Positions 1 through 64,000 of a stretch of DNA of 64,000 bases are shown piece by piece; the stretch's first letter is position 1; each line of letters opens with the position of its first letter. The notes under the pieces are model-generated. The model was not told the origin of the DNA. It ran no database searches and saw only the letters and a program-made list of their open reading frames with translations. This DNA comes from Adineta ricciae (lineage: Eukaryota > Rotifera > Eurotatoria > Adinetida > Adinetidae): assembly GCA_905250025.1 (NCBI GenBank), contig CAJNOJ010000012.1, positions 620,001 through 684,000 of the forward strand. The letters run 5' to 3'. The position numbers and the translations under genes were made by a program.

Positions 1-1621
1 GAAACTCTCAAAGTGACTCGTTATTGATGCGACAAATTAATGAATGGGAAAGAAAATCGATGCAGAGAATCCAACAGACGGCAGATATTTGTCGAAAAAC
101 TGTCCTTGAACAGACGAAAACATTTGTTCATGCTATTGGAAAAAACTTCAGTCAATTGAGCGATCAGATCAAAGAAATGCAGAAAGAAGAAGAATACAAC
201 GAAATCGATTTAAATGAATTGAGACGAAAATTGAAAGCAATGACAGACGAATTGAACAATCCATCCACCATTTCTCTCCGAGAAGATTCACAGCCGTTTA
301 TCACTCAAATTTCCGTCGTCGTATCCGAAAGTAAGTTATTATCAATAACTATTGTGAGAACTATGTGCATCAGCATACAAAATAAAATCTTTGCAAAATT
401 TCGGAATATCGATTCATTAGATAGATTACAATCGTCAGCAAATCGTCGCTCAATTTCAAACATTCAAAGATCGTTGGTCGAACAACCGGGTAAATATCTT
501 TGTGTTATTTTCTGCATTATGTGTTATAAATATTAAATGAGGTAACATTTCGGTTAACAGTATAATACCTGAAAATCCTTGAACTCACTCAGATTTTATC
601 AAATTCTATGAATTGAACGTAGCTATTTTGTCAATACTATGCATTTTGAAAGACAGTTGTAGATGGAAAGCATGCGAGATTTGTTGTTGTTTCATCTACC
701 TGATAAGTTTTAAATATACAATGTGTTTTAGGTTCAAAATTTCGAGCAACTGGCACGGTTGTTGCTGGTGGAAACGGATGTGGAAATCAACTGAATCAAC
801 TCAGCTGTCCAACAGGGATCAGTATTGACAGAAAGAAAAACATATTTATTGCTGACTCCGGCAATAATCGTGTCGTTGAGTGGAGATGTTGTGCAAGCGT
901 AGGGGAAATCATTGCGGGCAGAAATGGACGCGGAAAGGGAACAGATCAATTAAAAGGTCCATCAGATGTGATTATCGATGAAACGAATCATTTGATTATT
1001 ATTGCTGATCGACAGAATGGTCGAGTGATTCGATCATCATTAGATCAAAACAGAGAGCATATTCTCATTCATAATATTGATTGCTATAGTGTAACAATGG
1101 ATAAACAAGGATTTCTTTATGTTTCTGATTGGAAGAAGAGTGATGTGACAAGATGGAAATTTGGAGAAAATCACTGTGAATTAGTTGCAAGTGGCGATAG
1201 ATCAATGAGAGAAATTAGTCAACTCGATGGTCCTTCGTTTGTCTTTGTTGACGAAGATGAATCTGTTTACGTATCAGATATACGAAATCATCGTGTGATG
1301 AAATGGAACAAGAATGCTCGCGAAGGAATTGTTGTAGCTGGCGGTAATGGTAATGGAATCAATTTGAATCAATTGTCTTATCCTCGAGGATTGCATATTA
1401 GCTCATGTGGTGAAATCTATGTCACAGACTACGGAAACAATAGAGTAATGCGGTGGCGAGAAGGTGATTTAAGAGGTGAAGTTGTTGTTGGTGGTAATGG
1501 AGAAGGAAATAAATTAAATCAACTTTGTGAACCGGAAGGCTTAGCATTTGATTTAGATGGTAATTTGTACGTCGCCGATGGTGATAATCATCGAATAATG
1601 CGATTCGATAGAATCTTTTGA
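1..1621 (+). CDS. TRIM-NHL-like protein, 3' part (coiled coil plus NHL repeats)
   Basis: Partial gene, open at the left edge. Exons by GT/AG and frame are <1..330, 421..489 and 732..1621; the joined frame stays open for 428 codons to TGA. The first exon encodes a charged, Glu/Lys/Gln-rich helical stretch typical of the coiled coil after the RING/B-box of TRIM proteins. The third exon encodes about six NHL blades, each with the pattern GGNG.G..LNQL..P.G followed by .VADxxNHRI.RW; clear copies start near 765, 920, 1330 and 1490. NHL repeats form a beta-propeller used for protein or RNA binding. RING and B-box would lie left of position 1 and are not seen, so ubiquitin-ligase activity is inference. 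An NHL protein without a RING domain is the main alternative. Confidence 0.8.
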
Positions 1622-2245
1622 AGAATTATTTCAGTAAGTTTTCTAAACAGATCAAAATCGAAGAATAAATCTCAAAGTATCGCAAGTGTAGTTTTTTTCT
1701 TCTCTCAAGATATTGATTGTCACTAAAGAATAGATTCTCCTATTCTAATCGATATATCTATCACTGTTTTATGATGATAAGATGTGATAACACAGTTTCA
1801 CAGAAGATCAAATATAAACGGGAGAATATTTCATCGAAAAGTATAACATACAATAAACTAAATGCAATAAATCATCTGATTTCGGCAAATACGTCATTTC
1901 GTAGGCATTGCGAACCATTGTTCTCATTTTGAAGTCGTGAGACTCATCGTGTTGTTGTACATTCTGCCTGTATGACATTACGAAAAGAAAAAGAAGCATG
2001 CATTCGAAGAAAAAATGACTTTATCTACGATCCTAATTTTCATCACGATATCTTCATACAAAGTTCGCGAATAAAAAACCGAATCACCTAAATCATTCTC
2101 CACTCTTCGCCCTCTCGCAATATTTGCCAGAGCTCGAAGAACACTTTCTACAATTTTTTAGTTTCGATGGACATAGGTATGTTTTACACCACAGGTGGTA
2201 TCATTACCTAACATAAGTACGATTATTTCTTTTATGGTGGATTTA
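1622..2245. other. Intergenic, no gene seen
   Basis: A polyadenylation-like AATAAA lies near 1664, about 45 nt after the NHL stop codon. Reading frames here are short and have no recognisable composition. Confidence 0.5.
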
Positions 2246-2253
2246 TATATAAA
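2246..2253 (+). promoter_or_regulatory. TATA box of the defensin-like gene
   Basis: TATATAAA lies 41 nt upstream of the start codon of the small secreted peptide. The 5' UTR would be only about 10-20 nt. The match is by eye. Confidence 0.5.
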
Positions 2254-2293
2254 CTGACAGATCAAATAGTATATACATAACTTATACATAAAC

Positions 2294-2689
2294 ATGAACA
2301 CTCGCTTTCTTGCTCTTAGTATTATCGTGGCAATCTTATGCAGTAAGTAGAGGTCTTATTTTGATTCATGTTCGTTTGTTTCTTCTCTATCCTTAGTTGA
2401 TGCATCCTATGCTCGTAGTATAGACGTTTGGAGCCAACAGTTGATGGAGGACGCAGTGAAAGTTGCTCGTCGTGATCTTATCGAAATGATGCAACAAGCT
2501 GTACGAGATACTGATGACGATGATGATGATGATCAACATGAGACAGAAAGACGACAATCGATTCCATCTGGCAGTTTCAAAGGTCTCTGCTTATTTGAAG
2601 ATCATTTCGGTCAATGCCCCAGTGCTTGCAAACGAGATGGTCATCCAGATGGTGGAAAGTGTCACGATTTTAAATGTCTTTGTTTCTAA
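2294..2689 (+). CDS. Secreted defensin-like (CS-alpha-beta type) peptide precursor
   Basis: Two exons, 2294..2342 and 2397..2689, joined across a 54-nt GT-AG intron, give a 113-residue precursor. Residues 1-22 are a signal peptide (hydrophobic core FLALSIIVAILC, Ala-Tyr-Ala before the cut). An acidic propiece follows, with seven Asp in a row encoded by a GAT/GAC run near 2515, ending in a dibasic Arg-Arg. The C-terminal 35 residues hold six Cys spaced C-x8-C-x3-C-x10-C-x4-C-x1-C. The CxxxC and CxC pair is the signature of the cysteine-stabilised alpha-beta fold of invertebrate defensins and related peptides. An antimicrobial role is inferred from fold and precursor layout. Other peptides with this fold, such as protease or channel inhibitors, are possible. 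Confidence 0.72.
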
Positions 2690-3702
2690 AAGCACTTTAT
2701 CTTTGTCATTCTGACACCTTTCGATTTTATTTAGACATTAAATTGATATACGCATGACAGTTTTCATGTACACCGTTGTGGATCGTTGGATATGAAAATG
2801 AATGACATGAATATGAGATATTTCACTCGTACAGGTATCTGTTGTGAATAGACGTGTTTTGAAAGAAAAACTCGATTAAATTGATTGCAGACTTTTAGCA
2901 CTCGTCTTGACAGAGTGTATTAACAAGAAGTGATTGACTCTAACGAGTAAAATAGTTGATTTTGACAAGCAAAAAGTAATTCAATGAATGTTTCAGATTG
3001 CTTTGCAGTTTTAACTGAGTAGAACTGTTTTATCTCTCTATATGAATTATGATTGAGCAAATGACTTTATCGAATGATATCTCTACTCGAAAGAAAACAG
3101 TGGTAAATATAAATACACAGCGAATGTGTTGTGTTTTAATTCATTCCTCATGCTGTTGCATTCGCATATCGAAAAAATAGTTTCGTGAAATCGATCTCAA
3201 CCATCTGTTATCAAAACAATACTCCTTTCATATATTGTGTTCGAAATATATCTGAGTTTGTGTATCCAGAGAAAATGAGAACATGTGTGTAAACCAGATG
3301 TATAAAGATCTGTTTGTTTTTATATGTGTGAGCATTTGAAAATCGATTGACGGAATTTGCTAAACTAATTTTGTTACTACAAATAAAAGTGCTGTGCAAC
3401 CAGGATGTTTTTCGGTTCGATAATTCTCCTATGGATGATTACAGTGAGTATTCTACCAGTGTGCAGCTAGTGCAACGGAGTTAGCACGAAGAAATGATAT
3501 GTCAGCTAAAAACTTGTTTGCTGAAGAAGTAACACCCTTGAACACATCACCATTCGACTATTTCTCCATTGAATGGTAGTACTTTTATTCATGGAACACT
3601 CTTTCGAAAACTTTTATTTAGAGTTTTGTCTCATGTATAGGAAAACAATTAAGATGCAGGTGAAATGTTTTCCAAAATATGTCCCATGAATACAAGTACT
3701 AG
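2690..3702. other. Intergenic and unresolved 5' exons of the mucin-like gene
   Basis: Most of this stretch shows nothing. An ATG at 3405 begins a short hydrophobic segment that looks like a signal peptide (SIILLWMIT). Near 3467-3575 another frame reads as an ordinary coding segment. I could not join these two to each other or to the exon at 3703 with canonical splice sites, so the true start of the next gene lies here but is undetermined. Confidence 0.35.
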
Positions 3703-6700
3703 CATGCGGGACAGAATTAAATTCTGAATCGAATGCTGCCGTTTTCATGAACGCGACTTATTTAGTAAAAACGTTTTTAGCTAATACATCGATGAGTATT
3801 CTCATTGATAAGAGTAAAGGAGTTCTGTTTCTATTTCGCAGTCAATGATTGTTTGCGATGATGACGATGAAAACGGTCCTGATGGCAATATTTTACCAGG
3901 TGAAAACTAGTCGATACATCAAGACAGTTTTTCTCATTTTTTTTCGATCTAGACGGTTTACAAGAGCTCACTAGTCGTTACGCAGGAAAAACGTTTACGT
4001 ATTCGACACTTTCATCGATAATAACTAATGCGAATATAGAAGAAAATCTATGTAGATTTCGATTTACCCCACGAATGATCGACTATTGTAATGATCAATT
4101 GTTAATTGGTGAATTAACTCAATTGAGAACCATTCTTGGCGTACACATGATTTTTTATGATCAATACAATAATATTGCGCTCGATGATGATGGAAATCCC
4201 ATACGATACACATCGTACCTTCATGATTTTGGACATGTATTGAATATCATACATAAGAGATCTTCCTTTCTCTATATACAATGTCTCTTGTATTTGCGAC
4301 CAAACTCAGGCTTTTCCCTAAATCATCTTTTCTTTCACTTCCCACACTCATCATCGACACTACCACCGAGTAGGAAGGGTACAATCATAGGTTCAACAGC
4401 GTTCTCAATTCATTCCAACATACAAATATACAATGTCTCTATTCCATGTCCCTATCATGGCACTTGTATGTGGTTATTGGATAATCATATTATCGTTCCC
4501 CAACCAAACATTTCTGTAACCTTGATATTCCATCCAGAAGATATTGGCAATCGAACCTTATCGTATGTAACTTATACTGCCAATAAACCAATCATTTTAG
4601 CATCGCTTGCACTTTACATCTCACCTGACACTATAGCAAGTATTATTTTATACCGACCTATCTCGAATTTCTGTTAATCGCCATGTTTCTAGACATACAA
4701 ACTACAACTACCGCAATCACTCCAACTACTACTACAGCAACCACATCCATCAGTGATCAGACGGTCACATCGCCGGCCACAATGTCTACGGTAAATTCAA
4801 CTGCCACAACTGCCACAACATCTACCGCAGTCACAGCTACCACCACATCAGATACAATATCTACGGCAGAGACAGCTACCACCACAACGGATATAACGTC
4901 TAGCGCAGACACAGCTAGCACCACATCGGATATAACGTCTACGCTAGACTCAACTGGCACATGGGATACAACATCTACGGTAGACTCAACCACCACATCG
5001 GATACAACATCTACGCTAGACTCAACTGCCACATGGGATACAATATCTACGGTAGAGTCAACTGTCACAACTGACACAACATCTACCGCAGACACAGCTA
5101 CCACCACATCGGATACAACGTCTGCCGCAGAGACAGTTACCACCACATCGGATACAACATCTACGCTAGACTCAACTGCCACAGCGGATAAAACGTCTAC
5201 GGTAGAGTCAACCACCACATCTGATCACACAACCCGCACACCGGATATAATGTCTACGGTAGACTCAACTGCCGCAGACACACCTACCACCACATCGGAC
5301 ATAACATCCACGGTAGACTCAACTACCACATCCGCAACAGCAACTACCGCAAACACAGCTACCACCACATCGGATACAACATCTACGGCAGACACAGTTA
5401 CCACTACATCCGATATAATGTCTATGGTAAACTCAACTGCCACATCGGATACAACATCTACCATAGGCTCAACGACCACATCGGATGCAACATCTACGGC
5501 AGGCTCAACTGTCACATCTGACACAACATCGGATACAACGTCTACGGTAGAGTCAACCACTACATCTGACCACACAACCACCACATCGGATACAACATCT
5601 ACCACAGACACAGTTTCCACAACATCGGATACAACGTCTATGGTAGACTCAACTACCGCATCTGACCACACAATCACCACATCGGACATAACATCCACGG
5701 TAGACTCAACTATCACATCTGACACAACATCTACGGCAGACACAGTTACCACTACATCGGATATAATGTCTACGGGAGACTCAACTGCCACATCGGATAC
5801 AACATCTACGGCAGGCTCAACTGCCACATCTGACACAACATCTACCGCAGACACAGTTACCACAACATCAGATATAACGTCTACGGGAGACTCGACTGCT
5901 ACATCGGACCACACAAGCAGCACATCGGATACAACGTCTGCCGCAGAGACAGTTACCACCACATCGGATACAACGTCTGCCGCAGAGACAGTTACCACCA
6001 CATCGGATACAACGTCTGCCGCAGAGACAGTTACCACCACATCGGATACAACATCTACGCTAGACTCAACTGCCACAGCGGATAAAACGTCTACGGTAGA
6101 GTCAATCATCACATCTGACCACACAAACAGCGCACCGGATATAATGTCTACGGTAGACTCAACTGCCACATCGGGTACAACATCTACGATAGGCTCAACG
6201 ACCACATCGGATATCACATCCACGGTAGACTCAACTACCGCATCTGACCACACAACGACCACATCGGATACAGCATCTACGGCAGACTCAACTACCACAA
6301 CTGACACAATATCTACCGTAGACAAAGTTCCTACAACATCGGATACAACGTCTACGGGAGACTCAACTACCACATCGGCAATAGCATCTAACGCAGACAC
6401 AGCTACCACCACATCGGATACAACGTCTACAGCCGACTCAACTGGCACATCGGATACAACATCTACGGCAGGCTTAACAGCCACATATGGCGGAACATCT
6501 ACCACGGACACAGTTGACACAACATCGGATATAACGTCTGTGGTAGACTCAACTGCGATATCCGAACAGAGAAGCAGCAGATCGAATACAGCATCTGCCG
6601 CAGACACAACTACTGGGCCTGAGCAGACATCGACAACGCCGGTCACAACTACCACATCTGGCGGATCGTCCACAACGTCGGTCACATCTTCGACATATGG

Positions 6701-7343
6701 GGGAACGTCCACAACGTCGGTCACAGCTACTACATCTGGTCGAACATCGACAACGTCGGCCACAACTACCACATATGGGGGGACGTCCACAACGTCGGTC
6801 ACAACTACCACATCTGGCGGAACCTCCACAACGTCGGTCACAGCTACTACATCTGGTCGAACATCGACAACGTCGGTCACAACTACCACATATGGGGGAA
6901 CCTCCACAACGTCGGTCACGACTACCACATCTGGCGGAACCTCGACAACGTCGGTCACAGCTATTACATCTGGTCGAACAGCGACAACGTCGATTACATC
7001 TACCACGTCTGGTGGAACATCGTCAACGTCTACTGCGGCGAGAACTGTCACGTCTGTAGCGATAGTCACAGGAACGACTTCGTCGACGAAGGGAACAACG
7101 ACCGTTGGTTTATTAACATGTGAAGCCTGTACTATTTCTTATCGTACCGGGCTTCTTTTTAGCGTTAACGCTGGGTGTGGTTATTATTGTTCTATGGGTT
7201 CTCTAAAGTGTTCTATTACGGAAATGAATAATGGTAGTTGTGTGAATTCTTTTAGGTATGGATGGTTTGGTGTGTATCGTGCCGATATAGAGGACAATGG
7301 ACAATGTCAGAATAGTTCGAATAATTATTGTTGTTGTAAATGA
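3703..7343 (+). CDS. Mucin-like Thr/Ser-rich surface or secreted protein
   Basis: Exons 3703..3764, 3842..3899, 3953..4639 and 4693..7343 keep one frame for at least 1151 residues; the 5' end is unresolved. The 53-nt intron 4640..4692 removes an apparent stop at 4675 and fuses two frames that otherwise look like separate genes. The N-terminal ~270 residues are a globular extracellular-looking region I do not recognise. Next come about 800 residues of Thr/Ser/Asp-rich tandem repeats: first 12-13-residue units of the form TSDTTSTADTVTT, then TSGGTSTTSVTTT units with SGG, SGR and YGG variants. The last ~75 residues hold 10 Cys, ending in three consecutive Cys and Lys. No membrane segment or GPI signal is obvious at the C-terminus. 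Dense O-glycosylation and a protective or adhesive role are inferred from composition. Confidence 0.72.
4740..7050 (+). repeat. Coding minisatellite, 36/39-nt units
   Basis: In-frame tandem repeats of 36-39 nt encode 12-13 residues each. The left part (to about 6600) uses ACATCGGATACAAC-type units. The right part (about 6640-7040) uses ACATCTGG/ACATATGG units arranged as higher-order pairs and triplets. Positions 5922-6038 are three perfect 39-nt copies, a sign of recent expansion. Every unit is a multiple of three, so all frames on both strands tend to stay open. Confidence 0.9.
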
Positions 7344-7615
7344 TAAATTATATGTGCAAGGTTACAATAAAAGAAGGAACACTTAACTTATCTATCAACT
7401 GGATGTGATTGTGGGGGAGCATATAATGAAAACAGTAAAATATAATTAGTTTCATTTCGTGAAAGCTTTTGAAACCTTGTTATGGAGGAAAGGAACTGAT
7501 GTGTACTATTGATGATCACATTCATTATGGAATCTGATCGGATACAGGTAATCACACTCTTTATGAAGTTGAGATGAGAAGTAAAGTAACACATCAATAT
7601 TTATTTAAAGCTAAA

Positions 7616-9133
7616 TCAAAACGATCGTCTATCAAATGAAATCTGATAGTCAAAAGGTGCACGCGTTAGACTAGTATGATAAAACAACTTCGAATTAATT
7701 TGTTCGGCCTGATTTACAACATAGAAATCGTAGTGTCGAATAAAGTTGCTAAAAAAAAGAAAAAGTTCCATATTCGCCAACGATTCTCCAGGACAAGATT
7801 TCTTGCCAATGGAAAACGGAATAAATCCTTGAGTACGTTGAACTAATTTCAGATCATGTGACAAAAATCGTGTTGGATCAAAACGATCCGCGTGTGGAAA
7901 TTGTCGTTCATCGACATGACAAGCATAGAAATTCGCCGCTATATAAGAGTTCGCTGGTATCGAATATCCATTCAATGTTGTTGCCTGTAGATTTCTATGC
8001 ATTGTACTTCCACCTAAGGTGGCAATATTCCCACAACGTTGAATTTCGAGAATCGTGGCTGTCGTGTATGGCAAATATTGTTTATCTTCCATTTGAATAA
8101 ATAAATTTCGGTCTCCCATATAATCATCGATTTCTTGTCGGACAGTTTTTAAAATCTTCGGGTTTTCGATCATGTAGATAAACGCCCATCGCAGCGTCGT
8201 GGACGTTGTTTCTGTTCCGCCAATGAATAGATTCGTAATCGAGGTTATTAATTGATCCATGTCAAATGTAGAGTCGAATTTATTGGATTTTTTATCGAGA
8301 TTTGCTTGTTTTAAATACTCATCAATATAATCTCGTGTCTCTTCAATATTCTCGTCGTGATTTTGAACAAGTTTTTTTGCGAATTGAAAAATCTCGTGGA
8401 AATTCTTCGAAAATTTCTTATAATTTCCTCGGAGAGATTTCATCGGCACGAATCGAAGTAACGGAAACACAGTGATCCATGAGTCATGTGAACCGAGAGT
8501 AAAACATTCTTCGATCAAACCGACAATATGGCGAAACTCTTGATTATCATGAGAAAAACGTTCGCCGAATGCAAATCCACAGATAATATTCGACAAACCA
8601 TGTGTTAACAACGCTTTGATATCCAACGGAGTGCTGTTTTGTTCGTCGATGTGCTGAAACACATCTCTTAATTCACTAAGAATCGTACCTTGGAGATAAA
8701 ACTTTCCCATTCCGAACTTTTTCAATGTATCCATTGCAAACTTTCGATGAACCAGCCATCGTTCACCTTCAGCATAGGTCAAACCTTTGCCATGAAAGTG
8801 TTCCTCAAAAATAAACGGTTGAGCTCGTGCGGAATAATTATCGTCGAGAAATGCTTGTTTTATGAGAGAATAGTTGTTCAAAACAATAACTAATCTCTGT
8901 CCAAAATAACAATGAATAATATCACTTTGACGGGCTTGACACCATTTCAATAAAGTTTCCTGTGGATGTTTACCAAGAGATAATAAATGACCAAAGATTG
9001 GAATCGAATAAGCAGGTGGGCCAGGCGGAAGATTTTTCTCCTTTTGTAGGACTTTATACAAAATCAAAAGGCTAAGAAAGACGCAGATGAGTATGAGATA
9101 CATCTCTATACAGTGAATGATGCGCTTATTCAA
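7616..9133 (-). CDS. Cytochrome P450, microsomal, CYP2-like
   Basis: Complete single-exon gene of 505 residues, the normal P450 length. Residues 10-28 form the N-terminal membrane anchor, followed by the proline hinge PPGPP (36-40). The I-helix oxygen-activation motif GGTETTST is at 305-312, the K-helix ExxR is EIQR (363-366), and the heme loop FSIGKKSCPG ends around 449 with Cys447 as the thiolate ligand. A PERF-like FDPTRF lies at 418-423. All catalytic landmarks are present. The family oxidises lipophilic endogenous compounds and xenobiotics at the ER with NADPH-P450 reductase. The overall pattern fits the CYP2 clan, but subfamily and substrate cannot be told. No intron interrupts it. Confidence 0.92.
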   Translation of the reverse strand: MNKRIIHCIEMYLILICVFLSLLILYKVLQKEKNLPPGPPAYSIPIFGHLLSLGKHPQETLLKWCQARQSDIIHCYFGQRLVIVLNNYSLIKQAFLDDNYSARAQPFIFEEHFHGKGLTYAEGERWLVHRKFAMDTLKKFGMGKFYLQGTILSELRDVFQHIDEQNSTPLDIKALLTHGLSNIICGFAFGERFSHDNQEFRHIVGLIEECFTLGSHDSWITVFPLLRFVPMKSLRGNYKKFSKNFHEIFQFAKKLVQNHDENIEETRDYIDEYLKQANLDKKSNKFDSTFDMDQLITSITNLFIGGTETTSTTLRWAFIYMIENPKILKTVRQEIDDYMGDRNLFIQMEDKQYLPYTTATILEIQRCGNIATLGGSTMHRNLQATTLNGYSIPANSYIAANFYACHVDERQFPHADRFDPTRFLSHDLKLVQRTQGFIPFSIGKKSCPGESLANMELFLFFSNFIRHYDFYVVNQAEQINSKLFYHTSLTRAPFDYQISFDRRSF

Positions 9134-9555
9134 GATGCCAGCATATTTTTATGTGCTTATCTTTATGCGTGAGAGGCAGTGATAGTGCAGCATTTTTTTC
9201 CCGTGCATAAAACGACTTCAACGTTTCTCACATAAGATTTTGCGTTATCATTGTGAACCGAAAGTAGTGTTATTGTGCTTTGATAATGACGTTTTATCTT
9301 TTCTTTTTGTTCTGTACTTCGAATATTACAATGCAAAATAAGCACTTTGGTTTCTTTTAAAGTTATTTTTGCCACTACAGACAATGACGCAAGAATGAAA
9401 TTTAAACTCATGAAGTTTAACTCTCGATTTCACAAGCAAAGGTCTTTATCAGGCAAGTTGTAGATCTGTCGATTAAATCAAATAGTGCTTCTACATTATT
9501 TTATTAAATATGTCTAATTTGAGAAGAAAATCATACAAAAGAAAGCAGTAGGCGA
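9134..9555. other. Intergenic, no gene seen
   Basis: The 5' flank of the P450 (transcribed leftward). Only short unsupported frames occur here. Confidence 0.4.
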
Positions 9556-9738
9556 TTACATGCAACACGGATCTGGTAATCTACAGTACCGGATACATTG
9601 AGCGCCGAAACCAGTGCATGGTATTGGATCAGTTTGGAAACGGAGCACACGGCATGAGATCTCGTTGACTGACATCATTCCGACAGATTCACAAGGACAG
9701 CCATAGACCATCGGGCAACATGGAAGATACATACTCAT
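9556..9738 (-). CDS. Small cysteine-rich protein, unrecognised
   Basis: A 60-codon frame with 11 Cys, including two CC pairs and a CPC triplet. There is no clear signal peptide. A TATATAAA box on the same strand lies about 72 nt upstream of the ATG. The first ~47 nt of the frame and the promoter region recur at 12507 on the other haplotype, but the rest of that copy lies beyond a gap, so conservation cannot be judged. It could be a small metal-binding or cross-linked structural protein, or a chance frame. No family is recognised. Confidence 0.35.
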   Translation of the reverse strand: MSMYLPCCPMVYGCPCESVGMMSVNEISCRVLRFQTDPIPCTGFGAQCIRYCRLPDPCCM

Positions 9739-10385
9739 TTTTATAGGAACTGCGACGATATCAGATTTTCAGCGAACTCGGTGCATATAGAAACATGTCC
9801 GTGCGAATATTTATATAGTCACAACGAGTTGGCACAACAGCCAAATATTATTCTGTATACAATAACATCTGATCGTTGACCATGACGTACATATGGAAGG
9901 CGCGCAGGAATAGTATGGCCTTTTTTTCATTCAATAGACAACATTAAAGGTAAATTAATAGAACATGCTATTATTCATTCAGGCAAGTCGAGGACATCAA
10001 CATCTCGTTTGTTTTTGTATGTACTGTCTAACTGTAAATATTTTGGTATTGTTAATGTTGTTATGGTGTTTATGATCAATTGATGTGTGAATTTTGCGCA
10101 CAAGTTCGTAGAGCATCGATTATCAAATTGGTTGTGATTGTACTTTTAATGTTATACATAAAACAGTTGCACGTATTCCTTTTCATGATTTGTTATTTAA
10201 GCAGGGCGTCGAAACAATTCAGATTAAAGAGGCATATTTATTCTTAGATTAGAACACTTTGATCGTTGGATTAATCATTCGTATTTACAATTACACCACC
10301 CAAGATAAAACCAAGGCTACCATACTGTATACCATCGTCATCATCCATATATAAGCGAATATCTATTGGAAAAGAAGACAGAGAG
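9739..10385. other. Intergenic; also present at 12554-13202
   Basis: Apart from the TATA box below, no gene or RNA is seen. Divergence from the second copy is spread evenly, with no codon-like pattern. Confidence 0.4.
9810..9817 (-). promoter_or_regulatory. TATA box of the small Cys-rich ORF
   Basis: TATATAAA on the minus strand, retained in the second haplotype near 12625. No other expression signal was found. Confidence 0.35.
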
Positions 10386-10643
10386 ATGCAGTCTTATACT
10401 CGTCAATTGGTTTCTAGTATCATTCGTATGCCAGTCCTTGAACATTACAATTATTGCACTTTTAGTGACAAAGGTGAACGCAATGTGGAAGAGAAAAAAG
10501 ATGATAATCTGATTTGTTGTGAATGGGAAGAAGCCATCATAAGAGAGCAACGATCGCCCGATATTCCATTTGATTTGATGGAAAAGCAGACAATCAACCA
10601 AGTGCACAACCATTATCGTGATAATCAACGATCTTCATCTTGA
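10386..10643 (+). CDS. Hypothetical 85-residue acidic protein, allele 1
   Basis: An open frame of exactly 85 codons is kept in both haplotypes (second copy at 13203). By my reading about nine residues differ and no indel occurs, while the flanks do carry indels. The product is hydrophilic and charged, without signal peptide or membrane segment; its middle contains EEKKDDNLICCEWEEA. The opposite strand is also open here, so coding is not proven. No family is recognised. It could alternatively be an upstream non-coding part of the FKBP locus. Confidence 0.35.
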   Translation: MQSYTRQLVSSIIRMPVLEHYNYCTFSDKGERNVEEKKDDNLICCEWEEAIIREQRSPDIPFDLMEKQTINQVHNHYRDNQRSSS

Positions 10644-11113
10644 ATACATAGAACTGCTCGCACCCATTTTGTATTATCTTACAGATTTAATATAAGGATT
10701 TGACAATAAATCAATTAATTGAGTGCGCTTGAGCATCGATTTAAAATATCCGATGGTTGCATTTATAGTTATTCTATGTAACTATCTTCAATGAAAAATA
10801 TGTTTACACTGATGAAACTATTCCTTCTTTACTATTCCCATTGTGTACTCAATTGGGAGAGTCCTCCATCAAAAGATGTCACCATACCGTATGAAGTTGA
10901 TCGTTTTAATCGCACTTGAAAATATCTAGGAAAATTAAAATTAACGAAATCAATGAGATGAAAAAAACGCCTTTCTAAAATGTACAGGATTCGATCGCGA
11001 AGTGTATGGAGGATCGATTATATTGAAATCCAATCGATGATCTACATATACACGGTCATTGATGCGTGACGCACACGTATTATGAGCAATTGTCTACGAG
11101 AAAGATTTGATCA
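10644..11113. other. Upstream region of the FKBP gene
   Basis: No gene is supported. A frame that is open in the second haplotype (13593-13844) is broken here by a short indel, so it is probably not coding. Confidence 0.4.
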
Positions 11114-12505
11114 ATGACAGAAAAGCAAGTAGAAGAAGGAAAATCTCCGTTTCAAGGAGAAGATATATCTCCAGAGAAAGATGGAGGTGAATATTCCTAA
11201 CGAGTTTGTCTTCTCTCAGATTCTACATTTGTTTTTCATATTTCAAGGTTTAGTCAAAGAAATCGTTCGTCAAGGTAATGGTGATGATAAACCAACGTTT
11301 GACGATCAAGTGACGATTCATTATGTTGGAAGCGAACTTGATGGAAAAGTTTTCAGTGATAGTCGAGAACGCGATGAGAAAGTTACTTTCAGTCTCGGCA
11401 AAAATGAAGTCATACCAGCGTGGGATCTCGGTGCTGCGAGCATGAAGCGTGGAGAGATTGCTCGAATTTTTGCTCGACCAAAATATGCTTATGGTTTGAA
11501 AGGAGAGAAAAAGTATCGCTCCGCGACTAGTGTCATTTTTGAAATTGAATTGTTAGATTTCGTCGGTAATTGTTTTAATCTTTTCTTTCATCTTAGATTA
11601 CATGATTTGATGTGTTGTTAGGCAAAGATATCAGTGACGAAAAAGATGAAAGTATTATCCGACGAATTCTTCATCGTGGTGTAGGACGTGAATTTCCGAA
11701 CGAAGATGCAACGGTAGACGTTCATTTGAAAGGAACTTATCAAGATAAAGTCTTTGATGACCGGACAGTTCAATTCGTGATGGGACTAGGTTTTTTGCAG
11801 CAGATACCTTTGAGGTAAATTGTAAACAAAAGATTATATTAGTTCTTTTTTTTTCTCCTAACGTTTGATAGTATCGAACATGCTGTTTACAAAATGCTTC
11901 GCAACGAGAAATGTCAACTGCTACTAAAAGGAAAAGCATTACAAGGTTTAGATCAAATCTCTGTTTCAGTAGATGGCTTAGTTCAATATGAAATAACATT
12001 ACTTGACCTTGAACGGGTAAAACATTCGCAAAAGTACTATTAAGAAAAAGCATGATGAACTCTTCTAGTTGGATTCAGAACAGATACTAACAGATAAAGG
12101 AAAACTTCTTCAATCTGAACTATTGAAATCTCGTGCTGACGATCTTGTCAAAGTAAGACAAACTCTTTTCATTTCTTGACTCGATTTTATCACTAAATCG
12201 CAGAAAGGGCATTATCAGCACGCGTTGAAACGATACCAAATGGTCACTCGTCTTCTTGCATCAGTTACATATCCAGATAAAGATGACCGAATCAAGTCAC
12301 GACAAGTGCGAATCGCTGCACAGTCCAATATCGCATTGTGCTATCTCAAATTAAACGATTATCTTCAATGTAAGACTGCATGTGACCAAACGTTAGCATT
12401 GGATGCGAAAAACGAAAAGTCTCTGTTTCGTCGCGGTCAATGCCATTTAACATTCAGGAATTTCGAGCAAGCAAAGAAAGATTTCGAAGCAGTCATCAAA
12501 ATCAA
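11114..12505 (+). CDS. FKBP52-like peptidyl-prolyl isomerase, allele 1 (5' part, cut by gap)
   Basis: Exons 11114..11186, 11248..11565, 11622..11814, 11872..12016, 12069..12152 and 12204..12505 correspond one-to-one to the complete allele at 13932-15627. The last exon stops at the N at 12506 inside the TPR region. It continues at 28668 after a 79-nt overlap: the merged exon 6 is 302+218-79 = 441 nt, exactly the length of the other allele's exon 6. The truncation is therefore an assembly effect, not a mutation. The first intron has donor GTGAAT where the other allele has GTAAAT. The first FKBP domain keeps FDDQVTIHYVG and the VIPAWD motif. Confidence 0.85.
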
Positions 12506-12506
12506 N
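12506..12506. other. Assembly join (single N) between blocks A and B
   Basis: Left of the N the sequence is in FKBP exon 6. Right of it the sequence restarts at a point equivalent to 9692. A one-base gap stands for a scaffold join of unknown size. Confidence 0.95.
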
Positions 12507-12553
12507 CAAGGACAGCCATAGACCATCGGGCAACATGGAAGATACATACTCAT

Positions 12554-13202
12554 TTTTATAGGAACTGCGACGATATCAGTTTTTCAGCGAACTCGGTGCA
12601 TATAGAAACATGTCCACGCGAATATTTATATAGTCACAAGAAGTTGGCACAACAGCCAAATATTATCCTGTATACAATAACATCTGATCTTTGCCCATGA
12701 CGTACATATGGAAGGCGCACACGAATAGTATGGCCTTTTTTTCATTCAATAGACAACATCGAAGGTAAATTAATAGAACATGCTATTATTCATTCAGGCA
12801 AGTCGAGGACATAAACATCTCATTTGTTTTTGTATGTACTGTCTAACTGTAAATATTTTGGTATTGTTAATGTTGTTATGGTGTTTATGATCAATTCATG
12901 TGTGAATTTTGCGCACAAGTTCGTAGAGCATCGATTATCAAATTGGTTGTGATTGTACTTTTAATGTTATACATAAAACAATTGCACGTATTCCTTTTCA
13001 TGATTTGTTATTTAAGCAGGGCGTCGAAACACTTCAGATTAAAGAGGCATATTTATTCTTAGATTAGAACACTTTGATCGTTGGATTAGTCACTCGTATT
13101 TATAATTACGCCACCCAAGATAAAACCAAAGCTATCATGCTGTATACTACCGTCATCATCTATATATAAGTGAATATTTAGTGTGAAAGAATACAGAGAG
13201 AG
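12554..13202. other. Intergenic, second copy of 9739-10385
   Basis: No gene is seen. It holds the TATA box of the Cys-rich ORF whose body lies beyond the gap at 12506. Confidence 0.4.
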
Positions 13203-13460
13203 ATGCAGTGTTATACTCGTCAATTGGTTTCTAGTATCATGCGTATGCCAGTCATTGGGCATTACAATTATTGCACTTTTAACGACAAAGGTGAACGCAA
13301 TGTGGAAGAGAAAAAAGATGATAATCTGATTTGTTGTGAATGGGAGGAAGCCATCATACGAGAGCAACGATCGCCCGATATTCCATTTGATTTGATGGAA
13401 AAGCAGACAATCAGCCAAGTGCAAAATCATTATCGTGATAATCAACAATCCTCATCCTGA
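13203..13460 (+). CDS. Hypothetical 85-residue acidic protein, allele 2
   Basis: Second haplotype copy of the frame at 10386, with the same length and the same start and stop. Both silent changes (Glu GAA/GAG, Arg AGA/CGA) and replacements occur between the copies. It lies about 470 nt upstream of the FKBP start on the same strand. Function unknown. Confidence 0.35.
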   Translation: MQCYTRQLVSSIMRMPVIGHYNYCTFNDKGERNVEEKKDDNLICCEWEEAIIREQRSPDIPFDLMEKQTISQVQNHYRDNQQSSS

Positions 13461-13931
13461 ATACATAGAACTTCTCGCATCCATTTTGTATTCTCTTATT
13501 GATAGAGTATAAGGATTTGACAATAAATCAATTAATTGAGTGCACTTGAACATTGATTTAAAACATCCGATGGTTGCATTAATAGCTATTCTATGTCACT
13601 ATTCTCGATGGAAAAGATGTTTACACGGAAAAAATATCTCTTTTTTACTATTTCCATTGTGTACTCAATCGGGAGAGTCCTCCATCAAAAGATGTCACCA
13701 TACCGTATGAAGTTGATCGTTTCATCGCACTTGAAAATAGCTAGGAAAATAAAAACTAACGAAATCAATGAGATGGAAAAAGACGACTTTCTAAAATGTA
13801 CAGGATTCGATCGTCAAGTGTATGGAGGATCGATTATCTTGTAATCCAATCGATGATCTACATATACATGGTCATTGATGCGTGACGCACACGTATTATA
13901 TGAGCAATTGTCCACGAGAAAGATTTGATCA
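13461..13931. other. Upstream region of FKBP allele 2
   Basis: An 83-codon frame at 13593-13844 is open here, but the equivalent stretch of the other haplotype is frameshifted, so I do not call it a gene. Confidence 0.4.
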
Positions 13932-15627
13932 ATGACAGAAAACCAAGTAGAAGAAGGAAAATCTCCGTTTCAAGGAGAAGATATATCTCCAGAGAAAGAT
14001 GGAGGTAAATATTCGTAACGAGTTTTTCTTTTCTCGGATTCTACATTTGTTTCCATATTTCAAGGTTTAGTCAAAGAAATCGTTCGTCAAGGTAATGGTG
14101 ATGATAAACCAGCGTTTGACGATCAAGTGACGATTCATTATGTTGGAAGCGAACTTGATGGAAAAGTTTTCAGTGATAGCCGAGAACGCGATGAGAAAGT
14201 TACTTTCAATCTCGGCAAAAATGAAGTCATACCAGCGTGGGATCTTGGCGCTGCGAGCATGAAGCGTGGAGAGATTGCTCGATTTTTCGCTCGACCAAAA
14301 TATGCTTATGGTTTGAAAGGAGAGAAAAAGTATCGTTCCGCGACTAGTGTCATCTTTGAAATTGAATTGTTAGATTTCGTTGGTAACTGTTTCAATCTTT
14401 TCTTTCGTCTTAGATTATAGGATTTGATGTGTTGTTAGGCAAAGATATCAGTGACGAAAAAGATGGAAGTATCATCCGACGAATCCTTCATCGTGGTGTA
14501 GGACGTGAATTACCGAACGAAGATGCAACGGTAGACGTTCGTTTGAAAGGAACTTATCAAGATAAAATCTTTGATGACCGGACAGTTCAATTCGTGATGG
14601 GACTAGGTTTTCTGAAACAGATACCTTTGAGGTAAATTGTGAACAAAAGATTATAGGAATACTTTTTTCTCCTAACGTTTGATAGTATCGAACATGCTGT
14701 TTACAAAATGCTTCGTAACGAGAAATGTCAACTGCTACTGAAAGGAAAAGCATTACAAGGTTTAGATCAAATTTCTGTTTCAGCAGATGGCTTAGTTCAA
14801 TATGAAATAACATTACTTAACCTTGAACGGGTAAGACGTTCGCAAAAGTACTGTTAAGAAAATGCATGATGAACTCTTCTAGTTGGATTCAGAACAGATA
14901 TTAACAGATAAAGGAAAACTTCTCCAATCTGAACTATTGAAATCTCGTGCTGACGATCTTGTCAAAGTAAGATAAACTCTTTTCATATCTTGACTCGACT
15001 TATCATTGAATCACAGAAAGGGCATTATCAGCACGCGTTGAAACGGTATCAAATGATCACTCGTCTTCTTGCATCAGTTACATATCCAGATAAAGACGAC
15101 CGAATCAAGTCACGACAAGTGCGAATCGCTGCACAGTCCAATATCGCATTGTGCTATCTCAAATTAAACGATTATCTTCAATGTAAGACTGCATGTGACC
15201 AAACGTTAGCATTGGATGCGAAAAACGAAAAGTCTCTGTTTCGTCGCGGTCAATGCCATTTAACATTCAGGAATTTCGAGCAAGCAAAGAAAGATTTCGA
15301 AGCAGTCATCAAAATCAATCCGTCGAATGTTGCTGCTGAACAACAAATCGAGCAATGTGAACAACAACGTAAACAGCATGAAGCGAAGCATAAAGAGTCG
15401 TATCAGAGTTTTTTCAACGACTCGTCTCGGGCGAGCCTGTTTGAAGTGGATGAAAAAGTGCGTTTGGAATGTTTTTATTGAGCATAGATACAAACATTTT
15501 CTTCTTTTTCTAGTATGAACAAGTAAAGAACAAAATGCAAGAGAAAAATGCGCTGAAATCTCTTGGACTCGAGCCAATTAGTCTCGAATCTCTCGGTATT
15601 CATCCTCCGAAGCCACCACAACGATAA
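13932..15627 (+). CDS. FKBP52-like immunophilin (two FKBP domains plus TPR), allele 2, complete
   Basis: Seven exons (13932..14004, 14065..14382, 14439..14631, 14686..14830, 14883..14966, 15017..15457, 15514..15627) sum to 1368 nt, 455 residues, matching the ~459 residues of vertebrate FKBP4/FKBP5. The first FKBP domain follows a short acidic N-terminus and keeps the isomerase landmarks (DDQVTIHYVG, FSDSRERDE, VIPAWD, YAYG). The second domain (from exon 3) is more divergent, as in FKBP51/52. Exon 6 encodes TPR helices (SNIALCYLKLNDY, LALDAKNEKSLFRRG), the Hsp90-docking module of this family. Role by family: Hsp90 co-chaperone and prolyl isomerase in the cytosol. The last intron uses an unusual GTGCGT donor, present in both alleles. 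Confidence 0.9.
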
Positions 15628-15879
15628 AATGACTATAAACAAACGAATACGAACTAATTCTTTCTTTTATCAAATGATTATTTCGAAATAAACGAATTCG
15701 CTGATCAAAGTAGTACAATCATTTGTATTCGATTGTTTCCTGAATCACTGACATACAGATACTATCCATAGTAAGAGTGAGAGGGACGTTCAACAGAGAT
15801 GAGGCAGTACCAACCATACCATTACAGTCGCCTATAGGAAGAGCAGAACAATGTAAATGAGCTGATATATAACGATTTG

Positions 15880-16832
15880 TTATTCACCCTCAATTGTCAT
15901 TCCGGTTGATTGGCCAAGACGCCAACGTACAATGCGATTGTTTACTGTATCGGCGATATAGAATGTACTAGTATTTTTCGAAACATAAATACCATACGGC
16001 TCATTCAATTGAGTGTAATCAATCGAAAAACTGAATAGCATATTCATATCGCGCAGAAAGATCTTACTTCGCTCCTATGCCAGCTCCATTTCCCCCAGCT
16101 ACATCTGTGGTCATGGGTGACCCAAACGAATATCGAAGTATTCGGTGGTTGAATGTGTCGGCAACATAATCGAATCCATTGTCTTCGTTCAATGTAATGT
16201 CCTGAGGATTAAAAAGATGAAGACTGTCATTACCTGACAAACGGGTCTCACCAACCAATAGTGTGCCTACAAGTGATGTAGCATTTCAGAACATGACACG
16301 ATTATTAAAATTGTCAACAATGTAAAAGTTGCCGCTTGAATCGATACAAAAAGAAGCAGCACCTTCAAATTGTGTCGTACTTGCTCCACAGGTACTACCA
16401 AAAAGTGTGGTGGGTATTAGTGAGCCATTATGATACCGTGTCATCAGACAAAAGTCACTATCGATTACAAACAAATCGACAAGTTTTTATCATTACACAC
16501 GCAACACTGGGATGTTGTTCATGTCGGTAATTAACATGGACTTATCGCTATTTATTGTAATACATGAAGGAAAATCCAACTCAGACAGTGAACTACCCGC
16601 TGAACCATTTGCATATCCAAATACGGTAACACCCGTAAGATTTAGACTCACGAAACACAAATTAAACATTTTGACTCCATATATAAAACTATAATTACCT
16701 GATGTACAATTGAACGTAATTGTCTGCATACTCTGCGTAGTATTTTCTACTTTGGTTGTTGATGAGATATAATCAATTTGTCTATTTGAATTAAATACGC
16801 ATAAGAAAGCTGACAAACAACCATCAAAACAT
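15880..16832 (-). pseudogene. NHL-repeat secreted protein, allele 2, disrupted
   Basis: Compared with the copy at 29318-30545, this allele has a stop at codon 3 (ATG TTT TGA where the other reads ATG CTT TCA). It lacks roughly 200 nt after the signal peptide and lacks about 85 nt between the first NHL blades near 16490, with a frame change. The remaining NHL segments are recognisable in three frames: near 16560-16640, 16290-16470 and 15880-16258. Each lesion alone would stop a normal product. A shorter product from an internal start is possible but would lack the signal peptide. Confidence 0.7.
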
Positions 16833-17168
16833 TCTGGAAAAACAGAAACGAGTGAGAGAATTTACTAACTGAATAGAATATGTACTATTTTATATGTGAA
16901 GAGAAACCAAGGCGCTGTTTTTTACATCGTTTGAAGTAGATGAAACAGTACAACAAATGGTTTTTTCTTATTCGATGTATAGAAATGTGATCGTCAAAAT
17001 AAAGAACTCTCATCTCCACAGAGAAACGGCTTTTTTCAATTTCATCGAGCCTGCATAGTCATAATGGTAGACAAGTAGTTTATTCAACAACTAAATACAA
17101 GATCAAACGCTCGAAAAGCATTGCTTGCTCTCAGTTAAATGTTATTGACGAACTATTTTTTAAAACGT
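16833..17168. other. Intergenic
   Basis: Spacer between the NHL gene and the 3' end of the beta-sandwich gene, both on the minus strand. Nothing is recognised in it. Block C carries an extra ~35 nt near 30715. Confidence 0.4.
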
Positions 17169-18072
17169 TTATTGATACAAATAAAAGTTCATATTATCAA
17201 CATCACCATTATTGTTCGTTCCAGTATATCGCGTTATGTTCACCAGAACTGTCGCTGATCGAGCACCGGAGGGTACGAATCCTGATGTTTGTTTCGGGAT
17301 AAACGAAGATATATTTCCTCGATCAGCAGCAAGTACAGGTCCAATGCGAGCGATGCTACCAACCATTTGGTTATTTTGATCAAGAAACGTTAAATCGATC
17401 ACAGCACTATCGTTCTGAACAGTGATACCACCAAGCCATGCTGATAGATTAAATTTCACTGTTTGACTGTCAAGAAGACCAGAGTCCACTTGATTAGTTA
17501 AATTAATAGTTTGCCACATGGATGTCATCGCGGATTGATAACCCATAATATAGCAAAGACCACGTTCATTCTGCGGTATAATTGTCGAGCTCTGGTCGCC
17601 AAAAAAAGTGTTGTTATAATATATTTGTGAGATAGGACCGCTGACATTCCATCCCGGCGGACTGGCCGTTTCATTGGCGAGTGAACAGGTGCCGGTTTCA
17701 CCATTGCCATTGGTAATCAAATTAACGTTGAATATTGCTAAACATACAACGATGCATTTGGCATATCATCAAAGACAGAACGTGACTAACCGATAGTAGT
17801 AGTTGCTGTTGTTGTTGCGGCAGTAGAAGTATTTGTAAAATGTGTTGAAGTTTCGATTATTGGGACTGCCTTACGTAAATACAAGGTGAGAAATGTTGCA
17901 AAAGTAATTCCGGAAAGTAATGCTCCAAGAATCAGGCCCAAGCAGACGGGAGTGGTACGACGAGTGCTATGAATATTTCATTAAATTTCTCTGTGAATAT
18001 AGAAAAACATCAGACAATTTACTGAGAAGAACGACTTGTTTCTGGCCAGATGCTGTGCTGTTCGTTACTCAT
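17169..18072 (-). CDS. Type II membrane protein with extracellular beta-sandwich domain, allele 2
   Basis: Exons in transcript order are 18072..18023, 17966..17791 and 17737..17169, summing to 795 nt and 264 residues. The short N-terminal cytosolic part is basic (Arg-Arg before the membrane). One membrane span follows (CLGLILGALLSGITFATFLT), then a short Thr-rich stalk (seven Thr in TTTATTTI and its neighbour), then a ~185-residue domain rich in Asn-glycosylation sites. That domain begins LITNGNGETG..., contains PPGWNVSG, and ends DVDNMNFYLYQ. The layout (NG-ETG start, W near the front, DNM/DNV near the end) resembles carbohydrate-binding jelly-roll domains. That assignment is inference, as is cell-surface location. 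Both alleles are intact with identical exon lengths. Confidence 0.7.
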
Positions 18073-18300
18073 TGTTGCATTTGATTTTATGAATTATGTC
18101 GTTATGCTCGACACGAGTACCACTATAGAAATTTATTCATCGCATTCATTACCATTTTAATCGAAAGATATCTTCGCGAGTTTCTCTTTTGTATGAATTC
18201 ATTCAATTGAAAAATGTATTTGTTATTCTCTTGAGAGAGCAATCACATGACCATAAAGTTATGTGGAACACCAATAAAAAAGGTACTTATAGGTGGAAAG

Positions 18301-19101
18301 CAAGAACTATATTATTGATACATCCGTTGTCATAACCGTCATCGACGCCAGTTATTGTTTGATTAGCTCGATCAAAGAACGTTAGTGATATTCGAGCATT
18401 ATCACCTTGAGTTTTATAGCTGCCAACCCAAGCCGCAACATTAAGCCTTATCGCTTAATTATCAATAAGACCCGGATCGACATAATCCATAATGTTGCCC
18501 ATTTGCTACATGGTGGTCGGCGCAGTTATTTGTCCATAGAAATAACATCGACCACGATCTCTACATCAGAGAAAAGATAAAACAAAGATTACTCAAATTT
18601 ATTTGCTTTACCTTGGCCCCGGTGAAGCGGGTGTTATACCATCAGGATTCGAAATATTAAAATGTATCTGTATTATTGATGAGTTATTGTTCCATCCATG
18701 TGGGCTCACAACACTATCATCTGTTGCACATGGACCACTTTCCGCATCACTGTTGATTAACACATTCTCTGTAGGTACTACGTAAAAGATTTGAAAAGAG
18801 TAGCATTGCATAGAAAACGATTCATTAGCTCACTTAGATCAGTAGTTCGATTTTTAAAAGTAAGCACACTGCTGCAATTGTCGGGTATCAGTTTCCAGTT
18901 TCCTTGTTCGAGTAGTGCATAATGAAGAATACACGTTTGATTCTTTTGATTAAAACCCGCTGTGATACACCAACGGTATGCATAGCATTGACAGGCACGA
19001 ACATGTTGCGTTGGTACCGAAACGATCTTTAATATTGGAGAAATATTATTTAACGAAATGAATACAGTGAATCTATATACAGTCAGATCAACTGTCAACA
19101 A
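18301..19101 (-). pseudogene. Broken paralogue of the beta-sandwich membrane protein
   Basis: Reading leftward there is a Cys-containing segment (18778-19101). A domain follows that parallels the intact neighbour: NSDAESGPCATDD and SPHGWNN match its ITNGNGETGTC and SPPGWN. The segment after an intron (about 18551-18603) has two in-frame stops, one near 18508 and one in the TTAATT at about 18456, and there is a frame change near 18790. It lies in the part of block B with no counterpart in C or D because of the gap at 31983. It could be a tandem duplicate of 17169-18072 that has decayed. Confidence 0.5.
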
Positions 19102-19406
19102 CGTTGCAAAACAAAAAAGAATACCATCATCAACCTTGCCAACATTCTCCCAACTGTTTGATTACTAAATGGAAGTGGTTTGGTGTGCAAGTCGTTTTTA
19201 TTCATTTATATATTCAAACACTGTTTTTGATTTACTGATGGTCAAACCATCATTGAATGTTTTATATACTTCGTGCATTCGATAGCAAAACGGTATCGTT
19301 TAACAAAAATTGACTACGGAATTTTCTGCATTGACTTCAAGTTTTCCTCGTCGAGCGTCTTCAATCAACTTTTTATCGATGAAAGATGAATAAAGAAAAA
19401 AGAGAA
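19102..19406. other. Intergenic next to the tRNA
   Basis: No gene is seen. An oligo-A/G run (AAAGAAAAAAGAG, about 19391) directly follows the 3' end of the minus-strand tRNA. The pol III terminator would be read here on the minus strand as a T-rich stretch. Confidence 0.4.
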
Positions 19407-19478
19407 TAGCAGCGAGTAGTTTCGATCTACCGACCTCTGAGTTATGAGCCCAGCACGCTTCCACTGCGCCACGCTGCT
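19407..19478 (-). tRNA. Initiator tRNA-Met (CAT)
   Basis: A 72-nt cloverleaf on the minus strand. The acceptor arms AGCAGCG/CGCTGCT pair fully, with discriminator A. The anticodon loop CTCATAA has CAT at 19446-19444. The anticodon stem ends in three G's on its 5' side (CTGGG), an initiator feature. The T-loop reads ATCGAAA instead of TTCRANY, with A54 and A60, the hallmark of eukaryotic initiator tRNA. G-U pairs occur once in the anticodon stem and once in the T stem. Internal A and B boxes are intact. No intron. Confidence 0.93.
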
Positions 19479-19558
19479 CTCGTATATTTTCACTTTTCTT
19501 TCTGGTTCTCTCGTTTATTATGATATAGAATAATTTCGATACGATTAAATACATCATA

Positions 19559-22500
19559 TCATTCAAGTTTGATTCTTGAGATATCGTCCGAGGTGATTTG
19601 GTCGAGAATGTGTTGTTTTCTTTCGGGCGTAAGTATGTTACCTTCAAAATTTAACATTTTGAGTACCTATATCAAAAGACAGAAATCAATCAAGACAAAC
19701 ATAACAGACTGTATATTAACTTGGTTCGTCTTCAATGTGTCGAGAAAACACTGAACACCTTGTAAGCCAATGTTATTGTTTTGCAAGTTTAACGTTACAA
19801 GTGTCTGCAACGAATAATCCATACATATATCATGAAAAGATACAGGATTTACTTTATTGATCGATAAAGCTCTAGCCAAAGAATCAGCTCCATCATTATC
19901 GATCCTATTCCAACCGAGTTCGAGTGTTATTATTGTCTATGTTAAATCGTGTTTATATTTGCACAGCTCGATTATTACTCATACTGTATTTGTGCGTAAA
20001 GCGAACGCTAAACGCTTTGTAAGTTTAGCACCAATTCTATTACGCTGAAAATTCATTGTCGTTAATGCCTATTTAATATCATATGTAGGGCATGATATGT
20101 TGATTGAACAGAGCAAACCTGAAGATTTATCAATCTGTCAGCAAAAATTCGCTTCTTCTGATCTTTGAGTGAATCTTTTGTTAATTTTGCCATCGTTAAA
20201 GCCTGTATTATTTGAATGAGGTCATTCGGTTCTGTACATAACACATGATCTTACTGTGTTTTTCCCAAGCGCGTTGATTAGTTGTTTCGTTGGTCGAACG
20301 CAAATTTGTTCATCTCCAAGACTCAATGTACTCAACATCTAAAGCGAATAAATTATTCAAGAACGATTGAAATTTGCTCGTACCTCTGACAGCGCTTGAT
20401 TATCGTTAGCCGTTTTCTCAAAATTCAGTCCCACAATAGGCTAGAATTGAATAAACGCACAGAACTCTAAGCGACGACACTTCGCTATACTCATACTGTG
20501 ATTTGACCTAAAGCTTCTGCTATACGCTTTGCAGCTTTCTCCGATATATGATTTCCGTCCAAATTCAGCTGAACTAGTGTCTAAATTTTCGTAAAATAGA
20601 CAATTATATCGTAGGTTTCATTTTACAGTATTGCATCTCAATCCGTAGACTAAGCGCTCGACACATTTGTCTGTAAGAGAATTGTTTCGTAGGTTGATGT
20701 TGACGATTGTCTAAATGAATCTATTCGAATGTATTCCGTAACAGAAATCAGCTGATGTTACGCGATCGGTACTCAATTCACAACTAAACCATTCCATTTG
20801 CCTATCATTAAGGTGAGTATTTTGAAAATTTAACACTGAAATTCTCTGAATGGAAAAGCGCAGTTCTTCTGACAATTGTCGAATAAAAATTCCGTTTACT
20901 GAATCATAATGCATTAGGGCACCAGCAAGAGATCGTGCAGCCAGATTGTGAAAAGTGTTGTTTTCAAAATTCACTGTTGTAAAAGGCTGAATGTATAATC
21001 TGAGAGATAGTCCATTAATCAGAAAACGTGCTATACCGGACAGTTATAAACAGCATACGTTAAACTATTAACTGCTTCATTATTGTTTGAGTGACATCTC
21101 AAATAGAGTATTGAGAGTTTCTACAAGGAATAGTAAAGGTATATATAACGTGTAAATATCGAATGTTATTTACCGTATTTATCCGTAAAATTTTCCAAAT
21201 ACATATTATTCCTTCGGAAGAAATATGGTTGCATTCAAGATTTAATTGCGTCAGTATCTGAATTATGTAAAGTAAAGCCAAACAAGTTAACAACGGATCT
21301 TACTTGATTTGTTTCCAATGCGTCACATAGATGCTGTACATGTGTATCATCAATCTTATTGTAGCTGAGATCAAGACTCTTTAGTGTCTGTTAAAAGCGG
21401 ATTTAAATGTATATTTTGTTGACGTATGCAAGAATTACTCGCTTACGGTACTGTTTTGTAAAGCATCAAGTATAAGGTGTATCTCTGCATTCGTGATTTG
21501 ATTGTGACTAAGATCTAAGCTTGTGCATGTCTTTATTGAACAAATACGAATGTACAAGAGATGGGCTAATGATCACTCACATTAATTTGATGTCTAAGCA
21601 TAGGTAAGTTTCGTGCTACATCAACAAGATTTCTGTTATCGTCAATGTACAATTCCAGTAATGTCTGTATTCAATGGAAGAAAATTATCGGAGGAAGATG
21701 TGCCTAAATATACAATGTAGCTCTTTTACTGTATTATGTGATAATGCATTCAATAAATAATATTCGCCATCGTCGCCGATATGATTGCCACGAAGATTTA
21801 AAGTAATAAGTGTCTATCGGATTAGACGTCTTAAATAGAAATCTTTGATTAAAGACTCGTTCTCTTACAAAGCTTTCCTTCACGACATCAGCTAAGAGCC
21901 GAGCATCAGAATTCCGTAGTTTACAGCTACTTAAATCCATTGTAGTTAGTGTCTAGGTAAAACACATACTTCTATCGGCCAAATCGAACTAAGAAATTTT
22001 TCTTATTACACTGTCTTTCATAGCATCAGCTAAAAGTCGAGTCAATGCCGTATATTCTATTTTGAAGCCACTCAAATTCAATGTAGTAACTGTCTAAAGA
22101 ATAAATTTATAGATAATATGAGACATAATCAACATAAAGAACCCTTTATACTTTCATCTGATCAACTATACCCAAGATATGTCGTGCCATCCAAAGACAA
22201 TCGTTCTCATAACTAAGAATCAAGGTAGTTAAAGTCTAAGCATTCGAAAATTGTTCTGTATGTCAAAAAAGAACACAAATAATCTTGTCACCGTATTTTT
22301 ACGCAGAGCGCTGAATAAATGGAAAGTTCCTTCGTCACGTATACGATTCTCATACAGACCCAGCGTAATAAGCGTCTAAGTTAAACGATAGAGATTGCTA
22401 TAGATACATTGAATAATTAAGTTTAACTGTATTATGTTGTAATGCATTGGATAGATATCTCGCTCCATCATCGCCAATACAATTGTATGAAAGGTCAAGT

Positions 22501-23422
22501 GTAGCCAAAGTCTAAATCCAATTGTATCGACTGTCTGATAAGATTTGCATATACAGAGTTCTTCTCACAATATTAGCTTGTAAGGCATCGGCTAAATATT
22601 TTGCTCCTTCATCATTAATATGATTTCTTGGAAGATCAAGTGTAACCAATGTCTGAATTTAACGGCGTCTTTTTATTTAATTACACATCTAGATAGAGAA
22701 TTTCTCTTACTGTATTATGTTGTAATACGTTCGCCAGACGGATCACTGCATAATTGTCAATAGAATGATCTAATATGTGATTATATCTTCTACAGCCGTT
22801 GTATTTCAATGAACAAAGTGTCTATATAATGGGCACAAAAATAGTGTTCTTTTTTGTATGCGAAAACTATTCGACTAAATCTTATCTTCCACAGAAAATG
22901 TCTATATTGAAAAAGTTTGTAGATAGAATGTTTCGATAGATACCTTGTTGTATTTCAATGCATTGGCGATAAATATCAATTCTCTGTCGGTAATGCACAT
23001 ATCAACCTCAAGATGTATCGCAGTAATTGTCTGTAATCATCGAGGATAGAAATGTTATGCGAAGAGAGTGATTCAGACAATAGATCTTACTGAATTGTGT
23101 CTTAGTGCATAGCCGATTTGTTGTACCTGCTTTATAGGATGGTAGATAGTGAAGCAAAGATTCATCGTTTTCTGTGATGAATAATAAAGAAAACACATGG
23201 TTTTATGATATGAGGATAGTAGTTCTGTTTAACTTCGTAAATATATCCTTTGGAAATGTGTCAACTTACTTGATATGGCTGATAAGTTTTGAGAACTATA
23301 TTCAATCTTTGACAAACACCTTCCAATGATAGAAAAATAGAACGATGTTCAAGACGATCGAGTATACGATAGACAATTTCAACTGGTAACGTATGAAGAC
23401 TTAGAGAAGATTTCGATGACAT
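19559..23422 (-). CDS. F-box protein with about 24 RI-type leucine-rich repeats, allele 2
   Basis: Transcribed leftward from ATG 23422 (start of MSSKSS, kept in both alleles). An N-terminal F-box is seen as LPVEIVYRILDRLEHRSIF followed by VCQRLN. Next come about 24 short exons, most encoding one leucine-rich repeat. Two measured exons (22652..22569 and 22511..22428) are each exactly 84 nt, 28 codons, phase 0, and start with the TLxxLDLxxN core; introns are about 55-60 nt. The repeat consensus TLATLDLSYNCIGDDGARYL is the ribonuclease-inhibitor/NLR type. The protein ends ISRIKLE at 19559. Role by family: F-box proteins recruit substrates to SCF ubiquitin ligases, and the LRR horseshoe would bind the target. 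It could instead act as a sensor like NLR LRRs; no NACHT domain is seen. Confidence 0.75.
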
Positions 23423-23865
23423 CAGTAAAATTTCGAAGTGATTCTTTTCCTCAAGATAAACTCGCGAGCGACACACAATCTCATTGCTGATTTAGGGGTC
23501 AATCACATCGAAAAAATAATGTTGAATTAAGAAACATGATTGACCCTTTTACATAGCAACGCGAATTGTATTGGTTAATTCGGCATTAACTTTTCTGGTG
23601 TGAAAGGGGTCTTAGATTCGTTTATGAAACCAATAAAAAGCAAATTTGTTCCTGAGCATAAAAATAGACACCGACGGTACCTGTCCATATCAAACATGTT
23701 ATTTCGAAATTAAATCTACAAGATTCAGTTTAATTCTCTTTCTAAGACAACATATCAATGGACAGACAGGTGTGTCTGTGCGTACATCAGTGACATCTCT
23801 CAATTCTACTCATTTTTCAAGCGTAGTCGATAATGCGTGTTTTATTCGTGATAATTAGACACATC
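23423..23865. other. Intergenic
   Basis: Between the F-box/LRR start and the aldo-keto reductase remnant. Block D lacks about 90 nt of it (near 23494-23590). No gene is seen. Confidence 0.4.
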
Positions 23866-24396
23866 GCTACACAGTTAGATCTAGTTCTTCTTTGGAAAAG
23901 CGCGGATAGATTCTTCGAATATTGTTCTCTTCAAAGTCATCGGAACTTTTGGATCAATTCGATGTACGTAGTATAGAGCAACGTAATCGAGTTGAAGATG
24001 TCCAAGACTTTTGATAATCGCGTGATGAACATATTCTGCATCGCCACGAAACGAAAAAGATTTTAAGTCAGCAGAGACTACACCGGCAAATTTGATTGCA
24101 AGAAATACCTAATTGTGAAAGGTTCATGACTTTATTCAAAGATCAACGTGCGAGCTATACTGACTTTTTTGACGCTGTTGCGGATATTTTTTGAAATACT
24201 TCCCTAATAAATCTTCGCTGTCGCCGTAGACATCGGTAGTATCGAAATAAGTGCAACCGAGTTCGATAGCACGATCCAAGATCTTGAATCGTTCCTCGTC
24301 CGAAGCAACAGCTCCATAGCAAATAGATAAGCCCATCATTCCAAGGCCAATCGCCGATACGTTTGGACCATTTTTACCTAATTGTCGTTTAGGCAT
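23866..24396 (-). pseudogene. Aldo-keto reductase, allele 2, deleted
   Basis: The N-terminal exon is recognisable (MPKRQLGKNGPNVSAIG, DTTDVYGDSED). It carries one extra T in the homopolymer before the splice donor (near 24160; six T versus five at 37154). Between 23939 and 23950 the sequence jumps over 268 nt present at 36664-36931 of the other allele; the junction is the 12-nt ATCGGAACTTTT that flanks the missing piece. About 300 nt of the 3' end is also gone (near 23880-23905). The Arg codon that is a stop in the other allele is intact here (AGA). The product cannot form a TIM barrel. Confidence 0.8.
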
Positions 24397-24881
24397 TGTC
24401 AGACAAGAAGAACTTTCGAAATGTGCAATTGTAACACTTATTAGAGATCCTAATTTGACTATATATATACTCCAAAGGATAAAAACAAGGATGAACGCAT
24501 TCAAACTATGAGTCAGAACAAAGAAAGATTATTTTTCTGTTTTTTTGATATCATGTCACAATAAGAAAGAAAGAAAAACAACCATATTCCTTGTCAGTAT
24601 ATTATCTACAATAGCTGCCTGCATCATCAGGAGCGAATATGCATAAGCTTCTTTCGAACAATATTCGTTCGGATCATATATAATTGGCTGATGATGCTTA
24701 TATATGTGTTTCGCTTTCTATACGTGTGTGAAGCACGAATCAATCAAATAAACAAATACAAAAGTCTTATTTATTTTGTTAACGAATCAATCAACATCAC
24801 AATACGGCGGTGCAGATCAATGGCCTACACTTGTTTTGCTTTGATTATACCATTTATTACCGTTTGCCTTGACTTTCGGCA
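24397..24881. other. Intergenic
   Basis: A TATA-like element (CATATATAATTGG) lies near 24678, upstream of the membrane-protein remnant. Nothing else is recognised. Confidence 0.35.
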
Positions 24882-25819
24882 ATGATCGTCGCATACAAAG
24901 ATGTGAAATTAAGGAGTAACAAAAACCGAGACAAGGTGCAAAGTCTTTTGTTATTCAACCGTCTTGATTGCTATTTAATATTAGCAAATCTGATTCTGTT
25001 TATTGTATTGTTTCACTATGAATTATTTGAAATATACTGCTTTCATCCGACTATAAAATCGAATATCGCTCTGTGTTATACATAGAGCTAAGGGTAAACG
25101 GTGTAAGCAAGTATATAGATCAAAATCAAGCTCCCATCACTGATCCAGGAAACACCCATGGTGATAAATATGTTGACAAAAATGTTATCCGCGGTCGACG
25201 AAGCGGTATATTTTACCGTATACTTCGTGCTGTTTCGCTTTTGCTTCAAGCTGCTCTATACAGTGCGGGATCTTCGCTGTATTTCAAGAATTCCGTCGAC
25301 AAACTCAATGCATTACGAACAGGTGCAGCGTTGTTCGTCACTGGTACCTCCTTTCGATTGATTCTAGAATTGACAAGAATTTTCGAAGATCAAGTCGGTG
25401 TATTCCTCTATAATAAGTATCGAAGCTTTTGTATATCCAGATTATACAGTTGTTGAAGGAATCATACGATCTGAAGTTATAATCACTGATATCTTCTTGG
25501 TCATTGCTGTTGCATTCGATCTCACCTGTGCGATCTTATTTTTTCCCAGACTTGCATTTACACTCGGAAAAGTACTCTTCATCGTTAGTTCTGCTATTTT
25601 GTTGGTCACTAACTTGTGGATAATCTATCAATAGGCTGGGATGAGAAACGCATTCCGGGTTTTTCTGCAATTGCTGCCATCTTTTTCCTTCTTGGTTTAA
25701 AACTTTACTCACCTCAGTATAACACAAATCCATATAGAGTAGTTGGACTATACGCAGATGATGCAGTCAACGTCTTTATTGCCGTTATATTAGCTTCCAT
25801 AAATGCTTGTGCTGGTTAA
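24882..25819 (+). pseudogene. Degenerate multi-pass membrane protein, allele 2
   Basis: Several hydrophobic helices occur in sequence but in different frames: 24882-25085 (LILANLILFIVLF), 25073-25456 (LLQAALYSAGSSLYF, ALFVTGTSFRLIL), 25455-25634 (ITDIFLVIAVAFDL, VLFIVSSAILLVTNLW) and 25616-25819 (FSAIAAIFFLLGL). The only joins I can find need introns of under 30 nt, and the other allele lacks the matching AG. It may be a decayed four- or five-span membrane protein or a gene with exons I misplace. Family not recognised. Confidence 0.4.
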
Positions 25820-26257
25820 TAGTCACGAAAACATATTCGCTATCCTAGTAGTGTTGAGCTTTTTCATCGTAGGACATTCTTTAAATAGGTAGTGATGAAT
25901 AACGATATTTATTCGAGTGAGAATGTTAATCGACAACGTGTTGGAGGTGATATAAAGTAAGTCAAGCGTTGTTTTTTTCCCACTTAAAAGTCAGGAGCGA
26001 TTTAGTTCGTGTCAAATGACTCGCGCAGACATAGTATCATGACTTTCATGTTAGTATATGGAATTTGACTAGATATCAGTTACACTTATTTTTCTGGGAA
26101 TGACTTTTTGTAAATGGTATAAATTCAATCTAGAATTAAAAGTTAATACAAATGTACATCGTGATAACGACGATTTATACGATTGATGTAGCATGTGTCA
26201 TGTTTGCGTTCTTTGTTATTGCTTGTGTTTTGAAAGCCACTTCCTTTTACACATACG
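25820..26257. other. Upstream region of the glutamate-receptor gene
   Basis: No gene is seen. It is conserved with the other haplotype apart from small indels. Confidence 0.4.
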
Positions 26258-26265
26258 TATATAAA
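26258..26265 (+). promoter_or_regulatory. TATA box, glutamate-receptor allele 2
   Basis: TATATAAA lies 66 nt upstream of the receptor ATG and is conserved at 39293-39300 in the other allele. Confidence 0.5.
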
Positions 26266-26323
26266 CAGTGTTTCATGTATTGATTTGTATATTCAACACA
26301 AAAATCAGGTAACATAGTCGTCT

Positions 26324-28666
26324 ATGTTCACTGTGCAACAAACAGTATTTCGTTTGCTACTGCTGTTACTTGGTGTTCTATACAAAGTAAGGATACAAGC
26401 AACATCCGAGTCAAACTGGCCAGTTAGCACATCGAATACGAAACTACTCGGTTTCTTCCCTCAACAATCGAACAATAAAACTTACAATGAAACCTGGATC
26501 ATTCATTGTATGTCCATGTTTCGTGCAGCTATTCTTCTATCGCATCAATACAATATGATGTACCAAGGCGAACTGATTGGTTATGAAGAGATCGTCACAG
26601 GCGAAGATATTATGTTGACAATTGATGGTACATGTAATAAAGTGTCCGCATCGAATATCATCGGATTTGTTGGTCCAGCATATTCGAGAGAAGCACGATA
26701 TCTTTCGTCATTTGCACACCGATTGGGAATAATCAGTATTTCATACTCGGCGACGAGCCCGCAACTATCGACCATTGATAGTCAAGCTTTCTTTCGTGTA
26801 GTCCCATCAGATGAAAACACTGCACTGGGCATAACATTATTATTCGAACGGTACAAGTGGAAATCATCGATCATTATGCATCAAAATGATGAGTTTGGTA
26901 ATGATGGAATGGAGTCACTAAAACAGCAATTCAGTGAAGCGGATATCAGAACTCGAGAGACAATTCGACTCGGCATGAATGTAACCGATTATCAAATCGA
27001 TTGGGTACAAATATTAAAAGCGAGTTATTCGCGTATTGTTGTTCTCTGGGCCAATGAACAGTTAACAACGATGGTATTAAAGCAAGCTATGGAGGAAGAT
27101 TTACTGGGATCAGATTTTGTTTGGATATTGACGACGAATATGCCATTGACTAGTTTCACGCTACGAGAAAGACAAAAGTTAATTGGAATTCTTACGATCG
27201 AACCTATGCGCGCGGATGCGATAGAACAGCCAATCAATACAACGTTACTGAATCAAGCGTATGACATATGGAAACATTATCAACCTGAAACATTTCCAGG
27301 AAATGGTAATGTTAGTGACTTTGCATTATTCACCTTTGATGCAACATGGAGCTTTCTGTTAGCCTTGCAGAAACTTTGTACCACTGAACAATCGTGTTTA
27401 CAGATTAATAATGCTTCAAATTGTTATTACCGGCAGTTTTCCCGTTCTGAAATCTATTATCATTTGATGCGGTCCACATCGTTTTTAGGTGTATCGGGTG
27501 AAATTAGATTTTCTAACAGCACAACGGATCGTGTTGGTCATCAATATTATGTTGTTCGAAATATTCAGTCCATCGATGTACAAAACAAAACTATTGATCA
27601 TAAGCCAGTTTTGAAATGGGATACTGAATCATCTCAGTGGGCACAGTACAGAAACGAATCTGACGACATTGTTTGGCCAAGTCAAATAACAAAGGCTCCA
27701 GCAGATTATAAACTGATCAGAGGTAAGTCATTGTTAATATTATAGTCCATGTTGAACAACTATTTTGCTACATTTTAGGAACACGATTACGTATGGCAGT
27801 TATTGAAGCTACGCCATTTATAATACTGAAAAATCCCGCTATTTCGTACAGTGGAATGACAGGCAATTACAAGAAGATTGAACTGAGCGAATTCGATGGA
27901 TTTTATAAAGATATACTGGTTTATTTACAAGATAAAATGGGCTTTGTTCCGGTTGTCATGTTGGCTAAACCGACAGTACAATATGATCAGTTGGTAGAAG
28001 GGGTAGCAAACGATCTATTCGACACTGTAATGACGACAATCACTATAACTTCTCGACGAACTGCATTGGTTGATTTATCTATCGCCCTGATGCCGAGTGC
28101 CATTCGCGTTGTTATACGAAAATCCCAATCTAATGATTTTGATCTGTTCTTCTTTTTGGCGCCATTTTCATGGGAATTATGGGCAGTTATCGCAGCTACG
28201 ATAATATTTACCGCAATTTTATTATGGTTCCTTGGAAGGACACGTCCCAAAGGACGGAACCGTGATGTTATTAGGCATGGAATATTCGAACGTATTCATT
28301 ATGTATTATGTGCTATGCTCGGAAGAGATCGAAATGGAGAGAATAGATCAAGTGCTGAACAAGTTCTTATATATGGTTTGCACGTTATCCAAGTTGTTCT
28401 ATTTTCATTGTATACAGCTACTATATTATCGTTTATAATAGCAAATAACTCGACTACTATTGTGTCAGGAATCGACGATATTAAAAATGGTAAAGTCGCA
28501 CCGAATCGAATTGGAATTGTAAGTGGTTCTTCCATCGAATATTACTATCTGAATACGATTTCACATGGGAAAAAAGATTATTACGAAGTGAAAACATTAA
28601 ATGACATTTACCAAAGTTTGATCAATAAAGATATTGACGTAGGCCTTTGGAGTAATCATTCGATCA
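26324..28666 (+). CDS. Ionotropic glutamate receptor-like subunit, allele 2 (3' end cut by gap)
   Basis: Exon 1 is 26324..27722 and exon 2 27779..28666, with a 56-nt GTAAGT intron. The gene is open to the N at 28667; the complete allele at 39371-42168 shows that the last ~150 codons are missing only because block B ends. By my reading about 20 of 473 exon-1 residues differ between alleles. All landmarks up to the second ligand-binding half are present: signal peptide, amino-terminal domain with GFVGPAYSREA, S1 with SRRTALVDLS, three membrane segments. The apparent continuation past 28667 is an artificial fusion to FKBP sequence. Confidence 0.88.
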
Positions 28667-28667
28667 N
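28667..28667. other. Assembly join (single N) between blocks B and C
   Basis: Left: glutamate-receptor exon 2. Right: FKBP exon 6, identical to the end of block A. The two sides are not neighbours in either haplotype. Confidence 0.95.
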
Positions 28668-29055
28668 TTCGTCGCGGTCAATGCCATTTAACATTCAGGA
28701 ATTTCGAGCAAGCAAAGAAAGATTTCGAAGCAGTCATCAAAATCAATCCGTCGAATGTTGCTGCTGAACAACAAATCGAGCAATGTGAGCAACAACGTAA
28801 ACAGCATGAAATGAAGCATAAAGAGTCTTATCAGAGTTTTTTCAACGACTCGTCTCGGGCGAGCCTGTTTGAAGTGGATGACAAAGTGCGTTCGGAATGT
28901 TTTTACTGAGAGTAGATACAAACATTTTCGTCTTGTTTTAGTATGAAGAAGTAAAGAACAAAATGCAAGAGAAAAATGCGCTAAAATCTCTTGGACTCGA
29001 GCCAATTAGTCTTGAATCTCTCGGTATTCATCCTCCGAAGCCACCACAACAATAA
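28668..29055 (+). CDS. FKBP52-like protein, allele 1, 3' part
   Basis: Continues the gene cut at 12505: rest of exon 6 28668..28885 and last exon 28942..29055, ending LESLGIHPPKPPQQ. The first 79 nt duplicate 12427-12505. It encodes the end of the TPR region and the C-terminal tail of the co-chaperone. Compared with allele 2, the last residue is Gln instead of Arg. Confidence 0.85.
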
Positions 29056-29317
29056 AATGACTATAAAAAAACGAATACGAACTAATTCTTTCTTTTATCA
29101 AATGCTTATTTTGAAATAAATGAATTCGCTGATCGAGGTAGTACAATCATTTGAATTCGATTGTTTCCTGAGTCACTGACATAGAGATACTATTCACTAC
29201 TATCCATAGTAAGAGTGAGCGGAGCGTTCAAAAGAGATGAGGCGGTATCAGCCATACCATTACAGTCGCCTATATGAAGAGAAGAGCAATGTAAATGAAC
29301 TGATATATAACAATTTG

Positions 29318-30545
29318 TTATTCACCTGCAATCGTCATTCCGGCTGATTGGCCAAGACACCAACGTACAATGCGATTGTTTGCTGCATCGGCGATATAGA
29401 ATGTACTAGTATTCTTCGAAAGATAAATTCCACACGGTTCATTTAATTGACTATAATCAATCGAAAAACTAAATAGCATATTCATATCGCGCAGAAAGAT
29501 CTTACTTCGCTCCGATGCCAGCTCCATTTCCATCAGTTACAACTGTGCTCACAGCTGAACCAAGCAAATATCGAAGTATTCGATGGTTGAATGTGTCGGT
29601 AACATAGTAGAATCCATTGTCTTCGTCCAATGTAATGTCTTGAGGATTAAAAAGATGAAGACTATCATTACCTGACACACCAGTCTCACCAGCCAATAGT
29701 ATACCTACAACTGACGTAGCATTCCAGGGCATGATACGATGATTAAAATTGTCAACAATGTAAAAGTTGTCACTTAAATCCATACAAAACGAAGCAGCAC
29801 TTTCAAATTGTGTCGTACTTGCTCCACAGGTGCTACCAAAAAGTGTGCTGGGTGTTAGTGACCCATTGTGATACTGTGTCATCAGACAAAAGTGACCATC
29901 GATCACAAACAAATCGACAAGATTTTTATCATACACAGCTCGTCGAGGTTGCAACCAAGTACCAGATGAAGCAACTACTACACCGCTAGTTTGATTTGGA
30001 TACACACGCAATACTCGGATGCTGTTCATGTCGGTGATTAACATAGACTTATCACTATCTATTGTAATACACCAAGGAAAATTCAACTCAAACAGTGAAC
30101 TACCCGCCGGACCATTTGCATATTCAAATACGGTAACACTCGTAAGACTTAGACTCACTAAACATAAATTGAACATTTTGACTCCATATATAAAACTATA
30201 ATTACCTGATGTACAATTGAACGTAGTTGTCGGTATACTCTGTGTAGTAGATTCTACTTTGCTTGTTGATGAGAGATAATAAAATTAGCTATTGGAGTGA
30301 AAAACCCATGAAAAGTACGTATCCTTGACAGTTGCATTTGTATAGAACTGGCAAGTGTGATTGTCGAAACAATTGAATACCGTTATAGTCGACGATTTTA
30401 ACATTGTACAGATGCACGTTTCTCGTGTGCCATTTCCTGTGCTTGAATACAGCGAGGTATGCACAGTAAATATTTTAGGTATCAGTTGAACGGATACCGA
30501 ATACACACTTGGTGTGAGAAAGCTGGCAAACAACCATGAAAGCAT
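29318..30545 (-). CDS. NHL-repeat secreted protein, allele 1 (possible premature stop)
   Basis: Begins at ATG 30545 with a signal peptide (MLSWLFASFLTPSVYSV), then a Cys/Thr-rich segment with N-glycosylation sites, then NHL blades. Examples are GSSLFELNFPWCITIDSDKS, NFYIVDNFNHRIMPW, and FYYVTDTFNHRILRY. The last exon (29318..about 29465) joins across a ~48-nt intron to give GAGIGANFSIDYSQLNEP and ends at TAA 29318. An in-frame TAA near 30287, where the other allele has CAA, separates the signal-peptide segment from the NHL part. Unless an intron removes it, this allele is also broken. Role: extracellular beta-propeller, ligand unknown. Confidence 0.6.
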
Positions 30546-30920
30546 TCTAGAAAAACAGAAACGAGTGAGAAACTTTACTAACTGAATAGAAGATGTACTA
30601 TTTTATATGTGAAGAGAAACCAAGACGCTGTTTTTTACATCGTTTGAAGTTGATGAAACAATAAAGCAAATGATTTTTTCTTATTGGACGTATAGAAATG
30701 TGATCGTCATGTGATATCAAGTGCTGGAGTGATTGCATTATCATCTATAGAATAAAGAACTTTCGTCTCCAAAGAGAAAAAGCTTTTTTCAATTTCATCG
30801 AGCCTAAGTAGTCATAATGGTAGATAAGTAGTTTATTCAACAACTAAATACATGATCAAACGCTCGAAAAGCATTAATTGCTCTCAGTTAAATGTTATTG
30901 ACGAACTATTTTTAAAACGT
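30546..30920. other. Intergenic
   Basis: Spacer between the NHL gene and the 3' end of the beta-sandwich gene. Nothing is recognised. Confidence 0.4.
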
Positions 30921-31824
30921 TTATTGATACAAATAAAAGTTCATATTATCAATATCACCATTATTGTTCGTTCCAGTATATCGTGTTATGTTCACCAGAA
31001 CTGTCGCTGATCGAGCACCGGAGGGTACGAATCCTGATGTTTGTTTCGGAATAAACAAAGAGACATTTCCTCGATCAGCAGCAAGTACAGGTCCAATGCG
31101 AGCGATGCTACCAACCATTTGATTGTTTTGATCAAGAAATGTTAAATCGATCACAGCACTATCGTTCTGAACGTTGATGCCACCGAGCCATGCTGATAGA
31201 TTAAATTTCACTGTTTGACTGTCGAGAAGACCAGAGTCCACTTGATTAGTTAAGTTAATAGTTTGCCACATGGAGGTCATCGCGGATTGATAACCCATAA
31301 TATAGCAAAGACCACGTTCATTCTGCGGTATCATTGTCGAGCTCTGATCGCCAAAAAAAGTGTTGTTATAATATATTTGTGAGATGGGACCGCTGACATT
31401 CCATCCCGGCGGACTGGCCGTTTCATTTGCTAGTGAACAGACGCCCGTTTCACCGTCGCCATTGGTAATCAAATTAATGTTGAATATTGCTAAACATACA
31501 AAGATACATTTAACATATCATCAAAGACAGAATGTAACTAACCGATAGTAGTAGTTGCTGTTGTTGCTGAGGCAGTAGTAGTATTTGTAAAATGTGTTGA
31601 AGTTTCGATTGTTGTGACTGTCTTACGTAAATACAAGGTGAGAAATGTTGCAAAAATAATCCCGGAAAGTAGTGCTCCAAGAATCAAGCCCAAGCAGACG
31701 GGAGTGATACGACGTGTGCTACGAATATTTCATTAAATTTCTCTGTAGACATAGAAAAAGAACAGACAGCTTACTGAGAAGGACGACTTGTTTCTGGCCA
31801 GATGCTGTGCTGTTCGTTACTCAT
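30921..31824 (-). CDS. Type II membrane protein with extracellular beta-sandwich domain, allele 1
   Basis: Exons in transcript order are 31824..31775, 31718..31543 and 31489..30921, with lengths 50, 176 and 569 nt identical to allele 2. The 264-residue product differs at only a few residues (for example INVQ for ITVQ and VSLF for ISSF in the ectodomain). Conservation of reading frame and splice sites in both haplotypes, next to a decayed NHL gene, argues that it is under selection. No enzyme motif is seen; ligand binding is inferred only from the fold-like pattern. Confidence 0.7.
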
Positions 31825-31982
31825 TATTGCATTTGATTTTATGAATTATGTCGTTATGCTCGACACGAGTACCACTATAGAAATTTATTCATCGCATTCA
31901 TTACCATTTTAATCGAAAGATATCTTCGCGAGTTTCTCTTTTGTATGAATTCATTCAATTGAAAAATGTATTTGTTATTCTC

Positions 31983-31983
31983 N
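31983..31983. other. Assembly join (single N) between blocks C and D
   Basis: The left side corresponds to 18230 and the right side to 19411 of block B, so about 1.2 kb of haplotype 1 is missing here despite the one-base gap. Block D starts inside the tRNA gene. Confidence 0.9.
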
Positions 31984-32051
31984 AGCGAGTAGTTTCGATC
32001 TACCGACCTCTGAGTTATGAGCCCAGCACGCTTCCACTGCGCCACGCTGCT
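31984..32051 (-). tRNA. Initiator tRNA-Met (CAT), 3' end cut by gap
   Basis: Identical to bases 1-68 of the tRNA at 19407-19478, including the CAT anticodon and ATCGAAA loop. The last bases of the acceptor stem and the discriminator fall in the gap. The multicopy nature of tRNA genes probably explains why the assembly broke here. Confidence 0.85.
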
Positions 32052-32131
32052 CTCGTATATTTTCACTTTTCTTTCTGGTTCTCTCGTTTATTATGATATA
32101 GAATAATTTCGACACGATTAAATACATCTTA

Positions 32132-35100
32132 TCATTCAAGTTTGATTCTTGAGATATCGTCCGAGGTGATTTGGTTGAGAATGTGTTGTTTTATTTCGAG
32201 CGAAAGTATGTTATCTTCAAGATTTAACATTTTGAGTACCTGTATCAAAAGACAGAAATCAATCAAGACAAACATAACAGACTGTATATTAACTTGGCTC
32301 GTCTTCAATGTTTCGAGAAAACACTGAACACCTTGTAAGCCAATGTTATTGTTTTGCAAGTTTAACGTTACAAGTGTCTGCAACGAATAATCCATACATA
32401 TATCATGAAAAGATGCAGGATTTACTTTATTGATCGATAAAGCTCTAGCCAAAGAATTAGCTCCATCATCATCGATCCTATTCCAACCGAGTTCGAGTGT
32501 TATTATTGTCTATGTTAAATCATGTTTATACTTGCACAGCTCGATTATTACTCATACCGTATTTGTGCGTAAAGCGAACGCTAAACGTTCTGTAACTTTA
32601 GCACCAATTCTATTACGTTGAAAATTGATTGTCGTTAATGCCTATTTAACATCATATGTAGAGCATAATATGTTGAGTGAACAAAGCGAACCTGAAGATT
32701 TATCAATATGTCAACAAAAATTCGCTTCTTCTGATCTTTGAGTGAATCTTTTGTTAATTTTGCCATCGTCAAAGCCTGTATTATTTGAATCAGATTATTT
32801 GGTTCTGTACATAACACATGATCTTACTGTATTTTTCCCAAGTGCGCTGATTAGTTGTTTCGTTGGTCTAACGCAAATTTGTTCATCTGCAAGAGTCAAT
32901 GTGTGCAACATCTAAAGTGAATAAATTATTCAAGAACGATTGAAATTTACTCATACTTCTGACAGCGCTTGATTATCGTTAGCCGTTTTCTCAAAATTCA
33001 GTCCCACAATAGGCTAGAATTGAATAAACGTACAGAACTCAAAGTGATGACACTTCACTATATTCATACTGTGATTTGACCTAAAGCTTCTGCTATACGC
33101 TTTGCAGCTTTCTCCGATATATGATTTCCGTCCAAATTCAGCTGAACTAGTGTCTAAATTTTCGTACAATAGACAATTATATCATAGGTTTCATTTTACA
33201 GTATTGTATCTCAATCCGTAGACTAAGCGCTCGACACATTTGTCTGTAAGAGAATTGTTTCGTAGGTTGATGTTGACAATTGTCTAAATGAATCTATTCA
33301 AATGTATTCCGTAACAGAAATCAGCTGATGTTACGCGATCGGTACTCAATTCACAACTAAACCATTCCATTTGCCTATCATTAAGGTGGGTATTTTGAAA
33401 ATTTAACACTGAAATTCTCTGAATGGAAAAGCGCAGTTCTACTGACAATTATCGAATAAAAATTCCATTTACTGAATCATAACGCTTTAGGGCACCAGCA
33501 AGAGATCGTGCAGCCAGATTGTGAAAAGTGTTGTTTTCAAAATTCACTGTTGTAAAAGGCTGAATGTATAATCTGAGAGATAGTCCATTAATCAGAAAAC
33601 GTGCTATACCGGACATTTATAAACAGCTTGCGTTAAACTATTAACTGCTTCATTGTTGTTTGAGCAACATCTCAAATAGAGTATTGAGAGCTTCTACAAG
33701 GAATAGTAAAGGTATATATAACGTATAAATATCGAATGTTATTTACCGTATTTATCTGTAAAGTTTTCCAAATACGTATTATTCCTTCGGAAGAAATATT
33801 GTTGCATTCAAGATTTAATTGCGTCAGTATCTGAATTATGTAAAGTAAAGCCAAACAAGTTAACAACGGGTCTTACTTGATTTGTTTCCAATGCGTCACA
33901 TAGATGCTGTACATGTGTATCATCAATCTTATTGTAGCTGAGATCAAGACTCTTTAGTGTCTATTGAAATGTATATTTTGTTGACGTATACAAGAATTAC
34001 TCGCTTACGGTACTATTTTGTAAAGCATCAAGTATAAGGTGTATCTCTGCATTCGAGGTTTGATTGTGACTAAGGTCTAAGCTTGTGTACGTCTTTATTG
34101 AACAAATGCGAATGTACATGAGACGGGCTAATGATCACTCACATTCATTTGATCTCTAAGCACAGGTAAGTTTCGTGCTACATCAACAAGATTTCTGTTA
34201 TTGTCAATGCACAATTCCAGTACTGTCTGTATTCAATGGAAGAAAATTATCGGAGAAAGATGTGTCTAAATATACAATGTCGCTCTTTTACTGTATTATG
34301 TGATAATGCATTCAATAAATAATATTCGCCATCATCACCGATATGATTGCTACGAAGATTTAATGTAATAAGTGTCTATCGGATTAGACGTCTTAAATAG
34401 AATTCTTTGATTAAAGACTCGTTCTCCTACAGAGCTTTCCTTGACGACATTAGCTAAGAGCCGAGCATCAGAATCCCGTAGTTTACAGCTACTTAAATCC
34501 ATTGTGGTAAGTGTCTAGGTACAACATATGCTTCTATCTGCCAAATCGAACTGAGAAATTTTTCTCATTACACTGTCTTGCATGGCATCAGCTAAAAGTC
34601 GAGTCAATGCCGTATATTCTATTTCGAAGCCACTCAAATTCAATGTAGTAACTGTCTAAAGAATAAATCCATAGATAATATGAGACATAATCAACATAAA
34701 GAATCCATTATACTCTCATCTGATCAATTATACCCAAGATATGTCGTGCCATCCAAACGCAATCCTTGTCGTAACTAAGAACCAAGGTTATTAAAGTCTA
34801 AGCGTTTGAGAATTGCCCTATATATAAAAAAATGAACACAAATAATCGTATTACCGTATTTTTACGCAGAGCGCTGAATAAATGGAAAGTTCCTTCGTCA
34901 CGTATATGATTCTTATAAAGACCCAGCGTAATAAGTGTCTAAGTTAAACGATAGAGATTGCTATAGATACATTGAATAATTAAGTTTAACTGTATTATGT
35001 TGCAATGCATTGGATAGATATCTCGCTCCATCATCGCCAATACAATTGTATGAAAGGTCAAGTGTAGCCAAAGTCTAAATCCAATTGTATCGACTGTCTG

Positions 35101-35992
35101 ATAAGATTTGCATATATAGAGTTCTTCTCACAGTGTTAGCTTGTAAGGCATCGGCTAAATATTTTGCTCCTTCATCATTAATACGATTTCTTGGAAGATC
35201 GAGTGTAACCAATGTCTGGATTTAACGCTGTCTTTTTATTTAATCACACATCTAGATAGAGAACTTCTCTTACTGTATTATGTTGTAATACATTCGACAG
35301 ACGGATTAATGCATAATTGTCAATAGAAAGCGAACGATCTAATATGTCATCATATCTTCTACAGCCGTTGTATTTCAATGAACAAAGTGTCTATATAATG
35401 GTACAGGAAAGAATAGTGTTCTTTTTTTGTATGCAAAAACTATTCGAATAAATCTTATCTTCCACAGAAAATGTCTATATTGAAAAAGTTTATACATAGA
35501 ATGTTTCGAAAGATACCTTGTTGTATTTCAATGCATTGGCGATAAATATCAATTCTCTGTCGGTAATGCGAATATCAACCGCAAGATTTATCTTAGTAAT
35601 TGTCTGTAATCATCGACGATACAAATTTTATACGAAGAGAGTGATTAAGTCAACAGATCTTACTGAATTGTGTTGTAGTGCATAGCCGATTTGTTTTACC
35701 TGCTTTATAGAATGGTAGATAGTGAAGTAAAGATTCGTCGTTTTCTGTGATGAATAAAAAAAACACACGGTTTTATGATATGAGGATAGTAGTTCTGTTT
35801 AACTTCGTTAATATATCCTTTGGAAATGTGTCAACTTACTTGATATGGCTGATAAGTCTTGAGAACTGTATTCAATCTTTGACAAACACCTTCCAATGAT
35901 AGAAAAATAGAACGATGTTCAAGACGATCAAGTATACGATAGACGATTTCAACTGGTAACGTATGAAGGCTTAGAGAAGATTTCGATGACAT
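32132..35992 (-). CDS. F-box protein with about 24 RI-type leucine-rich repeats, allele 1
   Basis: Same layout as allele 2: ATG 35992, F-box, a ladder of about 24 LRR exons with a ~140-nt period, and end at TGA 32132. Conserved exon borders are recognisable on the plus strand as ...GT/CT(A or G) at the exon start. An apparent TAA at 33449-33451 falls in a 54-nt intron and does not interrupt the coding sequence. No exon gain or loss between the alleles was seen by eye. Likely SCF substrate adaptor or LRR sensor, cytosolic (no signal peptide). Confidence 0.73.
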
Positions 35993-36291
35993 CAGTAAAA
36001 TTTTGAAGTGATTCTTTTCCTCAAGATAAAATCGCGAGCGATACGCAATCTCGTTGCTTATTTAGATTCGTTTATGAAATCAATAAAAAGCAAATTTGTT
36101 GCTGAGAATAAAAATAGACACAGACGGTACCTGCCCATATTAGACATGTTATTTCGAAATTAAATCTACAAGATTCAGTTTAATTCGCCTTCTAAGACAA
36201 CATATCAATGTACAGACAGGTGTGTCTGTGCGTACATCAGTGACATCTCTCAATTCTACTCATTTTTCAAGTGTAGTCGATTATGAGTGTT

Positions 36292-37403
36292 TTATTCGTG
36301 ATAATTAGACACTTCTTTTTTTGGAGCTGAATCCCCGAATGTATTCAGCGAGAATTGCTCAGGAGCACGTCCACCAGCTACATCAGCAGCATTGCAAGCT
36401 GTTCGAATTTCGTTGATTTCGTCTGTAGTTAGCTTAACTTGAGCCGCACCGACATTTTCTTCTAAATTTCTCACTTTACTTGTGCCTGGTATCGGAATAA
36501 AATCTGGACCTTGCGCAAGAATCCATGCTAATGTTAATTGCCCTGTTGTACAACCTTTCTTCGCAGCAATCGATGCCAATTTTTTGACCAAGTCGAGATT
36601 TTTCGGAAAGTTTTCTTTGGAAAAGCGTGGATAGATTCATCGAATATCGTTCTCTTCAAAGTCATCGGAACTTTTTATTTGTCCAGTCAACATTCCACGA
36701 CCTAAAGGCGAATAACAAACAATAGCCACACCAAGTTCTCGACATGTTTTCAGAACAGCGATCTCATCCTTTTCGATGTCTAAACTAAACGGCGAATATT
36801 CGATTTGAACACATGCAATCGGATGAATAGCATAAGCTCGTCGAATCGTATCACTTGAACATTCCGATAAGCCAATATATTTGATTTTTCCTTGACGAAC
36901 AAGCTCCTTCAAAGCATTCATGGTTTCTTCAATCGGAACTTTTGGATCAATTCGATGTACGTAGTATAGATCAACGTAATCGAGTTGAAGGTGTCCAAGA
37001 CTTTTGATAATCGCTTGATGGACATATTCTGCATCGCCACGAACCGAGAAAGATTTTAAGTCAGCAGAGACTACACCGGCAAATTTGGTTGCAAGAAATA
37101 CCTAATTGTGAAAGGTTTATGGCTTTATTCAAAGATCAACGTGCGAGCTATACTGACTTTTTGACGCTGTTGCGGACACTTTTTGAAATACTTCCCTAAT
37201 AAATCTTCGCTGTCGCCGTAGACATCGGCAGTATCGAAATAAGTGCAACCGAGTTCGATAGCACGATCCAAGATTTTGAATCGTTCCTCATCCGAAGCAA
37301 CAGCTCCATAGCAAATAGATAAACCCATCATTCCAAAGCCAATCGCCGATACGTTTGGACCCTTTTTACCTAATTGTCGTTTAGGCATTGTCAGACAAGA
37401 CAT
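36292..37403 (-). pseudogene. Aldo-keto reductase, allele 1, one internal stop codon
   Basis: Exons 37403..37158 and 37101..36292 give 351 codons, close to the usual 330-345. The catalytic tetrad is visible: Asp57, Tyr62 (DTADVYG), Lys88 (LATKFAG) and His131 (LYYVHR). Later motifs also fit the AKR family of plant auxin-induced/yeast YakC-like reductases (YSPFSLDIEKDE, CYSPLGRGMLTG, PIPGTSKVRNLEENVGA). Codon 237 (36639-36637) is TGA, whereas allele 2 has AGA, so a single A-to-T change interrupts an otherwise intact gene. Family role: NADPH-dependent reduction of aldehydes and ketones. Read-through, a sequencing error or a real null allele are the options. Confidence 0.75.
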
Positions 37404-37973
37404 GTTTAGTTAGACAAGAAGAACTTCTGAAATGCGCAATTGTAACACTTATTAAAGATCCCGATTTGACTATATATATATATATACTCCAAAGGATAAA
37501 AACAAGGGTGAACGCATTCGTACTACCGCACTTCCATATCAAAGACTACAGCGATATACATGTACACTAGGAAAGAAAAAGAGAAAGGTGAACGCATCCA
37601 AACTATGAGTCAGAACAAAGAAAGATTATTTTTCTGTTTTTTTATATCATGTCACAATAAGAAAGAAAAACAACCATATTCTTTGTCAATATATTATCCG
37701 CAATAGCTGGCTGCATCATCACGAGCGAATATGAATAAACTTCTTTCGAACAATATCCGTTCGGATCATATATAATTGGCTAATGATGCTTATAGATGTA
37801 TTTCGCTTTCTATACGCGTGAGAAGCACGAATCAATAAAATAAACAAATACAAAAGTCTTATTGATTTTGTTAACGAAACAATCAACATCACAACGGGGT
37901 GGTGCAGATCAATAACCTACACTTGTTTTGCTTCGATTATACCATTTATTACCGCTTGCCTTAACTTTCGGCA
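37404..37973. other. Intergenic with allelic TA microsatellite
   Basis: A TA run at about 37471-37486 is longer than its counterpart near 24463. Block D also carries an extra ~90 nt near 37505-37595. No gene is seen. Confidence 0.5.
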
Positions 37974-38670
37974 ATGATCGTCGGATACAGATATGTAAAA
38001 CTAAAGAATAACAAAAACTACGACAAGGTGCAAAGTCTTTTGTTATTCGACCGGCTTGACTGCAATCTAATATTAGCAAATCTGATTTTGTTTATTGTAG
38101 TGTTTGACTATGAATTATTTGAAATATTGCTTTCAACTGACTATAAAATCGAAAATCGCTCTGTGGTGTAAGCAAGTGTATAGATCAAAATCAAGCTCCC
38201 ATCATTGATCCAGGAAACATCGATGGTGATAAATATGTTGACGAAAATGTTATCTGCGGTCGATGAAGCGGTGTGTTTTATCGTATATTTCGTGCTGGTC
38301 TACTTTTGCTTCAAGCTGCTCTATACAGTGCTGGATCTTCACTGTATTTCAAGAATACCGTCGACAAACCCAATGCATTACGAACAGGTGCAGCGTTGTT
38401 CGTCATTGGTACATCATTTCGTTTGACTTTAGAATTGACAAGAATTTTCGACGATCAAGTCGGTGTATTCCTCTGTAAAAAGTATCGAAGCTTTTATATA
38501 TCTAAATTATGCACTTGTTGAAGGAATTATACGAATTGACTGCACTCGATCTCGCTCGTGCGTTCTTATTTTTTCCGGACTTGCATTTACACTCGGAAAT
38601 ATACTCTTCACCGTTAGCTCTGCTATTTTGTTGGCCACTAACTTGTGGATAATCTACCGAATAGATTAGG
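37974..38670 (+). pseudogene. Degenerate multi-pass membrane protein, allele 1
   Basis: Counterpart of 24882-25819 with more damage: a CGA-to-TGA change near 38263 upstream of MFYRIFRAG, a shortened stretch near 38535 that lacks the ITDIFLVIAVAFD helix, and loss of the AG seen near 25440. Hydrophobic helices such as LILANLILFIVVF and ALFVIGTSFRLTL remain. Family not recognised. Confidence 0.45.
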
Positions 38671-39292
38671 GTGAGAAACGCACTCCGGGCTTTTCTGAAA
38701 TTGTTGCCTTTCTTTTTCCTTCTTGATTCAATACTTTACTTACCTCAGTATAACACGAATTAATATAGAGTACTTAGCCTATATACGCAGGTGGCGCAGC
38801 CAGTGTCTTTATTGCCATTACATGAACTTTCATGAATGTTTGCGCTGGTTAATAGTCATGAAAACATATTCGCTACCCTAGTATAGTGTTGAGATTTTTC
38901 TTCTTATGACATTCTTTAAATAGATAGTGATGAATAACGATATTTATTCGAGTGAAAATGTTAATTGACAACGCGTTGCAGGTGGTATAAAGCAAATCAA
39001 GCGTTGTTTTTTCCAACTTATAAGTCAGGAGTGATTCACTTCACATGAAATGGCTCGCGCAAACATAATATCATGACTTTCTTGTTAGTACACGGAATTT
39101 GACTAGAAATCAGTTATACTCATTTATCTGAGAAGCAATCTTTTGTAAATTATATAAATTCAATCTAGAATCAAAAGTTAAGACAAATGTACATCGTGAT
39201 AACGATGATTTATACGATTGATGTAGTATGTGACATATTTGCGTTCTTTGTTATTGCTTGTTTTTTGAAAACCACTTCCTTTTACACATACG
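38671..39292. other. Decayed 3' part of the membrane-protein remnant and receptor upstream region
   Basis: Up to about 38860 the sequence still resembles the last part of the other allele's remnant but without an open frame. The rest is the 5' flank of the glutamate receptor. Confidence 0.4.
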
Positions 39293-39300
39293 TATATAAA
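39293..39300 (+). promoter_or_regulatory. TATA box, glutamate-receptor allele 1
   Basis: TATATAAA lies 71 nt before the ATG. The spacing differs slightly from allele 2 because of an inserted ATATACAAAC-like segment. Confidence 0.5.
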
Positions 39301-39370
39301 CATATACAAACACAGTGTTTCACGCATTGATTTGTATATTCAACACAAAAGCCAGGTAACATAGTCGTCT

Positions 39371-42168
39371 ATGTTCACTGTGCTACAAACAGTATTTCGT
39401 TTGCTACTGCTATTACTTGGTGTTCTATACAAAGTAAGGATACAAGCAACATCCGAGTCAAACTGGCCAGTTAGCACATCGAATACGAAACTACTCGGTT
39501 TCTTCCCTCAGCAATCGAACAATAAAACTTATAATGAAACCTGGATCATTCATTGTATGTCCATGTTTCGTGCAGCTATTCTTCTATCGCATCAATACAA
39601 TATGATGTACCAAGGCGAACTGATTGGTTATGAAGAGATCATCACAGGCGAAGATATTATGTTGACAATTGATGGTACATGTAATAAAGTGTCTACGTCG
39701 AATATCATCGGATTTGTTGGTCCAGCATATTCGAGAGAAGCACGATATCTCTCGTCATTTGCACATCGCTTGGGAATAATCAGTATCTCATACTCGGCGA
39801 CGAGCCCGCAACTGTCGACTATTGATAGCCAAGCTTTCTTTCGTGTAGTTTCATCAGATGAAAACACTGCACTGGGCATATTATTATTATTCCAACGGTA
39901 CAAGTGGAAATCGTCGATCATTATACATCAAAATGATGAGTTTGGTAATGATGGAATGGAGTCACTAAAACAGCAATTCAGTGAAGTGGATATCAAAACT
40001 CGAGAGACAATTCGACTCGGCATGAACGTAACCGATTACCAAATCGATTGGGTACAAATATTAAAAGCGAGTTATTCGCGTATTGTTGTTCTCTGGGCCA
40101 ATGAACAGTTAACAACAATGGTATTAAAGCAAGCTATGGAGGAAGATTTACTGGGATCAGATTTTGTTTGGATATTGACGACGAATATACCATTGACTAG
40201 TTTCACGCTACGAGAAAGGCAAAAGTTAATTGGAACTCTAACGATCGAACCTATGCACGCGGATGCGATAGAACAGCCAATCAATACAACATTACTGAAT
40301 CAAGCGTATGACATATGGAAACATTATCAACCTGAAACATTTCCAGGAAATGATAATGTCAGTAACTTTGCATTATTTACCTTTGATGCAACATGGAGCT
40401 TTCTGTTAGCCTTGCAGAAACTTTGTACCACTGAACAATCGTGTTTACAGATTAATAATGCTTCAAATTGTTATTACCGACAATTTTCCAATTCTGAATT
40501 CTATTATCATTTGATGCGATCCACATCGTTTTTAGGTGTATCGGGTGAAATTAGATTTTCTAACACCACAACGGATCGCGTTGGTCATCAATATTATGTT
40601 GTTCGAAATATTCAATCCATCGATGTACAAAACAAAACTATTGATCATAAGCCAGTTTTGAAATGGGATACCGAATCATCTCAATGGACACAATACAGAA
40701 ACGAATCTGACGACATTGTTTGGCCAAGTCAAATAACAAAGGCTCCAGCAGATTATAAACTGATCAGAGGTAAGTCATTGTCAATATTGTAGTCCACGTT
40801 GAATAACTATTTTGATACATTTTAGGAACACGATTACGTATGGCAGTTATTGAAGCTACGCCATTTATAATACTGAAAAATCCCGCTATTTCGTACAGTG
40901 GAATGACAGGCGATTACAAGAAGATTGAACTGAGTGAATTCGATGGATTTTATAAAGATATACTGGTTTATTTACAAGATGAAATGGGCTTTGTTCCGGT
41001 TGTCATGTTGGCTAAACCGACAGTACAATATGATCAGTTGGTAGAAGGAGTAGCAAACGATCTATTCGACACTGTAATGACAACAATCACTATAACGTCC
41101 CGACGAACTGCATTGGTTGATTTATCTATCGCCCTGATGCCGAGTGCCATCCGCGTTGTTATACGAAAATCCCAATCTAATGATTTTGATCTGTTCTTCT
41201 TTTTGGCGCCATTTTCATGGGAATTATGGGCAGTTATCTTAGCTACGATAATATTTACCGCAATTTTATTAGGGTTGCTTGAACAGACACGTCCCAAAAG
41301 ACTGAACCCTGCAGTTATTAGGCATAGAATACTCGAACGTATTCATTATGTATTATGTACTATGCTCGGAAGAGATCGAACTGGAGAGAATAGATCAAGT
41401 GCTGAACAAGTTCTTATATATGGTTTGCACGTTATCCAAGTTGTTCTATTTTCATTGTATACAGCTACTATATTATCGTTTATAATAGCAAGTAACTCGA
41501 CTACTATTGTGTCAGGAATCGACGATATTAAAAATGGTAAAGTCGCACCGAATCGAATTGGAATTGTAAGTGGTTCTTCCATCGAATATTACTATCTGAA
41601 TACGATTTCACATGGGAAAAAAGATTATTACGAAGTGAAAACATTAAATGACATTTACCAAAGTTTGATCAATAAAGATATTGACGTAGGCCTTTGGAGT
41701 AATCATTCGATCATCTATTTCACGAACAATGTTTATTGTGACTTGATGACTGTTGGTGTTGAATTCAGTCAAAGTTCCTATCATTTGCCGATCAAAAAGG
41801 GTTGGATATACGAAGATGAACTCAATGCTGGTGTTTTATCCTTGATCGAGTCTGAGGAACTGGAACGAATACAAAATAAATGGTTTCGAACACAGCGTTG
41901 TAGTAGTGCAGATGCATTCGATACAAAAACAAGTTCATTGTCATTGAAACAGACCGGCGGTGTGTTTATTGTGTTTCTGATTTTTGGTGTAATAGCTGTC
42001 ATTATACAAGCTTTTTCCGCAATACGAGGATACTTCTCATCCCAAAATAATGCACCTTTGCAGAATAACAGGGCCCCAGTATCATCTCCACCGACTCCGG
42101 ATATTCGTCTGAACCCCCTTTCAACTGTTTCCCAAGGGAACCCGCACCGATACCTAAACTTCCACTGA
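39371..42168 (+). CDS. Ionotropic glutamate receptor-like subunit, allele 1, complete
   Basis: Exons 39371..40769 and 40826..42168 give 913 residues, the usual iGluR length. A signal peptide is followed by an amino-terminal periplasmic-binding-like domain (about 35-430; IIGFVGPAYSREARYLSSFA). The ligand-binding lobe S1 is about 470-585, with SRRTALVDLS placing Arg559/560 where iGluRs bind the ligand alpha-carboxylate. M1 is about 589-618, the pore loop about 640-651, M3 about 662-688, S2 about 700-825 (ending LIESEELERIQNKWF), M4 about 844-868, then a short Pro-rich cytosolic tail. The pore loop reads HYVLCTMLGRDR and M3 reads SLYTATILSFIIA. The conserved SYTANLAAF gate is therefore not kept, and no TVGYG potassium filter is seen. 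Ligand and ion selectivity are open. Confidence 0.9.
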
Positions 42169-42778
42169 TTTTGGAGTAGGATGACTACATTAATACTGAT
42201 AATATTTCTCTTTTTTTATCAAATTATATTAAAATAGAACTATTCAAGAGTAGATGAGCAATGGTTTTAACGATGAGAATCGAGTTTGATGTATCGTTAC
42301 TTGTGCATCAAAATCAATAACCAAGTTCAAGTATTATTTTGATTGCAGAAAATTCTCCGCGTCAGTCCAATGTACAAACGTTACGGACTATTGAATTTCT
42401 TAGTCGAACTTGTAATACAACGCGTAAATAGAACATTAATTAACGAATCATGGTCATGCCTGACGAACTTGTTTATGTCATTACCTGCATCTTTTATATT
42501 TATTATTCGAGAGAGATTGTACGACGAAGAATTTCGACAAGGATGTCTTATTGTCAATCAACTACACAGCAACCATTCCAACTCATTTTCTCTATTAAAC
42601 AACAGTGCAACATGAAGAAAAACCGGATGAAATGCACTGTCTTTATTTGTAATATTAGTGAAAGAAGATGTTGTTTGTTGAGAGTCGGGACCTCATAGTA
42701 AAAAGAAATACAAAGAAGCGACCTTTGAAAAACATTATTCATTCATATATAGTTTCTTGCATACCAATGGGAATAACT
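42169..42778. other. Intergenic
   Basis: The 3' flank of the receptor gene, first sequence of block D beyond the allelic stretch. Only short unsupported frames. Confidence 0.4.
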
Positions 42779-43591
42779 TGACGATATTTTAAAGTAAAAA
42801 GATTTCTCACTAACGACGTAATTGTCGCTCGAAGACGCGCTGAAGAAAGAAAGTAGATGTAGAAGGACGAAGCAAAATTTAACGACACAATAAACAAGTT
42901 GATTTGATCAATCAGAAGTTCAACAACAATCTCATCGTAACTTCTCATCGCACGTCCATCCACCGTTGCTATTGTGTAAATAAGAAATACGCTTCGGGGT
43001 AGTGTACATAGAACACTGAAAACCGTTTGTGCAATCATCATTCTTGTCATCTGTTGTTCCCACGTTGATGAAATGACTGTGCGTGACAAGACGAATATTA
43101 CGATAAGTCAACATACAAAATATCATCAGAACAAAAAGGGGAAGAAGAGCAGAGAAGATGGGTGCAAGAAAATACACAACTAGATATCAATGGAAGTAAG
43201 TAAGGAATGTTGATCAACGTCCACACAATAAAAGAAAACGGAAAAATACAGCGAGCTGTGGCAGATCTTGATGGGCATACCCAACGACTGCATGTGGGCA
43301 AATAAAGAAATGTCATCGCAGATGCAACTGTTAGCTGACTAAAGAAAACCAAGAGTTTGCATGAAATGGAAGATGTCGACATAGATGTCGACGGAATACT
43401 CTGCAGAAGAACAATCAGCAGAATGGCAACATCGGAGAGTGATTGGCCAACAACATAGTAAACAGTTGGCGACATTGTTTTGTTGTAGTGAAAACAATGA
43501 GAGAAACGAAAGCGCCCGGTACTCCAATGGAGAAAAGAATGATCGAACGTCAAAAAAAAGATCATACAGCAGCTGCTTGAAGAACGAACAT
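42779..43591 (-). pseudogene. GPCR pseudogene, duplicate of 57516-58502
   Basis: Closely matches the intact receptor gene 15 kb away. It has lost 7 nt near 43470 (frameshift before the YYVVGQSLSD segment), about 26 nt near 43180, about 13 nt near 43200, about 27 nt in the DRW-loop region near 43260 and about 30 nt near 43080. The last two membrane segments remain readable (MIAQTVFSVLCTLPRSVFLI). Homology continues into the 5' flank near 43640-43690, so this was a DNA duplication including the promoter side, not a retrocopy; the parent is itself intronless. Confidence 0.85.
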
Positions 43592-44640
43592 GTTTTCTTT
43601 TGTTATTTCGATGGAAACTATATGTAGATCGTATTCTCTCTGCTAATGACAGAATGGTCATGAGCATCTTCACCATATGTCCTATCAACAATGACATAAC
43701 TTGACTTTCGAATAAAAAATCCGTTACAGAGAAATTAACACAAATATGTATTTTATACAGGCAGAGAGATACGGTCCTTAGTGGAAAAGTATCTATGTGA
43801 AATGAGATGTCTTTTCATTTGCAAATTAGAAATGCACTCATTCATACCAGTTAAATAGTTTTTCGGATTCTGGAAGCAGTGTTCTCAAAGGGCGAATAAT
43901 TATAGAAAAGCAAATATTCGTATTTCTATTTATGTACATATTGATCTCGTGCTTTTATTTCGATCGGCATGGGCGGTTTCATCGAGAGTGCACTACTAAC
44001 ACAATGAATTATGTCTTTTTCTTCAGTGCAATTTATTTGCTTTTCTCTCTAACAAAACTATTCATTTACAAAATCCGTTCAGTGCATATTTTATTTTAGT
44101 TGGCTTTTAGCGAAATGCACTATCATTTACAACAAGCCTTTGACAGACATCTACATACGTATCATCAGACCAGACCTTGCTGACACACATTGTCGGATAA
44201 GTGATCACTCGAACTTGATAGAATCTAGTATGCTTATGCATGGATTATTAACAGAACAATGAAGTCGATATTTTCTTTTTCTTCGGAAATTAATCACATA
44301 ACAGTTTGCATTACATTTTTTTAACGAAACACCACGTGCTCGATGTTTTTCTAGAAAAGAATGTTCGTGCATGCATTATTAAAGAGTTTGTTCGCTCGTT
44401 CGTTTTACGCCAACAAAATATACAATCCTGAGGAGTGTTTATATAGAAATTAAACAACAATTACGCGTATGAAAATGAATTTGCACACAATTTTGATCGT
44501 GAGGGAATGAGAAGCATAAATGCAATATTTTCTAACTGACGCATAGCTACACAGGTAAGGGAAGAGATACTTACATTTACACTTGAATACATCTTTGAAA
44601 ACTAGCAGTTTTAGAAAAGCGTTTCCACTCTGAATTTAAC
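43592..44640. other. Intergenic, about 1 kb
   Basis: The first ~130 nt match the 5' flank of the GPCR at 58503. The rest shows no gene. A TTTTAG just before AAAAGCG at about 44612 could be a splice acceptor (cis or spliced-leader) upstream of the oxidase ATG; this is weak. Confidence 0.35.
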
Positions 44641-46641
44641 ATGTCACATCCGTCAATTCCGACTATAAGTCAATTTCGCAAAGAACATAATATCTGTTTT
44701 GAATCACGAAACGATGACTCATACGAGGCGTGGATGGGATGCCTTCAACAGCGTATTTCAAATGAACATATTGTGCAGAGCATGACTCATGATCATTCTT
44801 ATGATTATCATAGAAAAAGCGTACCAAAAGTACTTTCTGAAAAGTTACCACCACCTTCTGATGTCAGTAATTCACAAAATCCATCGATTCACAGCGATAC
44901 AGGCGATGCTCAGTCGATGGAACCATTGAGAGTACTTGGACCAGATTTTCCATTCGCCTACGATGACTATCTCGCTCACTCAGCTGGAATAGGCTCAGTA
45001 CCTGAAAGTGTGTATGGTACCGAGGTGGCTATAATCGGAGGCGGACTCTCTGGAATCATCACAGCTTACGAATTGATGAAATTGGGTTTTAAACCAGTCG
45101 TATATGAGGCAGAGGAGATTGGTGGTCGCATGCGTTCTGTGAGCTTCAAAAACCATCCTGAAGTTGTGGCAGAAATGGGAGCGATGCGATTTCCATTGTC
45201 ATCTGTAGCACTCTTTCATTACATCAATCTGTGCAAGCTCGAAACAAAACCGTTTCCGAACCCTCTATGTCCTGCTACCCCCAGTACAGTAATCGATCTG
45301 AACGGCGAGGTGTGCTACGCACACACTCTCGAGGATTTGCCAGATATATTTCGTAAGGTTGCTAGCACGTGGTATAATACTCTGAGTAGTTACGCTAGAT
45401 TGAAAGACATGCAAACTGCGATTCACAATCGTGATGTAGCTACGATCAAAAGGATTTGGAATTCGTTGGTCAAACAGTTAGATACGCAAACGTTCTATGG
45501 TTTTCTCTGTAACTCACCGCTGTTCAAGTCTTTTCAACAACGTGAATTATTTGGCCAAGTTGGCTTTGGTACTGGTGGCTGGGACACAGACTTTCCTAAT
45601 TCGATTCTCGAAGTACTTCGTATCATTTTTACCCACTTCGATGACAACCACCATTTCATTGTCGGTGGTTGTCAGCAGTTGCCGATTCGTCTTTGGAAGC
45701 AATCGCCAAAAAATATGACACATTGGCCTGTCGGCACGACGTTGCAGAGTCTACATGCGAATGGACAGCCTAGAAAAGCTGTAACACACCTTCATCGTAT
45801 AAATCCGAACAAGATCGTAGTGACAGATGCAGATGGAAATAGTCATACTTATTCTGCAGTTGTCTTCACTGCACATAAATGGACGCTGTTGAATCAGATT
45901 AAATCAGATCGTGATCTCCTACCGATCGATCAGTGGATTGCGATCGAACGCACCCATTATATGGGGTCTACAAGACTTTGCGTTCTAGTCGATCGACCCT
46001 TCTGGAAAGACAAAGATCCGGCAACAGGGCGTGATTTGATGAGTATGACGTTGACTGATCGATTGACTCGGTCTACTTATCTATTCGACGATGGTCCAGA
46101 TCGCCCGGGTGTCATCTGTCTATCCTATACGTGGGGCGATGATTCGTTGAAGTGGCTAACTCTATCGGCAAACGAGCGTCTCGACGCAATGTTACGATGC
46201 ATGCATAATATATATCCTAACATCAATGTTGAAGAACATATCATCGACGATCCAGTTACTCTGTCATGGGAGACCGAACGTAATTTTATGGGAGCGTTCA
46301 AGAATAATCTACCTGGTCAGTATCGTTACCAAGTGCGTCTATTCACTCATTTCATGCAAGATTATATTTCGGAAAAAAGTCGTGGATTTTTCATCGCAGG
46401 TGATGACGTATCGTGGACGGCTGGATGGGCTGAAGGTGCTGTTCAAACAGCACTCAATGCAGTTTGGGGAGTAATGCATCATTTTGGTGGCAACACTCAC
46501 CTTGACAATCCAGGTCCTGGAGACATGTTCGAACAACTTGCTCCACTGGTTCTAGAAGATGAGCATGCTCCATGGCTATCCTCTTCCAGAACCAACCGGA
46601 CGTCGACAACATGCACACGTCTACGTTCCGGTACATTGTAA
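44641..46641 (+). CDS. FAD-dependent L-amino-acid/amine oxidase (tryptophan 2-monooxygenase-like)
   Basis: A 666-residue intronless gene. A ~120-residue N-terminal extension precedes the Rossmann FAD-binding motif VAIIGGGLSGIITAYEL (129-145), with the Glu-terminated second strand VVYEAEEIGGRMRS (154-166). EMGAMRFP near 178-185 is the substrate/FAD contact typical of L-amino-acid oxidases and bacterial tryptophan 2-monooxygenase. The C-terminal FAD motif is AGDDVSWTAGWAEGAVQTAL near 590-610. No signal peptide is seen. Family role: oxidation of amino acids or amines with release of hydrogen peroxide, or oxidative decarboxylation to an amide. The sequence pattern looks closest to bacterial enzymes and there are no introns over 2 kb, so horizontal acquisition is plausible. 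Intronless genes are common in this block, so that alone is not proof. Confidence 0.82.
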   Translation: MSHPSIPTISQFRKEHNICFESRNDDSYEAWMGCLQQRISNEHIVQSMTHDHSYDYHRKSVPKVLSEKLPPPSDVSNSQNPSIHSDTGDAQSMEPLRVLGPDFPFAYDDYLAHSAGIGSVPESVYGTEVAIIGGGLSGIITAYELMKLGFKPVVYEAEEIGGRMRSVSFKNHPEVVAEMGAMRFPLSSVALFHYINLCKLETKPFPNPLCPATPSTVIDLNGEVCYAHTLEDLPDIFRKVASTWYNTLSSYARLKDMQTAIHNRDVATIKRIWNSLVKQLDTQTFYGFLCNSPLFKSFQQRELFGQVGFGTGGWDTDFPNSILEVLRIIFTHFDDNHHFIVGGCQQLPIRLWKQSPKNMTHWPVGTTLQSLHANGQPRKAVTHLHRINPNKIVVTDADGNSHTYSAVVFTAHKWTLLNQIKSDRDLLPIDQWIAIERTHYMGSTRLCVLVDRPFWKDKDPATGRDLMSMTLTDRLTRSTYLFDDGPDRPGVICLSYTWGDDSLKWLTLSANERLDAMLRCMHNIYPNINVEEHIIDDPVTLSWETERNFMGAFKNNLPGQYRYQVRLFTHFMQDYISEKSRGFFIAGDDVSWTAGWAEGAVQTALNAVWGVMHHFGGNTHLDNPGPGDMFEQLAPLVLEDEHAPWLSSSRTNRTSTTCTRLRSGTL

Positions 46642-46700
46642 TCAGAATATTTCTATTCGTAGATTTATGTAGTTTTTATACAGTTTTAAAAAAATGTCTA

Positions 46701-49700
46701 TCACATATGGTCAAGGACGAGTTTCCGATATGCACTGTTACGCAATATTAATTCTCTGTGTGTGCCAGACTCCAAGAGACGTCCGTTAGGACCAAGGACA
46801 CAAATAACATCACACGACTGGATCGTAGAAAGCCGATGAGCAATAATCATCACTGTTCGAGATGGATCATCTTGTCTTGCAGCATTTAACGATTCTTCAA
46901 CCAGCTACAAATCAGAATAGAACTGTTCTTTTGATAGAACAAAAGAAAATTTTCATTCACCTGTTCATTGTGTACATCGAGTGCGCTAGTCGCCTCGTCA
47001 AGCAGTAGAATTTTTGGTTTACGAAAAAGAGCTCGTGCAATAGCAATACGTTGTTTCTGACCACCGGATAAATATGAACTCCCATTCAGCCCTACAGGTG
47101 TGTCATAACCCTAAAGAGAGTACTTGTATTTTTGTAAGTGCAAAAGAAGCCGAAGAACTGACCTGAGGTAACATTTCTATAAAAGTATGACAATGTGCTC
47201 GTTTAGCTGCGTCGACAACGTCTTCGTGGGTATATGTGTCTATCAGACAGCCAAATGCGATGTTTTCAGCCACGGTGAGGCCCAATATGAGATTTGGTTC
47301 CTGGCTAACAAGACCAATTTGTGCGCGTAACCATCCTAATTTTAAGGATCGCACATTATGGCCATCGAGCAGCTATGTGAAAAGTAGTTCAAAACGAAAA
47401 TCCCGAATGTATGACCTACTACACGTCCTCGATTACAGTCATAGAATCGTTCAAGCAATTGTGCCAGAGTCGATTTACCGCAACCACTCGAACCAACTAT
47501 TGCTACTCGCATACCTTCAATTGACAATTAGTGTTTGGTCGTATAATGAGAAATATCGCTGAAAAGTACAAACCGGCTCGTACTGTTAATTGAAAATTAT
47601 GCAGGACATTGATTGAACTGCGTGTCGGATAAGCGAAAGTTACTCGATCGAATTGAATGGTTCCAGAGAAATCCTTCTGTTTATCAAAAGTGAGAATGCC
47701 ATTTCGTTTGAAAGTCAACTTACAATTTGTTGACCTTCTGTAGACATATTATCAATCAGGGGAATGCGTTCAAACAATTGATTCAAACGCCTCGCTGCCG
47801 CTGTTGTTCCACCCAATTCAGTTGAACTAGTCAGTATATAATCACAGAACCTCTCACGTCAGTGGAGTTCTACTTACATCATTGCCGATGTTTGTATGAC
47901 ATCAAATGAAAATGGTACGAAAGCGAATAATCTACGAGAACCACGACTTTGTTGAGATATTTTATCGGATATTTCAATAACTTACAAAACAATGCGCTGA
48001 TGATCAATAAGACCATCGTCCAGGAGAACAACGGCCAGCTCAGCCAGACAAGGCAAGATCAATGTTGCTATTGGGAATGAAAATGCAAACGCTACACCGC
48101 CCTTGAACACACTCGGTTTGATTATTCTACAAAAGCGAAGTGAAAAATCGTTCAAGTTCCGAAAGATCATCTTCGTTCTACTTGTAACTTCGATCGATAA
48201 CATTTTGAAATTGATCCAACAAATGCTCTTCTCTAGTCAGTTGAAAAACGGTCCGAATATTCCGTACAGTTTGCGTGATCAACGCATTACAACTAGATAA
48301 GATGCTGTCGATCTTTGTCTGTAGGCGACTCTTTCTCCGAATATCGATGATCGCACCAGTCAATTCGAATAGAATTAAACCAAAGACCATCAAAGTCAAT
48401 TGCCAAGAAAATATCAGTCCGATAATCAGCGCAACCAACAATAACGATAAAGATTCAATAAGCAACCCCAGACGAACATTTGTCAACTATGATATATCAA
48501 AGAAGATATAGTTAAAATAATCTTGAATTGCAGCAAGTAAGAACTACGTACTGATTGAACAGCCATTGCATCTGCTGAAAGACGTGCACAGAGAGAACCC
48601 GTATTATTTTCACTTTTATCAAACCATGCCACTTCTTGCCGTAACATGCATGCAAATGATTTCATTCGTAACCGATCTGTTAAGCGGGTTCCAGACACGG
48701 CCAGACAAACATACTTGTATAAAATAAAATAAAAGAACCACAGTTCACTTTTCTCCTATCCTCTCACACGTCTCGCTGCTAAGAAAAACTCTTACGTGAA
48801 CAATTTTGATCAAATTCACTCCAATACCCAAAAGAAACATAATACGCGTGAATTGAATTACTTTATCCATTTGCGCGGAAGGATCACATTGTTGAAATGC
48901 CTTTCAAATAAGTAGGATTCTATAGAAGATTATCAAAGAAAAAGTTTTGATTAATCATACTTACACTGATTGTTTCTGCAAGAATATACGCAAACGACGG
49001 ATAAAATCCGCCAGCAACGATACCAGATAGACAAATAACGATCAAGTAAGGCCATTCAGGAGCATTTAATTTAAATAGTTTAATCAAACAACCCAATGAA
49101 CCTTGCGAAGACTATGAAACGATAAGAGTAATCATTCGGTATATGCAACATTAAACATCAACTGTACCTGATGTACTTCATTCATTATTTGTTTATCATC
49201 GTTCTCTTCATCTTGAATATCTAGAAAGTCTACTTCATCAGTTGTTACCTGCTGTTCGTATGTGCTGATGTCTTTCATAGAAACGTCGTCTAAATCCGTT
49301 GACGTCAAATCCTCACAATGTGTCAAATTCACCTGCTGTTTTATCGCCGATTGATAATAGAAATTCCTCGCTGCAAAAAGATCGTCATGTGAACCCTGTT
49401 CAACAATTGACCCGTCTTTCATAACTATGATCCAATCCGCATAGCGAATAGTTGAAAGACGATGCGCAACGATGATAGTCGTTCGAGCTAGATTGATGAT
49501 CTCATGATTTCTGAATATAGACACAGTTCGAACCAATGATCTTACCGTTAGTAGTTTGTTCGATGGTTTCTTGTACGATCTTTTCACTGGATGAATCGAG
49601 TGCACTTGTTGCTTCGTCCAGTAAAAGCAAGCTTGGTTGTCGGATGAGAGCCCGTGCCAATGCAATCCGTTGTCGCTGACCACCACTGAGTTGCACACCT

Positions 49701-52180
49701 TGATCGCCAATGACTGTCTCATATCCCTTTTTACAAATGATCATGTTGTTTGAAGTAGACTTTAAAATCAGTTGAGATTACTTGAGGAAGTTTATCGATA
49801 AACGGATGAGCATTGGCTTGTTCAGCAGCTTCGACAATCTCCTCCAAAGTGGCATTCTCCTTTCCATACCCGATATTATTTCGAATTGTTGTTGCAAAAA
49901 GAACCTTCGAATAAAGCTTAGTTGTTCTAAACAGCTGAATATATGTATCGAGTACCGGCTCTTGGCTAACAAGACCAATATTCTGACGTAGAGCTTTTCG
50001 ATCAAAGCTGTTAATAGGATGGCCATTGATCCGAATTTGCCCGTCGAGTGGATCGTAGAAACGAAGCAAAAGTTGAATACAAGTGCTTTTGCCTGATCAT
50101 TACAGCGCAAAAACATCCGCAAATATTCGAATACCTGACAATTAATCTTACCACTGCCTGAACTGCCGACAAATGCGACGGTTTGATTCGCTTTAATTCG
50201 AAATGAAACATTATTCAAAGCCAACCGCTTCTCACCGCTTGGATACGCAAAGGAAACATTGTCGAAAACGATTTCAACCGCGGGTTCACCATCCGGGCAA
50301 GTTAATATACTCTTGCGAATTGCTTGAGCAACTGGTATGGAACGTATTTCTGCCTGTGCTTCTTCACGAATCTGTTAAATATAAGAGACACCGCTTTAGA
50401 AAACTGTATAATCTTGAATCCAATGGAAGGGTTAGATAGTAGCACATTTCTTCAAATGTGGTGTTAGTTACTTTGCTTTCTTCAATAAAATCCATGATTG
50501 GTAGAGCGATTGTACATGCATCGAGAAATGTCTTCATGCTTGGCGCCAGATAGCCAAGGAACTGCATACCTTCCGTTATAGACGTAACAACCTACACATT
50601 CATTCAAAGAAAGTTTAGCAAGAGAAGAATTGTACCACAACAATCTGACGAATGCTCAATGATGGATGTCTTCCTGTTATTTTAAGCCACGTTCCAGCAA
50701 GGTAGCCAAGTGCACTTGTCCAGTAAACGAACGTTGCCAACACTCCAACATAACAACCATAGAGAAATCCTTTTCGGAGTGCATATTTGACATTATGTTT
50801 CAACTTCGATTCGTATCTATAATTGTATGAACATAGAAAAGAGCACTGATGTCTGATCTACACAAAATCGACATGCTAACCGCATCTGTTCGTTGTTTTG
50901 TGCATTGAAAGCAATCACTGTCCGAATACCACTAAACACTTCCTCAGCAACTGTTGCTGCCTGCCCATACGATTTGATTTCGGAAAGAGTCGCCTGAGCC
51001 GTTAACTACAAACGAAATGTCATCTGAAGTCACAAATAGGGTATTTGAAGCTACCTTTGATAAAACGAATGCTGCACCCACACTGAGTGGTTCTGCGATG
51101 CAAACAATTAAAGTCAATTTCCAATCGACGACCAATGCGAGAATAAAACTGCTGATAACAAAGATAAAACCAGAAAAGATAGCTGCACTCTTCCAACCAA
51201 TGCCTGACTGTACAACAGCAACGTTTCTAGTAAAAAAGAAACATGTGCATATGAATGATTAACAATAAGTCAAACTCACTCGAACAAGTTCGAAATCGAC
51301 GTTTCGGTAACGTCAAAGTATGATACTTCCTAAAAATGAGCGATGGAAGAAAACGTAATACTTCTCTAACGAGAAAAAATGATATACCCGGGCGAGTGTG
51401 GCTTTGAATAGTTGTACTCTAATACGATTTGCCAATCGACAAGAAGACAATTCAAAGGAAACGTATTGAATGTAGTAAACCAAGATTTGAATCAATCCAA
51501 TAACTTGAAGAAAACGGAACATTGCAATATCATTCTTAGGTTCAATCGATCGAGTCACCAGTCTCTTTCAGTAGCTAGATTTACATTGAGGTTTCAATCA
51601 AACTCACCAACTAGTTGGATGACGTTTCTATGAACATTATTGTAGAAAGATGCTCTATTTGTCAAGTTATCAATTGAAGTCGTATTCGAGATGTTAGACG
51701 TCAAACAGAGACTGATTAAATAGAAAATGAAGCGAAAGTTTTTATATCAATTTCGTATAGACTTGGTAATGATGAAAATAAGATCATGTCATATATACCT
51801 AGACGACGTATTACTGTACTGGCAAATAGTTGTGTTGGAATCTGTACATTCAGCTGACGATATGCGTTCGACAAATAAACCGACCAATTCGCCAAAAATG
51901 AAAACAAAAAACACATGGCCAACAGCATAGATGACTGCCGCCAAAATGCCGACAAGTATCATAACGTAATCCGCAGTATTTCCGAAGCTCAACTGACAAA
52001 AGAGATTTTTTATTTACAATCATATTTCAAACAACATAAGATTGGTTCTTTCTTTCTTGCTAAACTTACCAATTTCTTGAGAATGACGATGGAACTAATC
52101 TGATTCGTAGTTGTTTCTGAGTTTATTTCTATCTTTCGAGCAGGTCTCAATCGCGCGAATAAACTGTGATAAATGCGCAT
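46701..52180 (-). CDS. Full-length ABCB (P-glycoprotein-like) multidrug ABC transporter
   Basis: A multi-exon gene with short introns, read leftward from ATG 52180 ([13 protein letters not shown]) to TGA 46701 (RKLVLDHM). Order: TMD1 (about 51992-50250), NBD1 (about 50224-49380), linker rich in Asp/Glu (about 49320-49190), TMD2 (about 49100-47770), NBD2 (about 47718-46701). NBD1 has Walker A GSSGSGK, Q-loop GLVSQEP, signature LSGGQRQR, Walker [13 protein letters not shown] and the H-loop in [12 protein letters not shown]2 has [43 protein letters not shown] and a final H-loop IIAHRLST. Both ATP sites therefore look catalytically complete. A 57-nt intron inside NBD1 (about 49955-49899) is a multiple of three, so it is easily mistaken for an insertion. 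Family role: plasma-membrane efflux of amphipathic compounds. Confidence 0.88.
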
Positions 52181-52610
52181 TCTGATGTATCTGATCCTAT
52201 CGACAAGAAAACTTACCGATCGATAAATCTTAATCGCATTGTATTCGGTTGCACCTATCTACAAAACGAACATATTTGTAGTCGCTCTTAAAAATTCGAT
52301 TGCTTGTTTTTGTGTAAATATATGCCTTCTGAAGTTAATAAGGAAAATGAAGTTAAATCCCACGTGCTGGTGACCAACGCAAAAATATAATTCGATTTCA
52401 ATTCATCTGAAAGCTTATCAAATTGACATAGAAGTGCAATGCGCAACACGTTGGGTTTCTTTTGTCAGTGCAAATACGAAGCCAACAATTCGCCCCGAAA
52501 TCAATTTCACATAGAGAGAGAGAGAGTTATAACAATTTATTAGTTGCGCACAACAGTTTACTTAACAACATCAAGTAATCTCGTGTGTTCAAGACGAAAT
52601 GAAATACAAT
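52181..52610. other. Intergenic with short AG repeat
   Basis: 5' flank of the ABC transporter. An (AG)7 run lies at about 52513-52526. No gene is seen. Confidence 0.4.
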
Positions 52611-53588
52611 TTAAATTGCTTTTCCATTTGTCGCATCGCGAGTGAGATTCGTTTGTTCTCTCCCGTTCATCGCTTCCAGTGGATAGACTCGTCTTATACG
52701 CTGAAACGATTGTTTCAGTTCCTTATGCAACTTCGGCAACGAAGTAATTATAATAAATGGCAGCAATTGATGCACGAAATTTGTAATGTAGAAGAAATAA
52801 TTTAATTGAATGTCAAGAGCGAATGTGGGCGACCATAGAGCTTCGATTACACCGACGATAACTTCGGGTGTGATTAACATTAAATACAGAGCTGAAATGA
52901 AAACAAGCTGAATAATCATACGCTTTTGTCGATTCCATTCGACTGGGCGGCCTTGTTTGATTCTTTGCCACACAACACGAACGAAAAGAAAAAGATTGGC
53001 AAGTGAAATAATGCTGATCGGCAATGCGTAATGAGCGAGCCAATCATATGTTCCCCAAAGTGGAACAAATGCGTAACATGGACTGCCACAGTATGGATAA
53101 GTATAATCCCAAGTGTTAGTACAAGACGATGGGAAGAATATCAGAACAATATAGAGAGTCGGTGTGTAACAAAGACAAAGAAGTAAAGGTAGATAATGAA
53201 ACAGATTCAAGTATAATTTTCTTTTCATTCTTTGACTATGAAAGATAAATAAATGCCGTTCGATGCAACACCAAGCGATAAGCATCAAATTCACAGTTAG
53301 TAAAGAATAATTCAACCAAGTCCATACTGTACAAAATGTCTCGGTTTGTAGAATAGAAATACCCCATCGGAAAAAATAGAGACTAAAGATCGCATCTGTC
53401 ATCTTCTCAATGAAACTGACGGTGAGTACACATAGAATAACATGATTTTGCGGAGATTTGACAATCTCTTTTCGCCAATGACGAATCAGATAGATAAACA
53501 CGCAGATATCACACAAAAGTGATGGACCAATGGTTGCTTGTAAACATCCATATTTGATTAGCCGAAGGTTTTCACTAAGATCCGCCAT
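52611..53588 (-). CDS. Rhodopsin-like G-protein-coupled receptor
   Basis: A single exon of 325 residues from MADLSENLRL (ATG 53588); an upstream in-frame ATG at 53669 would add 27 residues without a signal peptide. Seven hydrophobic segments are visible, for example LLCDICVFIYLI, LMLIAWCCIERHLFIF, LYLNLFHYLPLLLCL and LVFISALYLMLITPE. The end of helix 3 reads CIERHLFIF, an ERH in place of DRY. Cys residues before helix 3 (ETFCTVW) and in loop 2 (YPYCGSPC) can form the usual disulfide. The C-terminus is short and basic. Ligand unknown; probable peptide or chemosensory orphan. Confidence 0.75.
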   Translation of the reverse strand: MADLSENLRLIKYGCLQATIGPSLLCDICVFIYLIRHWRKEIVKSPQNHVILCVLTVSFIEKMTDAIFSLYFFRWGISILQTETFCTVWTWLNYSLLTVNLMLIAWCCIERHLFIFHSQRMKRKLYLNLFHYLPLLLCLCYTPTLYIVLIFFPSSCTNTWDYTYPYCGSPCYAFVPLWGTYDWLAHYALPISIISLANLFLFVRVVWQRIKQGRPVEWNRQKRMIIQLVFISALYLMLITPEVIVGVIEALWSPTFALDIQLNYFFYITNFVHQLLPFIIITSLPKLHKELKQSFQRIRRVYPLEAMNGREQTNLTRDATNGKAI

Positions 53589-54642
53589 TGTTCGATTTGA
53601 TCGATCAATAGATAATCTACAAAACGGAAAATTGATATGTTCATGGTTTACAAACAGTAAAAATAACATGAGATCTAACTCATCGTCTCACTCTGTATGT
53701 GTTCTGAATGAAAGAAAAAACAGGTTCTTTTAACATCTGAGATGTAGCCTAGATTTTTCGTCCTCCAAAATCTAAACAAATTCCATCCGTAGTTAATCTG
53801 ATCTCTAATCTATGAAAAAATATGCACTAATAGGATTGCTGATAAGTACTGTGTAGAATTTCCCAAAAAGAGAATACCAAGATTATGAACGAACAATAGG
53901 CACAAAAAAACTTAAATCGATACACCGTGAATTTTAACCCAAGCTACGGCTTGGAAAAGCTCTTTCAATCATGAGAAATACTCTTAGCACGTTGTTGTTC
54001 TACGCATCAATATTAAAGAAAAAAGAAGTTTTAAGTTTTCGCTAACATCTCACAGATTTTATCAATATGAGAGACACATTAAGAGAGTGTGAGATAGAGA
54101 AAAGAAACCAGATGAACTTCAGTAGAAAAAGATTCTTCTTTTCATCCTGCCTTTTTGTAGTAAGTGAGGATAGGAAATTTTGTTGTATCTAAACTCATCT
54201 TCGACGACTTATATCAAATATAGTACGGAAAATAACTGAAACACCCGAGGAAAAGATCCATTGAGATAGACACGAATCCACTATAATCTGTCTGGGTTAA
54301 AAAAGAGTTTTTCTATCACCTCGCAATGAGAGAAGAGGGAAAATTATTTCCTTATAGAAAAGAAAATCTAAAGGAAAATAAATTACATTCTAGCGGATGC
54401 TCTTTCATAGTACTTAACATCGACGGAATAAGATCAGGAACATCTTATTAAAGCAAAAAGCCTTATAATACAATTACAGCGAGATACTCAAATAATTAGA
54501 AAAGAGACTTTTCAATAATGCGGCATGATAATATTTTCTTTGCCAAAGAAACCTTAAGCAGTCAACGTTCAAAATAAAATGAGTATCTGAAAATTCTGTT
54601 TTTTTTATTGATGAATGAATCAAACACAAATAGTCGCAGAAT
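53589..54642. other. Intergenic, about 1 kb
   Basis: AT- and purine-rich spacer between two leftward genes. No reading frame or RNA gene is supported. Confidence 0.45.
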
Positions 54643-55869
54643 TCACCAGAGAAACTCAGTCGGATGCTTATCTATCAATGGCATTTCCTCGTCCACCTGA
54701 CGATCTGTTCCGCCACTTTGATACAAAACCATACCGATGAAAACAATTGGTAATGCGCCTAGATTAAATCCGATATCCCAGCCTGTGACATCCGCCACTC
54801 CAGCCCATCGATTTATGCCAGGAAAGATAAACCAGAACGACGTCGATAGTAATGGAGAAATTGAACTGACTATCGCAAGCCAATTCGCCGATGTATGATC
54901 GGTAAGAAACGTACCAATAACACTAGCCAGTAAACAAGAAACGATATATAACATTCCGGTACCGGCAGCAATGTGACATCGATCATTGAGTGTATGACCA
55001 ACGTTGAAAAGACATTTGAAACCATCGGAGAATGAACTCCACCATTGATCAATGCTATCTGATGTGCCAAAACCTGGTACTAAGTCAAGCGGAAAACATA
55101 AAACAATAATAGTTACTTGAAACATAGTTTCAACTGCTTGAAAATAGATAACTGAAAAACGAGTAATTTTCTCTTCTCGTTCTCGGGCATACTTTGTAAA
55201 GTCTACTTGTAGTCTTTCTTGTATAATAGTTTTTATAGCGCTCGGTATACAACCAAGAATATACACGAATGGCCAGTACCAGCCTTGTTTTAGAGTGGTA
55301 TCAGTAGTTCCATCGTGGATTTGTTTAAACGTTGGTATAAGACTAAATATCACACCGAGAAGGACGAAACCTATGCTGCTGAAGTGTAACCAACGGTAGT
55401 TTTTCCTCAGGAGAAGTTTTGAAAATATAAATGTGAATGGAATTGTGATTTGACTGAGTATAGATGTGATCGCTGGTGGTACACGACTACCGTGCGAACT
55501 AAATGTAATCAGCAGAGCATTGGCGGCATCGAAGATACTGACATAAAACATATATCTTGTCCATCGCCATTCACGCATTGCCGGAGTGATTTGTCCTTTG
55601 TATGCAAACCAAAATGTGATGAGAACGCAGAAGAAACCGTAGGCAAAGGCACCGAAAAACGTAACGAAATAAACACCAGTCAATTTCGGGAAACTAGCGA
55701 GAAACAGTGCCAAACCGATAGTCTGGCCAGTATTGAAGATTATACACAAGGCAGAAAGTACAATGGCGACAAGATGAAAACTGAAATGCCATCGATGACC
55801 AATGGTGAAACCTGGGTGATGAGAAAACGTTCTCCATGCAAATATCGACGAACACTTGCGTCTGATCAT
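54643..55869 (-). CDS. CRT-like (chloroquine-resistance-transporter-like) membrane transporter
   Basis: A single exon of 408 residues with about ten membrane segments in the drug/metabolite-transporter arrangement. Landmarks fit the CRT-like family: an early TM with ALCIIFNTGQTIG, a central SILSQITIPFTFIFSKLLL (helix 4 region), LGVIFSLIPTF, and a late SANWLAIVSSISPLLSTSFW. A cytosolic C-terminus ends DEEMPLIDKHP, which contains an acidic dileucine-type signal (ExxxLI) used for lysosomal sorting. CRT-like proteins in protists and plants export small peptides, glutathione or amino acids from vacuolar or plastid compartments. Lysosomal export here is inference. A generic SLC35-type DMT carrier is the alternative. 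Confidence 0.62.
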   Translation of the reverse strand: MIRRKCSSIFAWRTFSHHPGFTIGHRWHFSFHLVAIVLSALCIIFNTGQTIGLALFLASFPKLTGVYFVTFFGAFAYGFFCVLITFWFAYKGQITPAMREWRWTRYMFYVSIFDAANALLITFSSHGSRVPPAITSILSQITIPFTFIFSKLLLRKNYRWLHFSSIGFVLLGVIFSLIPTFKQIHDGTTDTTLKQGWYWPFVYILGCIPSAIKTIIQERLQVDFTKYAREREEKITRFSVIYFQAVETMFQVTIIVLCFPLDLVPGFGTSDSIDQWWSSFSDGFKCLFNVGHTLNDRCHIAAGTGMLYIVSCLLASVIGTFLTDHTSANWLAIVSSISPLLSTSFWFIFPGINRWAGVADVTGWDIGFNLGALPIVFIGMVLYQSGGTDRQVDEEMPLIDKHPTEFLW

Positions 55870-56193
55870 GCCTTTGATAAACTTTTCTCATGGGCATGCC
55901 TTTTCGTTATTATCAAAGAGAAAAATTCTTATCTTAATGTTAAAAGGTTGATTTTATCTAGCACAATGAAAATAGAACGAAATTTGTGCACGAAAGTCAA
56001 CTAAATAGCATGTCATCTTCAGAGTATTGATTTAGACAACCTAATGCTCTCCTTGACGTTCTCAAAAACATACGTATAGGCAAAGAATAAGTTTTTCAGT
56101 AGTTTATTTTTAAACGGAAAATGGCAAACATATTAAATTCCGTTCAAGTATTCATTTACAGTAAGTCATATATTCAAAGAGTGTTAATTCAGC
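55870..56193. other. Intergenic
   Basis: Between the CRT-like gene start and the ceramidase-like gene end. Nothing is recognised. Confidence 0.4.
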
Positions 56194-57057
56194 TTATTTA
56201 GTTTCTTGTAAAAGATGAAAATGATCGCTATTATTTTCGCTAACGTAATATCGAAAGAGAAAATAAAGCGCCAGAGCATCAAGTAAATGCCATGCAGCAT
56301 GCCCTTGAATGAGTGAGTCTGGATCACACAATAAGCCATTATCTTTGGAAAAATTCCAAATAAGAAAGCTCATGGAGAATGCAACTAACGTGGCTATGCC
56401 CCATCGTTTCCTTATGTTCGAGTGTTGATAAAAAATAATCAGTATTTCATTGATTATAATCAATACTATAAATATTGCGAAAACCAAATTACCAATAGTT
56501 CCAAAGATCGGAACTTCACCCGGTATCTGGACGGATATTTCACTTATGCCAAGAATCAGTAGAAAGATAAGCAAGAAATGTGTTAGATTCAAACAGAAGA
56601 ATCGTTGTATACTGTAGGCAAATAGAAAAGAACAGACGAAGCTCATGGACAGATGATCTAATTCACCACCGAGATTTGTACATGAAGAATGCATGACCAT
56701 CGAACCCGGACCAAGGCAAACAACTAATGATGAGAAGAAGATGATCATAAAGTCACTGTTGGTAAGCACGTTAGAGTTCTCCCTCCGCGATCCCCATTGC
56801 ATTTCACCAGCAATGATCAAACCGACAACCACAAAACCTAAGGCACTCCACGTGTTGGCAGGCTCGTTGATCCAACCTTCATGTGCTCTCTCACAATAGG
56901 CACTCGTTTTTTTCTTCATACACCGTGTCCATCCAAAGCCAGTTGCTGCCAAAAATATTGATATAGTGCATATTGCTACAAATAGTGGGACGCCAAAAAT
57001 CAGATAGTTTTTCTTATACTGCATAGTACAATAATTTGAATAGCTCGAAACTATCAA
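56194..57057 (-). CDS. Alkaline-ceramidase-like membrane protein (CREST superfamily)
   Basis: A single exon of 287 residues; the first ATG is used, and a second in frame (MQYKKN) would shorten it by 11 residues. Seven hydrophobic segments. The CREST signature is present: AYCERAHEGWINEPANTWSA near 53-72, corresponding to the S..CE.....I.EP.NT.S box. GPGSMVMHSS follows near 116-125 with GELDHLSM, then QGHAAWHLLDALALYF near 249-264. These supply the His/Asp/Ser residues that bind zinc and act in hydrolysis. Family role: cleavage of ceramide to sphingosine and fatty acid in ER or Golgi membranes. Related family members of unknown substrate exist in bacteria and algae, so the substrate is inferred. 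Confidence 0.75.
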   Translation of the reverse strand: MIVSSYSNYCTMQYKKNYLIFGVPLFVAICTISIFLAATGFGWTRCMKKKTSAYCERAHEGWINEPANTWSALGFVVVGLIIAGEMQWGSRRENSNVLTNSDFMIIFFSSLVVCLGPGSMVMHSSCTNLGGELDHLSMSFVCSFLFAYSIQRFFCLNLTHFLLIFLLILGISEISVQIPGEVPIFGTIGNLVFAIFIVLIIINEILIIFYQHSNIRKRWGIATLVAFSMSFLIWNFSKDNGLLCDPDSLIQGHAAWHLLDALALYFLFRYYVSENNSDHFHLLQETK

Positions 57058-57515
57058 GAACTGACGGCAGTAATAAATAAAAATATATCTGTGATGCGTT
57101 TAGCTGCTGTCATTGAAAACAAACTTGTTTTTTTCTTAATCATCCCGATGCACGTTAGTGGGTGGAACACACATGTTTACATATATTTGATACGAAATTA
57201 ATGCATTGCTTGATTACTCACACGCTAAATACTTGAAGATGAAAAAAGAACACATTTTTTTGTGTTTACATACACCAGCACTCTATTTTTACGACTAGGG
57301 TCACCACGACATCGCCTAGATCTTCCATGCTTAGAACATTTTCAGACGAAAACAATGTCAGAATTTTATTTTATATGAATATTTTTAAACGATAGACGTC
57401 CGAGCTTAGATTATATTTTCACTTTATTGAAGTCTATTAACGGATGGTCAAAGAAGGAAACGGATCAAAAGTTACTTATTATAGCAAAGAAGAAGAAATA
57501 CACTTTTGACGACAC
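57058..57515. other. Intergenic
   Basis: No gene is seen. It is the 3' flank of the GPCR and the 5' flank of the ceramidase-like gene. Confidence 0.4.
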
Positions 57516-58502
57516 TCAGTGCTGTTTGGTTGCTGTAAACGGGTGTGTTGATAGAGGCATGCTACAAGGAACGACTTGATTATGTTTTAAAGTAAAAAGA
57601 TTTCTCACTAGCGATGTGATTGTCGCTCGAAGACGCGCTGAAGAAAGAAAGTAGATGTAGAAGGACGAAGCAAAATTTAACGACACAATAAACAAAGTGA
57701 TTTGATCAATCAGGAGTTCAACAACAATCTGATCATAACTTCTCATCGCACGTTCATCCACCGTTGCTATTGTGTAAATAAGAAATACGCTTCGGGGTAG
57801 TGTACATAAAACGCTGAAAACCGTTTGTGCAATCATCATTCTTGTCATCTGTTGTTCCCACGTTGATGAACGCGCTCGAACAGAGTGTTGTTGTTGTTGA
57901 ATATGACTGTGCGTGACAAGACGAATATTACGATACGTCAACATACAAAATATCATCAGAACAAAAAGGGGAAGAAGAGTAGAGAAGATGGGTGCAAGGA
58001 AATACACAGAAACTCGTGCAAAAACAGCATTCGTGAATACACAACTCGATATCGACGGAAGTACATCGCAGTAGATTAGATAAGGAATGTTGATCAACGT
58101 CCACACAATAAAAGGAAACGGAAAAATACAACGAGCAGTATGAAGTGAACTGAGCTGACGGACAGTAACAGATCTCGATGTGCATGCCCACCGGTCGAAT
58201 GCGGACAAACAAAGAAATGTCATCGCAGATGCAACTGTTAACTGACTAAAGAAAACCAAGAGTTTGCATGAAATGGAAGATGTTGACATCGATGTCGACG
58301 GAATACTCTGGAGAAGAACAATCAGCAGAATGGCAACATCGGAGAGTGATTGGCCAACAACATAGTAAACAGTTGGCGAATGTCGACATTGTTTTGTTGT
58401 AGTGAAAACAATGAGAGAAACGAAAGCGCCCGGTACTCCGATGAAGAAAAGAATGATCGGACTCCAAAAAGAAAGATCAGCAGCTGCTTGAAGGACGGAC
58501 AT
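57516..58502 (-). CDS. Rhodopsin-like G-protein-coupled receptor, intact copy
   Basis: A single exon of 328 residues. Helix 1 begins SPIILFFIGVPGAFVSLIVF. Helix 2 contains VVGQSLSDVAILLIVLL, with Asp at the conserved sodium-site position. Helix 3 is followed by SAFDRWACTSRS, a DRW variant of DRY. Helix 5 is FLAPIFSTLLPLFVLMIFC, helix 6 AQTVFSVLCTLPRSVFLI, and helix 7 ITLFIVSLNFASSFYIYFLSS replaces NPxxY with a degenerate FASSFYIYF. Cys before helix 3 and in loop 2 are present. The architecture matches orphan peptide-receptor-like GPCRs expanded in rotifers (inference). A decayed duplicate lies at 42779-43591. Confidence 0.8.
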   Translation of the reverse strand: MSVLQAAADLSFWSPIILFFIGVPGAFVSLIVFTTTKQCRHSPTVYYVVGQSLSDVAILLIVLLQSIPSTSMSTSSISCKLLVFFSQLTVASAMTFLCLSAFDRWACTSRSVTVRQLSSLHTARCIFPFPFIVWTLINIPYLIYCDVLPSISSCVFTNAVFARVSVYFLAPIFSTLLPLFVLMIFCMLTYRNIRLVTHSHIQQQQHSVRARSSTWEQQMTRMMIAQTVFSVLCTLPRSVFLIYTIATVDERAMRSYDQIVVELLIDQITLFIVSLNFASSFYIYFLSSARLRATITSLVRNLFTLKHNQVVPCSMPLSTHPFTATKQH

Positions 58503-59200
58503 GTTTTCTTTTGTTGCTCTATGCTGTAAATGCGTCTATTTAATCTTTTTCTAAAATATAGTGGCGTCGTTTAGAAAGTATATTTTCTTCCTCCCTATTT
58601 CTACAACCTTCTTGGACAGAAATATAGAACGATCAGTTTTAGACATGTCAGCGAAAAAAAGAACTTCTTTAAAAAATATGTTCTTACGATGATTCTTTCT
58701 GTCAACAACAGAATGGTCATGAGCATTTCAAGCATTAATCGTCATGTCAAAAACGACCTGATTCAATGAAAAGCTGCATTGAACTTTCGAGTCTAATAAT
58801 ACTGTTTTGTCCTGAAGAAGAAAATTTTTAGTCAAGATTAATCATTTAGAAGTGCTTCTTTTTCAAACTAAGCCTCTTCTTCAAGTGGAAAATGATGCTT
58901 ATATTCGCCGCAAAATATTCGTCAAAAGCAATGTACGCATATAGACGAACTCTACAATTCTTCGCGCTCAGTTTCCATCCTATCAGAGTTTGGTTTTAAG
59001 TGTTATTCTTTATGAAAAACGCACATAAGATTCTGTTGGAGTACTTGCAAAGACACACGAGTTCATCATGGAATCTATATCACGCTTTTTATTAAAGAGC
59101 AATCAATACAAAATATGTGATAAGAGAAAATACAAGTTCTTTTATATCAATTTTTTAAAACGAATGGTCCCAAACACCCGCATTGTGAAGCTGACAAAGC
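58503..59200. other. Intergenic, about 700 nt
   Basis: 5' flank of the GPCR, part of which (about 58680-58730) is shared with 43640-43690. No gene is seen. Confidence 0.45.
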
Positions 59201-61314
59201 TTATTTTTTAAATCGTTTCTGACAATGATGTGAATAATGGTCATCATATGTTGTTTGACGCTGACTTCGATGATCATCTTCATACGATGGTCGTATATTC
59301 GTGTAACCCTGCCGGTTCGAAATTTTAACTGAACTTATAAGAAAATTGACCATATCTTCAGATGATTCTATGATATCATCGATTCTTATTTCTTTCATAA
59401 GTTGCCGATAGTCATTGATTGCTTTGATGTCTCGTAGACGTCTTTGAAATTTTTCGACAACTTGATCTGACGGATATCCAAACGCTTTGTCCAATTCCCT
59501 AACAATAATAAGCGCAACAAATGGAACTTATTCGAACACAAAGGCCAAACTTACTCTTTGACTCCCGGATATATAAATGTTTCTGCCATCGCCAAATTGA
59601 ATACTAGCAAATGATTCGACACTTGAGCAGCTTGAAATATGTCCGGCAGATGTCGTGATTTGATGCATAGTAATTCGCGTACAACTTGTTTTTGCTCTAT
59701 CCAAAAGATTTGTCGAGCGAAATACTCTTCATAAATGTATTTTTTTATCTCAGCAAAGTGATATTTTTTCGACAGGGCGATCTTAATTAAAAATTCACCC
59801 ATATCTGGCACATATTGCTTTTGTCGATTGCGTCGATCGCTGATAAAATCGGCAATAGTTTTATTGATACCGCCGTCTACGAAAAAATCGAATCAGATTC
59901 TTAAAAACTGAAACAATAATCTTACCTAGTTGAGGGTAAATATCAATAAAATGCATTAACAAACGCAGGAAGTGGCAATAAGCTTCGATAGCTTGTTTTG
60001 ATTCGTACATTTCACCATTGAATAATTGTACAACGGTTTTATTCATCAGTGCTGTCAGTACTTTCAATGCCATCTCTGGTACGAAATCATTTCGATGGAT
60101 ACCGAGTGCAGTTCCTCTATCGATGATGCTGATACTATTTTCAATAATCGTTCGGCCTCGTTCGAAATGTTCTGAATTGACGAAGATCGGTAACCAATGA
60201 TTGTAATCTTTTCCCGTTACCGAACGGAACTTGTGATTTTCGTAGAAGTCTAATTTTTCCTCGCCTGATTTTTGTATCTCTGCAACATACGCATCGTATG
60301 AAATCAGCTCTAAGATAATTTCAAACGATAGACGGGAGCGCTGGTCACGTTTGATCAGTAAGGGATAACCGAGACAGATCTGATCTTCAATCACGTTTTG
60401 TTTTGTGACACCACAAGTCAGTTTCTCCACTAATTCATGATGTACGCGGTCGCGTTCACGTTGAGCTCTTTCTTGTTCTTCGTCCACTTTTGGACTCGAT
60501 TGTATTTCAGTATAGTCAACGATCGGAGGATTAACGTTTTCATATGAATGACCACATGTTATACATCGAAAGCTTTTAACCATCTCTCGCAATTGATCGA
60601 CGAGCTGCGGAAGTGGGTCTTGGCCGAAGTCAGGGTCAGCAAAAAACGTGACGATTTGAAGAAGTATCGTTGATAAAGTATAGCCCGGACTGTGAGAAAT
60701 CAAGCGAATATTCAATCTAGTTCTAAATAGGTAAAAGATAACTACCTCCATCCACTTGCTTGTTTAGCATTACCATCATCAACCATACGAAAATGTGCGG
60801 CATAATTCGTCAGTAGATCGTTGCATAATGCGTGTCCGTTTCTGTAGAAAAGGCAAATAAGATATCAAAAAGGAAGAAGAAAATGTTTTTTCATTCGTAC
60901 ATATGATCATCATGAATGTGAAGATGATAACGATGATCGAATTCTAGACCTGGTGCTATATTACCAGCAGGACCTGTCAATGGATAGTCATCTGGTATGT
61001 GAAGGATCAGATGAATGATTATCCCATGGTACGGACCATCACTGATCAATACCTAAATAAGAAGATGTCGTTCATTTGTATTCGTATATAAATTGATAGT
61101 TCTATTTCATACATTACAGTGAAGAACAAATGGATTCGACTCATCAGGGCAGCACACACTCAGTCCCGGTATTGAATTTTTATGAAGATCTTGTAGGTCC
61201 CTAAAGAGTTTTTATAAACATTTTCTTTTTTCCTTTTTTTCGAGTACCTATATACCTTATGATTCGTTTCGTGGCAGCATTTCTCGTATTCTGTGGTCGA
61301 AACGCGACACTCAT
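59201..61314 (-). CDS. Large protein with N-terminal ubiquitin-conjugating (E2/UBC) domain
   Basis: A multi-exon gene from ATG 61314 to TAA 59201. The start is supported by an E2-type first helix (ATKRIIRDLQDLHKN). The UBC core follows: the DGPYHG..IHLILHIPDDYPLTGP strands, then a His-rich HRYHLHIHDD, then NGHALCNDLL with the catalytic Cys in the usual N-G-x-x-C place. After one more intron comes SGWSPGYTLSTILLQI, a textbook E2 helix. About 450 further residues follow, which I do not recognise, including one CxxC pair (FRCITCGH) and acidic/Arg-rich helices (DEEQERAQRERDRVHHE). It ends in a His/Arg/Lys-rich tail. Family role: carries ubiquitin as a thioester. The long C-terminal extension suggests a fused substrate- or partner-binding module. 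Confidence 0.72.
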
Positions 61315-62779
61315 CAAATATAATAGCTAGTAATGGAAAATTAAAAGTGTGTCAATGAAAAATATATGGTATTCATATATATAAGAAGAAACCCAGTCTC
61401 CTATGACGTGTCTTTGTGGTTGCATAACACAAAGAAAATAATCTTTTCGCGATAAGAGTGGGAATCGGCTGTAGAAGAAAGAAAAAAAAACACGTTGATT
61501 GTTAAATGCTGTTAGTGAGATGATTGCGTATGGAGATTGAAAGTAAAGGCCACTGTTACTCAACATTAAGAAGTAAACAAAATACATTTTTGTCGTGAGG
61601 TCATGCTATTTAACTAGAATGACTTTTCGGACTAATTACTAATATCTTTAACATAATTCTACGGACGCAATTGAGATTACAATTTCTTGCTATTCGATTT
61701 TTTTTCAACCCAGAAATCTACTATCCCTAACTAATTTTGTAAGACACAAAAAAGGAAATAATATCTGTGTCGATACCAGGGTTACTGTTTATATGTTTCA
61801 CATATCGACCGTGATAAAGCTGGATGTTCTAACCTTTTGACCGATAAAAACAGCCCATTCTATTGGTGCATCGATTGTTTCTCTCCTATATGAGCTTTGT
61901 GATCGATATATGAAAGGGGAAACATGTGTGGGTACATTTAATCTCACGTACTATAGTACAGAGTATTACTATTGAGGAAATTTTTTTATTAGTGAAGATT
62001 CAGTATGAAATTAGGCATGACAATATTCACAAATGTTCCCGACAAAACAACGATGACATCGTCAGTTTGACACAAATGCTCGAATTCACTCAGGAAGCGA
62101 TGAGCATCATAGTATAATTTACAATTTTCACCATTGATTTCCGCAAATATACGAATGATATGTTTTGTTCGAGAATTTATGGATGAAAGTCCACCATCGC
62201 ATCTTCATCGATTCGCACTACACTGTTATTTCGAGAGTCAGTGTCCAATACTATGTATGATTCTTCCATGAACGAAATAAGTTCGAAGAAGAAGTGTTGT
62301 TTAGTCATCGATGCGTATGAGTAAACAGAAACAAAGTAAATGGTTTTCTTTCGCGTTCCGTCATGATGAGTTGTAATTTGAATCAATTTAGACAAAATGT
62401 GGATGGAAAATGTCAGGCTAAAGAGGTGAAAATGGCAACCGATGGATATGAATAGACAAGTAGTAAAAAGTCATATCCCTTCTTCACCCTGGGAATGAAA
62501 TCCTGAAATAAATTTACTGTTTCGTGATCACTAAAAGTTTCAAGGACGATATACAAACAAAGATCTTCTTGTCTAAAATGCTTTTCTTTTTGGTCATTCA
62601 CGCACGACGAAATGACATCGGACGCTTTTGACTGTTGACTGAGGAGAAAAATTGTTTCGAAAAATGAAATAGTGAAATGTAACGTGAGTCATTTGCAAGA
62701 GAACGGAATGAAAAAGAAAATAACGTGTGTATATTTCTGTTTGTTCTACAGCGATACAATGTAGATCATAAAACTGAAA
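61315..62779. other. Intergenic, about 1.5 kb
   Basis: Several short frames occur (for example minus strand 62177-62601), but none has splice partners, motifs or composition that I can support. Possible 5' UTR of the E2 protein at the left edge. Confidence 0.4.
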
Positions 62780-63187
62780 TTAAGCGCGAACATCTTCAAT
62801 ATACTGTTCAAATACTTTCAAACAATCATCAAAATTATAGAATTTCGTTGGTTTCTTGTTGCAAAAGTTTTCATTATTTTGAATTGCGTCGTATCCATTC
62901 ATTCCACCGAGTAAATGAACGTAAAATCTGTCAGGTGCATCACGTCGAGACATATCCATGGAGAAACCAAAAGAGCATCCAAATCCCACAGAAACATTGG
63001 CGATTTCTACCATATGAGATGGTCGTTGTTTAAAAACATCCAGTTCTCGTTGAAGCGCTTCTAATGACAAAACGCCTGTTGTCTTATTCAATTGTGTCAA
63101 CTGATCTTGTGTCAATCCCAATATTTTCTCAATAATGTCGTTCACAGTCGATAGTAATCCATCAGTTTGTAATTCACCAAAATTCAT
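62780..63187 (-). CDS. Orphan 135-residue protein
   Basis: A complete single-exon frame with an ordinary soluble-protein composition. The first ~55 residues look helical (LLSTVNDIIEKILGLTQDQL). A central Gly/Phe/Ser-rich strand (VSVGFGCSFGFSMDMS) and a C-terminal helix (DDCLKVFEQYIEDVRA) follow. Three Cys; no signal peptide or membrane segment. No family is recognised. Coding is supported by length and composition only. Confidence 0.5.
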   Translation of the reverse strand: MNFGELQTDGLLSTVNDIIEKILGLTQDQLTQLNKTTGVLSLEALQRELDVFKQRPSHMVEIANVSVGFGCSFGFSMDMSRRDAPDRFYVHLLGGMNGYDAIQNNENFCNKKPTKFYNFDDCLKVFEQYIEDVRA

Positions 63188-63642
63188 TGTTTTTTGTTCT
63201 TCGGCGATTATAGAATGTGCTTTTATACTTATTTTTCGCTCCTTCTGACATAAACGAAGCCTTTTCGACGAAAAAGAATGTTATCGAAAAATAAACCGCC
63301 GCACTACATTTTCTACTGTTACTTTACGTAAAAATTCTTTAAATCATAGCCAAGAAGGTGGCACAATCGCTCTGAGTCGGCGACAATCATCAGATGTCAT
63401 CCTTCTGTATCTTTTCTTCCTTAGTATACGATCGTAAGGGTCTCTGACGCAAATAATATTGACGATCGGATATCTCTATTTGTTGAATATATTAAATATA
63501 CATCATTGTCATTCTGTGTAACCTATAAGTCACATATGCATAAATATGCATTCAAATATTAGCTCACCATACAGATTACTCATATAAATTTACTAGATAT
63601 TCTTCATACGTATTTTGTTTTGAAAAACGTTGATTTCTTTCT
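63188..63642. other. Intergenic, divergent promoter region
   Basis: Separates two divergently read genes. No distinct TATA box stands out among several AT-rich stretches. Confidence 0.35.
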
Positions 63643-64000
63643 ATGGCATCGATTGGTGTTCCTGTCTCTTCGTCGAATTTTAGTATTGATTCAGAAATGT
63701 ATGTATTTCAATCAACACTGGAACTGTTTCAGGGAATCAGTGATAAAATCATTCTCTCTATCTACTCCATTGTACTTCTCGTTAGTGTTATACAGACATT
63801 CTGGACGAATAAACATGTCGATCGATTCTTAGCTTTCATGATGGAAGCGTATTCTGATGGAAAATTTGGATCAAGTCAAATATATTATCGTCAACGAATT
63901 ATCACCTGTTATCGATACGACCAACGATATTCTTACATTCCCAATCCGAATCGATCCGTCCTACTTATATTCGCCATTCATATTCAAACCTTTCTAATGA
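63643..64000 (+). CDS. Unrecognised membrane-associated protein, 5' part
   Basis: ATG 63643 opens a frame of 119 codons that runs off the right edge. Residues 1-25 are Ser-rich (MASIGVPVSSSNFSIDSEMY). One strong hydrophobic segment (IILSIYSIVLLVSVIQTFW) follows, then a basic/aromatic stretch with several Tyr and Arg (YYRQRIITCYRYDQRYSY) and a second hydrophobic stretch beginning at the edge (SVLLIFAIHIQTF). Probably a multi-pass membrane protein. The family cannot be assigned from this fragment. Confidence 0.55.
   Translation, partial: MASIGVPVSSSNFSIDSEMYVFQSTLELFQGISDKIILSIYSIVLLVSVIQTFWTNKHVDRFLAFMMEAYSDGKFGSSQIYYRQRIITCYRYDQRYSYIPNPNRSVLLIFAIHIQTFLM

What the first reader, a model, noticed from the sequence alone, without database searches (positions are those of the whole stretch)
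12507..28666. A 16-kb allelic haplotig is inserted in direct order inside the other haplotype
Block B matches A (9692-12505), C (28668-31982) and D (31984-41713) collinearly and in direct orientation, with divergence of a few percent. Each boundary is a single N. Tandem duplication would need three independent breaks that coincide with Ns; a bubble in an assembly graph explains all of it. Direct or inverted allelic copies on one scaffold have been used in debates on bdelloid genome structure, so this locus is a warning: it can look like colinear duplication while being an assembly product.
Basis: partly seen in the sequence, partly recalled or inferred. Interest (0 to 1): 0.75.

Follow-up and report, generated by a model that had tools for sequence, protein, structure and literature searches.

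The report
Two haplotypes shuffled into one scaffold
The apparent 16-kb duplication is best explained as an assembly error in which contigs from the two versions of one chromosome region, probably of a bdelloid rotifer, were laid end to end, so genes look duplicated when each is just the second allele.

Summary
Block B (12507-28666) matches A, C and D collinearly and in direct orientation at 94.8, 92.6 and 94.3% identity, and the junctions A|B, B|C and C|D are single Ns. The assembly-product reading is supported and can be sharpened. B is not one inserted haplotig but one step of a staircase. In 264 kb around the window, contigs split at 19 gaps fall into two interleaved haplotype lanes; summed match length is 92.5 kb direct, 0.1 kb inverted. 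Of 18 contigs in the staircase, 12 could be placed, and 65 of 66 pairs lie in order of start. Exact matches of 121, 221 and 321 bases recur at contig ends, as in a de Bruijn graph; 26 of 38 ends have their last 100 bases repeated exactly, against 2.7% of background. Four window probes each find two close copies (88-97%), both on this scaffold. This is a heterotype false duplication, a known kind of artefact. No reads were available, so depth and linkage stay untested.

The parts
1..12505 (.). Window part of contig c03 (C12:598846-632505), haplotype lane 1; its last 2,814 bases are block A (9692-12505)
   Evidence: Split at N; A = B 12507-15318 at 94.8%; 1-1722, 1997-3639, 3668-4768 and 6922-8304 match c02, outside the window
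12506..12506 (.). single-N junction A|B
12507..28666 (.). Block B, contig c04 (C12:632507-648666), haplotype lane 2, 16,160 bases
   Evidence: Collinear direct matches to A, C and D
28667..28667 (.). single-N junction B|C
28668..31982 (.). Block C, contig c05, lane 1
   Evidence: Matches B 15240-18230 at 92.6%
31983..31983 (.). single-N junction C|D
31984..64000 (.). Window part of contig c06 (C12:651984-688079), lane 1. 31984-41713 is block D, allelic to B; from 41715 on it is allelic to the next lane-2 contig c07 (C12:688081-723561)
12285..12505 (.). Last 221 bases of A, exactly identical to B 15098-15318
15098..15360 (.). 263-base tract of B: first 221 bases = end of A, last 121 bases = start of C (28668-28788). 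Read as a homozygous tract carried whole by B alone; A and C are then arms of the other haplotype
   Evidence: the 79-base A/C overlap (12427-12505 = 28668-28746) follows by arithmetic
28446..28666 (.). Last 221 bases of B, exactly identical to D 41493-41713
18075..19539 (.). 1,465-base stretch of B: first 156 bases = end of C, last 129 bases = start of D; the middle (18231-19410) has no copy in lane 1, perhaps collapsed
   Evidence: the collapse is inferred
19407..19478 (-). tRNA-Met (CAT) in B; the allelic copy in D (31984-32048) begins right at the N and matches model positions 4-67 of 71 only
26318..28666 (+). Glutamate-receptor-like gene (ANF_receptor, Lig_chan), B allele, its frame running into the N at 28667
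39365..42168 (+). The same gene, D allele, whose frame continues past the end of the match

Best explanation
Heterotype false duplication. In a region where the two alleles differ by about 5-7%, a short-read de Bruijn assembler produced separate contigs for each haplotype. It broke them where the alleles share tracts longer than the k-mer, and left shared tracts whole in only one contig. A scaffolding step that ordered contigs by position along some guide then concatenated contigs of both haplotypes into one scaffold, in order of their start coordinates. A gap step ran up to about 100 bases into the pads and left one N. The true structure is two homologous chromosomes: lane 1 ...A - C - D..., and lane 2 ...c02 - B - c07.... 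Shown here: the allelic matches, the staircase, the start ordering of the placed contigs, the repeated exact overlap lengths and the copy number of four probes. Inferred: the lane assignment, the k-mer size (121), the pad length (100), the class of scaffolder, and that unmatched short tracts are collapsed homozygous sequence. The confidence given is for the artefact itself; for the start-sorting, guide-based scaffolder in particular it is about 0.6.
For: Collinear direct matches end at Ns. In 264 kb, 18 of 19 gaps are single Ns and one is 98 Ns; summed match length at 150 bases or more and 85% or more is 92.5 kb direct against 0.1 kb inverted. Of 18 contigs c02-c19, 12 could be placed; 10 of 11 adjacent pairs and 65 of 66 of all pairs are in order of start. 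Exact end tracts of 221 bases occur at 7 contig pairs, 121 at 4, 321 at 1; 221 = 121+100 and 321 = 121+200. 26 of 38 contig ends have their terminal 100 bases exactly repeated, against 2.7% of 204,682 100-mers of C12:577422-784000 (three of the 26 ends lie just outside that background). Four probes find two close copies each, both on C12. The probable homoeologs of A, 66-67% over about 480 bases, are a 92.2% pair on separate scaffolds C185 and C145. RaGOO's paper states that contigs are sorted by start then end of the primary alignment and padded with Ns (passages). The bdelloid paper PMC7943196 used RaGOO for the reference assemblies of some species, and SPAdes with final k 121 for its separate 'maxhap' set (section).
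Against: No reads, depth or Hi-C. 12 of 38 contig ends show no exact 100-base tract, among them the starts of B (73 bases only) and c07. Other end-tract lengths, 33 to 262, occur too. Lane mates c07 and c09 overlap by 265 bases at 97.0%, not exactly. c02/c03 break the start order by 8.15 kb, six contigs (c14-c19) were not placed, and c18 starts about 90 bases before c17. Families PF00118 and PF00133 show no two copies close together on one scaffold, and 60 kb of C1 has no gap and no direct duplicate of 200 bases or more, so the error is regional. In the paper, RaGOO and k 121 belong to different assembly sets, gap filling is stated only for other species, and no scaffolder is stated for the candidate A. 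ricciae sample.
Confidence: 0.95

Rival explanations
1. The blocks are a real series of direct segmental duplications on one chromosome.
For: They are direct, collinear and on one scaffold.
Against: A staircase of successive partial copies over about 200 kb would need many independent duplications with block edges at Ns. Contig ends fall in exact tracts of recurring lengths. Four probes find no further close copy in the held genome.
Confidence: 0.02
2. Same artefact, but made by a mate-pair or noisy long-read scaffolder (such as SSPACE or SSPACE-LongRead) rather than by reference-guided sorting. Such links hardly tell alleles 5-7% apart, and overlapping contigs receive a single N.
For: The single-N convention for overlapping contigs (recalled; one search gave only a listing). 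PMC5916493 used SSPACE, GapFiller and SSPACE-LongRead for the 2018 A. ricciae assembly (section). The c02/c03 order exception.
Against: The near-perfect start ordering, the 221 = 121+100 overlaps and the 98-N gap fit fixed 100-N pads better.
Confidence: 0.35
3. The two lanes are not alleles but homoeologs (whole-genome-duplication copies), or sequences from two different clones in the sample.
For: Divergence of 5-7% is high for alleles. The sample itself is not known here.
Against: More distant copies, probably homoeologs, exist separately at about 64-67%. The allele pairs give dS of 0.04-0.13. Two probes elsewhere (C1:412-416 kb, C12:521-525 kb) find only one close copy in the held contigs, which a two-clone mixture would not readily give.
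Confidence: 0.05

Closest known systems
Heterotype false duplication (PMC9516828, passages read)
   Same: Both alleles assembled in one scaffold as if paralogs, with gaps between the duplicated pair; such errors lie in regions of higher heterozygosity
   Different: Here contigs of the two haplotypes interleave over about 200 kb instead of one local duplicate; read-depth, k-mer and read-pair criteria untested
Linked homologous blocks in bdelloid assemblies (A. vaga 2013; A. ricciae 2018; PMC5916493, section read)
   Same: Allelic blocks on one scaffold; two direct (tandem) cases were reported in A. ricciae, and many collinearity breaks span N gaps
   Different: The A. vaga cases are mostly palindromes (23 of 25 blocks); here the long matches are direct and the junctions are contig ends
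RaGOO-type reference-guided scaffolding of uncollapsed contigs (PMC6816165, passages read)
   Same: Contigs sorted by start, then end, of the alignment and padded with Ns
   Different: Residual gaps are 1 or 98 Ns, so a later gap-filling step must be assumed; use of this tool here is not documented

Membership tests
Heterotype false duplication | Both alleles present as separate copies in one assembly, no further close copy elsewhere | tested here: met
   Two close copies (88-97%) for 4 of 4 window probes, both on C12; only the best candidates are scored, and the shortest contig sampled, the last, is 10.1 kb, so very short contigs may not be held
Heterotype false duplication | Assembly gap between the copies | tested here: met
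   Single N at the block edges of A, B, C and D except 9692 and 41713, which lie within contigs as the reading requires
Heterotype false duplication | About half read depth | not testable with these tools
   No reads held
Heterotype false duplication | One-copy k-mers and discordant linked or paired reads at the junctions | not testable with these tools
   No reads held
Reference-guided start-sorted scaffold (RaGOO type) | Contigs in order of start coordinate | tested here: met
   65 of 66 pairs among 12 placed contigs; 6 of 18 not placed; one exception of 8.15 kb, and an offset of about 90 bases at c17/c18
Reference-guided start-sorted scaffold (RaGOO type) | Constant N pads | tested here: inconclusive
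   18 single Ns and one 98-N run; 221 = 121+100 suggests filled 100-N pads
True tandem segmental duplication | Breakpoints inside continuous sequence, copies repeating one unit | tested here: not met
   Staircase, not one repeated unit; junctions are contig ends

The most novel reading that the evidence does not exclude
Many contig edges mark real tracts of allelic identity (263 bases shown, about 1.5 kb inferred) inside alleles that differ by 5-7%. The 54 kb next door (C12:520-574 kb), gap-free and without a partner in the stretch read (one 4-kb probe of it has no close copy in the held genome), would be a large loss-of-heterozygosity block. If so, this scaffold is a ready-made record of gene conversion and loss of heterozygosity in a bdelloid rotifer, once the two lanes are separated.
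Probability: 0.3. Interest if true: 0.4.

Novelty: not a real feature. Interest (0 to 1): 0.15.

Why it matters
Allelic copies on one scaffold and breaks of collinearity have been used as evidence for ameiotic genome structure in bdelloids (PMC5916493, section read). This locus shows how an interleaved scaffold would create false tandem duplicates, false gene gains, genes cut at the Ns and false collinearity breaks. A simple screen, exact end tracts of recurring k-mer-like length beside single Ns, could flag such places without reads.

Tried and rejected
Homoeology as the source of the two lanes: rejected, more distant copies lie on other scaffolds at about 64-67% in their longest matches. One isolated inserted haplotig: rejected, the staircase goes on past both sides of the window. 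Genome-wide generality: not supported. In PF00118 and PF00133 (89 and 27 matches listed, lower bounds) no two copies lie close together on one scaffold; two different PF00118 genes lie on C31, 286 kb apart. 60 kb of C1 has no gap and one self-match, inverted, 663 bases. Two probes outside the staircase have no close second copy.

The species is not proven. NHL-repeat proteins, an oxidase of bacterial type and close pairs plus distant copies fit a bdelloid (recalled); GC is 37% in the window and the genome is held as 130.46 Mb. Adineta ricciae ARIC003 (135.6 Mb, GC 35.5%, gaps 65 kb, N50 283.8 kb at rank 129) is near but not exact: here contig 125 is 287.0 kb and contig 129 is 277.3 kb, and the last, contig 1033, is 10.1 kb (20 lengths sampled).

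One paper search on bdelloid plus L-amino acid oxidase plus horizontal gene transfer returned none. The A. vaga chromosome-level paper is not held. Searches for pad and single-N conventions gave listings only; passages were then read in the RaGOO paper and in one paper that used it. A search on A. vaga, chromosome-scale and palindromes gave a listing only. On rereading, I lowered nothing in the main confidence, but raised the mate-pair/long-read scaffolder rival from 0.3 to 0.35, because RaGOO and k 121 are stated for different assembly sets.

Full report
OBSERVATION. The window has exactly three non-ACGT positions, single Ns at 12506, 28667 and 31983. Self-comparison gives direct, collinear matches A 9692-12505 = 12507-15318, C 28668-31982 = 15240-18230 and D 31984-41713 = 19411-28666. 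Identity without gaps is 94.8, 92.6 and 94.3%.

SCALE. The window is C12:620001-684000 of a genome held as 130.46 Mb in 1,033 contigs. With I read 264 kb (C12:520001-784000). It has 19 gaps, 18 of one N and one of 98 Ns. From about 579 kb onward it is a staircase of direct matches, for example 663258-681955 = 689747-708436 at 92.9% over 18.8 kb. Summed match length (at least 150 bases and 85%) is 92.5 kb direct and 0.1 kb inverted; 83% of C12:577422-784000 and 91% of the window have a partner (a few local tandem repeats are included). At a looser cut two short inverted matches, 237 and 172 bases, appear among c13-c15. Contig c00 (520001-573829) has almost no partner (0.4%, its end overlap with c01). 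The last part, 752996-784000, is only 52% covered.

TWO LANES. Splitting at gaps gives contigs c00-c19. I assign c03 (with A), c05 (C), c06 (D), c08, c10 and c13 to lane 1, and c02, c04 (B), c07, c09, c11 and c12 to lane 2; this assignment is mine. Within a lane successive contigs mostly abut, overlap or leave short gaps; between lanes they are allelic. One lane-mate overlap, c07/c09, is 97.0% over 265 bases, not exact. Of 18 contigs c02-c19, 12 could be placed on a common axis with matches of at least 200 bases, and 65 of 66 pairs are in scaffold order of start; the exception is c02/c03, by 8.15 kb. Six contigs (c14-c19) were not placed, and c18 starts about 90 bases before c17.

GRAPH SIGNATURE. 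Exact matches at contig ends repeat a few lengths: 221 at 7 contig pairs, 121 at 4, 321 at 1; other lengths (33-262) also occur. Longer exact repeats away from contig ends (320, 291, 233 and 194 bases) are within single contigs, c07 and c03, so between paralogs; between alleles the longest away from an end is 173. A's last 221 bases equal B 15098-15318 and C's first 121 equal B 15240-15360; together they make one 263-base tract in B, and the 79-base A/C overlap is the arithmetic result. B's last 221 bases equal D 41493-41713. 26 of 38 contig ends have their last 100 bases exactly repeated, against 2.7% of 204,682 positions in C12:577422-784000. That neighbouring contigs of a de Bruijn assembly share a k-mer-length overlap is recalled; k = 121 plus 100-base extensions into 100-N pads is my inference. 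Twelve ends do not fit, including the start of B (73 bases).

COPY NUMBER. Window 25511-26500, the glutamate-receptor region 39365-41700, A 10000-12400 and the oxidase 44599-46638 each have two close copies in the held genome, itself and one at 88, 97, 94 and 95%, both on C12. A's next relatives lie on C185 and C145: they are 92.2% identical to each other over 2.2 kb and 66-67% to A and B over about 480 bases. I read them as the homoeologous allele pair, on separate scaffolds; the match to A is short, so this is probable, not proven. Two probes outside the staircase (C1:412001-416000 and C12:521001-525000) have no close second copy. So both alleles survive in this region while the two other places tested are single-copy, by true homozygosity, by removal of one allele, or because its contig is not held; I cannot tell which.

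CODING. Both alleles of the receptor's first part are open (475 codons), dN/dS 0.18. The oxidase pair gives 0.23 with dS 0.13. The receptor's channel part gives 0.76 on few changes. The B allele of the receptor runs into the N at 28667, and D's tRNA-Met begins right at the N at 31983.

MECHANISM. Best reading: short-read contigs of both haplotypes, sorted by start coordinate and padded, then partly gap-filled. RaGOO sorts contigs by start then end of their primary alignment and pads with Ns (passages). The 2021 bdelloid paper used RaGOO for the reference assemblies of several species and SPAdes with final k 121 for a separate 'maxhap' set; GapCloser is stated only for other species (section). 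Scaffolding of A. ricciae ARIC003 is not stated in what I read. A mate-pair or long-read scaffolder is the main rival, for this step only.

KNOWN KIND. This is heterotype false duplication (PMC9516828, passages). Of the four primary characteristics that paper lists, one (gaps between copies) was tested and met; half depth, discordant read pairs and one-copy k-mers need reads. Nowell et al. 2018 already noted that many detected collinearity breaks span scaffold gaps, and reported two direct allelic blocks in A. ricciae (section).

VERDICT. An ordinary though instructive artefact: observation confirmed, interpretation supported with wider scope, interest low.

Noticed in passing
44599-46638 (+): Single open frame of 680 codons strongly matching PDB 3we0, L-amino acid oxidase/monooxygenase (E 1e-216; its bacterial source is recalled), so a likely horizontally acquired gene; both alleles are open and the DNA search found no third copy.
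   Followed up: partly
42770-43604 and 57568-58515; C12:689150-690095 and 704059-705004: Paralogous pair about 15 kb apart within one contig (57519-58535 matches 7tm_1). In contig c07 the two copies are 98.9% identical over 946 bases, in c06 only 90-96% in pieces, which suggests gene conversion in one haplotype.
   Followed up: no
C12:573831-608500 (outside the window): The haplotypes may have different left neighbours: c02 chains by exact 221-base overlaps to c01 and c00, while a 4-kb probe from the first part of c03 has its close copy near the start of scaffold C105 (85-91%, inverted); c01 also matches C105. A false or real collinearity break.
   Followed up: partly
4629-7343: Long frames open on both strands (904 aa on +, 155 and 637 aa on -, stop to stop) over degenerate tandem repeats (39-base spacing near 6626-7030) with strong GC skew; the 904- and 637-aa frames have no Pfam match.
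   Followed up: no
18231-19410: 1,180 bases present only in B, bounded by tracts identical to C's end and D's start; perhaps a collapsed homozygous tract, which includes the last bases of a tRNA-Met gene.
   Followed up: partly
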